Source: a virus. From it: a stretch of DNA of 28,811 bases. The position numbers and the translations under genes were made by a program. This document shows positions 1 through 28,811 of this stretch, one piece after another (the first letter of the stretch is position 1; every line of letters starts with the position of its first letter). The notes under the pieces are model-generated. The model did no database searches, was not told where the DNA came from, and worked only from the letters and a program-made list of their open reading frames with translations. The stretch covers positions 1 through 28,811 of the IMG/VR virus record IMGVR_UViG_3300006922_000128. The stretch is one strand, 5' to 3'.

Positions 1-2
1 AT

Positions 3-89
3 GTCACATCAGCAACAGCAACATACTCACTTACAGGTATATGTAATAACTCAGGTGGCTGTTCAGTAACAGTAAATCAAAACAACTAG
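3..89 (+). CDS. C-terminal end of an unidentified secreted or structural protein (partial)
   Basis: The frame beginning at base 3 is open from the window edge to a TAG at 87-89 and gives 28 residues rich in Ser, Thr, Val, Asn and Gly, with two Cys in the segment GICNNSGGCSV. This composition is typical of the last beta strands of phage fibre, adhesin or other extracellular proteins. The other two frames close sooner and give low-complexity or basic peptides. The start lies outside the window, so no function can be assigned. The next gene has its own promoter 5 bases after this stop, so this gene probably ends an upstream unit. Confidence 0.5.
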   Translation, partial: VTSATATYSLTGICNNSGGCSVTVNQNN

Positions 90-93
90 TCGG

Positions 94-122
94 TTGACAT
101 ATTACAAAAAATCTATTATAAT
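94..122 (+). promoter_or_regulatory. Consensus sigma70 promoter
   Basis: TTGACA at 94-99 and TATAAT at 117-122, separated by 17 bases: a perfect match to the bacterial housekeeping consensus at optimal spacing. Transcription would start near 129, leaving only about 4 bases before the ATG at 133. It should drive the three small membrane-protein genes soon after infection using unmodified host RNA polymerase. Confidence 0.85.
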
Positions 123-132
123 GTAATAACCT

Positions 133-318
133 ATGAAACATATGATCAAGTGGCTGAAAATAACAGCCGGAATAAACTTATATTTGTCAGTGGTAATGAC
201 ACTGGTATTTTTGACCTTGTTATTTGCAATAGTAACAGATTATAATTTAACTAACGCAGATGAGTATATCAGATTCATACTCAAACAAGAACTAGAAAAT
301 GCTGAGCAAAGTAACTAG
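133..318 (+). CDS. Small single-span membrane protein (first of three tandem relatives)
   Basis: 61 residues. A basic amphipathic start (MKHMIKWLK) is followed by one hydrophobic segment at about residues 13-35 and a charged tail. No family is recognised. The ATG at 133 lies about 4 bases after the predicted start of transcription, so the message is close to leaderless; a second ATG at 142 is an alternative start. The N-terminal layout (basic residues, W/Y, Ala/Gly, then a long hydrophobic run) resembles the two genes that follow, and its end overlaps the next gene by 20 bases. Inference: an early host-membrane-directed protein, for example in exclusion or lysis control, but nothing in the sequence decides this. 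Confidence 0.65.
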   Translation: MKHMIKWLKITAGINLYLSVVMTLVFLTLLFAIVTDYNLTNADEYIRFILKQELENAEQSN

Positions 319-607
319 CAGTTTAAAATGGTATGCTGGTGCAATAGCATACGGACATTTATTATTGTTGATAGCATTATTTCCCATGTACTTTTTTGTT
401 TTATTTTTATTCGTTGTGCCTTTGTTGTGGCTTTTCATAGCATATTATATGGTGTATAATTATGCACAACGTGAAGGCATAGATTGGCCTAATACACCTA
501 TCTATTTGTTTGAACCTAATGAGTACGACCCTCATATTAGACCATTTATATTATACCATGATTTAGAACCTTTAGACATGTTTGGAGATTATGAACCACG
601 TTACTAA
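299..607 (+). CDS. Small membrane protein (second of three tandem relatives)
   Basis: 102 residues with an almost continuous hydrophobic region at about residues 12-54, long enough for two membrane spans, then a soluble tail rich in Asp, Glu, Pro and Tyr. It starts inside the preceding gene (20-base overlap) without a clear Shine-Dalgarno, which suggests translational coupling. Its segment SSLKWYAGAIAYGHLLLL aligns by eye with NSLRNYAIAVASAHVVVL in the next gene, at the same distance from the N terminus, so the two are probably paralogues. Function unknown. A holin-like role is conceivable from size and topology, but no lysin gene is adjacent. Confidence 0.65.
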   Translation: MLSKVTSSLKWYAGAIAYGHLLLLIALFPMYFFVLFLFVVPLLWLFIAYYMVYNYAQREGIDWPNTPIYLFEPNEYDPHIRPFILYHDLEPLDMFGDYEPRY

Positions 608-905
608 GTACACAAACAGTTTGAGAAACTATGCTATTGCTGTAGCAAGTGCTCACGTAGTAGTATTGGGTTGGTTGTATCCACAAGTTTTAATAACAAT
701 AGTTGTTCCACCAATAATATTCTATTTGCTTTTCTTATATTGCGAATTAATGTACGAAATTGAAGTAGGAACTAGATTGAGATTAATAAAAGCAATCAGT
801 GAAGCAGACAACCCAATCACAAAAGACGTACTAACGTGGGAATTGATATTACACGAAGAGCATAGTATATTTGGAAATGCTTCAAATGATAGGTTAGGGT
901 TTTAA
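591..905 (+). CDS. Small membrane protein (third of three tandem relatives)
   Basis: 104 residues from the ATG at 591. An in-frame TTG at 582 is less likely because GGAG at 584-587 lies just upstream of the ATG, though the 3-base spacing is short. Two predicted membrane spans lie at about residues 14-50, followed by an acidic soluble tail. It overlaps the previous gene by 17 bases and aligns with it both in the N-terminal hydrophobic region and weakly near the C terminus, where both have an FG[DN] step. Part of the operon driven from 94-122. Function unknown; acquisition by tandem duplication is the simplest explanation. Confidence 0.62.
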   Translation: MNHVTKYTNSLRNYAIAVASAHVVVLGWLYPQVLITIVVPPIIFYLLFLYCELMYEIEVGTRLRLIKAISEADNPITKDVLTWELILHEEHSIFGNASNDRLGF

Positions 906-911
906 TTTTAT

Positions 912-919
912 GATAAATA
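912..919 (+). promoter_or_regulatory. T4-like late promoter box
   Basis: GATAAATA within TGATAAATA, preceded by a T-rich tract, as at several other late boxes in this window. With T4 late geometry (box at -13 to -6) transcription would start near 925, leaving a 50-base leader that contains the Shine-Dalgarno AAGGAGAA before the lipoprotein ATG at 975. Confidence 0.6.
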
Positions 920-974
920 TATTATGTTATAATAACAGATGGTTTTATAACACTTATATATAAGGAGAAAACAT

Positions 975-1304
975 ATGAAAGAATTTAAAAACATGTTCTT
1001 TGGTATATTTTTTGTTATCTTCGCTCAAGGATGTGCTACAGTTGGTACCATCAATGAAGCAGTAGTAGAAGGCATAGCCGATACTACAGACACAGTTTTT
1101 ACTGGTGTCTCTAAAGTAACAGGCGCAGTTGTTAATGAGGCAGGAAATGCCTTACAAACAGGTGCTGAACTAGGCGTTGGCATAGTCCAAGGTGCTGGTG
1201 ATATTGTTGCTGGTTCAGTCGAAGTTGTTGCTGATTCTGTAAATGAATCTACAGACGCAGTTCAAGACGATAAAGAAGAAGCAAAAGAAGAGCCAAAAAA
1301 GTAA
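975..1304 (+). CDS. Phage-encoded lipoprotein
   Basis: 109 residues. A short basic start (MKEFK), a hydrophobic core and the lipobox AQGC (Cys20) mark a signal-peptidase-II lipoprotein that would be anchored in the inner or outer membrane. The mature part is an Ala/Val/Gly/Thr-rich amphipathic repeat (recurring TxxVxxGxxxV..AG patterns) ending in a Lys/Glu tail, with no enzymatic motif. A strong Shine-Dalgarno (AAGGAGAA, 962-969) sits before the ATG. The last sense codons are CCA AAA AAG directly before TAA, which creates a canonical A_AAA_AAG slippery heptamer. A -1 shift there would add 58 residues (see findings). Possible roles include superinfection exclusion or a spanin-like outer-membrane component; neither is shown. 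Confidence 0.75.
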   Translation: MKEFKNMFFGIFFVIFAQGCATVGTINEAVVEGIADTTDTVFTGVSKVTGAVVNEAGNALQTGAELGVGIVQGAGDIVAGSVEVVADSVNESTDAVQDDKEEAKEEPKK

Positions 1305-1477
1305 GACGCTCATTCTTTAAACCCTTTGTGTTTTTTAAAAAGCAGGAAGGTATAGCAACACCCTCGAAAGAGAGTGAGCAGGTGACTGACGAGGATATTA
1401 AACAATTGATTGAGGAGGTTAAACTTCTAAAAGCAGTTATGGAATATTGCTCCAAGAATCCTAAGGAATGTGAATAA
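1301..1477 (+). CDS. Short -1-frame extension of the lipoprotein, or a 49-residue separate ORF
   Basis: This frame is open from 1274 to a TAA at 1475-1477. Read from the only plausible start, GTG at 1328, it gives 49 residues: a Lys-rich start, an acidic helix-prone middle (EQVTDEDIKQLIEEVKLLKAV) and the end MEYCSKNPKECE. It could also be read by a -1 frameshift at the A_AAA_AAG heptamer (1295-1301), adding 58 residues with a very basic junction to the lipoprotein. Its end overlaps the next gene by 8 bases. Its YCxxNPxECE motif recurs in that next protein, which argues that this stretch is truly coding. No Shine-Dalgarno precedes the GTG. Function unknown. Confidence 0.5.
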   Translation, partial: VRRSFFKPFVFFKKQEGIATPSKESEQVTDEDIKQLIEEVKLLKAVMEYCSKNPKECE

Positions 1478-1955
1478 GTTATTATTACTTTTACCTATCA
1501 TGATATTTCCTCTGTTAGCAATAGCAGAGGAACATATCGTTAAGTTAGATCTAACTTACAAAATGCCAATAGACTTTAACTATTGTGACAACAATCCCCC
1601 AGAGTGCGAGCCACTGCCACCCTTAGTACCAAAATTTGATATGCGAGAAGGCGCAACAAATAAACAATGGGCAATATTTTGGACATTCCAAATATTAGAT
1701 GTATACTCTACATCAAAAGCATTACAGTACGATTGTATAAAAGAAGTAAATCCGTTGTTTACAGACTCGCCTAGTAATACTAGATTAGTATTAACAAAAA
1801 GTGTACTACTTATACCTGGCTTACTTTACAATGATTACTGGAAAAATGTAGACCCTGAAGAACTAGATAATACTAATATGTTATATGCGGCAGTTGTTGG
1901 AAATAATTTTAGGTTACTAAAGAGAGCCAAACGAGATTGCAATAGAATAAATTAA
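1470..1955 (+). CDS. Secreted or membrane protein with signal peptide and E-x-NPL motif
   Basis: 161 residues from GTG 1470 with AAGGAA just upstream (1463-1468). Residues 1-19 form a Sec signal peptide with a likely cut after AIA. The mature protein carries YCDNNPPECE (about residues 38-47), a Pro-rich linker, and then a region resembling small membrane proteins of the DUF5658 type: hydrophobic WAIFWTFQILDVYST, EVNPLF, then a second hydrophobic stretch near LVLTKSVLLIPGLLY. That family resemblance is from memory of the D..T / E.NPL pattern and is tentative. The first Cys motif matches the end of the preceding short frame, suggesting related or interacting products in the envelope. Confidence 0.6.
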   Translation: MNKLLLLLPIMIFPLLAIAEEHIVKLDLTYKMPIDFNYCDNNPPECEPLPPLVPKFDMREGATNKQWAIFWTFQILDVYSTSKALQYDCIKEVNPLFTDSPSNTRLVLTKSVLLIPGLLYNDYWKNVDPEELDNTNMLYAAVVGNNFRLLKRAKRDCNRIN

Positions 1956-1956
1956 C

Positions 1957-1964
1957 AATAAATA
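1957..1964 (+). promoter_or_regulatory. T4-like late promoter box giving a leaderless GTG start
   Basis: AATAAATA lies immediately after the stop of the secreted-protein gene. Counting six bases beyond the box, as for T4 late promoters, puts +1 on the G of the GTG at 1970, the start of the reductase. No Shine-Dalgarno is present. Confidence 0.6.
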
Positions 1965-1969
1965 CATCT

Positions 1970-2710
1970 GTGTTAAAAGAAAAAGTAATAGACATAACTC
2001 ACTACTCGGATAGACTATTCAGTTTTAAAACTACTCGAGATAAAACATTTAGATTTAAAAATGGCGAATTTGCTATGATAGGTCTTGATGTAGATACCAC
2101 AGTCAAAGGCAGACCATTACCTAAAAAGATTATGAGAGCATACAGTATTGTGAGTACAAATTACGATGATCATTTAGAATTTTTAAGTATTAAAGTTCCT
2201 GATGGTCCACTAACAAGCAAATTGCAAAATATACAAGTAGGTGATGAAATACTTGTGAACCCAAAAGTAACAGGCAGTTTAGTTGTAGATTATTTAACAC
2301 CCAAAGAAAATTTAGTTATGTTAGCAACAGGCACAGGCATTGCACCTTTTGTCAGTATAGCACAAGACCCTGAAACATACAGCAGATTCAAACGTGTTTA
2401 CTTATTTCATACTGTGAGAAATGTAAATGAAATTACATACGAAGAAAAACTAAATACTATAGCAGAAGATATGCCTTTTGTTTATATACCAACTGTAACA
2501 AGAGAAGAATATAAACGTGAAGGTAGGTTTTGGCAATACATAGAGCACTTATTACCAAATGGATTTTTAAAAGAAAGAGACGGTGTTATGGTATGTGGTT
2601 CTCCAAGTATGAATAAAGAATGTCGTTCATTTTTTACTACTCTTAATTGGCAAGAGGGCAACACAGGTGAAATGGGCGACTTTATGTTAGAAAGAGCATT
2701 TGTAGATTGA
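1970..2710 (+). CDS. fpr: Ferredoxin/flavodoxin-NADP(+) reductase
   Basis: 246 residues. Fpr enzymes move electrons between NADPH and ferredoxin or flavodoxin in the cytoplasm. Visible motifs: the FAD-binding RAYSIVS (56-62), the pyridine-nucleotide glycine motif ATGTGIAPF (119-127), VMVCGSPSM (206-214), and the C-terminal ending GDFMLERAFVD. That ending is the hallmark of the proteobacterial Azotobacter/Rhodobacter-type Fpr subclass. Length is near normal for the family and no motif is broken, so the enzyme is probably active. The start is GTG at 1970, exactly at the predicted +1 of a late promoter. Its stop overlaps the next ATG by one base (TGATG), so it heads a coupled three-gene operon with a small protein and an adenylyl cyclase. 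Probable auxiliary metabolic gene of host origin; no ferredoxin gene is seen in this window. Confidence 0.88.
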   Translation: MLKEKVIDITHYSDRLFSFKTTRDKTFRFKNGEFAMIGLDVDTTVKGRPLPKKIMRAYSIVSTNYDDHLEFLSIKVPDGPLTSKLQNIQVGDEILVNPKVTGSLVVDYLTPKENLVMLATGTGIAPFVSIAQDPETYSRFKRVYLFHTVRNVNEITYEEKLNTIAEDMPFVYIPTVTREEYKREGRFWQYIEHLLPNGFLKERDGVMVCGSPSMNKECRSFFTTLNWQEGNTGEMGDFMLERAFVD

Positions 2711-2958
2711 TGGATTCAGACAAAATTATTAGTGCCTTGCAAAAAGGCGTTGTTACAATCGTTTTTGAAAAAATAGATACAGGGGAAATTCGTACAATGC
2801 CCTGCACATTAAATAACGATATATCAGGACAATCATTAAAAATTAAAAAGTACTCTAGTCCAGATGCAGTAGTATGTTGGGGCCTTGACGTAAAAGCATG
2901 GCGAGATGTTAGAGTTAATACTATAAAAGAATGGTACGAAGGATATCCTAAAGAATGA
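2710..2958 (+). CDS. Small conserved beta-rich phage protein (DUF2693-like)
   Basis: 82 residues starting at ATG 2710, which overlaps the reductase stop by one base; the upstream in-frame TTG at 2707 is not needed. The protein reads as a short helix, then a strand pattern GVVTIVFEK / IRTMPCTL, and ends with VVCWGLDVKAWRDVRVNTIKEW. The combination of GVV-VxFxK, a central CTL and a final W[DE]xxxxxWRxxR is, from memory, that of small DUF2693-type proteins common in T4-like phages; function unknown. It overlaps the cyclase start by four bases (ATGA), so its translation is coupled to both neighbours. It is probably a phage core gene into whose operon the reductase and cyclase were placed. Confidence 0.6.
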   Translation: MDSDKIISALQKGVVTIVFEKIDTGEIRTMPCTLNNDISGQSLKIKKYSSPDAVVCWGLDVKAWRDVRVNTIKEWYEGYPKE

Positions 2959-4820
2959 AATGGCTATACAGTGGCTATGCTGTAATTTTATCAATAGCAC
3001 TATTGTTAGGTTTACAAGTTGCAGACCCTACGCCAATTAAAAATTTAAGAAATCAAACATTCGACGCCTATCAGCAACTAGACGAAATCAAACAAAGTAA
3101 CGAAGTTGTTATTGTAAACATAGGAGAAAAGAGTTTACAGCAATGGGGACAATGGCCATGGCCAAGGCAAAACTTTGCCCAACTAATCCATGACCTAAGA
3201 CAGAAGAACCAAGGCATAATTGGACTTACAGTTATGTTTCCAGAAGCAGATAGGTTTGGCGGCGACCCTACATTAGCAAGTTGGTTGAAAGGCAACGGTA
3301 TTGTGTTATCACAAACACCAAGTACAAGAGGTGTTAAAACAACAGGACCTCATATAGGTACAGGAGTTATTGGACCTACAAAGGCACAAGACTTTTTATT
3401 AACATGGCCTAACTTAGTAACAAACATACCCGAATTAGAAGCAGAAGCATTTGGCATAGGTGTCAACGCCTCCGCTCCGCAACCCGATTTTGTAACAAGA
3501 ACATATCCATTAGCAATAGGAGTAGAAGGAAAAATATATCCTAGTTTTGCAATAGAGATGTTGCGAGTACAAACAGGCAAACCCAGTTATATAATTAAAA
3601 CAACAAATATAGGAATAGATGAATTTGCTGTTCCGCCATTTGATCCAATAGTTACATTACCAAAAGGTGATGCATATATACGTTACAATAATACATTTGA
3701 AGAAGTAGAATATGTAGACATAAACAGTTTGCCAAATATGGGTGGCAAATTTGTAATTGTGGGCGTTACAGCAGAGGGTGTTGCTAACCCTGTGCCTACT
3801 CCAAGAGGCAATATGTATCCACAGCATATACAAGCACACATGCTACAAAATTTTATAGATGGATCAAACATACAGCGGAACCAAGTATCGCCGCTTATAG
3901 AACTTCTGTGTGCGTTGTGTGGCATGATTTTAATAGCCATCGCGGTGTATAGATTACCTTTACTGTGGACAGCACCTATTTCACTGCTGATTTTAGGTGG
4001 AGAAGCATATGGTAGTGTATGGTTATACCAAAACAAATTACAGTTAGTAGATGCTACTTTTCCTGTGCTAAGTGGCTTCTTAATTTTTACACAATCAGCA
4101 TTTAATAACTTCTATAAACAATACAAATTACGTCAACAAATCAAAGGACAGTTTGGTACTTACATATCCCCGGACTATGTTGATATGTTAGTTAAAGATC
4201 CTAGTTTAATGAAACTAGGTGGCGAAAGAAAAGAAATGAGTTTTATGTTTGCTGACATAGTCGGCTTTACGCCCATATCAGAAAAGTATATGAAAGCAGA
4301 TGACCCAGAAGGATTAGTAGAACTAATAAACAGTTTCTTAGATAAAATGACTAAGATAGTTTTGAAGAACGGCGGTACAATAGACAAGTTCATGGGCGAC
4401 TGTATAATGGCGTTTTGGAATGCACCTTTACCATGTGAAAATCATGCTGAGATGGCAGTTAAAACAGCAATAGAAATTGAACTACTTGGCGACGAACTAG
4501 AAAAAGAAATGGAACAACGTGGCTTGCCAAGAGTGAAATTTGGTACAGGTGTAAACACTGGTACATGTATTGTCGGCAACATGGGTGCTGAAACTAGATT
4601 GGATTATAGTGTTGTAGGTGATGCTGTAAACTTAGGTGCTAGACTCGAAGCACAAACAAGAGCAGAAGACACACCAATTATTGTTTCTGAATATACATAC
4701 TTGCAATGCAGTGATATAGCATTTAGTAGCATAGGCGAAGTTACTGTGAAAGGTAAGGAAGAGCCAGTTAGAATGTATGCTCCATTATTTGATGGTAAAG
4801 TTAGAAAACTTTACAAGTAA
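2955..4820 (+). CDS. CHASE2-domain transmembrane class III adenylyl cyclase
   Basis: 621 residues with a complete sensor-cyclase layout: an N-terminal membrane anchor (about 5-22), an extracytoplasmic CHASE2 sensor domain (about 25-300), two or three closely spaced membrane spans (about 312-380), a short linker and a cytoplasmic class III cyclase domain (about 425-610). Catalytic features are intact: metal-binding Asp434 (FADIVGF) and Asp482 (FMGD), purine-selecting Lys478 with Ser552 in the position usually Thr in bacterial adenylyl cyclases, and transition-state residues Asn559 and Arg563 in VNLGARLE. Expected reaction: ATP to cAMP plus pyrophosphate, gated by an unknown periplasmic signal. 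The ATG overlaps the preceding stop by four bases. It ends directly against a convergent minus-strand gene. A full-length membrane sensor cyclase is unusual in a phage and probably came from a bacterium. Confidence 0.9.
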   Translation: MKWLYSGYAVILSIALLLGLQVADPTPIKNLRNQTFDAYQQLDEIKQSNEVVIVNIGEKSLQQWGQWPWPRQNFAQLIHDLRQKNQGIIGLTVMFPEADRFGGDPTLASWLKGNGIVLSQTPSTRGVKTTGPHIGTGVIGPTKAQDFLLTWPNLVTNIPELEAEAFGIGVNASAPQPDFVTRTYPLAIGVEGKIYPSFAIEMLRVQTGKPSYIIKTTNIGIDEFAVPPFDPIVTLPKGDAYIRYNNTFEEVEYVDINSLPNMGGKFVIVGVTAEGVANPVPTPRGNMYPQHIQAHMLQNFIDGSNIQRNQVSPLIELLCALCGMILIAIAVYRLPLLWTAPISLLILGGEAYGSVWLYQNKLQLVDATFPVLSGFLIFTQSAFNNFYKQYKLRQQIKGQFGTYISPDYVDMLVKDPSLMKLGGERKEMSFMFADIVGFTPISEKYMKADDPEGLVELINSFLDKMTKIVLKNGGTIDKFMGDCIMAFWNAPLPCENHAEMAVKTAIEIELLGDELEKEMEQRGLPRVKFGTGVNTGTCIVGNMGAETRLDYSVVGDAVNLGARLEAQTRAEDTPIIVSEYTYLQCSDIAFSSIGEVTVKGKEEPVRMYAPLFDGKVRKLYK

Positions 4821-5444
4821 TTATTCGTCAGGTGACCAATGTTCCATAGAACGGAACACACTTCTTGCAGTAACTAGATCTTTTTTAAGTTCTATTAAAT
4901 AAAGAAATTCAAAAGGCTTCTCGCCAATTTTTTCTAATGGGTAATGATATGTTGATGTTATATGATCTATTGCATTAATGTCTCTTTGCACACAATTAAT
5001 AATAGTATTACGCCATTCTGCATCTTTAAACATATCTAGTACAAAAACATGTACATGACTTTCGGGGTTATAACTGTTCATTATATTAAGTAATTCGTAG
5101 TATAATGCTCGAATAGGATTTAAGTTTTCTCTGTACTTAGAACTAACAATAGGAAATTTCCATTTATCTTCTTTGGTACATTGATGTTTATAAAAATACA
5201 AGTACTCTTCCATAAACGATTCATAAATGTTTTCTTGACTTTTACGCAATCTACTAGCAAGTATGCGTCTTATTTTATTGAGAAGTTTGAGATGATACTC
5301 GTATAATGCACCTTTATACATACTATGCAAATCATCAGGATTCATGCGACCATCGATAAATTCGATTGGCACTTCGTTAGACTTTGCAAACTTTATCAGT
5401 AAGTTTTCTAGTCTTATCTTTTTAAAATCTATTATGTCTGGCAT
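4821..5444 (-). CDS. Conserved hypothetical protein of the neck/tail gene cluster
   Basis: 207 residues, largely helical, mixed charge, rich in Tyr, Arg and Lys, without signal peptide, membrane span or recognisable catalytic motif. It starts at ATG 5444, overlapping the end of the Nudix gene by 13 bases, and is the last gene of a minus-strand operon with gp14, gp15 and the Nudix hydrolase. Its stop abuts the stop of the convergent cyclase with no spacer. From position it could be a tail-completion or other virion-assembly protein (T4 gp3 would be of comparable size), but I do not recognise the sequence and would not name it. Confidence 0.7.
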   Translation of the reverse strand: MPDIIDFKKIRLENLLIKFAKSNEVPIEFIDGRMNPDDLHSMYKGALYEYHLKLLNKIRRILASRLRKSQENIYESFMEEYLYFYKHQCTKEDKWKFPIVSSKYRENLNPIRALYYELLNIMNSYNPESHVHVFVLDMFKDAEWRNTIINCVQRDINAIDHITSTYHYPLEKIGEKPFEFLYLIELKKDLVTARSVFRSMEHWSPDE

Positions 5445-5932
5445 TTATGTAAATTTAATATAGTTTCAAGTTTTTCGTTACCTTTATTGTAACTTAAGGT
5501 TGCTCTGGCACCCTCGTGTAATGGCTTTGGCCATGTACCGATGTTTACCCAAGCATACCCACAACTTTCACCATTTAAATTTGGCATAAATTCGTGTTCT
5601 ATGACTGCAACAAAACTATAATACATAAAGTTTTTGTCCTTACTTTGATAAACATCAATAGGATTTAGTTTATTAATATCTGGAACTAACCCTAATTCTT
5701 CATCAAGTTCACGTGTTAAGGCTTCATACGGTGACTCGCCTTTTTCAACAAGTCCTCCCCAAAACCCCCAAGTGTGTTTATGTCGTTTGTCGCTGTTTCT
5801 GAATTGTAAAAGTACACGTTCTGTATCAAGAGCAAGAAATAATGTGCCTACGCCTATAACACCTACAAAAGGTTCTATAGGACTAGAGTCCAATATCCCG
5901 GATTGTATTCCCCCTCGTATATGCTCAGCCAT
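5432..5932 (-). CDS. Nudix (MutT-type) hydrolase
   Basis: 166 residues from ATG 5932. An in-frame ATG at 5947 adds five residues, but the inner one has AGGA five bases upstream. Nudix enzymes cleave nucleoside diphosphates linked to another moiety, for example oxidised dNTPs, ADP-ribose or capped RNA. The 23-residue Nudix box is complete: Gly, five residues (LVEKG), Glu, seven residues, then RELDEELGL, preceded by HTWGFWGG. Near the C terminus GYAWVNIGTWPKPLHEG resembles phage Nudix proteins. It overlaps the end of gp15 by 58 bases and the next gene by 13, so it is embedded in a structural operon. Substrate cannot be told from sequence. Confidence 0.85.
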   Translation of the reverse strand: MAEHIRGGIQSGILDSSPIEPFVGVIGVGTLFLALDTERVLLQFRNSDKRHKHTWGFWGGLVEKGESPYEALTRELDEELGLVPDINKLNPIDVYQSKDKNFMYYSFVAVIEHEFMPNLNGESCGYAWVNIGTWPKPLHEGARATLSYNKGNEKLETILNLHKCQT

Positions 5933-7236
5933 TGTGTTCCTGTCCATTTGTATACTTTGTTTGTATTTAAGTTTCTGGTTACTGCTGTAGTATTAATGTT
6001 GGCACTTGCATCATATGAAACCGTCCAATTAGAACCGTTAAATTCTATTATGTCATTTTCTGATGCGTCAATGTTCCACTCTGGATAACCAGTTTTTGAA
6101 AGATCTTCTGTAATTAAGTATCGCTGACCAATTTCTAGGTTTGCTAGTGTACCATCACCTGGTATATTATTATGTGGATTGATAATTTTTTCAATATTGC
6201 CTATAGTAGGAGCGGGTAATGTATCAGTATCTAGATTAAAAATTAATTGGCTGTCGTCTGACGGATGTTTTGCAATAGTTCCTGCAATATCCTGCGAGTC
6301 GTCTTCCATATCATTTGTAATTTTCAATTTTAAAATGCTGGTATCATCTATTAATTCTTTGTCGTACATGGCTAGTAATTCAGTCCAACTCTTTGTCTCT
6401 ATACCACCTGAGTCATATAGAGTTGCAGAATTGCTTAAAATACTAACTTTGTAATTACCTGGTGAAACAATTAAACGTGATTGGATATCAAAACTTCTAA
6501 AGAAATCATGTATGTCTTCATCATATCCAATTTCGCTAAGTGATTGCCCACCAAAATCTGTTATAATATTGCTATGTATTTCGTGTATAATACTTTGTCT
6601 TTTAACTTTAGCAGGTGGATTAATCCAAATAGGCAAAGTAAATGTTAATGTTGTAACATCTATTTGCTCGTCTACACCTGCAGGAATACTTCTATTAGTA
6701 AACTGTATATCGGTTAATTCTACTTCAACAATTTGTGTCCAATCAAACGGATTAGAGTTTTGTTGTAACTGTATTGTTGGATTAAATAGAACTAGTATTT
6801 GTTCCATTAACTGTAATTTAGTATCAGTATTGGGTGTCCATATATCAACTTGCATGGTTAAGTTATATGGAACTGGCATATATCTATTAATTGTATATTG
6901 ATTGCCTTGTTCTGCTTCATAACTTTGTGTATCGTTATTAAACTTTCTTTCTGTGATACTTTTAGTATCTGTAAAGAAAGGATCTTGAGTTCTATCTCTA
7001 GCAATTTGCAAACTTTGTATGCTAACACCTATAAAAGGTGTACTGTTAATAACATTTTCTGAATTTTGTCTAAGAATATGCGAAACCATTCTGCTTGGAT
7101 CTGCATATCTTATAGGCACAGTATTGTATCTTTCGTCCTCACCGTCCCTACTGCCTTCTTTAACTTTGAATGCATGAAATATTCTAATAAATTGTAGAAT
7201 ATATCGTCTTATTTGTTCATCATACCAGTACTGCAT
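5875..7236 (-). CDS. gp15: Tail sheath stabiliser and completion protein (gp15-like) with long C-terminal extension
   Basis: 453 residues. In T4, gp15 (272 residues) forms the ring that caps the contractile tail and receives the head. The N terminus (YWYDEQIRRYILQFIRIF, then RYNTVPIRYADPSRM) matches the gp15 pattern of an aromatic start and a VPI.YA motif. The middle carries MPVPYNLTMQVDIWTPN, a series of strands, and LTFTLPIWINPPAKV at about 197-211, where the T4-size core ends. Residues about 231-453 are an extra region ending in a beta module with NDIIEFNGSNWTVSYD and VYKWTGTQWLSIY. Start ATG 7236 is two bases after the gp14 stop. This order and pairing with gp14 support the call. Confidence 0.8.
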   Translation of the reverse strand: MQYWYDEQIRRYILQFIRIFHAFKVKEGSRDGEDERYNTVPIRYADPSRMVSHILRQNSENVINSTPFIGVSIQSLQIARDRTQDPFFTDTKSITERKFNNDTQSYEAEQGNQYTINRYMPVPYNLTMQVDIWTPNTDTKLQLMEQILVLFNPTIQLQQNSNPFDWTQIVEVELTDIQFTNRSIPAGVDEQIDVTTLTFTLPIWINPPAKVKRQSIIHEIHSNIITDFGGQSLSEIGYDEDIHDFFRSFDIQSRLIVSPGNYKVSILSNSATLYDSGGIETKSWTELLAMYDKELIDDTSILKLKITNDMEDDSQDIAGTIAKHPSDDSQLIFNLDTDTLPAPTIGNIEKIINPHNNIPGDGTLANLEIGQRYLITEDLSKTGYPEWNIDASENDIIEFNGSNWTVSYDASANINTTAVTRNLNTNKVYKWTGTQWLSIYEGEYNPGYWTLVL

Positions 7237-7238
7237 AG

Positions 7239-8312
7239 TTAATTATCCGTCTTAGGTTTAACAACTTTACTGAGGTTTGTTCTTTCATTAGTTATAGTAC
7301 CGTCTGTGTTTGTTGTCTCTGCTGTGTTATTTATAAACCCATCTAATATTCTATTAGCACTCGAGAACACTCGCGTACTATCATCTGCAACTTTAACCCA
7401 GCGATTACCTGATTTTTTAAATATCCTGCTAGGATTAAAATCTGTCCTTAAGAAATAATCGCCATCAACTGCGGCTAATGGAAATGTTATACCACTACCT
7501 AATAATGTTGCACCATTTGGAGCACCTTCGACAGTTCCAATAAATGGTTTGCCCTTGGCATTTTCATCTACAAATAAATGAGCACCGGCGGCATAGTATG
7601 GATCATGTGGTACATTATTTTCTGCTTGTTGCACAATAGCATCTGAAATATCAATTTCATCCTTATATGTACTAATAATATTTCGTAAATCGTCTTCTTC
7701 GTCGCCATAGCCAATAATATCTCTGTATTCTTGACTGTCGCTTATTGGGCCTAACTTACATCTCCACATATGAGGCCACCAATTAGGATCAAATCCTTCG
7801 GAAGGCCTACTTGCATCTGTAATTACATAAAATCTGTTTATAGCATCTTTGCGATCATCTAGTAATAAGTCATCTCTCAAATGAGGCAACTCGATAACAT
7901 CGCCTGCCATAAGTTTTCTGCCTAGTGTAGATACCATTGTTTCAATATGAAAATTCATAAACAATGTATCATTCTGTAAGAACATACCAAATTGTGTTAG
8001 ATCAAAGTCTGAATCACTTACAGTATATGTTCCTCTTAGTTCATATATGTTATCATCATACTTTCTGTCTCTGTTTTCTAAAAACAACACATCTTGTATA
8101 AATGTTTCACCAGTTTTTTGATTACCGTCTGAATCGTAACTGTTATCTTGTTGTGGTTGTGTAAAATCATTAGTGTCACCTTGATCGTGTACACCTAAGT
8201 ATTTGTGAATATTTACGCCAGTGCCTCCGGCATAAATATTTTCCGCCACAATACCATCAACAAACTTATAGTCGTTACGTTTTACTGGATTCCATAAACT
8301 AATTTTAGGCAT
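7239..8312 (-). CDS. gp14: Neck protein (gp14-like)
   Basis: 357 residues against 256 in T4. gp14 and gp13 form the neck that joins the filled head to the tail. The conserved centre is visible: HIETMVSTLGRKLMAGDVIELPHLRD (about 122-147), followed by RFYVITDASRPSEGFDPNWWPHMW (about 160-183) and DSQEYRDI (about 192-199), a run I associate with marine T4-like gp14. Residues about 245-357 are additional, with a short beta module GDYFLRTDF.PSRIFKKSGNRWVKV (about 284-308) similar in pattern to modules in gp18 and gp15. Its ATG is the predicted +1 of a minus-strand late promoter, so the mRNA should be leaderless. First gene of the minus-strand operon. Confidence 0.75.
   Translation of the reverse strand: MPKISLWNPVKRNDYKFVDGIVAENIYAGGTGVNIHKYLGVHDQGDTNDFTQPQQDNSYDSDGNQKTGETFIQDVLFLENRDRKYDDNIYELRGTYTVSDSDFDLTQFGMFLQNDTLFMNFHIETMVSTLGRKLMAGDVIELPHLRDDLLLDDRKDAINRFYVITDASRPSEGFDPNWWPHMWRCKLGPISDSQEYRDIIGYGDEEDDLRNIISTYKDEIDISDAIVQQAENNVPHDPYYAAGAHLFVDENAKGKPFIGTVEGAPNGATLLGSGITFPLAAVDGDYFLRTDFNPSRIFKKSGNRWVKVADDSTRVFSSANRILDGFINNTAETTNTDGTITNERTNLSKVVKPKTDN
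7328..7335 (-). promoter_or_regulatory. Possible internal late promoter for gp15
   Basis: On the minus strand the sequence reads TATAAATA, an exact T4 late box, inside the gp14 gene. Predicted +1 is near 7322, 86 bases before the gp15 ATG. It may be a chance match in AT-rich DNA, since the other late boxes here sit in or next to gene ends. Confidence 0.3.
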
Positions 8313-8317
8313 AACAC

Positions 8318-8325
8318 TATTTATC
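8318..8325 (-). promoter_or_regulatory. T4-like late promoter box, leaderless start of gp14
   Basis: The minus strand reads CTGATAAATA, with the GATAAATA core at 8325 to 8318. The predicted +1 is base 8312, the A of the gp14 ATG. The same 51-base spacer holds a sigma70 promoter firing the other way. Confidence 0.75.
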
Positions 8326-8328
8326 AGA

Positions 8329-8357
8329 TTGACAACGGTTTAATTTTTTGCTATTAT
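8329..8357 (+). promoter_or_regulatory. Sigma70 promoter with start codon at about +1
   Basis: TTGACA at 8329-8334, 17 bases, TATTAT at 8352-8357. Seven bases beyond the -10 element is 8364, the A of the downstream ATG, so the transcript should be leaderless. No Shine-Dalgarno lies in the gap. Confidence 0.75.
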
Positions 8358-8363
8358 AAGAAC

Positions 8364-8573
8364 ATGGAAATTGCAGAATACATTATATTTGGCTTTTGTA
8401 TATTAGGTGTAGGTTACACTTCATACAATATTGGTTACAAAGAAGGCATAGACACAGGTATCAAACTTGGTGCTGGATTTATGTTTGAGAAGTTCTGGGC
8501 GTTGGGTAAACCACGCAAAAGAGACCCTCAAATAAGATACGTCGAAATGACAAAAGACGAGATTATACTATAA
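8364..8573 (+). CDS. Small single-span membrane protein
   Basis: 69 residues: one N-terminal membrane span at about residues 5-22 (YIIFGFCILGVGYTSYNI), then a Gly-spaced helix (GYKEGIDTGIKLGAGF) and a charged C terminus. No family recognised. It has its own consensus sigma70 promoter with the ATG at the predicted transcription start, so it should be made early from a leaderless message. It stands alone between the divergent gp14 operon and the next promoter-bearing gene. Topology suggests an inner-membrane protein with a cytoplasmic tail. Confidence 0.6.
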   Translation: MEIAEYIIFGFCILGVGYTSYNIGYKEGIDTGIKLGAGFMFEKFWALGKPRKRDPQIRYVEMTKDEIIL

Positions 8574-8584
8574 TATATCTTTAT

Positions 8585-8615
8585 TTGACACCTTTTTTGC
8601 CAAAAAAATTATATA
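8585..8615 (+). promoter_or_regulatory. Sigma70-like promoter with long spacer
   Basis: TTGACA at 8585-8590 is perfect; the best -10 candidates are TTATAT (8609-8614, 18-base spacer) or TATATA (8610-8615, 19-base spacer). Weaker than the other sigma70 sites here. Transcription would start near 8621-8622. Confidence 0.5.
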
Positions 8616-8642
8616 TAGTTTTTAAAATGAGTAATTATTGGT

Positions 8643-9806
8643 ATGGCTAGACAGAAAAAACAGCGATCAGTGTATATCACTACAGAGCCCGATTGGAAGA
8701 CTCTGAAGTTAATCACTGACCCAGAAAAACAAAAAGAAGCATTTCGCAGTTGCGAATACTTTGCTAGAACAGAAGTTAGTAAAACTAAAGGATTACCTAT
8801 TGTCAAAAGTTGGATCAAAGATCATGCAGGATGGACGCCTGAGGAAGTAAAAATTATTTTAGCAAATCCAGACTGGACTTTTAGTTCTTGCATAAGCACA
8901 CTTTTTGTATGGCACAAATTAGGATACATGCCAGACCATTTACGCGAACATTACGAAAAACGTAAAAATGAAGAATGGATGCCAAGAGGCAAAAAGGCTC
9001 TAGCAGAGAAGATAGAAAAAGTCGAAGCAAAATTAGCCAAGCCTGTAATCAGTATACAGCAAAGAATGAAAGAACAAGTATCTGATTTATGCGGTGAGTT
9101 TGAATTCTTTATTGATCAATGGATTGATGGAGAAAAAACACTCAAAGAGTTTGACCCGTATAAAATGATGATGTCTTATCAGCCTGAAATTAAAGGCCCT
9201 CATGCTAAAATAATTAAAGAAGATTTTGAAGCACAATACAACGAAGCAAAATTAGTAGTTGAATGGCAAGACGAAGACATAAAAGAAGGCTATAGTCACT
9301 TTGATGCTAAAATGCGTAAAACCTTCTTACAAGTGTTTGAAAAGATCAATACTGCTTGTGATACTATTGTGGCAACAAAAGCCACTACACGCAAGGCTCG
9401 TAAGCCTAAGGCACGGTCTAAAGAGGCTATCGTAAAGAAATTAAAGTATGCTGTAAACTTTCCAGAGTTAGGATTAGCAAGTTTGCACCCAACAGATATA
9501 GTTTATGCTAATGAAGTTTGGGTATACAACACTAAGACTAGAAAGATAGGTGTTTATCATGCTAAAACAATAGATCCAAAAAACATGCAAAGACCTGGAA
9601 CAGGTATAATGGTTAAAGGAACAACACTACAGGATTTTGATGAAGAAACTAGTATACAAAAAACACTGAGAAAACCAGCAGAAATGCTTAAAGGATTTGA
9701 TGCAGGTAAAATGAAATGCAAAAAATCCTTTGAAGAACTCACTACAACACCTACTAAAATGAACGGTAGATTTAACGAGCATACTATTATACTTAAGAGT
9801 TTTTGA
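8643..9806 (+). CDS. Conserved T4-like phage protein of unknown function
   Basis: 387 residues, basic, soluble. The first ~110 residues are compact with several Trp and Cys; residues about 110-290 are helical and charged with a Lys/Arg-rich stretch (TTRKARKPKARSKEA). The C-terminal part contains EVWVYNTKTRKIGVYHA, MVKGTTLQDFDEETS and IQKTLRKPAEML, an arrangement I associate with uncharacterised proteins of marine T4-like phages. The basic linker suggests nucleic-acid contact, as inference only. The ATG at 8643 has no Shine-Dalgarno. A 7-codon reading frame starting at ATG 8627 stops across this start codon. The gene stop overlaps the late box of gp13. Confidence 0.7.
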   Translation: MARQKKQRSVYITTEPDWKTLKLITDPEKQKEAFRSCEYFARTEVSKTKGLPIVKSWIKDHAGWTPEEVKIILANPDWTFSSCISTLFVWHKLGYMPDHLREHYEKRKNEEWMPRGKKALAEKIEKVEAKLAKPVISIQQRMKEQVSDLCGEFEFFIDQWIDGEKTLKEFDPYKMMMSYQPEIKGPHAKIIKEDFEAQYNEAKLVVEWQDEDIKEGYSHFDAKMRKTFLQVFEKINTACDTIVATKATTRKARKPKARSKEAIVKKLKYAVNFPELGLASLHPTDIVYANEVWVYNTKTRKIGVYHAKTIDPKNMQRPGTGIMVKGTTLQDFDEETSIQKTLRKPAEMLKGFDAGKMKCKKSFEELTTTPTKMNGRFNEHTIILKSF

Positions 9807-9812
9807 TAAATA
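9805..9812 (+). promoter_or_regulatory. T4-like late promoter box, leaderless start of gp13
   Basis: TTTTGATAAATA; the core GATAAATA overlaps the stop codon of the previous gene. Predicted +1 is 9818, the A of the gp13 ATG. Confidence 0.75.
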
Positions 9813-9817
9813 GTTGT

Positions 9818-10573
9818 ATGAGTGCAACAGAAACCCCTAGAGATAGACTAATTACAGAGATCAAGTTACGTTTAGGTGACGGAATGATCGACGTGGAATT
9901 AGATCCAGAACACTATAATCTAGCAATAGACAGAGCAATACAAACAATCAGAAGTAGAAGTGATTCTGCTGTAGAAGAAAGTTATGCTTTTTTGCAAACA
10001 CAACCAGATGTACAAGAATATACACTTCCAGGTGAAGTGTTAAATATCAGAAGAGTATATCGAAGAGGTGTTGGTGGTGGTAACATAGGTACAGGTACAA
10101 ACTTTGATCCGTTTGACGTTGCATTTCAAAACACATATCTAATCAATGCAGGTGTTGTTGGTGGTCTAGCCAACTATGATGCATTTACTCAATACAAAGA
10201 AACACTTAATAGAATATTTGGCGGTGATTACGACTTTACATTCAACACAAATACCAAAGTGTTAAAATTATTGCGTAAGATATCTATAACAGAAGACATA
10301 ATGATACAGATTTCTAATTTAGTGCCAGAACAAAATTTATTAGAAAACGAGTATTCCAGACCATGGATGGCAGATTGGGCATTAGCAGAAGCAAAAATGA
10401 TGCTTGGTGAAGCAAGAAGTAAGTATGCTTCAGGCTTGCCAGGGCCACAAGGTTCCGTTCAGTTAAACGGCGAGGCTTTAAAGCAAGAGGCCATGACTGA
10501 GAAGGAAAGATTACTACAGTCAATAATTAACATGGAAGAAGGAAATAAAAATTACGGCTTTGTTATAGGATAA
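9818..10573 (+). CDS. gp13: Neck protein (gp13-like)
   Basis: 251 residues from ATG 9818; an in-frame TTG at 9803 lies inside the promoter and previous gene and is rejected. gp13 joins gp14 in the portal-to-tail connector. Family features: RDRLITEIKLRLGDGMIDVELDPEHY at the start, followed by AIDRAIQTIRSRS; a DVQEYTLPGEVLNIRRVYR strand pair at about 63-85; WMADWALAEAKMMLGEARSKY in the C-terminal part; then LPGPQGSVQLNGEALKQEA and a final helix. This matches the T4 gp13 layout, including the WMA.W helix and the LPGG..LNG motif. T4 gp13 is somewhat longer (309). Followed after the stop by the dNMP kinase ATG with no spacer. Confidence 0.85.
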   Translation: MSATETPRDRLITEIKLRLGDGMIDVELDPEHYNLAIDRAIQTIRSRSDSAVEESYAFLQTQPDVQEYTLPGEVLNIRRVYRRGVGGGNIGTGTNFDPFDVAFQNTYLINAGVVGGLANYDAFTQYKETLNRIFGGDYDFTFNTNTKVLKLLRKISITEDIMIQISNLVPEQNLLENEYSRPWMADWALAEAKMMLGEARSKYASGLPGPQGSVQLNGEALKQEAMTEKERLLQSIINMEEGNKNYGFVIG

Positions 10574-11254
10574 ATGAACACAATAGGATTATTAGGTAAT
10601 ATAGGATCAGGTAAAAACACCGTAGCACAATATTTGGCAACTAAAGGTTGCATTCCAACATCATTCGCAGGCCCACTAAAAGACTTATGTGCAAACGTAT
10701 TTGGCTGGGAAAGAGAATTACTAGAAGGTGAATCAGACGAAAGTAGACAGTTCAGAGAAACTGTTGATATGTTTTGGAGCAAAAAATTAAGTATTCCTAA
10801 TTTTACTCCAAGATTAGCATTACAATTAATAGGCACAGATGTAATGCGTAATCATTTCAACGAAAATATATGGATAAGCAGTTTAGAATACAGAGTTAAA
10901 AAACTGCATCATCAAAATGAATGTGTTGTTATAAGCGATTGTCGTTTTCAAAACGAAGTCAACATTATACAGTCAATGAATGGTACTGTTATTTTAGTAG
11001 AAAGAGAAGAAAAACCTGAATGGTATGATATTGCACTTAAGGCCAATGAAGGTGATGCTGTAGCAAGGCACATAATGAATAGAGATTTCAAACATGTTCA
11101 CGCAAGTGAATGGGATTGGATTGGTTGCCATATAGACTTTACAGTAAAAAATAACGGAACCAAAGAAGAACTATTTGAACAAATAGATGAAATTATTGAA
11201 AAACTTCCACAAAAACCAGAAATATTCACAGATAATACCATAGAGATAATTTAA
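10574..11254 (+). CDS. gp1: Deoxynucleoside monophosphate kinase (gp1-like)
   Basis: 226 residues (T4 gp1, 241). These kinases phosphorylate dNMPs to dNDPs using ATP, feeding phage DNA synthesis. The P-loop GNIGSGKNT (8-16, Lys14) starts the protein; LPGPL-like SFAGPLKDLCANVFGW follows at about 34-49, then LALQLIGTDVMRNHFNENIWI (about 80-100) and VVISDCRFQNEVNII (about 118-132), all typical of the gp1/dNMP-kinase family. The gene begins on the base after the gp13 stop, with AGGA upstream inside gp13. It therefore shares the late gp13 transcript, which is odd for a nucleotide-metabolism enzyme needed early, unless it also has read-through from 8585. Confidence 0.87.
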   Translation: MNTIGLLGNIGSGKNTVAQYLATKGCIPTSFAGPLKDLCANVFGWERELLEGESDESRQFRETVDMFWSKKLSIPNFTPRLALQLIGTDVMRNHFNENIWISSLEYRVKKLHHQNECVVISDCRFQNEVNIIQSMNGTVILVEREEKPEWYDIALKANEGDAVARHIMNRDFKHVHASEWDWIGCHIDFTVKNNGTKEELFEQIDEIIEKLPQKPEIFTDNTIEII

Positions 11255-11299
11255 GGTCTTATTTATCATTTTTTATAAGAATTACTGATTTGTTATTTT

Positions 11300-11358
11300 T
11301 ATAATACCACATTTATTGCATTTTTTAATAAATACATGTAACCAAATAAGGTATTATA
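11300..11358 (+). repeat. Nine-base inverted repeat flanking the gp18 late promoter
   Basis: TATAATACC at 11300-11308 is the exact reverse complement of GGTATTATA at 11350-11358. The right arm touches the gp18 Shine-Dalgarno; the left arm lies upstream of the late promoter. Confidence 0.7.
11327..11334 (+). promoter_or_regulatory. T4-like late promoter box for the tail sheath gene
   Basis: AATAAATA after a run of six T. Predicted +1 is 11340, giving a 29-base leader with the Shine-Dalgarno AGGAG (11358-11362) ahead of ATG 11369. The 114-base gap from 11255 to 11368 contains this promoter and the inverted repeat and no gene. Confidence 0.75.
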
Positions 11359-11368
11359 GGAGAAAAAT

Positions 11369-14230
11369 ATGGCAACATTAGTATCACCTGGTGTAGATAT
11401 TTCAGTATCAGACGAATCGTTTTATTCGCCTGGCGGTCCTGGAACAGTACCTTTGATTGTAATTGCAACAGCAAAGAACAAATCTAATCCTGATGGATCG
11501 GGTCTAGCACCTTACTCCAAAGCAGAAACAGACAATGAACTTTACTTAATTACAAGTCAAAGAGAATTGTTACAGCAATACGGAAATCCACAATTCTACA
11601 GCACAGGAGGAACTCCACAACATGGTTACGAATTAAACGAGTACGGTTTATTAGCCGCACATAGTTTTCTAGGTCTGGCTTCAAGAGCATACGTTCTTAG
11701 ATCAGATGTAGACTTAGATGAATTAAAACCATTGTCAAATGCACCGTCGGCTGATCCGGCAGATGCAACTATATGGGTAGACTCAAGTGCTACTAAGTGG
11801 GGTATCTTCGAATATAACACATCTTCATCAAAGTATGAAGAAAAAACAGACGTAAAAATATTTACAAAAGACGAAATTACCAGCGGTGGCGTACCAAAAC
11901 CATCAGTAGGTAAAAATGGCGATATCGGGATCTTAGGTATAGATCAAAACGGTAAAGCAAAAGCAGAAGTAGTATATTACTTAAAAGCATCATCTGTATG
12001 GCATGAGTTGACAGATGCAAGTACATTTGTATCTAATACTTCTAAAGACTGTCAGTTTGTGACTCATTTAAACAGACCAACTACAAGAAAAGACAGTAGT
12101 GCTCTTCAAAGTGGCGATTTAATTGTTCAAACAACATCAGCCGCAAGTGGATTAAAGTATGGACTAAAAGTTTATAACTCATCTACTGCATCATGGGTCA
12201 GTACAACAGCAGAAGGTTATGCCAATTCAGCAAGTGCTTATGCAAGTACAAGCATTGGTGCAACACCAGACGCCGGCACATTCTTTGTAGAATATGATTC
12301 AGGTAATAAACTGGACTCAGACGTACATGGAAGATTTGCTTTAAGAAGACATAACGGTCAAAGCAGTTTACAAATACAAAGTTCAGCCGCTATTAGCGAT
12401 ACTGCAATAGCAAAACAAACAGGCGGTTCAGACTATGGTATCAGATTAAAAATTGATAATAGTGCATCAAATATTGATGTTAAATTTTCAACTGATACAA
12501 GTGGCGACGGTAACGTTAGTGTTGATGACATTGTTCAAGACATAAATGACCAATTATCATCAACAAATGTAGTAGCATCAAACGTATCTGGTAAACTTAC
12601 ACTTGTTTCCAATGACGGTAAAGACATTGATGTTTTCAATGGAGATGTAGGTGGTGTATCATTTAATGTATTCACAGAATTAAACATTGCTACAGGTAAT
12701 TACAGTAACTTTAAAGTTGCAGACGTTTCTGGAACAGTTGCACAAATTGATAGTAAAAATTATGAATTTGGTACTACAGCACCAACTGGTGATTTAGCAA
12801 CAGGTAAACTTTGGTATGATAGCAGTAACAATGTTGACATTTGGTACAACAAAAATGTTGGCGGAACTGCAACATGGACAAAATACTCAGCAGACTACGA
12901 TGTAAACGTAGCGGCGAGTGAGCCTACAACACAAAGCGATGGCGGTTCTTTAGTGGACGGCGACCTTTGGGTTGATTCAGATAATTTAGAAGATTATCCA
13001 TTAATTTACAAAAGAAAATCAAGTGCATGGGTACTAGTTGATAATTCAGATCAAGTATCAGCAGACGGCGTCCTGTTCTTAGATTTAGCATCATATGGCG
13101 CATCAGTGGTAGACGCAGATGCAAAAGATCCAGCAACAGTACCATTTGGTATTTTAGCATGGAACTTTAGAGCCAGTGGTAAAAACGTTAAGAAATACTA
13201 CACTTCATATTCTTACAGTGGCGGTACACTATCTAACGTATGGGTAAGTGAGTCAGGCAACAAAGCAGACGGTTCACCATACATGGGTAGAAAAGCACAA
13301 AGAAAAGTTATTGTACAATCAATGCAGGCCGCATTAGCAAACAATAGCGAAATCAGAAGTGAAGTTAATTTCTACAACTTGATTGCCGCTCCTGGATATC
13401 CAGAACTAATAGATGAGATGATTACTCTTAACACAGATAAGAAAGAAGTCGCATTTATTGTTGGTGATAGTCCAATGAGATTAAAATCAGATGCAACCAG
13501 CATTAAAAACTGGTCAACCAATGCCAATAACGCAAGTGAAAACGGTGAAGATGGACTTATTGCAAGTAATCCATACGTTTCAGTTCACTATCCATCAGGT
13601 TTAACAACAAACTTAGACGGAAGTAGTGTTGCTGTACCGGCTTCTCATATTGCATTAAGAACATTTGCATTTAATGACAATGTGGCATATCAATGGTTTG
13701 CACCAGCAGGGTATCAAAGAGGTATAGTACAAAACGCAACTAGTGTCGGTTATGTTGACGGACCAAGTGGCGAGTTTGTACCTGTTTCATTAAACAACGG
13801 ACAAAGAGATACACTTTATGCAAATAAAGTTAATCCAATTGCTAACTTCCCAGGAAGAGGCTTAGTTGTATTTGGACAGAAGACTCTAAACCCAACTGCA
13901 AGTGCATTAGATAGAATTAACGTAGCAAGGCTTGTAAACTATATTAGATATCAATTAGATATCGCAGTTAAGCCTTTCTTATTTGAACCAAATGATGGTA
14001 TAACCAGATCAGGTGTTAAGCGAGTTGCTGATTCATTATTATCAGAACTAGTTACACTAAGAGGTCTATTTGACTTTATTAGTGTTTGTGATACAACAAA
14101 TAACACACCTGCAAGGATTGACAAAAACGAATTATACTTGGATATAGCAATTCAGCCAACTAAAGCAGTTGAATTTATATACATTCCGATTAGAATTCAG
14201 TCAACTCTTGGTCAAACAGGCTCAGAATAA
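11369..14230 (+). CDS. gp18: Contractile tail sheath protein (gp18-like), enlarged
   Basis: 953 residues, against 659 in T4. The sheath polymer surrounds the tube and contracts to drive it through the envelope. The N terminus (MATLVSPGVDISVSDESF...GTVPLIVIATAKNK) and C-terminal third are classical: ILAWNFRASG, KVIVQSMQAAL, LIAAPGYPELIDEM, GYQRGIVQNATSVGY, NPIANFPGRGLVVFGQKTL, NVARLVNYIRYQLD, and a final strand IEFIYIPIRI-type arm. The protruding insertion (about 120-590) is much larger than in T4 and contains repeated WVDS...Y....W modules (about 135-158, 249-277, 479-505, 531-557) plus an EF-hand-like loop (376-387). Strong Shine-Dalgarno, late promoter and terminator make it a single-gene unit suited to high expression. 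Confidence 0.93.
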   Translation: MATLVSPGVDISVSDESFYSPGGPGTVPLIVIATAKNKSNPDGSGLAPYSKAETDNELYLITSQRELLQQYGNPQFYSTGGTPQHGYELNEYGLLAAHSFLGLASRAYVLRSDVDLDELKPLSNAPSADPADATIWVDSSATKWGIFEYNTSSSKYEEKTDVKIFTKDEITSGGVPKPSVGKNGDIGILGIDQNGKAKAEVVYYLKASSVWHELTDASTFVSNTSKDCQFVTHLNRPTTRKDSSALQSGDLIVQTTSAASGLKYGLKVYNSSTASWVSTTAEGYANSASAYASTSIGATPDAGTFFVEYDSGNKLDSDVHGRFALRRHNGQSSLQIQSSAAISDTAIAKQTGGSDYGIRLKIDNSASNIDVKFSTDTSGDGNVSVDDIVQDINDQLSSTNVVASNVSGKLTLVSNDGKDIDVFNGDVGGVSFNVFTELNIATGNYSNFKVADVSGTVAQIDSKNYEFGTTAPTGDLATGKLWYDSSNNVDIWYNKNVGGTATWTKYSADYDVNVAASEPTTQSDGGSLVDGDLWVDSDNLEDYPLIYKRKSSAWVLVDNSDQVSADGVLFLDLASYGASVVDADAKDPATVPFGILAWNFRASGKNVKKYYTSYSYSGGTLSNVWVSESGNKADGSPYMGRKAQRKVIVQSMQAALANNSEIRSEVNFYNLIAAPGYPELIDEMITLNTDKKEVAFIVGDSPMRLKSDATSIKNWSTNANNASENGEDGLIASNPYVSVHYPSGLTTNLDGSSVAVPASHIALRTFAFNDNVAYQWFAPAGYQRGIVQNATSVGYVDGPSGEFVPVSLNNGQRDTLYANKVNPIANFPGRGLVVFGQKTLNPTASALDRINVARLVNYIRYQLDIAVKPFLFEPNDGITRSGVKRVADSLLSELVTLRGLFDFISVCDTTNNTPARIDKNELYLDIAIQPTKAVEFIYIPIRIQSTLGQTGSE

Positions 14231-14247
14231 GATTATTCTAAAAATTA

Positions 14248-14278
14248 TAAAGGGTGGATTTTTCCGCCCTTTATTTTT
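14248..14278 (+). terminator. Rho-independent terminator after gp18
   Basis: TAAAGGGTGG (14248-14257) pairs with CCGCCCTTTA (14264-14273) to give a ten-base-pair stem including one G-U pair, with a six-base loop ATTTTT, followed by TTTTT at 14274-14278. It separates the sheath from the tube gene, which has its own late promoter. Confidence 0.9.
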
Positions 14279-14289
14279 GGCCGAAAGAT

Positions 14290-14297
14290 GATAAATA
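14290..14297 (+). promoter_or_regulatory. T4-like late promoter box for the tail tube gene
   Basis: ATGATAAATA, with the core GATAAATA right after the gp18 terminator. Predicted +1 is 14303, leaving a 37-base leader that contains AGGAG at 14327-14331 before ATG 14340. Confidence 0.75.
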
Positions 14298-14339
14298 AAT
14301 GTAATTAGCATGTATAACATGTGATTAGGAGATCGAAAG

Positions 14340-14960
14340 ATGGCAGTAACAAAAGATAAATTTGGTGTACCTATTGAAGGTGCTCGATTAGGTATTTTAC
14401 AACCTAAACTCAAATACAGATTCCGTGTAATCGTAACTGGATTTGGAGCAGGTGGTAGAACCGATGAGTTTACAAGTAACATCGTGAGTGTAACTAGACC
14501 AACATTTAATGTTGACGAAGTTGAAGTTCACAGTTATAACTCTCGTGCATATATTTCAGGTAAACATCAATGGGAAGCGATTAATCTCAGTTTAAGGGAT
14601 GATATTACTAACCAAGTTTCCGCTTTAGTCGGTCAGCAAATCCAAAGACAATTTAACCATTTCGAACAAACTACCGCAGTTAGTGGTGGAGACTATAAAT
14701 TCGATATGCTTATCCAAGTCTTAGATGGTACAAATGCTGAGCCAACAGAGCAATGGGAACTAGAAGGATGTATGCTACAACAGGTTAACTATAGTGATCA
14801 CTCATATGATGCCAGCGAAATTGTTCAACTAGACTTGAACGTCAGATACGATAACGCGGTACATGTGGCAGGACCTAATACACTCGGTGGTAAAGTTGCC
14901 GCAGGTGACCCATTCCCATTGGTATCACCACTACCAGCAACACCAGGCACTGGAGTATAA
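14340..14960 (+). CDS. gp19: Tail tube protein (gp19-like)
   Basis: 206 residues (T4 gp19, 163). It stacks in rings to make the inner tube through which DNA passes. The pattern is that of the tube fold: an N-terminal strand LKYRFRVIVTGFGAGGR, a VSVTRP.FNVDEVEVHSYNS strand pair, GKHQWEAINLSLRDD (the conserved W..I...RDD motif), a helix QVSALVGQQIQRQFNHFEQ, DGTNAEPTEQWELEGCMLQQVNYSDHSYDASEIVQLDLNVRYDNA, and a Gly/Pro-rich tail. Position directly after gp18, its own late promoter and a Shine-Dalgarno are as expected for an abundant virion protein. Confidence 0.88.
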   Translation: MAVTKDKFGVPIEGARLGILQPKLKYRFRVIVTGFGAGGRTDEFTSNIVSVTRPTFNVDEVEVHSYNSRAYISGKHQWEAINLSLRDDITNQVSALVGQQIQRQFNHFEQTTAVSGGDYKFDMLIQVLDGTNAEPTEQWELEGCMLQQVNYSDHSYDASEIVQLDLNVRYDNAVHVAGPNTLGGKVAAGDPFPLVSPLPATPGTGV

Positions 14961-14988
14961 TTTAGGCCTATATCTATAGGGAGGACCG

Positions 14989-16053
14989 ATGGCGAAATTC
15001 TGGAAAGAGTTAATCGGCGGACAAGTTAAAAACGGGATTTATGTAGCCGGACCTAGACACGCAAGTAGTAAACTAGCGAGTTTTAGTACCGGCAATCCCC
15101 CTCGTTTGCCGTTTCAGTATATAGTTCATTTTGAACTAAATCCCACATTACAAGCATTATTTTTAAATAAGACTGGGCCTTATTCCCTAGCACAAATGGT
15201 CAAAACAATTGATATGCCAAGTATGGCTGTGACAGTTGAAAAAAGACCAAAGTATAATAAAAATGTTCCAGTAATTTTAACAAAAGAATTCAAACCTTTT
15301 AATGTAACAGTACATGATGATGTATCGAGTACATGGCAAGAACTGTGGCAAGTATATTACAATTATCATTTTACTGATGGCAGACATACTCAAGCAGTTC
15401 CAGGAGTTGCTTCAGGTGAACTCCAAGACTGGAATAGTGTAATACATAATAGTAAACTAATAAGACACGAAGGCGACCATATGAGTCAATTCGATGGTAT
15501 AGATGTTCATAATGCCACAAATGCACAATTCTTTAATAATATTCATGTTTATCAAATACATGGTCAAACAGTACAACGCACAACAGCCGTCAATCCGATG
15601 ATCAGTGATGTGTCGTTTACGCCACTAGATTACGCAGGAGCAGGAAGTTCACAGGAAATAACTTTTGCATTTGAATACGAAAAGTTACATTATTCTCCTG
15701 TTATAAATTTTGATTTTGATGAGGAAAGCACATTCTTACAAGAGGCTATAGAAGATTATACTAAAGCAACACCATTCAATCCAACCGGTGATAGACTAAG
15801 AGGAATTGTAAAAGGTTTATTTGGATTAACTCAACGTGCCGGCAATAGAGGCAAAAATTTAACTGCTGTAAATACAGCACCAAGACAAGACTACGGTGGC
15901 GATTTAAGTAGTATAAAAACAGCAGGTGAAGATCCCGAAGCAGTTGGATTCTTTGGTAACCTAGTTCGTAATGCTGTTAGAAAAAAAGCAAATGAACTTA
16001 CCGATGGATTACTCAAGAAAAATAACAAAAACCTTAGCAAGTTCAAGATATAA
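14989..16053 (+). CDS. Second tail-tube-fold protein (tube terminus, initiator or gp19 paralogue)
   Basis: 354 residues. After a short leader the sequence contains PFQYIVHFELNP, MVKTIDMPSMAVTVEKRPKYNKNVPVILTKEFKPFNVTVHDDV, SSTWQELWQVYYNYHFTDGR, FFNNIHVYQIHGQTVQRTTAVNPMISDVSFTPLDYAGAGSSQEITFAFEYEKLHY: the same succession of strands, helix and strands as gp19, with the conserved .P.NVTVHDD step, plus an extra C-terminal ~110 residues. It follows gp19 by 28 bases with the Shine-Dalgarno GGGAGGA. T4 has tube-fold caps and initiators (gp48, gp54) at the baseplate and gp3 at the head end. Which of these it replaces cannot be told by eye. Confidence 0.7.
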   Translation: MAKFWKELIGGQVKNGIYVAGPRHASSKLASFSTGNPPRLPFQYIVHFELNPTLQALFLNKTGPYSLAQMVKTIDMPSMAVTVEKRPKYNKNVPVILTKEFKPFNVTVHDDVSSTWQELWQVYYNYHFTDGRHTQAVPGVASGELQDWNSVIHNSKLIRHEGDHMSQFDGIDVHNATNAQFFNNIHVYQIHGQTVQRTTAVNPMISDVSFTPLDYAGAGSSQEITFAFEYEKLHYSPVINFDFDEESTFLQEAIEDYTKATPFNPTGDRLRGIVKGLFGLTQRAGNRGKNLTAVNTAPRQDYGGDLSSIKTAGEDPEAVGFFGNLVRNAVRKKANELTDGLLKKNNKNLSKFKI

Positions 16054-16056
16054 AAC

Positions 16057-16488
16057 ATGAGTAACATATACAAAAATTTTGGAGTAGATTTTGACACAAA
16101 TAAGTCTGATAACTCCTATAAAATTATATCCAAAACAGGTGAAGATTTAAGTATCAATCCTGAAGTACTACAAATAAAACAATTAACAACACAGGCAAAC
16201 ACAATTAAAAACGGTGTAGACGGATATAAAATTGAGCAGGTATTTGCAGATTTTAAAAGTGCTGGTTTAACAGAAAAATTAGCAAACTTCTATACAATCA
16301 CACTAAAAGAAATTGCAGATAACACAGAAGTAGATATGCTATCTCTGTATACAAAAGAAGATAACAAAATACTGATTAACAATAGTGTAATGGCTCTTAT
16401 CAACAATACCTTACCAAATTCGGTAAGATTTCAAAACTCTGTAAACATCAAATCAAATAAATACGTTCGCCTACTCATAGGGGCGTAA
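16057..16488 (+). CDS. Hypothetical protein of the tail gene cluster
   Basis: 143 residues, soluble, rich in Asn, Lys and Ile, without recognised motifs. Secondary structure looks mixed: a central helical part (LQIKQLTTQANTIKNGVDGYKIEQVFADFKSAG) and a C-terminal helix ending in strands. It starts three bases after the preceding gene with no clear Shine-Dalgarno and ends one base before gp4, so it is in the same transcript as both tube-fold genes. A late box lies near its 3' end (16456-16463). Probably a small virion or assembly protein from context; I do not recognise it. Confidence 0.65.
   Translation: MSNIYKNFGVDFDTNKSDNSYKIISKTGEDLSINPEVLQIKQLTTQANTIKNGVDGYKIEQVFADFKSAGLTEKLANFYTITLKEIADNTEVDMLSLYTKEDNKILINNSVMALINNTLPNSVRFQNSVNIKSNKYVRLLIGA
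16456..16463 (+). promoter_or_regulatory. Possible late promoter box for gp4
   Basis: AATAAATA near the end of the upstream gene. Predicted +1 at 16469 gives a 21-base leader with AGGGG before ATG 16490. Less certain than the intergenic boxes because it lies inside a coding region. Confidence 0.45.
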
Positions 16489-16489
16489 C

Positions 16490-16930
16490 ATGGCCAAATA
16501 CGCCAAAGGCACATTCGAACCACAAAATCCCGGAAAGTACACAGGTGCTAAAACTCCTTACTATCGCAGTAGTTGGGAACTAGCATTTATGAACATGTGT
16601 GACAGTCATCCTAATATTACACAATGGGCAAGTGAAAATTTAAAAATCCCATACAGACACCCTGTAACAGGAAAGCATACAGTATATGTACCAGACTTTA
16701 CAGTAATTTACACTGATAAAGATGGCAAGAATCATATGGAAGTAATTGAGATAAAACCAGGCAGTCAAAGTACAATGGAAAGTGCAAGAAGTAGTGCAGA
16801 AAAAATTCAAGTTGCCATTAACTTAGCCAAATGGACAGCCGCAAATGAGTGGTGCCAACGCAAAGGTGTACGGTTTAGAGTGTTAAATGAGAATCACATA
16901 TACATGAACACCAAGAAGAGAAAGAACTAA
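16490..16930 (+). CDS. gp4: Head completion protein (gp4-like)
   Basis: 146 residues (T4 gp4, 150). gp4 acts on the filled head before tail joining and has a nuclease-like fold. The sequence is a clear family member: GTFEPQNPGKYTG, PYYRSSWELAFMNMCDSHPNITQWASENLKIPYRHPVTGKHTVYVPDFTV and HMEVIEIKPGSQ. The residues that line a PD-(D/E)xK-type site are present in PDF and EIK. An AGGGG Shine-Dalgarno-like run lies at about 16479-16483. The gene stop overlaps the late box that serves the small terminase. Confidence 0.9.
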   Translation: MAKYAKGTFEPQNPGKYTGAKTPYYRSSWELAFMNMCDSHPNITQWASENLKIPYRHPVTGKHTVYVPDFTVIYTDKDGKNHMEVIEIKPGSQSTMESARSSAEKIQVAINLAKWTAANEWCQRKGVRFRVLNENHIYMNTKKRKN

Positions 16931-16933
16931 ATA
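16926..16933 (+). promoter_or_regulatory. T4-like late promoter box, leaderless start of gp16
   Basis: ACTAAATA, degenerate in its first two bases, overlaps the gp4 stop. Predicted +1 is 16939, the A of the small terminase ATG. Confidence 0.6.
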
Positions 16934-16938
16934 CAACT

Positions 16939-17403
16939 ATGACACGCAAACTAGAAGAAGAATTTAATTTGCCTCCAATAGAAGACGTGTTGCCTGTTGA
17001 GAAAAAAGAAGAAAGCAAAGAAATTACAGAAGTAGAAATCAAAGAAGCATTAACAAATGCAGAAAAAATTGATTCTGCTTTACCTAGAGTTAAAGATTTA
17101 GAAACACATGATAAAGAAATGGAAGATATTGCACAGAAGGCAATTGATAGTTATGATGAACTTATGAATTTAGGTATGAATGTGCAAGATGCTCATGCAG
17201 GAAGAGTATTTGAAACAGCAAGTAAAATGTTACAAATAGCAATGGACAGTAAAAATGCCAAAGTCGACAAAAAATTAAAGATGATTGACTTGCAAATACG
17301 CAAAATGAGGCTAGATCAGAATGAAGGAACAGAGACTAGTAGCGATGGCGGTGTAATGGATAGAAATCACATCCTCCAAATTTTAAACAAAAAAGATAAA
17401 TAA
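16939..17403 (+). CDS. gp16: Small terminase subunit (gp16-like)
   Basis: 154 residues (T4 gp16, 164). It recognises DNA for packaging and stimulates gp17. An acidic, disordered N terminus is followed by a long antiparallel coiled-coil core: EMEDIAQKAIDSYDELMNLGMNVQDAHAGRVFETASKMLQIAMDSKNAKVDKKLKMIDLQIRKMRLDQN, where the helix-turn around NLGMNV and the R[VA]FE...KML step match T4-type gp16. The C terminus is a short charged tail. ATG 16939 is the predicted late transcription start, without Shine-Dalgarno. It is two genes upstream of the large subunit instead of adjacent as in T4. Confidence 0.82.
   Translation: MTRKLEEEFNLPPIEDVLPVEKKEESKEITEVEIKEALTNAEKIDSALPRVKDLETHDKEMEDIAQKAIDSYDELMNLGMNVQDAHAGRVFETASKMLQIAMDSKNAKVDKKLKMIDLQIRKMRLDQNEGTETSSDGGVMDRNHILQILNKKDK
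17395..17402 (+). promoter_or_regulatory. T4-like late promoter box
   Basis: AGATAAATA overlaps the gp16 stop. Predicted +1 is 17408, giving a 12-base leader with AGGAG directly before ATG 17420. Confidence 0.65.
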
Positions 17404-17419
17404 CTACATAGGAGATAGT

Positions 17420-18109
17420 ATGAAAGCACCTTTTAAACAAATTATAAAAGAAAGTTTTAGTAAAACATTTAATTATAGAATCAAATTTGCTGGCGATGTT
17501 ACCAACGAAGGTATCAAGCAATTAGAAAATATTCTTGGCAAGTATGGTGTTGAGAGTGTTAGTAGTGCTAAAAGAACTCCTATTCAAGATGAGCCTTTAG
17601 ACTTTAAAAACAAAAGACTAAAAGGACCAACAGAAGTAACAAGTGTAGATGTTGTACTTAAATATCCAATAAACGAAAGATTATTAGAAGTTTGGGTAGC
17701 AGTAAATATGCAAATGCTTTCAGAATATGTTGTAATTCAACCAGTAGAAAGTCCTAGAACATTAGAAGATGAAGTCACAAAAAACAGAATCGAAAATGAC
17801 AAGGATAGATATGCTGATATGGAAGAAGCAGAATTAACAAACGAAGAACAAGCACATTACGAAATTGAAAACAAAGATTTAGACTTTGCAGAATTAGGAA
17901 TGTACGGCGAAGAGTTTAATTCAAAATTTATAGCAGAATTACAAAAAATCAAAGATGAAAAAGGTGCTGATTATTTTAGAAACTATCCTAGCAAAAGCAT
18001 GATGATGGGCGATGACCTCAAACCATTAGCAGACGCAGTAGGACTAGCACACGATCCAAGTGTACAAGGTAACGAGTATCCAATTAATCAAGGACCGGTA
18101 GTACAATAA
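17420..18109 (+). CDS. Hypothetical acidic protein between the terminase genes
   Basis: 229 residues. The N-terminal ~120 residues look folded, alternating strands and helices (FNYRIKFAGDV, GIKQLENILGKYGVESVSS, TSVDVVLKYPINERLLEVWVAVNMQ). The rest is very acidic and helical (ENDKDRYADMEEAELTNEEQAHYEIENKD), ending in a Gly/Pro-rich tail. It has its own late box and a short Shine-Dalgarno leader, and its stop overlaps the next ATG by one base, so the two are coupled. Late timing and location suggest a role in head assembly or packaging, but I recognise no family. Confidence 0.68.
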   Translation: MKAPFKQIIKESFSKTFNYRIKFAGDVTNEGIKQLENILGKYGVESVSSAKRTPIQDEPLDFKNKRLKGPTEVTSVDVVLKYPINERLLEVWVAVNMQMLSEYVVIQPVESPRTLEDEVTKNRIENDKDRYADMEEAELTNEEQAHYEIENKDLDFAELGMYGEEFNSKFIAELQKIKDEKGADYFRNYPSKSMMMGDDLKPLADAVGLAHDPSVQGNEYPINQGPVVQ

Positions 18110-18594
18110 TGTCAGACGAAATTAGAAACTATATTTCCATCATGGAGTCATTTTATATGTCTTCTCCATATGGACAACAAAGCGAAAGCGATGATAAGGA
18201 AACAGTAACTTATAGCAAGACTAAGAAGCAAGGCGATAATACTGTTACTGTGAGTGCTAATGCTGACAGCATGGACGAACTACACGACATTTTAAAACTT
18301 GCAGGTATCACATTACCTAAAGGCAAAGATTCAGAAGAAGAACACGACCACGAAGAACATGATCACGATGAAGAACCAAAACAAGGCGAGTACGCAGACG
18401 ATATGTGTGATGGTTGCGGAAAGCCTGGTGATGAGTGCGAATGTGAAGACTGCGATCAACACGGCGATGACGATGAAGGTGAAAAGAAGCCTGTGGTAAT
18501 TAGTCTCAAACCAAAAGGAATGGGATATGATCCAGTAGGTGGTGATAAAAAAGAAATTCTTAACGCATTAATGAACCGTTACAAAAGCCTGTAA
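18109..18594 (+). CDS. Acidic Cys/His-rich protein, possible metal-binding core or internal head protein
   Basis: 161 residues. A conserved-looking start IRNYISIMESFY is followed by a short segment DSMDELHDILKLAGI (about 53-67), then an extremely acidic region with a His/Asp/Glu run (79-90) and five Cys at 100, 103, 110, 112 and 115 (CxxC...CxCxxC), and a basic end KPKGMGYDP...LMNRYKSL. The Cys and His layout could bind zinc or other transition metals. Proteins with an N-terminal helix and an acidic body near head genes are often prohead core or internal proteins in T4-like phages; that is inference. Coupled by TAATG to the gene upstream. The 37 bases after it carry the terminase promoter. 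Confidence 0.65.
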   Translation: MSDEIRNYISIMESFYMSSPYGQQSESDDKETVTYSKTKKQGDNTVTVSANADSMDELHDILKLAGITLPKGKDSEEEHDHEEHDHDEEPKQGEYADDMCDGCGKPGDECECEDCDQHGDDDEGEKKPVVISLKPKGMGYDPVGGDKKEILNALMNRYKSL

Positions 18595-18618
18595 ACACTT
18601 TTCTTAACCAAAAACCCA

Positions 18619-18626
18619 CATAAATA
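18619..18626 (+). promoter_or_regulatory. T4-like late promoter box, leaderless start of gp17
   Basis: CATAAATA; predicted +1 is 18632, the A of the large terminase ATG. No Shine-Dalgarno in the gap. Confidence 0.75.
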
Positions 18627-18631
18627 ACTGT

Positions 18632-20200
18632 ATGCCTAAAGGAACGCAGGATTACAGTTTAACCAAACGAGCATTTGCAAAGCAAAACTTCACCGAAGAT
18701 CAAATCGTTGAGTTACAAAATTGTATGGATCTAATGACTGGTCCAGCATACTTTATGGAACATTTTGTAAAAATACAACACCCTACAAAAGGCGGAATTA
18801 AGTTTGAGCCTTTTGAATTCCAAGAAAGATTAATTGATACATATTCTAAATATCGATACAGTATTAACATGTTACCCAGACAGACTGGTAAAACAACATG
18901 TGCGGCCGCATACTTACTTTGGTATGCAATGTTTGTAGCAGACAGCACAATACTTGTAGCGGCACATAAACACACAGGTGCTCAAGAGATCATGCAACGT
19001 ATTAGGTATGCTTACGAAAGTGTACCTGATCATATTAGAGCAGGTGTTACAGAATACAACAAAGGTAGTTTAAGTTTTGATAATGGTAGCAGGATAGTTA
19101 GTGCTACAACAACTGAAAATACTGGTAGGGGTATGTCACTTTCATTGGTATACTTAGATGAGTTTGCATTCGTACCGCCACGCATCGCGTCTGAGTTTTG
19201 GACAGCACTATCGCCGACATTAAGTACAGGCGGTAAGTGTATTGTTACAAGTACACCTAACAGTGACGACGACACATTTGCAAACATATGGCATCAAGCA
19301 ATACAACAAGTAGACGAATACGGAGAAGAACAAGACGTAGGCACAAATGGATTTAAAGCATTTCGTGTTAATTGGCAAGAGCACCCAGACAGAGACGAAC
19401 TTTGGGCAAAAGCAGAACGTAGTAGAATTGGCGAAGAAAGATTTAGACGTGAACACGAATGTGAATTTATTATATACGATGAAACACTTATAGATTCTCT
19501 TAAATTAGTTGACATGAAAGGTGTTGATCCAATCAGACGCAGTGGCCAAATACGTTGGTATGAAAACATTGACCCAAACAAAATATATGTAATAACACTT
19601 GACCCTAGTACAGGAACAGGCGGCGACAATGCGGCCATAGTGTGTTATGATTTACCTAGTATGAATCAAGTGTGCGAATGGCAACACAATAAAACTCCCA
19701 TAGAAGGACAAATAAAACTACTACGAGATATAGCATTAGAATTAAAAAGCGAAGGTGCTACAGAAATATACTGGACTGTAGAAAATAATGCTATCGGCGA
19801 AGCGGCATTAGTAGTAATCAGAGACACAGGCGAAGAAAGTTTCCCAGGCACATTCTTGCATGAACCAAATAAAGTACAAGGCAAAAAAGGAAGAAAAGGT
19901 TACCACACACATCATAAAAACAAAATGGAAGGTGCGTTAGCAATGAAACGACTTATAGAAAGTGGTAAACTTAAATTGCGTAGTAAAAACATTATTAGAG
20001 AATTAAAAGAATTTGTAGCACGTGGTACAACCTTTGCGGCAAAACCAGGAGGCAGTGATGACTTGGTTATGGCTACATTAGTAGCAGTTAGAATGATAAC
20101 ATACATAGCACAATACGAAGATGCTATATATGACGAAATAGAAACCAGTGTAGGCGATGATGACGATTACAGTGGTCCTATGCCAATAGGTGTTTTATAA
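18632..20200 (+). CDS. gp17: Large terminase subunit, packaging ATPase/nuclease (gp17-like)
   Basis: 522 residues (T4 gp17, 610). It docks on the portal, drives DNA into the prohead with ATP and cuts the concatemer. Visible: the ATPase domain with Walker A RQTGKTT (83-89, Lys87), Walker B VYLDEF (173-178) and coupling motif STPN (207-210); then the RNase H-like nuclease with LDPSTGTGGDN (Asp324), a central WTVENN acid (about 370) and SDDLVMATL near the C terminus, the usual acidic triad. The start ATG 18632 lies at the predicted late +1. It is shorter mainly at the ends. The protein following it in the same direction has its own late box. Confidence 0.96.
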   Translation: MPKGTQDYSLTKRAFAKQNFTEDQIVELQNCMDLMTGPAYFMEHFVKIQHPTKGGIKFEPFEFQERLIDTYSKYRYSINMLPRQTGKTTCAAAYLLWYAMFVADSTILVAAHKHTGAQEIMQRIRYAYESVPDHIRAGVTEYNKGSLSFDNGSRIVSATTTENTGRGMSLSLVYLDEFAFVPPRIASEFWTALSPTLSTGGKCIVTSTPNSDDDTFANIWHQAIQQVDEYGEEQDVGTNGFKAFRVNWQEHPDRDELWAKAERSRIGEERFRREHECEFIIYDETLIDSLKLVDMKGVDPIRRSGQIRWYENIDPNKIYVITLDPSTGTGGDNAAIVCYDLPSMNQVCEWQHNKTPIEGQIKLLRDIALELKSEGATEIYWTVENNAIGEAALVVIRDTGEESFPGTFLHEPNKVQGKKGRKGYHTHHKNKMEGALAMKRLIESGKLKLRSKNIIRELKEFVARGTTFAAKPGGSDDLVMATLVAVRMITYIAQYEDAIYDEIETSVGDDDDYSGPMPIGVL

Positions 20201-20211
20201 TTAGTTTTTTT

Positions 20212-20219
20212 GATAAATA
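20212..20219 (+). promoter_or_regulatory. T4-like late promoter box, leaderless start
   Basis: TTTTTTTGATAAATA; the core GATAAATA gives a predicted +1 at 20225, the A of the downstream ATG. Confidence 0.75.
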
Positions 20220-20224
20220 TAAGT

Positions 20225-21460
20225 ATGAACAATAAAGCAGAAATTAACAGTAAACTATTTGATTTCCTAAAAGGTAATGGTTTAAAACTGACTTTAAAAG
20301 ACGACCAGGGCAACGATACATTAGAAGTTGAGGATGCCGAGAGATTTTTTAGCAGTGATCCAAACTTAATGGTCACTATAGATCCAGAAGAAAAAGAAGT
20401 TAAGTTAAGTAGATCTAAAGTTGTTCATGAAGACATCATAAATAAAATACATAAAGGTGTAAAGGAAATTGCCCATAACGGATTATACAGTTTTAAATAT
20501 AAAATATACGGCAAAAATATAACACCAAAACATGATGAGTATAAAGTGAAATCAGAAGTTACAGAAGCAAGTTTAGGAAAAATGTATGGTAGCACCAAAA
20601 CAAGTTACCAACCATTAGACGCAGTCAAAATAGTTGTAAGACACACTAAACCTGTGAACGAAGAAGTTAGAGGTTCTAGAAGCAGACAAATATCTAAAAT
20701 CTTTATACAACGAGCAGATGAAAGATTTGCACTACCTCATAAAAGTTTAGCAGGTGCCAGAGCAATGGCACGTCACGTACATAACGGCGGTAATCCTTTT
20801 GACCAAGTAGGTCATTCCATTAATGAAATGGTACAAAATATCACAGACTTATCACAGTTTGTTAGATATGTAGACAGAAAAGGTTTAGTTAATGAAGAAA
20901 ACAACGAGTATGTACAAATAGCAAAAGAATCAATATCTACAATGAGACAAAACTTAAAACAATTAAGTGGAGCAAAATCATATGCTAAAGCAGTAGATAC
21001 AATTGATGCAATGAATACATTGACATTAAGCGAAGATGAACAAGATTTATCAAGTTTATTCACAGAAAAGCATGTTGACAATACTGTACAATCTGCATTT
21101 CCTAGCATTAATAGACTAGTTAATATTCAACGTTCAGTTGCAGAATACATTGAAAATTCTATTGAAAATAATAGATTCAGTGTACCAGCAATTAACGAAG
21201 AGGCTGTTGAATTTCCGAATAAGAAATCTGAAATTGCACACAAATTAAATACAATTAGTGAAAGCATAGATGATAAGATCTTAAAAGAATTTATCAACAA
21301 CACAACAGTTAAGATTCTGAAAGATCAGAAACTTGACGAATTTACTGTAAACATGGTTAAGAAATTAATCAGTAAAGTAAACGAGAAAGTAGAAAGTAAT
21401 ATAGACCAAGATTTAGTAGAATTTGTTGATTTTACCGAAAAACTAAACAAAATCTGTTAA
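20225..21460 (+). CDS. Conserved phage protein of unknown function after the terminase
   Basis: 412 residues from ATG 20225; the in-frame TTG at 20210 lies inside the promoter. An N-terminal beta-rich part (to about 100) is followed by the distinctive segment GSRSRQISKIFIQRADERFALPHKSLAGARAMARHVHNGGNPFDQVGHSI (about 160-205). Then comes a long helical region with several SIxxxRxxLKxL-like heptads. The RSR.I..IFI....ERF..P...LAGARAMARHV..GG pattern recalls an uncharacterised protein seen in marine T4-like phages, probably a virion or assembly component given its late leaderless expression. No catalytic motif is evident. The 158 bases after it hold only the gp32 promoter and leader. Confidence 0.7.
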   Translation: MNNKAEINSKLFDFLKGNGLKLTLKDDQGNDTLEVEDAERFFSSDPNLMVTIDPEEKEVKLSRSKVVHEDIINKIHKGVKEIAHNGLYSFKYKIYGKNITPKHDEYKVKSEVTEASLGKMYGSTKTSYQPLDAVKIVVRHTKPVNEEVRGSRSRQISKIFIQRADERFALPHKSLAGARAMARHVHNGGNPFDQVGHSINEMVQNITDLSQFVRYVDRKGLVNEENNEYVQIAKESISTMRQNLKQLSGAKSYAKAVDTIDAMNTLTLSEDEQDLSSLFTEKHVDNTVQSAFPSINRLVNIQRSVAEYIENSIENNRFSVPAINEEAVEFPNKKSEIAHKLNTISESIDDKILKEFINNTTVKILKDQKLDEFTVNMVKKLISKVNEKVESNIDQDLVEFVDFTEKLNKIC

Positions 21461-21533
21461 ATCTGATATATATTAGAGTAAAGTTAATTTAGAAGAAATT
21501 TTAAATTAGATTACATAACATGGCAAAAAGAGG

Positions 21534-21562
21534 TTGACTTCAACTTCAAAAGGCATTATAAT
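21534..21562 (+). promoter_or_regulatory. Strong sigma70 promoter of gp32
   Basis: TTGACT at 21534-21539, 17 bases, TATAAT at 21557-21562. Expected start near 21569 with a 50-base leader ending in AAGGAGA (21607-21613). It marks the switch from late virion genes to the replication and recombination block. Confidence 0.88.
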
Positions 21563-21618
21563 AGGCAAACAAGTGTAAGAATTTATGTTTACACGACATG
21601 GCAAACAAGGAGAAAAAC

Positions 21619-22626
21619 ATGGCAACATTGGCTGAAATTAGAGCAAAACTAGCCGCAATGGATACTAAACCAGGCGGTTCACAAACAGGTGGCGATAATG
21701 CTATCTACCCATTTTGGAACATCTCAGAGGGCACTAGTGCTACACTAAGATTTCTTCCAGACGGAGACCCCAACAACACATTCTTTTGGACTGAACGACA
21801 AATGATTCGTTTACAGTTCCCTGGCATAAAGGGTGGTGATATGAAACCTACAACTGTACAAGTACCTTGTATGGAAATGTGGGGAGAACAATGTCCGGTT
21901 CATAACGAAATCAGACCTTGGTTCAAAGATTCTTCATTAGAAGATATGGGTCGTAAGTATTGGAAAAAGAGAAGTTATATTTTCCAAGGGTATGTAGTAG
22001 ATAGTCCACTACAAGAGGACACAACTCCAGAGAATCCAATCAGAAGATTCATCATTGGACCTCAAATATTCAACATTATCAAGGGTGCATTAATGGACCC
22101 AGATATGGAAAATATTCCAACAGATTATGTCAACGGTACAGACTTTAGATTGACAAAAACCACAAAAGGTCAGTATGCTGACTATTCAACAAGTAAGTGG
22201 GCAAGAAAAGAAAGATCATTAGATGAGAATGAACTTGCCGCAGTTGATACAAATGGGTTATTTGATCTAAAAGACTTTTTACCTAAGAAGCCATCAGCAG
22301 AGGAAGTAGATGTTATTTACAACATGTTCCAAGATTCTGTAAATGGTGAACTTTATGACAACGATAAGTACGGTAACTTTTTTAGACCTATTGGCCAGGC
22401 CGCACCTGCTAAGGTACAAACACCTTCAGCACCGGCTCAGGCTCCAGCAACTCCAGTAGCAGAAACTACTCCGGCACCAGCACCAGCGGCTGAGCCTGTA
22501 GCACCTGCACCGGCAGTTCAACCAGTAACAGAAACAGTAAGTGCTTCTGCCGAAAACACTTCTAATGAAACTGGTAAAGCATCAGCAGATGACATCCTGC
22601 AGATGATTAGGAATCGTCAACAGTAA
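21619..22626 (+). CDS. gp32: Single-stranded DNA-binding protein (gp32-like)
   Basis: 335 residues from ATG 21619, which has AAGGAGA five bases upstream; the in-frame ATG at 21598 lacks one. gp32 coats ssDNA and organises the replisome and recombination. Family features: a basic N-terminal self-association region (MATLAEIRAKLAAM), the core IYPFWNISEGTSATLRFLPDGDPNNTFFW, a Cys/His cluster C84, C92, H95 where T4 has its zinc ligands, KKRSYIFQGYVVDSP (about 116-130) and RRFIIGPQIFNII. Residues about 260-310 are a Pro/Ala/Thr/Glu linker, and the end SADDILQMIRNRQQ is likely the protein-interaction tip, less acidic than in T4. Confidence 0.92.
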   Translation: MATLAEIRAKLAAMDTKPGGSQTGGDNAIYPFWNISEGTSATLRFLPDGDPNNTFFWTERQMIRLQFPGIKGGDMKPTTVQVPCMEMWGEQCPVHNEIRPWFKDSSLEDMGRKYWKKRSYIFQGYVVDSPLQEDTTPENPIRRFIIGPQIFNIIKGALMDPDMENIPTDYVNGTDFRLTKTTKGQYADYSTSKWARKERSLDENELAAVDTNGLFDLKDFLPKKPSAEEVDVIYNMFQDSVNGELYDNDKYGNFFRPIGQAAPAKVQTPSAPAQAPATPVAETTPAPAPAAEPVAPAPAVQPVTETVSASAENTSNETGKASADDILQMIRNRQQ

Positions 22627-22639
22627 TTGTTGATGACTG

Positions 22640-22701
22640 GTAGCCATACTTAGGGATTTGAATACTTGGTCCTGTTTACTTCAAAGAACTAGTATGGCTA
22701 C
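22640..22701 (+). promoter_or_regulatory. Structured RNA element between gp32 and the SGNH gene
   Basis: GTAGCCATACT (22640-22650) is the exact reverse complement of AGTATGGCTAC (22691-22701), an 11-base-pair stem closing a 40-base loop in which TTGAA (22658-22662) and TTCAA (22679-22683) can pair further. It is followed by ATTTTTAAGG. It could be a weak terminator or attenuator, an RNA-stabilising 3' end for gp32, or a leader structure for the next gene. Confidence 0.7.
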
Positions 22702-22718
22702 ATTTTTAAGGAATAAAA

Positions 22719-23453
22719 ATGAGTACATTATTAGCAATAGGCGATAGCCACACATTTGGGTCAGAGATATATGGCGAAGGCGATAATCGCCCTGAATCAA
22801 TATACAAGGCTTACCCAGAGAAACTAAAACAACTATTAGAAATAGATGAATGTGTTAATCTAGGGCAACCTGGTGCTAGTATTATGCGAACTGAAAGACT
22901 ATTAGTCGAATACTTAGCAGACAATCCCAAACCAGACTTAGTTATACTAGGTTGGACATGTTTAGGCAGATATGAATATGCTGACGGTTTTGATGATGAC
23001 GGTTCGTATCATTATAATTTAGTGAACAGTTGGAGAGCACCAGAAATGACAGAAGGCTCAGAAAGATATGAAACTTATAAACAGTTTTTGCCTATCTGTT
23101 TAGCAGAAGACTTATTAGCACAAAAATATAGGGCAATGTATATATGTGAAAATATATGCAAAAATAATAACATTCCATATCTAATGTTTGATGTAATGAC
23201 AAACACAAAGGATGAAGCACCGCTAGAAGGCGAAGACGTAAAATTTTGGTCAGGTGATCATCCAGTTGATAAATCATTATATAAGGCAATAGATAAAAAC
23301 AATTATATGGAAACAAGTTATTGGGACTGGATTATGAATGGCAAATTTCCAGAAGTTAAAATTAACGGAGGCCATGCCAATGAAGCAGGGCACGAGAGAT
23401 GGGCACAGAAACTAGTCGAAGAATTAAAAGAAAGGAATATATACGGAGTATAA
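22719..23453 (+). CDS. SGNH/GDSL-like hydrolase-fold protein
   Basis: 244 residues with AAGGAA upstream. The start LLAIGDSHTFG carries the block I GDS[HL] nucleophile (Ser10). NLGQPGASI at about 47-55 fits the block II glycine, and LVILGWTC occupies the block III site where GxND is usual. The C-terminal NGGHANEAGH places His219 correctly, but Asn216 stands where the catalytic Asp of DxxH is expected. The fold is therefore clear while classic esterase activity is doubtful, though several SGNH enzymes work as Ser-His dyads. Possible substrates include acetylated glycans or lipids. It sits between gp32 and uvsX, 17 bases after a stable hairpin, away from any structural or lysis genes. Confidence 0.75.
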   Translation: MSTLLAIGDSHTFGSEIYGEGDNRPESIYKAYPEKLKQLLEIDECVNLGQPGASIMRTERLLVEYLADNPKPDLVILGWTCLGRYEYADGFDDDGSYHYNLVNSWRAPEMTEGSERYETYKQFLPICLAEDLLAQKYRAMYICENICKNNNIPYLMFDVMTNTKDEAPLEGEDVKFWSGDHPVDKSLYKAIDKNNYMETSYWDWIMNGKFPEVKINGGHANEAGHERWAQKLVEELKERNIYGV

Positions 23454-23454
23454 A

Positions 23455-24564
23455 ATGCAAAAACCATTTGATTTAAGCAAATTTAGAACCGGCATCACTA
23501 AAAGTATTAGTGGTATTAGTGCCGGTTTTCACGATCCAGTAGATTGGATCAGCACAGGAAACCACACACTCAATTATTTGATCAGTGGTGATTTTAACAA
23601 AGGCGTACCACTAGGTAAAGTTAGTGTGTTCGCTGGTGAGTCCGGTTCAGGTAAAAGTTTTATTTGTTCAGGTAATTTAGTCAGAAATGCACAAGACCAT
23701 GGCTGTCAGGTTGTGTTATTTGACTCAGAAAATGCTCTTGACGACGATTGGCTCAAAGCATTAAACGTTGACACTAGTCCAGAGAAACTATTAAAGATTA
23801 GTGTGTCAATGATTGATGATGTGGCAAAATCTATTTCAGAGTTTATGAAAGACTATAAAAGCAATTATGGTGATTTAGAGTATGATGAAATGCCTAAGTT
23901 ATTATTTGTTGTGGACAGTTTGGGTATGTTGCTAACCCCTACAGATGTAGATCAGTTTCAAAAAGGTGACATGAAAGGTGACATGGGTCGTAAGCCAAAG
24001 GCTCTTACAGCATTGGTTAGAAATACTGTTAACCAATTAGCACCATACCCAATCGGCTTAGTGTGTACTAACCACACTTATGCATCACAGGATATGTTTG
24101 ACCCAGATGATAAAATCAGTGGCGGACAAGGCTTTGTGTATGCAAGTAGCATAGTAGTTGCTATCAAAAAACTAAAACTCAAAGAAGATGCAGACGGTAA
24201 CAAGGTGTCAACAGTACAAGGTATTAGAGCGGCATGTAAAGTAATGAAGTCAAGATACAGCAAACCTTTTGAAGGTGTACAAATTAAGATTCCATATGAA
24301 ACTGGCATGGACCCTTACAGTGGTATGTTAGAAATGCTTGAAGCAAAAGGCATTGTGGAAAAAGTTGGTAACAAACTGTCGTATGTTTCGCCTGTAACTG
24401 GAGAAGAAATAAAAGAGTTCAGAAAAGGCTGGTCAGGAGAAAAACTTCAGGTAATTATAGATGAATGGGGTCAAAATCCTAAAGCAGTAGCAGAAGATAT
24501 CGATGACGATATTGACGAGAATGAAATTGACGACCCTTCAGTATACGAGGAGAATGTTGAATGA
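23455..24564 (+). CDS. uvsX: RecA-like recombinase (UvsX)
   Basis: 369 residues (T4 UvsX, 391). It forms filaments on ssDNA and performs strand exchange, driving recombination-dependent replication. Walker A is GESGSGKS (61-68); Walker B is LLFVVDSLGML (about 148-158). The DNA-binding loop region includes FQKGDMKGDMGRKPKALTALVRNTVNQLAPYP, in which KGDM is repeated by a direct 12-base duplication in the DNA (around 23965-23988). VCTNHTYASQDMFDPDDKISGGQGFVYASS matches the UvsX/RecA loop 2 region. The C terminus is very acidic. Start is one base after the SGNH stop with GGAG upstream; its stop overlaps the next ATG (ATGA). Confidence 0.95.
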   Translation: MQKPFDLSKFRTGITKSISGISAGFHDPVDWISTGNHTLNYLISGDFNKGVPLGKVSVFAGESGSGKSFICSGNLVRNAQDHGCQVVLFDSENALDDDWLKALNVDTSPEKLLKISVSMIDDVAKSISEFMKDYKSNYGDLEYDEMPKLLFVVDSLGMLLTPTDVDQFQKGDMKGDMGRKPKALTALVRNTVNQLAPYPIGLVCTNHTYASQDMFDPDDKISGGQGFVYASSIVVAIKKLKLKEDADGNKVSTVQGIRAACKVMKSRYSKPFEGVQIKIPYETGMDPYSGMLEMLEAKGIVEKVGNKLSYVSPVTGEEIKEFRKGWSGEKLQVIIDEWGQNPKAVAEDIDDDIDENEIDDPSVYEENVE

Positions 24565-24797
24565 CTGTAGATCTAGCATTAATAATTGAGACTTGGGAAT
24601 GTGTCAAGCCTTCTGTAAACGTTAAAGAACGTGACGAGGTTTGTGCAAACTTAGTTAGAGTTTTTGATGAACACGGAATGGTCGACTATGATGAGGTGGG
24701 TATTAATGAATGTGATAAACATTTACGCCAAGCCATAGAAGAATATTTTGAAGTGGACTATCAAGACGATGACGAAGAAGAGGAAGACTGGGATTAG
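24561..24797 (+). CDS. Small acidic protein between uvsX and uvsY
   Basis: 78 residues, strongly acidic, ending in a run of Asp and Glu (YQDDDEEEEDWD). The N-terminal two thirds is predicted helical (LALIIETWECVKPSVNVKERDEVCANLVRVFDEHG...CDKHLRQAIEEYF). The ATG overlaps the uvsX stop by four bases, and uvsY starts two bases after its end, so all three should be translated together. The acidic end could mimic DNA or contact gp32 or UvsX; this is inference. No known family recognised. Confidence 0.68.
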   Translation: MTVDLALIIETWECVKPSVNVKERDEVCANLVRVFDEHGMVDYDEVGINECDKHLRQAIEEYFEVDYQDDDEEEEDWD

Positions 24798-24799
24798 TA

Positions 24800-25258
24800 A
24801 TGGCAGGATGGTATAACAAAGTTTCAGATAATTTAAGTAACATTGTAGATGCAATAGACTACTTTGAAGCAGAGTTAGAAGAGGCAAAAAAAGAGTGTTA
24901 TATTAGAGGTAATGTGGAACGTAATAGTGCCGCATTACCTGGCATTACTGAACACAGGTTCAATCAATTACAAGAAATAGAAGCAATACTAGAACACATA
25001 AACATTCAATTGCGTAAAACACGCAGTAAAGTATTTAGAAACTTTTTGGAAAGTTACAACAGACAATTAACCTCTAGAGATGCAGACAAATATGTTGACG
25101 GCGATGATGAAGTAGTTACACTGACATCATTGGCAAATCAATTTGGTTTGTTGAGAAACAAGTATCTCGGTATAATGAAAGGATTAGACACCAAACAATG
25201 GCAGATAGGACACATAGTGAAATTGAGGACAGCAGGTATGGAAGATATATCAATTTAG
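24800..25258 (+). CDS. uvsY: Recombination mediator (UvsY-like)
   Basis: 152 residues (T4 UvsY, 137). UvsY loads UvsX onto gp32-coated ssDNA. Nearly all helical: WYNKVSDNLSNIVDAIDYFEAELEEAKKE, a GITEHRFNQLQEIEAILEHINIQLRKTRSKVFRNFLESYNRQLTSRDADKYVDGDDEV middle, and LRNKYLGIMKGLDTKQWQIGHIVKLRTAGMEDI at the end. I associate this pattern with proteins annotated UvsY in marine T4-like phages; similarity to T4 UvsY itself is weak by eye. The location right after uvsX and before uvsW strongly supports the call. The next ORF starts 61 bases before its stop. Confidence 0.75.
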   Translation: MAGWYNKVSDNLSNIVDAIDYFEAELEEAKKECYIRGNVERNSAALPGITEHRFNQLQEIEAILEHINIQLRKTRSKVFRNFLESYNRQLTSRDADKYVDGDDEVVTLTSLANQFGLLRNKYLGIMKGLDTKQWQIGHIVKLRTAGMEDISI

Positions 25259-26109
25259 ATATATTAGATGACTTACTTGAATCAATACACGAACTCAAAA
25301 ACGACGACAAATTTGTACTATCACTCGACGAGTCTGTTGAGCCTACACTCGAAGATGTACTAAAATCATATCTTAAATGGCATCAAATAAAAGTAATACC
25401 TAATGCAAAAGGTAACAATGTCTTTGCAACATTACATCAATCACCAAGCAGATTAGTACTAGAATCAGAAGTAAATATTTCGTTTTCATATTTTTATGAT
25501 AACCTAGAAAAAGATATTGACGTCTCTGATATAAGAAAAAATATACTTTCATTAACAGGATATTTTGATATTACATTTCAATCTACTAACAATGGCAATG
25601 ATATATTTACAGCAATAATGACTGCAAGAGAGTATTTTAGACATAATATGTTAGCACATAAGGATTGTGTTATTACTGTTAATAACGCAGATATGAATAC
25701 AATAAATGCATTGTCAAATACTAATTCTACAGGACTTGCTGTAGGATTTAAAGATAACAAAATTGACATTGAAACTCTTAAAACACATTGTGAGGAATCA
25801 GCAGAATTTATCTCTTGTATTATTTTACCAGACGACACAGAAAATGTTAAAGAAGTATGCGACTTAGTTAAGGACTATAATATTATAACAATTAAAATTG
25901 CATCATACGAAGATTTTTTAAGAGGTAAAGAACTGTACAACAACGGTGTTGACATCATTGTGTTTGGACCTGTAGCAACTATAGAAAAGTTGCATTATTA
26001 TTTGCCATATCATAAGCAAGACAACACAGGATATTCATTAGGATTTGGTACAGTATCGCAATCAGGTTACAACAGAAGAAGCATAGAAATTTGTAAAAGT
26101 ATACTATGA
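25198..26109 (+). CDS. Unknown protein with repeated beta-alpha pattern in the recombination cluster
   Basis: 303 residues from ATG 25198, inside the uvsY end; the next Met is far downstream, so either this start or a non-ATG start is used. An N-terminal acidic helix is followed by alternating strand and helix units: CVITVNNADMNTINALS, TGLAVGFKDNKIDIETLKTHCEES, FISCIILPDDTENVKEVCDLVKDY, IITIKIASYEDFLRGKELYNNG, VDIIVFGPVATIEKLHYYL. The rhythm suggests a half or degenerate beta/alpha barrel, ending in GFGTVSQSGYNRRS. No catalytic motif recognised and no family name given. It directly precedes the uvsW promoter. Confidence 0.7.
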   Translation: MADRTHSEIEDSRYGRYINLDILDDLLESIHELKNDDKFVLSLDESVEPTLEDVLKSYLKWHQIKVIPNAKGNNVFATLHQSPSRLVLESEVNISFSYFYDNLEKDIDVSDIRKNILSLTGYFDITFQSTNNGNDIFTAIMTAREYFRHNMLAHKDCVITVNNADMNTINALSNTNSTGLAVGFKDNKIDIETLKTHCEESAEFISCIILPDDTENVKEVCDLVKDYNIITIKIASYEDFLRGKELYNNGVDIIVFGPVATIEKLHYYLPYHKQDNTGYSLGFGTVSQSGYNRRSIEICKSIL

Positions 26110-26114
26110 ATAGA

Positions 26115-26142
26115 TTGACAACACACATATATAATGTATAAT
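26115..26142 (+). promoter_or_regulatory. Sigma70 promoter with uvsW start codon at about +1
   Basis: TTGACA 26115-26120, 16 bases, TATAAT 26137-26142. Transcription is expected at 26149-26150 and the uvsW ATG begins at 26150. No Shine-Dalgarno. A second TATAAT at 26130-26135 is too close to the -35 to serve it. Confidence 0.82.
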
Positions 26143-26149
26143 AAATTTT

Positions 26150-27613
26150 ATGGCTAGACAAACAAGATTAGAAATAAGAGATGAAGTAAACATCAAGTTT
26201 CATGACTTAGACGTAGCCACACGCAGAAAACTATCTGACACTTGCAAATACTTCTTGCCATATGCATATCACATGCCGGCATACAAACTAGGTCGTTGGG
26301 ACGGCTATGTGAGATTTTGTGATGTTGGTGGCAGAAGTTATTTGAATCTTTTAGACCAACTTATTCCTGTAGTAACTGAATTAGGTTACGAAGTTGTACT
26401 TGATGATAAAAGAGAAAAATGGGATTTTGGTTTTGATGAAGTAAAGCAAGATACATATGAAGAATTTAGTTGGCCTAAGAAACACCCTGCAGAAGGATTA
26501 CCAATTATACTTAGAGATTATCAAGTAGAAATAATTAACAAGTTTTTAGCCAACCCACAATGTATACAAGAGATTGCCACAGGTGCTGGTAAAACACTAG
26601 TAACAGCCGCACTAAGTCATCAATGCGAGAAGTATGGTAGAACAATAGTGATAGTGCCTAATAAGGACCTTGTAACGCAAACAGAAGCGGACTACAAGCA
26701 TTTAGGACTAGATGTTGGTGTTTTCTACGGGGACAGAAAAGAATACAATAAAACGCACACAATTTGCACTTGGCAAAGTTTAGAAATATTACACAAAAAG
26801 TCTAAGGCCAAAGAAGCAGTAGATTTTGATATAGGTGAATTCATTGACGGTGTTGTGTGTATTATGATTGACGAAGTACACAAAGCAAAAGCAGATGTAC
26901 TAAAACAATTACTTAGTAGTGTGTTTTCTAATGTGCCAATTCGTTGGGGATTAACAGGAACAATACCCAAAGACCAGCATGAAGCAGTTGCAATGACTAG
27001 CACAATTGGTCCTGTAATTGGTCAATTAAGTGCAAAAGAATTACAAGACAAAGGTGTACTATCTAACTTAGAAGTAAATGTTTTACAGTTAGCAGATACG
27101 CATGTAGGCTTTAGTAACTATGCACAAGAACTAAAATGGATAACAACCAATCCTGAAAGAATAGAATTTATAAGTCAACTAATAAACGGCATGACGGACA
27201 ATGGAAATACATTAATTTTAGTAGACAGAATAAAAACAGGCGAGTTGTTAATAGAACAAAACCCAGACTGGGTCTTTGTAAGCGGTGGCATGAAGCAGTC
27301 AGAAAGAAAAGAAAACTATGACGAAGTCAGTGAAGCAGAAGGCAAAGTAATTGTTGCAACTTATGGTGTTGCGGCAGTTGGTATTAACATACCAAGGATA
27401 TTTAATTTAGTACTTATTGAGCCTGGTAAAAGTTTTGTTAGAGTTATACAAAGTATTGGTAGGGGTATAAGAAAAGCCAAAGACAAAGACTTTGTGAATG
27501 TGTTTGATATTACTAGCACATTAAAATACAGTAAAAAACATTTAACAGAAAGAAAGAAATTTTACAGAGAAGCAGAGTATCCGTTTAAGGTTACAAAAAT
27601 AGAATATATTTAA
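26150..27613 (+). CDS. uvsW: Superfamily 2 DNA/RNA helicase (UvsW-like)
   Basis: 487 residues (T4 UvsW about 500). UvsW unwinds R-loops and branched DNA, helping the switch from origin to recombination-dependent replication. The N-terminal ~110 residues form the family's DNA-binding cap (CKYFLPYAYHMPAYKLGRWDGYVRF). Helicase motifs follow: Q-like LRDYQ (121-125), Walker A ATGAGKT (143-149), IVPNKDLV, DEVH (241-244), GLTGTI (267-272), TLILVDRI, VIVATYGVAAVGINIP and QSIGRGIRKAKD. The message is predicted to be leaderless from a sigma70 promoter. In T4 uvsW is a late gene, so this housekeeping-type promoter implies different timing. Confidence 0.93.
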   Translation: MARQTRLEIRDEVNIKFHDLDVATRRKLSDTCKYFLPYAYHMPAYKLGRWDGYVRFCDVGGRSYLNLLDQLIPVVTELGYEVVLDDKREKWDFGFDEVKQDTYEEFSWPKKHPAEGLPIILRDYQVEIINKFLANPQCIQEIATGAGKTLVTAALSHQCEKYGRTIVIVPNKDLVTQTEADYKHLGLDVGVFYGDRKEYNKTHTICTWQSLEILHKKSKAKEAVDFDIGEFIDGVVCIMIDEVHKAKADVLKQLLSSVFSNVPIRWGLTGTIPKDQHEAVAMTSTIGPVIGQLSAKELQDKGVLSNLEVNVLQLADTHVGFSNYAQELKWITTNPERIEFISQLINGMTDNGNTLILVDRIKTGELLIEQNPDWVFVSGGMKQSERKENYDEVSEAEGKVIVATYGVAAVGINIPRIFNLVLIEPGKSFVRVIQSIGRGIRKAKDKDFVNVFDITSTLKYSKKHLTERKKFYREAEYPFKVTKIEYI

Positions 27614-27620
27614 ATATAGA

Positions 27621-27648
27621 TTGACTTTTAAAATAAAGGTGCTATAAT
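27621..27648 (+). promoter_or_regulatory. Sigma70 promoter
   Basis: TTGACT 27621-27626, 16 bases, TATAAT 27643-27648. Expected start near 27655, immediately before the Shine-Dalgarno GGAGAAG (27658-27664) of the gene at 27667, so a short leader. Confidence 0.82.
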
Positions 27649-27666
27649 TATGTTTACGGAGAAGAT

Positions 27667-28170
27667 ATGAATATACTAACAATTGAAAACGATGTCTATG
27701 ATTTAGATAGTGTGCCTGATCAAATAAACGATCTCAGGTACTGCATATTAGACGTTAGCGACCCAGAATTTTATGACTACTATTGGCTAGAATTAATTTT
27801 TCTAGAAAGTTTTTATTCACCAGCAGTTGTTCTGAACATTGGCGGGCATGAAGTAAAAATGCCAATGGATTGGAGTATAGCAATTTGCGATGACGACTAT
27901 CACACAGAAATAGAGATTGTACCTCTTACAAGTTTAAATAATAGAGGATTTAAAACTCCTGTTTTTAATCCTATGAATAATAAGATACCAGAAATAGAAG
28001 AGGTATTTATTACAAATTATTACCAAGACATCAAATGGTTTTTTCCAAAGTTAAAGCCAGGGCATTTATTAGTAACTCCTATAGAACAAAAGGCAGTTCC
28101 TAAAAGTGTATTATTTGTTAAAGAAGCAAATAAGATACCAGATGTAGTAGATTTAGCAGATGTATTTTAA
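27667..28170 (+). CDS. Conserved hypothetical phage protein
   Basis: 167 residues, acidic, soluble. A beta-rich layout with AVVLNIGGHEVKMPMDWSIAICDDDYHTEIEIVPLTSLNNRGFKTPVFNPMNN in the middle and WFFPKLKPGHLLVTPIEQKAVPKSVLFVKEANKIPD at the end. The MPMDWSI....E.E..PLTSLN.RGF..FVFNP pattern recalls an uncharacterised protein of marine T4-like phages; function unknown. It has its own sigma70 promoter and Shine-Dalgarno. The following gene starts after a nine-base gap containing AAGGAG, so the two form an operon. Confidence 0.7.
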   Translation: MNILTIENDVYDLDSVPDQINDLRYCILDVSDPEFYDYYWLELIFLESFYSPAVVLNIGGHEVKMPMDWSIAICDDDYHTEIEIVPLTSLNNRGFKTPVFNPMNNKIPEIEEVFITNYYQDIKWFFPKLKPGHLLVTPIEQKAVPKSVLFVKEANKIPDVVDLADVF

Positions 28171-28179
28171 GGAGAAATA

Positions 28180-28811
28180 ATGGCAAAAAGAAGATTTAGA
28201 ATAGATAGCGGTTATTACGGTGGCGAAACGGTAATAGGCGAAGTTACCAATGAATTTGTAACAAAAACAATAGGTATGGATGAAGGTGAACTAGTTGATA
28301 CAGTTTTATCATTTGATAACTGGGGTGGCGACGAAGAACTTGATGAAAATGCAGAGCATGATGATCCTGAACAAATTCCTGCACCAAGAGAAGATTATTA
28401 CATGTGGGAATGTGATGATATAGAACACATTAATAGTGCGTACGGTGATTCAGAATTAACAGTATTCGAAGTTCCAGCAGACGGTGAAGACGACTATGCC
28501 TACGATAACGAAGTCGGTAGTTTTAGTCCTATTCATATGTATGGTAGAGAAGGCGGGTATTTTGGTAATGAAGAACCTGAACTTGTAAATGAAGATGATG
28601 ACGAAGGTAACCATTATGTGCCAGTGTTAGCATTTCACAGTTGTGAGAAAGGAACTTTTGCCAGTTACTTTGTAGAAACAGACGGCGACGACTTTGATCA
28701 ATACAAATTAGGCATGGGCATTGTGGAAACTAATGTGGGCGAATTCATTGATAGAGTGTACTATGACAAGGTAGAACTTGACGCAGAATATGATCAAAAT
28801 GATACTACCGG
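28180..28811 (+). CDS. Acidic hypothetical protein, cut by the window edge
   Basis: ATG 28180 is preceded by AAGGAG (28169-28174) and the frame stays open for 210 codons to the end of the window, so the C terminus is missing. The sequence begins MAKRRFRIDSGYYGGETVIGEV and is then strongly acidic (many Asp, Glu, Gly, Tyr) with beta-like stretches such as YVPVLAFHSCEKGTFASYFVET and a Trp in SFDNWGGDEEL. No family recognised. Codon use and spacing match its neighbours, and it is co-transcribed with the gene at 27667. Confidence 0.72.
   Translation, partial: MAKRRFRIDSGYYGGETVIGEVTNEFVTKTIGMDEGELVDTVLSFDNWGGDEELDENAEHDDPEQIPAPREDYYMWECDDIEHINSAYGDSELTVFEVPADGEDDYAYDNEVGSFSPIHMYGREGGYFGNEEPELVNEDDDEGNHYVPVLAFHSCEKGTFASYFVETDGDDFDQYKLGMGIVETNVGEFIDRVYYDKVELDAEYDQNDTT

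Follow-up and report, generated by a model that had tools for sequence, protein, structure and literature searches.

The window, as we call the whole stretch of DNA analysed, is a 28.8-kb IMG/VR virus record carrying myovirus genes (tail sheath, tail tube, terminase and a UvsX-like recombinase), and its terminase was closest to the terminases of Pseudomonas jumbo phages of the PA5oct/MIJ3 group (58.5% identity). Some 10 kb away from the genes for sheath and tube, on the plus strand, lies a gene of 109 codons (positions 975-1304) whose product starts with a basic N-terminus and a hydrophobic stretch leading into the lipobox FAQGC, which fits the form (F)AQG-C, closes at Cys20 and has Ala at +2. 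Cys20 is invariant across the family, and with this signal peptide and lipobox the 109-residue product is predicted from its sequence to be a bacterial lipoprotein. It matched no Pfam or PHROG family above threshold; searches of Pfam, PHROGs and Rfam likewise gave no convincing match to the lipoprotein, to the extension described below or to the frameshift signal. An AlphaFold model of the lipoprotein was unusable (mean pLDDT 42.5). Upstream of the gene, three consecutive short ORFs (133-905) encode small predicted membrane proteins, with no Pfam match above the cut-off. Downstream, at 2955-4820, the phage encodes a class III nucleotide cyclase whose N-terminal part is a CHASE2 sensor domain (Pfam CHASE2 7e-39, Guanylate_cyc 1e-20), and the cyclase gene is also found downstream of the lipoprotein locus in several relatives.

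The 3' end of the lipoprotein ORF reads CCA AAA AAG TAA. The protein thus ends in PKK, and the slippery heptamer A_AAA_AAG (1295-1301, plus strand) adjoins the 0-frame TAA (1302-1304) in a phase that suits tandem -1 slippage; the codons of ORF 975-1304 bear out the earlier note on this DNA, which had placed the heptamer in the correct phase before the stop. Among the 32 window genes checked, A_AAA_AAG occurs in phase only once. Just 5' of the heptamer is the purine-rich AAAGAAGAG, in which no strong Shine-Dalgarno was seen by eye; stimulators of that type are frequent at bacterial -1 sites but are not required. The -1 frame then stays open for 58 codons (VRRSFFKPF...MEYCSKNPKECE), with sense codons at 1301-1474 and a stop at 1475-1477, also as had been noted. 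Markov resampling put the chance of a 58-codon open -1 frame at ~0.01, so the case from this single sequence is suggestive only, and it is conservation that settles it.

Searches with the lipoprotein and with the extension found relatives on about 54 further contigs (one match from the first extension search, L023, was unrelated and was rejected), and together with the window these gave 36 distinct DNA sequences from the heptamer to the extension stop. The earlier note had called for a check that heptamer and -1 frame are kept in relatives, and both were kept in 32 of the 36. These 32 are all the sequences with a -1 extension; in them A_AAA_AAG is invariant and the homologous extension is always in the -1 frame. 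An in-frame fusion of lipoprotein and extension was found in none of the 36. The 0-frame stop adjoins the heptamer in 27 of the 32, and in five distinct distant sequences (L105, L118, L136, L137, L139) one further codon comes first. A search of viral contigs with the pattern AAAAAAGTARNNNGCTCATT returned 53 matches, 41 of them in the lipoprotein family (counted by reading the rows); the other 12 look like chance because the upstream in-frame ORF has at most 25 codons. No isolated phage matched the DNA region, the lipoprotein, the extension or either of two distant lipoproteins used as queries. Distant relatives of the lipoprotein (L119, L125, L126, L127, L128 and L129) have neither heptamer nor extension, and some of these are directly followed by other small genes. 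Since such extension-less lipoproteins exist in other phages, the lipoprotein is probably the older part and the tail an addition that it can lack.

The earlier view that no properly placed stimulator is present proved to be mistaken. GCTCATTCTTT (1308-1318, plus strand) pairs with AGAGAGTGAGC (1369-1379) in a candidate stimulatory stem of 11 continuous bp that begins 7 nt 3' of the heptamer (+7), and an inner hairpin whose sequence varies among relatives is predicted within its loop (1323-1350). Against synonymous-codon resampling, the window scored 4/1000 for the helix and 0/200 for MFE. In every relative a stem follows the heptamer closely, with +7 as its usual starting point. In a main group of 32 sequences, made up of the 27 -1 sequences with a direct stop, L105, and the four sequences with +1/-2 extensions that are treated below, the helix has 10-13 bp and starts at +4 to +7; its scores beat synonymous-codon resampling with p of 0.06 or less in each, these sequences being related and the tests not independent. 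Within the stem, 98.9% of cells were paired and four pairs were changed on both sides; none of 500 shuffles reached this level of pairing, and slid versions gave 50-61%. The arms were spliced out by hand for the covariation count, and RNAalifold on an unconstrained alignment agreed, recovering the same 11 pairs unaided. Compensatory changes include GCTCATTTTTT with AAAAAATGAGC in L110/L112, U-A to A-U at the last pair in L059/L061, and C-G to A-U at the second pair in L105 (protein-anchored register). In L118, L136, L137 and L139, the four most distant sequences, the helices are shorter (7-8 bp) and lie in the same place, L118 having a short helix, a bulge and then 8 bp, and in these four the helix alone was no better than the synonymous null.

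Codon choice within the arms was synonymously frozen: Ser4 was TCA in 32/32 sequences (35/123 elsewhere), Phe5 was TTC in 29/31 (8/84 elsewhere), Gln35 was CAG in 26/28 (19/74 elsewhere), and the Glu codons of the 3' arm were GAG in 61/61 (64/229 elsewhere). As a separate observation, AAAGAAGAGC at 1284-1293, 5' of the heptamer, can pair with the 5' arm (1308-1318) in free RNA, so an elongating ribosome might need to melt one helix before the other forms.

The GAAA hairpin pointed out in the earlier note does exist, at about 1360-1375, but it is not the best candidate for the stimulator, a place that goes to the long-range 11-bp stem. The hairpin is less conserved (83% of cells paired across the family), uses bases of the stem's 3' arm and so competes with the better-supported stem; we rejected it as the stimulator, and it may be an alternative fold. 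Within the same stretch, the nucleotides of a CCTC at 1362-1365 are invariant, its wobble base always being C (32/32 vs 36/288) though the residue encoded is Pro, Ser, Thr or Ala. A GAGGA lies outside the stem at 1391-1395, and the Glu39 codon is GAG in 31/32 sequences. Pairing of CCTC with GAGG (1391-1394) as stem 2 of a pseudoknot is speculation, as the nucleotides are conserved but show no covariation and L110 has no GAGG. The exact fold of the stimulator is therefore uncertain, with a competing local hairpin and a possible pseudoknot.

The extension itself is under purifying selection about as strong as that acting on the lipoprotein (pN/pS 0.43 and 0.42, respectively), and the other two frames across it hold 5.7 and 9.2 stops on average. 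Heptamer, -1 frame and spaced covarying stem are conserved together in 32 distinct sequences, which supports the earlier reading of the locus; on these comparisons we consider it very probable that a programmed -1 ribosomal frameshift at A_AAA_AAG extends the lipoprotein. With its in-phase heptamer, a stem at +7, inside the range of about 5-9 nt expected for a stimulatory structure, and conserved -1 coding that lacks a start of its own, the site would belong to the X_XXY_YYZ class. Most ribosomes would read the lipoprotein to the TAA and yield the 109-residue product, while a fraction would pause at A_AAA_AAG against the stem 1308-1318/1369-1379; two Lys tRNAs would then re-pair one base back, and the -1 frame would be read to 1474, giving a minor product of 167 residues.

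Among other explanations, the one that fares best, though we think it improbable, is that the tail is encoded by a small gene of its own, or that ribosomes terminating at the lipoprotein stop re-initiate to translate it. In its favour, codons 10 and 28 of the window's extension are GTG, and a stop lies directly upstream; however, 22 of the 36 distinct sequences lack any ATG, GTG or TTG among extension codons 1-25 although residues 3-8 (RSFFKP) are conserved, i.e., from the third codon on, which argues against both versions. The invariant heptamer and the placement of the stem relative to it would also be left unexplained. The case that the earlier note had named as refuting a frameshift, relatives that lose the heptamer and keep the short frame as a gene with its own start, was not seen in the four heptamer-less relatives: L053 and L060 have no start before extension codon 44, and the four show no consistent gained start.

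Slightly less probable still is slippage of RNA polymerase on the A run (transcriptional realignment), by which mRNAs one base longer or shorter would be made. A run of 6 or 7 A is present, but this is short, runs longer than 7 being cited for polymerase slippage (PMC3711429), and the conservation of A_AAA_AAG in a single phase, followed by a stem at +7, is more readily explained by ribosomes than by polymerase. That the stem has another job, such as in mRNA stability or as a terminator, and that the heptamer arises incidentally from a Lys-Lys ending, strikes us as very unlikely. Lys-Lys endings are indeed conserved at the protein level, but there is no U-run 3' of the stem, the position of the stem is nearly fixed relative to the heptamer, and L105 and the L118/L136 group retain A_AAA_AAG though their 0 frame runs one codon on and ends in Asp. 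Finally, the notion that a frameshift (or an assembly error) split what was once a single gene, leaving the extension as a decaying remnant that stays open as would happen by chance about 1% of the time, is refuted by dozens of independent contigs with the same arrangement, no in-frame fusion and purifying selection on the extension.

Programmed frameshifting of a different direction may operate in the four heptamer-less relatives (L053, L060, L062 and L063). In these, GAA AAG AAG TAA/TAG replaces the heptamer, the extension is in the +1 (= -2) frame, and the same stem lies one base closer. This move of frame behind the same stem suggests a switch to -2 (or +1) recoding. In a -2 slip the P-site Lys tRNA would land on AAA, whereas a +1 slip would need an AAG to AGU pairing, which is worse. 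The four extensions are 73-92% identical to one another and sit on three lipoprotein backgrounds (88% identity to L115, 87% to L105 and 88% to the window), which suggests that signal and tail travel as one module. A tree of the whole protein did not group the four because lipoprotein and extension histories differ. In L031 and L032, the extension DNA is identical while the lipoproteins are only 52% identical, a pattern that again points to recombination between the body of the lipoprotein and its tail. We judge the chances evenly balanced that these four sequences passed from -1 to -2 (or +1) recoding through a synonymous A-to-G loss of the heptamer and a one-base change of the spacer, within a swappable module; if true, a single family of phage genes would have passed naturally, in the course of evolution, from one kind of recoding to another. 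Phage Mu provides precedent for a -2 frameshift (PMC5009743) as a phage that reaches the +1 frame by -2 slippage, though its gene and slippery site differ and the -2 reading of GAA AAG AAG TAR is only inferred here.

The extension would add a stretch of basic residues and a helix, which ends in the conserved motif YCSKNPKECE; AlphaFold gave one confident helix, at tail residues 30-52 (block pLDDT about 86-91). As the lipoprotein is exported, the two Cys of the tail probably lie in the periplasm, where they could be joined in a disulfide. The product of the next gene (1470-1955, plus strand), which is outside the signal, is an exported protein that matches DUF5658 weakly. The claim that the extension ends exactly where this gene begins was wrong, since the GTG at 1470 overlaps the extension stop by 8 nt; the claim of a motif common to the two proteins was sound (YCSKNPKEC in the extension, YCDNNPPEC in the next protein). 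The pattern [FYW]C..[NHKD][PA]..C had only two plus-strand matches in the window, one in each of these proteins, and the common Cys spacing (YC..NP..C) suggests, at the level of sequence, a shared contact. In six distinct relatives (L034, L037, L039, L059, L061 and L137) the next gene is not immediately downstream and the extension is kept, so the next protein is not an obligatory partner. As to function, we tentatively propose as the likeliest role, at odds somewhat short of even, that two lipoprotein forms are made in a fixed ratio and that the periplasmic helical tail of the rare one, with its conserved Cys pair, makes a protein contact.

A close phage parallel is gpG/gpGT of lambda, which uses G_GGA_AAG and whose product is a cytoplasmic tail chaperone. 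There, as proposed for the lipoprotein, a small share of the product gains a C-terminal extension through a -1 shift close to the 3' end of the gene, in an arrangement conserved across diverged phages. The window gene differs in encoding an exported lipoprotein outside the tail region and in using A_AAA_AAG with a stem at +7; it showed no homology to G/GT-type tail-assembly chaperones, having no PHROG match above chance, and its location some 10 kb from the sheath and tube genes is not the position between tail tube and tape measure genes that this type occupies. OrfA/OrfAB of the IS3 family have the same layout, with a heptamer of the A_AAA_AAG type close to where the first frame ends, a structure 3' of it and a longer fusion product. 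The lipoprotein locus would instead fuse a 58-residue tail, with no transposase or insertion sequence, and neither lipoprotein nor extension had a Pfam transposase match. E. coli dnaX (tau/gamma) combines the same A_AAA_AAG heptamer with a downstream stem (PMC3711429), as does the lipoprotein signal, but has an upstream Shine-Dalgarno stimulator and a shorter -1 product, whereas in the lipoprotein gene the -1 product would be the longer one and the stop adjoins the heptamer. In the SEA-PHAGES set used for PRFect, most annotated phage frameshifts are in tail-assembly chaperones (PMC10885494). We found no paper on a frameshift in a phage lipoprotein in the open-licence literature, and an earlier report elsewhere is possible.

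The mechanism is of a known kind. As far as the databases searched show, the novelty lies in the gene family, in how deeply it is conserved and in the possible change of slip direction. The signal would be a widespread and deeply conserved example in uncultivated marine phages, with an extension that gene callers would miss. The family offers many natural variants of one signal, in spacer, in stop position and possibly in slip direction, through which the rules relating stem and heptamer may be tested.

Follow-up and report, generated by a model that had tools for sequence, protein, structure and literature searches.

A predicted CHASE2 receptor adenylyl cyclase in the curli module of a marine phage with a jumbo-like backbone

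Introduction

A phage-encoded adenylyl cyclase (AC) was placed in a curli (type VIII secretion) module in 2022, and the authors inferred an alphaproteobacterial origin of this enzyme and suggested a regulatory role (PMC9599517). When we searched the literature on phage CHASE2 proteins and phage-encoded adenylate cyclases, with preprints and most subscription papers lying outside the search, we found nothing on point beyond this study. Among cellular systems, the CHASE2 cyclases of S. meliloti respond via the outer-membrane barrel NsrA (PMC7529298, PMC13001267) and removal of the CHASE2 domain from CyaD1 leads to constitutive cAMP formation (PMC5498481). For Campylobacterota, CHASE2-AC/FecR/PDE/TPR gene clusters have been described (PMC9239204), and in Burkholderia a biofilm operon combines FecR with a CHASE2 kinase (PMC5192318).

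Here, we analyzed a stretch of viral DNA of 28,811 nucleotides (IMG/VR record IMGVR_UViG_3300006922_000128, positions 1 to 28,811; called the window), which encodes a relative of these proteins. HTVC008M gp19 (43% identity) and Melnitz gp104 (33.5% identity) match its CHASE2-cyclase architecture across 98% of the length, and the pelagiphage modules, including those of HTVC023P-type podophages, exhibit the same gene order CsgF-CsgG-curlin-FecR-curlin-AC (PMC9599517). In contrast to these pelagiphage cases, the window phage has a jumbo-like backbone of the PA5oct type, and a cassette of eight ORFs, preceded by a separate promoter, lies between its curlin and AC genes. Melnitz differs additionally in its cyclase, which belongs to another lineage with an Asn-to-Ser exchange. 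Alphaproteobacterial cyclases of the S. meliloti CyaD1/CyaD2/CyaK type share domain order and catalytic set with the window protein, but they are chromosomally encoded away from curli genes and carry a C-terminal extension, which is missing from the window protein. The Campylobacterota cluster and the Burkholderia BiofilmReg system pair a CHASE2 sensor with a secreted FecR-domain protein, as the phage module does. However, only the phage module joins this pair to curli secretion genes, and the output of BiofilmReg is a histidine kinase instead of a cyclase.

Results

Receptor gene and catalytic residues

The receptor gene and the elements of its product are located as follows.

2955..4820, plus strand: CHASE2 receptor adenylyl cyclase, 621 aa, ATG start (Pfam CHASE2 and Guanylate_cyc, PHROG, model)
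2973-3023, plus strand: first TM helix, residues 7-23 (model secondary structure, hydropathy)
3003..3932, plus strand: CHASE2 (extracytoplasmic sensor) domain, residues 17-326 (Pfam PF05226, E 7e-39)
3888..4157, plus strand: three C-terminal TM helices, residues 312-333, 336-361 and 368-401 (model secondary structure, hydropathy)
4230..4766, plus strand: class III cyclase domain, residues 426-604 (Guanylate_cyc PF00211, E 1.4e-20; residue columns; CyaB 3r5g fold)

The protein was matched over its whole length by PHROG 35576 (E 3e-176). Its AlphaFold model (mean pLDDT 87, 48 aligned sequences as input) suggests the layout of a CHASE2 receptor, in which the extracytoplasmic domain is flanked by one N-terminal and three C-terminal TM helices. 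The closest solved cyclase is that of P. aeruginosa CyaB (PDB 3r5g, 38% identity), on which the cyclase domain superposes at 1.6 Å with a TM-score of 0.88-0.89 (by target length). The similarity to this enzyme is confined to the catalytic domain, and in the PDB sequence search 47/47 matches fell on the cyclase part and 0/47 on CHASE2. An earlier note on this DNA had described a complete membrane-spanning CHASE2 sensor with a class III cyclase, and the open reading frame, the Pfam domains and the four TM helices of the model agree with that description.

The six catalytic residues named in the same note sit where it had put them. They comprise the metal-binding Asp pair of class III cyclases (D434, D482), the adenine-specifying pair (K478, S552) and the transition-state pair (N559, R563), and S552 aligns with the second of the base-specifying residues. 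This set (D,D,K,S,N,R) was identical or carried an S-to-T exchange in 163 of the 187 distinct viral sequences and in 80/80 cellular relatives, which have either K/S (62/80) or K/T (18/80) as base-specifying pair. Class III cyclases with a K/S pair use ATP as substrate and therefore ATP is the predicted substrate of the window protein. From its residue pattern we classify it as class III adenylyl cyclase (K/S-T, class IIIb-like), for which ATP-to-cAMP activity and dimer formation are predicted, and it is very probably an active enzyme. The features of a Pycsar (pyrimidine cyclase) system were not found: the base-specifying pair is of the adenylyl type and no effector gene adjoins the cyclase in the window or in its relatives.

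Promoter, upstream cassette and flanking genes

On both sides of the receptor gene the following features were identified.

3..89, plus strand: curlin-repeat gene, 3' end only, truncated at the window edge (frame reads ...VTSATATYSLTGICNNSGGCSVTVNQNN and then a stop; overlap with contig L002)
94..122, plus strand: sigma70-like promoter TTGACA-17-TATAAT, 12/12 match, 4 nt past the curlin stop
133-318, 299-607 and 582-905, plus strand: three short hydrophobic ORFs with homologues in the same place in relatives
975..1304, plus strand: small lipoprotein-like ORF (lipobox ..FAQGC in the translation), position conserved
1328-1477: 49-aa ORF, member of the cassette
1470..1955, plus strand: 161-aa membrane protein, weakly DUF5658-like (under the Pfam cut-off)
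1970..2710, plus strand: FNR-type FAD/NAD oxidoreductase (PF00175/PF00970), translationally coupled to the WYL_2 gene
2707..2958, plus strand: WYL_2 (Sm-like) protein (PF10902), stop overlaps the cyclase ATG (ATGA)
4821..7236, minus strand: convergent genes for a 207-aa protein, a NUDIX hydrolase and gp15
5432-5947, minus strand: NUDIX hydrolase, overlaps the gp15 gene
5875-7236, minus strand: gp15 tail-sheath stabiliser, anchor of the presence/absence survey

The first impression of a window without curli genes was ruled out, as the near-identical contig L002 overlaps the window start, runs on upstream into curlin repeats and thus shows that the window begins inside curlin. In the window lineage, eight ORFs form a cassette between curlin and cyclase, at the start of which the promoter is located. 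Promoter matches of 12/12 or 11/12 at a similar place were observed in 19 of 108 distinct relatives with varied spacers, and the retention of the hexamers next to different spacers argues that they are under selection. Since the cyclase of the window lineage thus has a promoter apart from that of curli, co-regulation of cyclase and curli is not assured there.

The cyclase start shares 4 bp (ATGA) with the upstream stop, which bears out the overlapping codons reported before, and FNR, WYL_2 and cyclase genes (window 1970-2958 on) are chained by 4-bp overlaps. The FNR/WYL coupling to the cyclase is restricted to some lineages; in others the FNR homologue lies several kb off, beyond tail genes. 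A relative (L032:2501-8001) carries an insertion of ~5 kb that separates the WYL_2 gene from the cyclase. The NUDIX/gp15 pair has kept its place beside the cyclase across gp15-bearing relatives, and so has the 207-aa ORF.

The earlier note had assigned the gene to a phage late operon. In T4-like phages, host-type promoters mostly drive early genes, and as such a promoter precedes the cassette, the late assignment is unsupported as far as timing can be judged from promoter type. The cyclase ends a curli/accessory operon, its upstream neighbours are not structural late genes, and the structural genes converge on it from the minus strand. A scan of the window for late promoters was uninformative, with a single TATAAATA located on the minus strand.

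Linkage to the curli module

Among 47 distinct loci with at least 6 kb of upstream DNA each, 46 carried curli/FecR genes upstream of the cyclase (FecR 46, curlin 45, CsgG 44, CsgF 42). A link to CsgF/CsgG/curlin/FecR, which characterizes a T8SS-module cyclase, was found for the window and for its long relatives, and Pfam confirmed the FecR domain in 3/3 phage examples tested. In HTVC008M and Melnitz, the cyclase follows immediately after curlin or a curlin-position gene at the end of the curli module. Judged by gene order, the phage carries a curli (type VIII secretion) module that ends with the cyclase gene, and the cyclase probably is a functional part of it.

Distribution, selection and phage backbone

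Relatives of the receptor are encoded in 410 IMG/VR candidate stretches and the median dN/dS values within lineages varied between 0.05 and 0.10 for both domains. For a presence/absence survey, we used the neighbouring gp15 gene as anchor. When gp15 was at least 49% identical, the cyclase adjoined it in 46/46 relatives, whereas it was absent in 23/23 relatives with gp15 identities of 46% or less and enough flanking DNA. The simplest reading of this split is one gain or loss at the clade boundary, with the gene being retained thereafter. Taken together, the hundreds of marine viral contigs, the strong purifying selection and the 46/46 gp15 relatives uphold the statement of the earlier note that the gene is not an assembly artefact, and the homologue search proposed there as a check recovered it in every relative above this gp15 threshold. 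In one relative (L077:4376-4660), an early stop or frameshift interrupts the cyclase frame, which may be a pseudogene or a sequencing error.

The best matches of TerL (58.5%) and of the 953-aa tail sheath (42%) were PA5oct/Paride-type jumbo phages, and these matches rule out a pelagimyophage backbone. The pelagiphage backbone accompanies the modules published so far but is no strict part of their definition. Related contigs that encode the cyclase (217, 250 and 340 kb) have the same sheath at 52-56% identity, and HTVC008M-type carriers match the window sheath in the C-terminal part only. This sheath comparison suggests that the curli-cyclase module is common to at least two unrelated myophage groups. 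Podophages carry it as well (PMC9599517). PA5oct-type isolates gave no match to the cyclase. From these comparisons, the window phage appears to belong to a marine, jumbo-like (PA5oct-related) clade in which the module is fixed, and the window probably represents only part of a far larger genome of a marine phage.

The structural and replication genes of the window (9803-28811; TerL 18632-20200, sheath 11369-14230) are T4-like with PA5oct/Paride-type phages as nearest relatives. They include two adjacent tail-tube-family genes (14340-14960 and 14989-16053) that both belong to PHROG 4542. The second one is longer and diverged, and the pair looks like an old duplication.

Exchange of cyclase domains

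Trees were calculated for 36 of the 187 distinct viral sequences together with cellular relatives. In the CHASE2 tree, all 36 viral sequences formed a single clade (support 1.0), and in the tree of the cyclase part they fell into three deep groups. Clustering of all 187 sequences at 65% identity yielded four cyclase clusters, and the commonest CHASE2 cluster (114 sequences) was paired with three cyclase clusters. It can be seen at the level of single pairs that the CHASE2 parts of L061 and L076 are 100% identical and their cyclases 42%, with the switch near residue 400. The window and L023 exhibit the reverse pattern (cyclases close, CHASE2 domains apart) with a switch near residue 320. When the cyclase label was mapped on the CHASE2 tree of 111 sequences, at least 20 changes were required compared with a minimum of 3. 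These sequence patterns indicate recombination of one CHASE2 lineage with three or more cyclase lineages, of which one is devoid of the catalytic Asn.

In this latter, Melnitz-type lineage the transition-state Asn is replaced by Ser in 24/24 distinct sequences (L069, L076, L078-L081, L083 and 17 more distinct loci), so that the set reads D,D,K,D,S,R. Asn is retained in all eight of the closest relatives from Alphaproteobacteria that were inspected. With a dN/dS of about 0.05 the lineage is under strong purifying selection; these cyclases may have changed their chemistry or act non-catalytically, and because of this selection it may be that cAMP synthesis is not required as output in every case.

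The assumption that CHASE2 tracks the curli module and the cyclase tracks the backbone was not supported by partial rank correlation, in which cyclase divergence followed both sides slightly better. CHASE2 divergence did not track the divergence of FecR or CsgG (partial rho 0.12 and 0.04), which argues against a tight receptor-ligand coevolution.

Cellular relatives and cAMP receptors

The best 80 cellular matches originated mostly from Alphaproteobacteria (29-35% identity), and CsgF, CsgG and curlin were found in 0/80 of the flanking DNAs examined. FecR-domain genes were located within 2 kb of a bacterial CHASE2 cyclase in 16/42 genomes, compared with 0.14 expected from the genome-wide FecR density, and in 20/42 (0.67 expected) when flanks of up to 10 kb were considered. 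Thus, secreted FecR proteins are encoded next to CHASE2 cyclases of bacteria roughly 100 times as often as expected by chance, a ratio that is approximate because the observed count was obtained with a phage-derived HMM and the expectation with PF04773. Pfam confirmed the FecR domain in 3/3 cellular examples tested.

A cNMP-binding protein (PF00027) was present in none of 16 long viral records, some of which are fragments, and for these records a phage-encoded cAMP receptor was ruled out. On the host side, a cNMP-binding match was obtained for 212 of 289 sampled alphaproteobacterial genomes and none for the other 77, which among those listed were mostly of 0.8-1.8 Mb. This census is a class-wide sample and is informative in general terms only.

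Discussion

The location of a phage cyclase in a curli module and its annotated relatives in HTVC008M and Melnitz are already known. As far as the literature searched shows, our study adds the jumbo-like backbone, the fixation in that clade, the cassette with its promoter and the combination of a single CHASE2 lineage with cyclase lineages that were exchanged. It further adds the lineage with Ser in place of Asn and a measured excess of FecR genes next to CHASE2 cyclases of bacteria. The earlier note was right about an intact phage-borne receptor cyclase; its late operon and the proposed interference with antiphage signalling were not supported, and it missed the curli/FecR module and the relatives already published, as well as the jumbo-phage backbone and the cyclase-domain exchange. 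Its general reading, an envelope signal coupled to cAMP, fits an intact CHASE2 cyclase that is conserved across many phages.

We propose that the infecting phage would build curli fibres on its host and that the periplasmic CHASE2 domain would read the state of this envelope machinery, most likely via the secreted FecR-domain protein or the CsgG/curlin apparatus. The envelope state would alter the cAMP output of the class III homodimer, cAMP would act through a host receptor of the Crp/Clr type, and host gene expression would be adjusted to the surface remodelling. By analogy with NsrA and CyaK/CyaD of S. meliloti, one would expect the phage receptor to sense a partner in the outer membrane or the periplasm, for which the linked FecR and CsgG/curlin apparatus are the candidates. 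One prediction of this idea failed, as CHASE2 divergence follows neither that of FecR nor that of CsgG. That one of them provides the direct input is possible, at somewhat less than an even chance. The long phage records examined lack a cNMP-binding protein and hence the output is assigned to a host Crp-type receptor, which is as probable as its opposite. An even chance is also what we give to the whole explanation, an inner-membrane envelope-to-cAMP receptor tied to phage curli and acting via the host cAMP receptor.

The cyclase might instead reprogram host metabolism in general, raising cAMP soon after infection whatever happens to curli, and its linkage to the module would then reflect joint acquisition. 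The strong host-type promoter on the cyclase's own cassette, the coupling of the window cyclase to the FNR-type oxidoreductase and WYL_2 and not directly to curlin, and the divergence of CHASE2 independently of FecR and CsgG are consistent with this scenario. We nevertheless regard it as unlikely: the curli linkage holds in 46/47 loci and across two unrelated myophage backbones, the FNR/WYL coupling is limited to some lineages, and conservation of the CHASE2 sensor (dN/dS about 0.07-0.10) makes an unregulated output improbable. The Melnitz-type lineage, in which the gene is kept at a dN/dS of about 0.05 without the catalytic Asn, might point to a protein that serves the curli apparatus mainly as structural or sensory partner, with catalysis being dispensable. 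The intact catalytic set of the window lineage, preserved up to the S-to-T exchange in most distinct viral sequences (163/187), leaves little probability for such a non-cyclic-nucleotide role. The earlier note had also suggested an interference with cyclic-nucleotide antiphage signalling, which phage cAMP would swamp or mislead. Apart from the product being a cyclic nucleotide, nothing speaks for this counter-defence: the window and its relatives contain no defence-like or anti-defence neighbour, and the K/S pair is the pattern of an adenylyl cyclase. We consider it very improbable.

The proposed coupling of phage curli to host cAMP may also be part of a modular system of marine jumbo and pelagic phages, in which one phage-specific CHASE2 lineage would monitor the phage-built curli/FecR machinery. 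Recombination would have joined this sensor again and again to new cyclase outputs, which comprise three deep lineages, among them one whose catalytic chemistry would be altered. This is a speculative extension, which we hold to be rather unlikely; if true, the same envelope signal would be wired to different second-messenger responses of the host.

Phages that build curli have so far been described as supplying pelagic bacteria with a surface structure they do not have. A receptor cyclase that is fixed in the curli module and recurs in a second, jumbo-like group suggests that the phage also wires this surface to the second-messenger signalling of its host. The conserved bacterial FecR-CHASE2 pairing makes the input of CHASE2 receptors testable with a small and defined set of genes.
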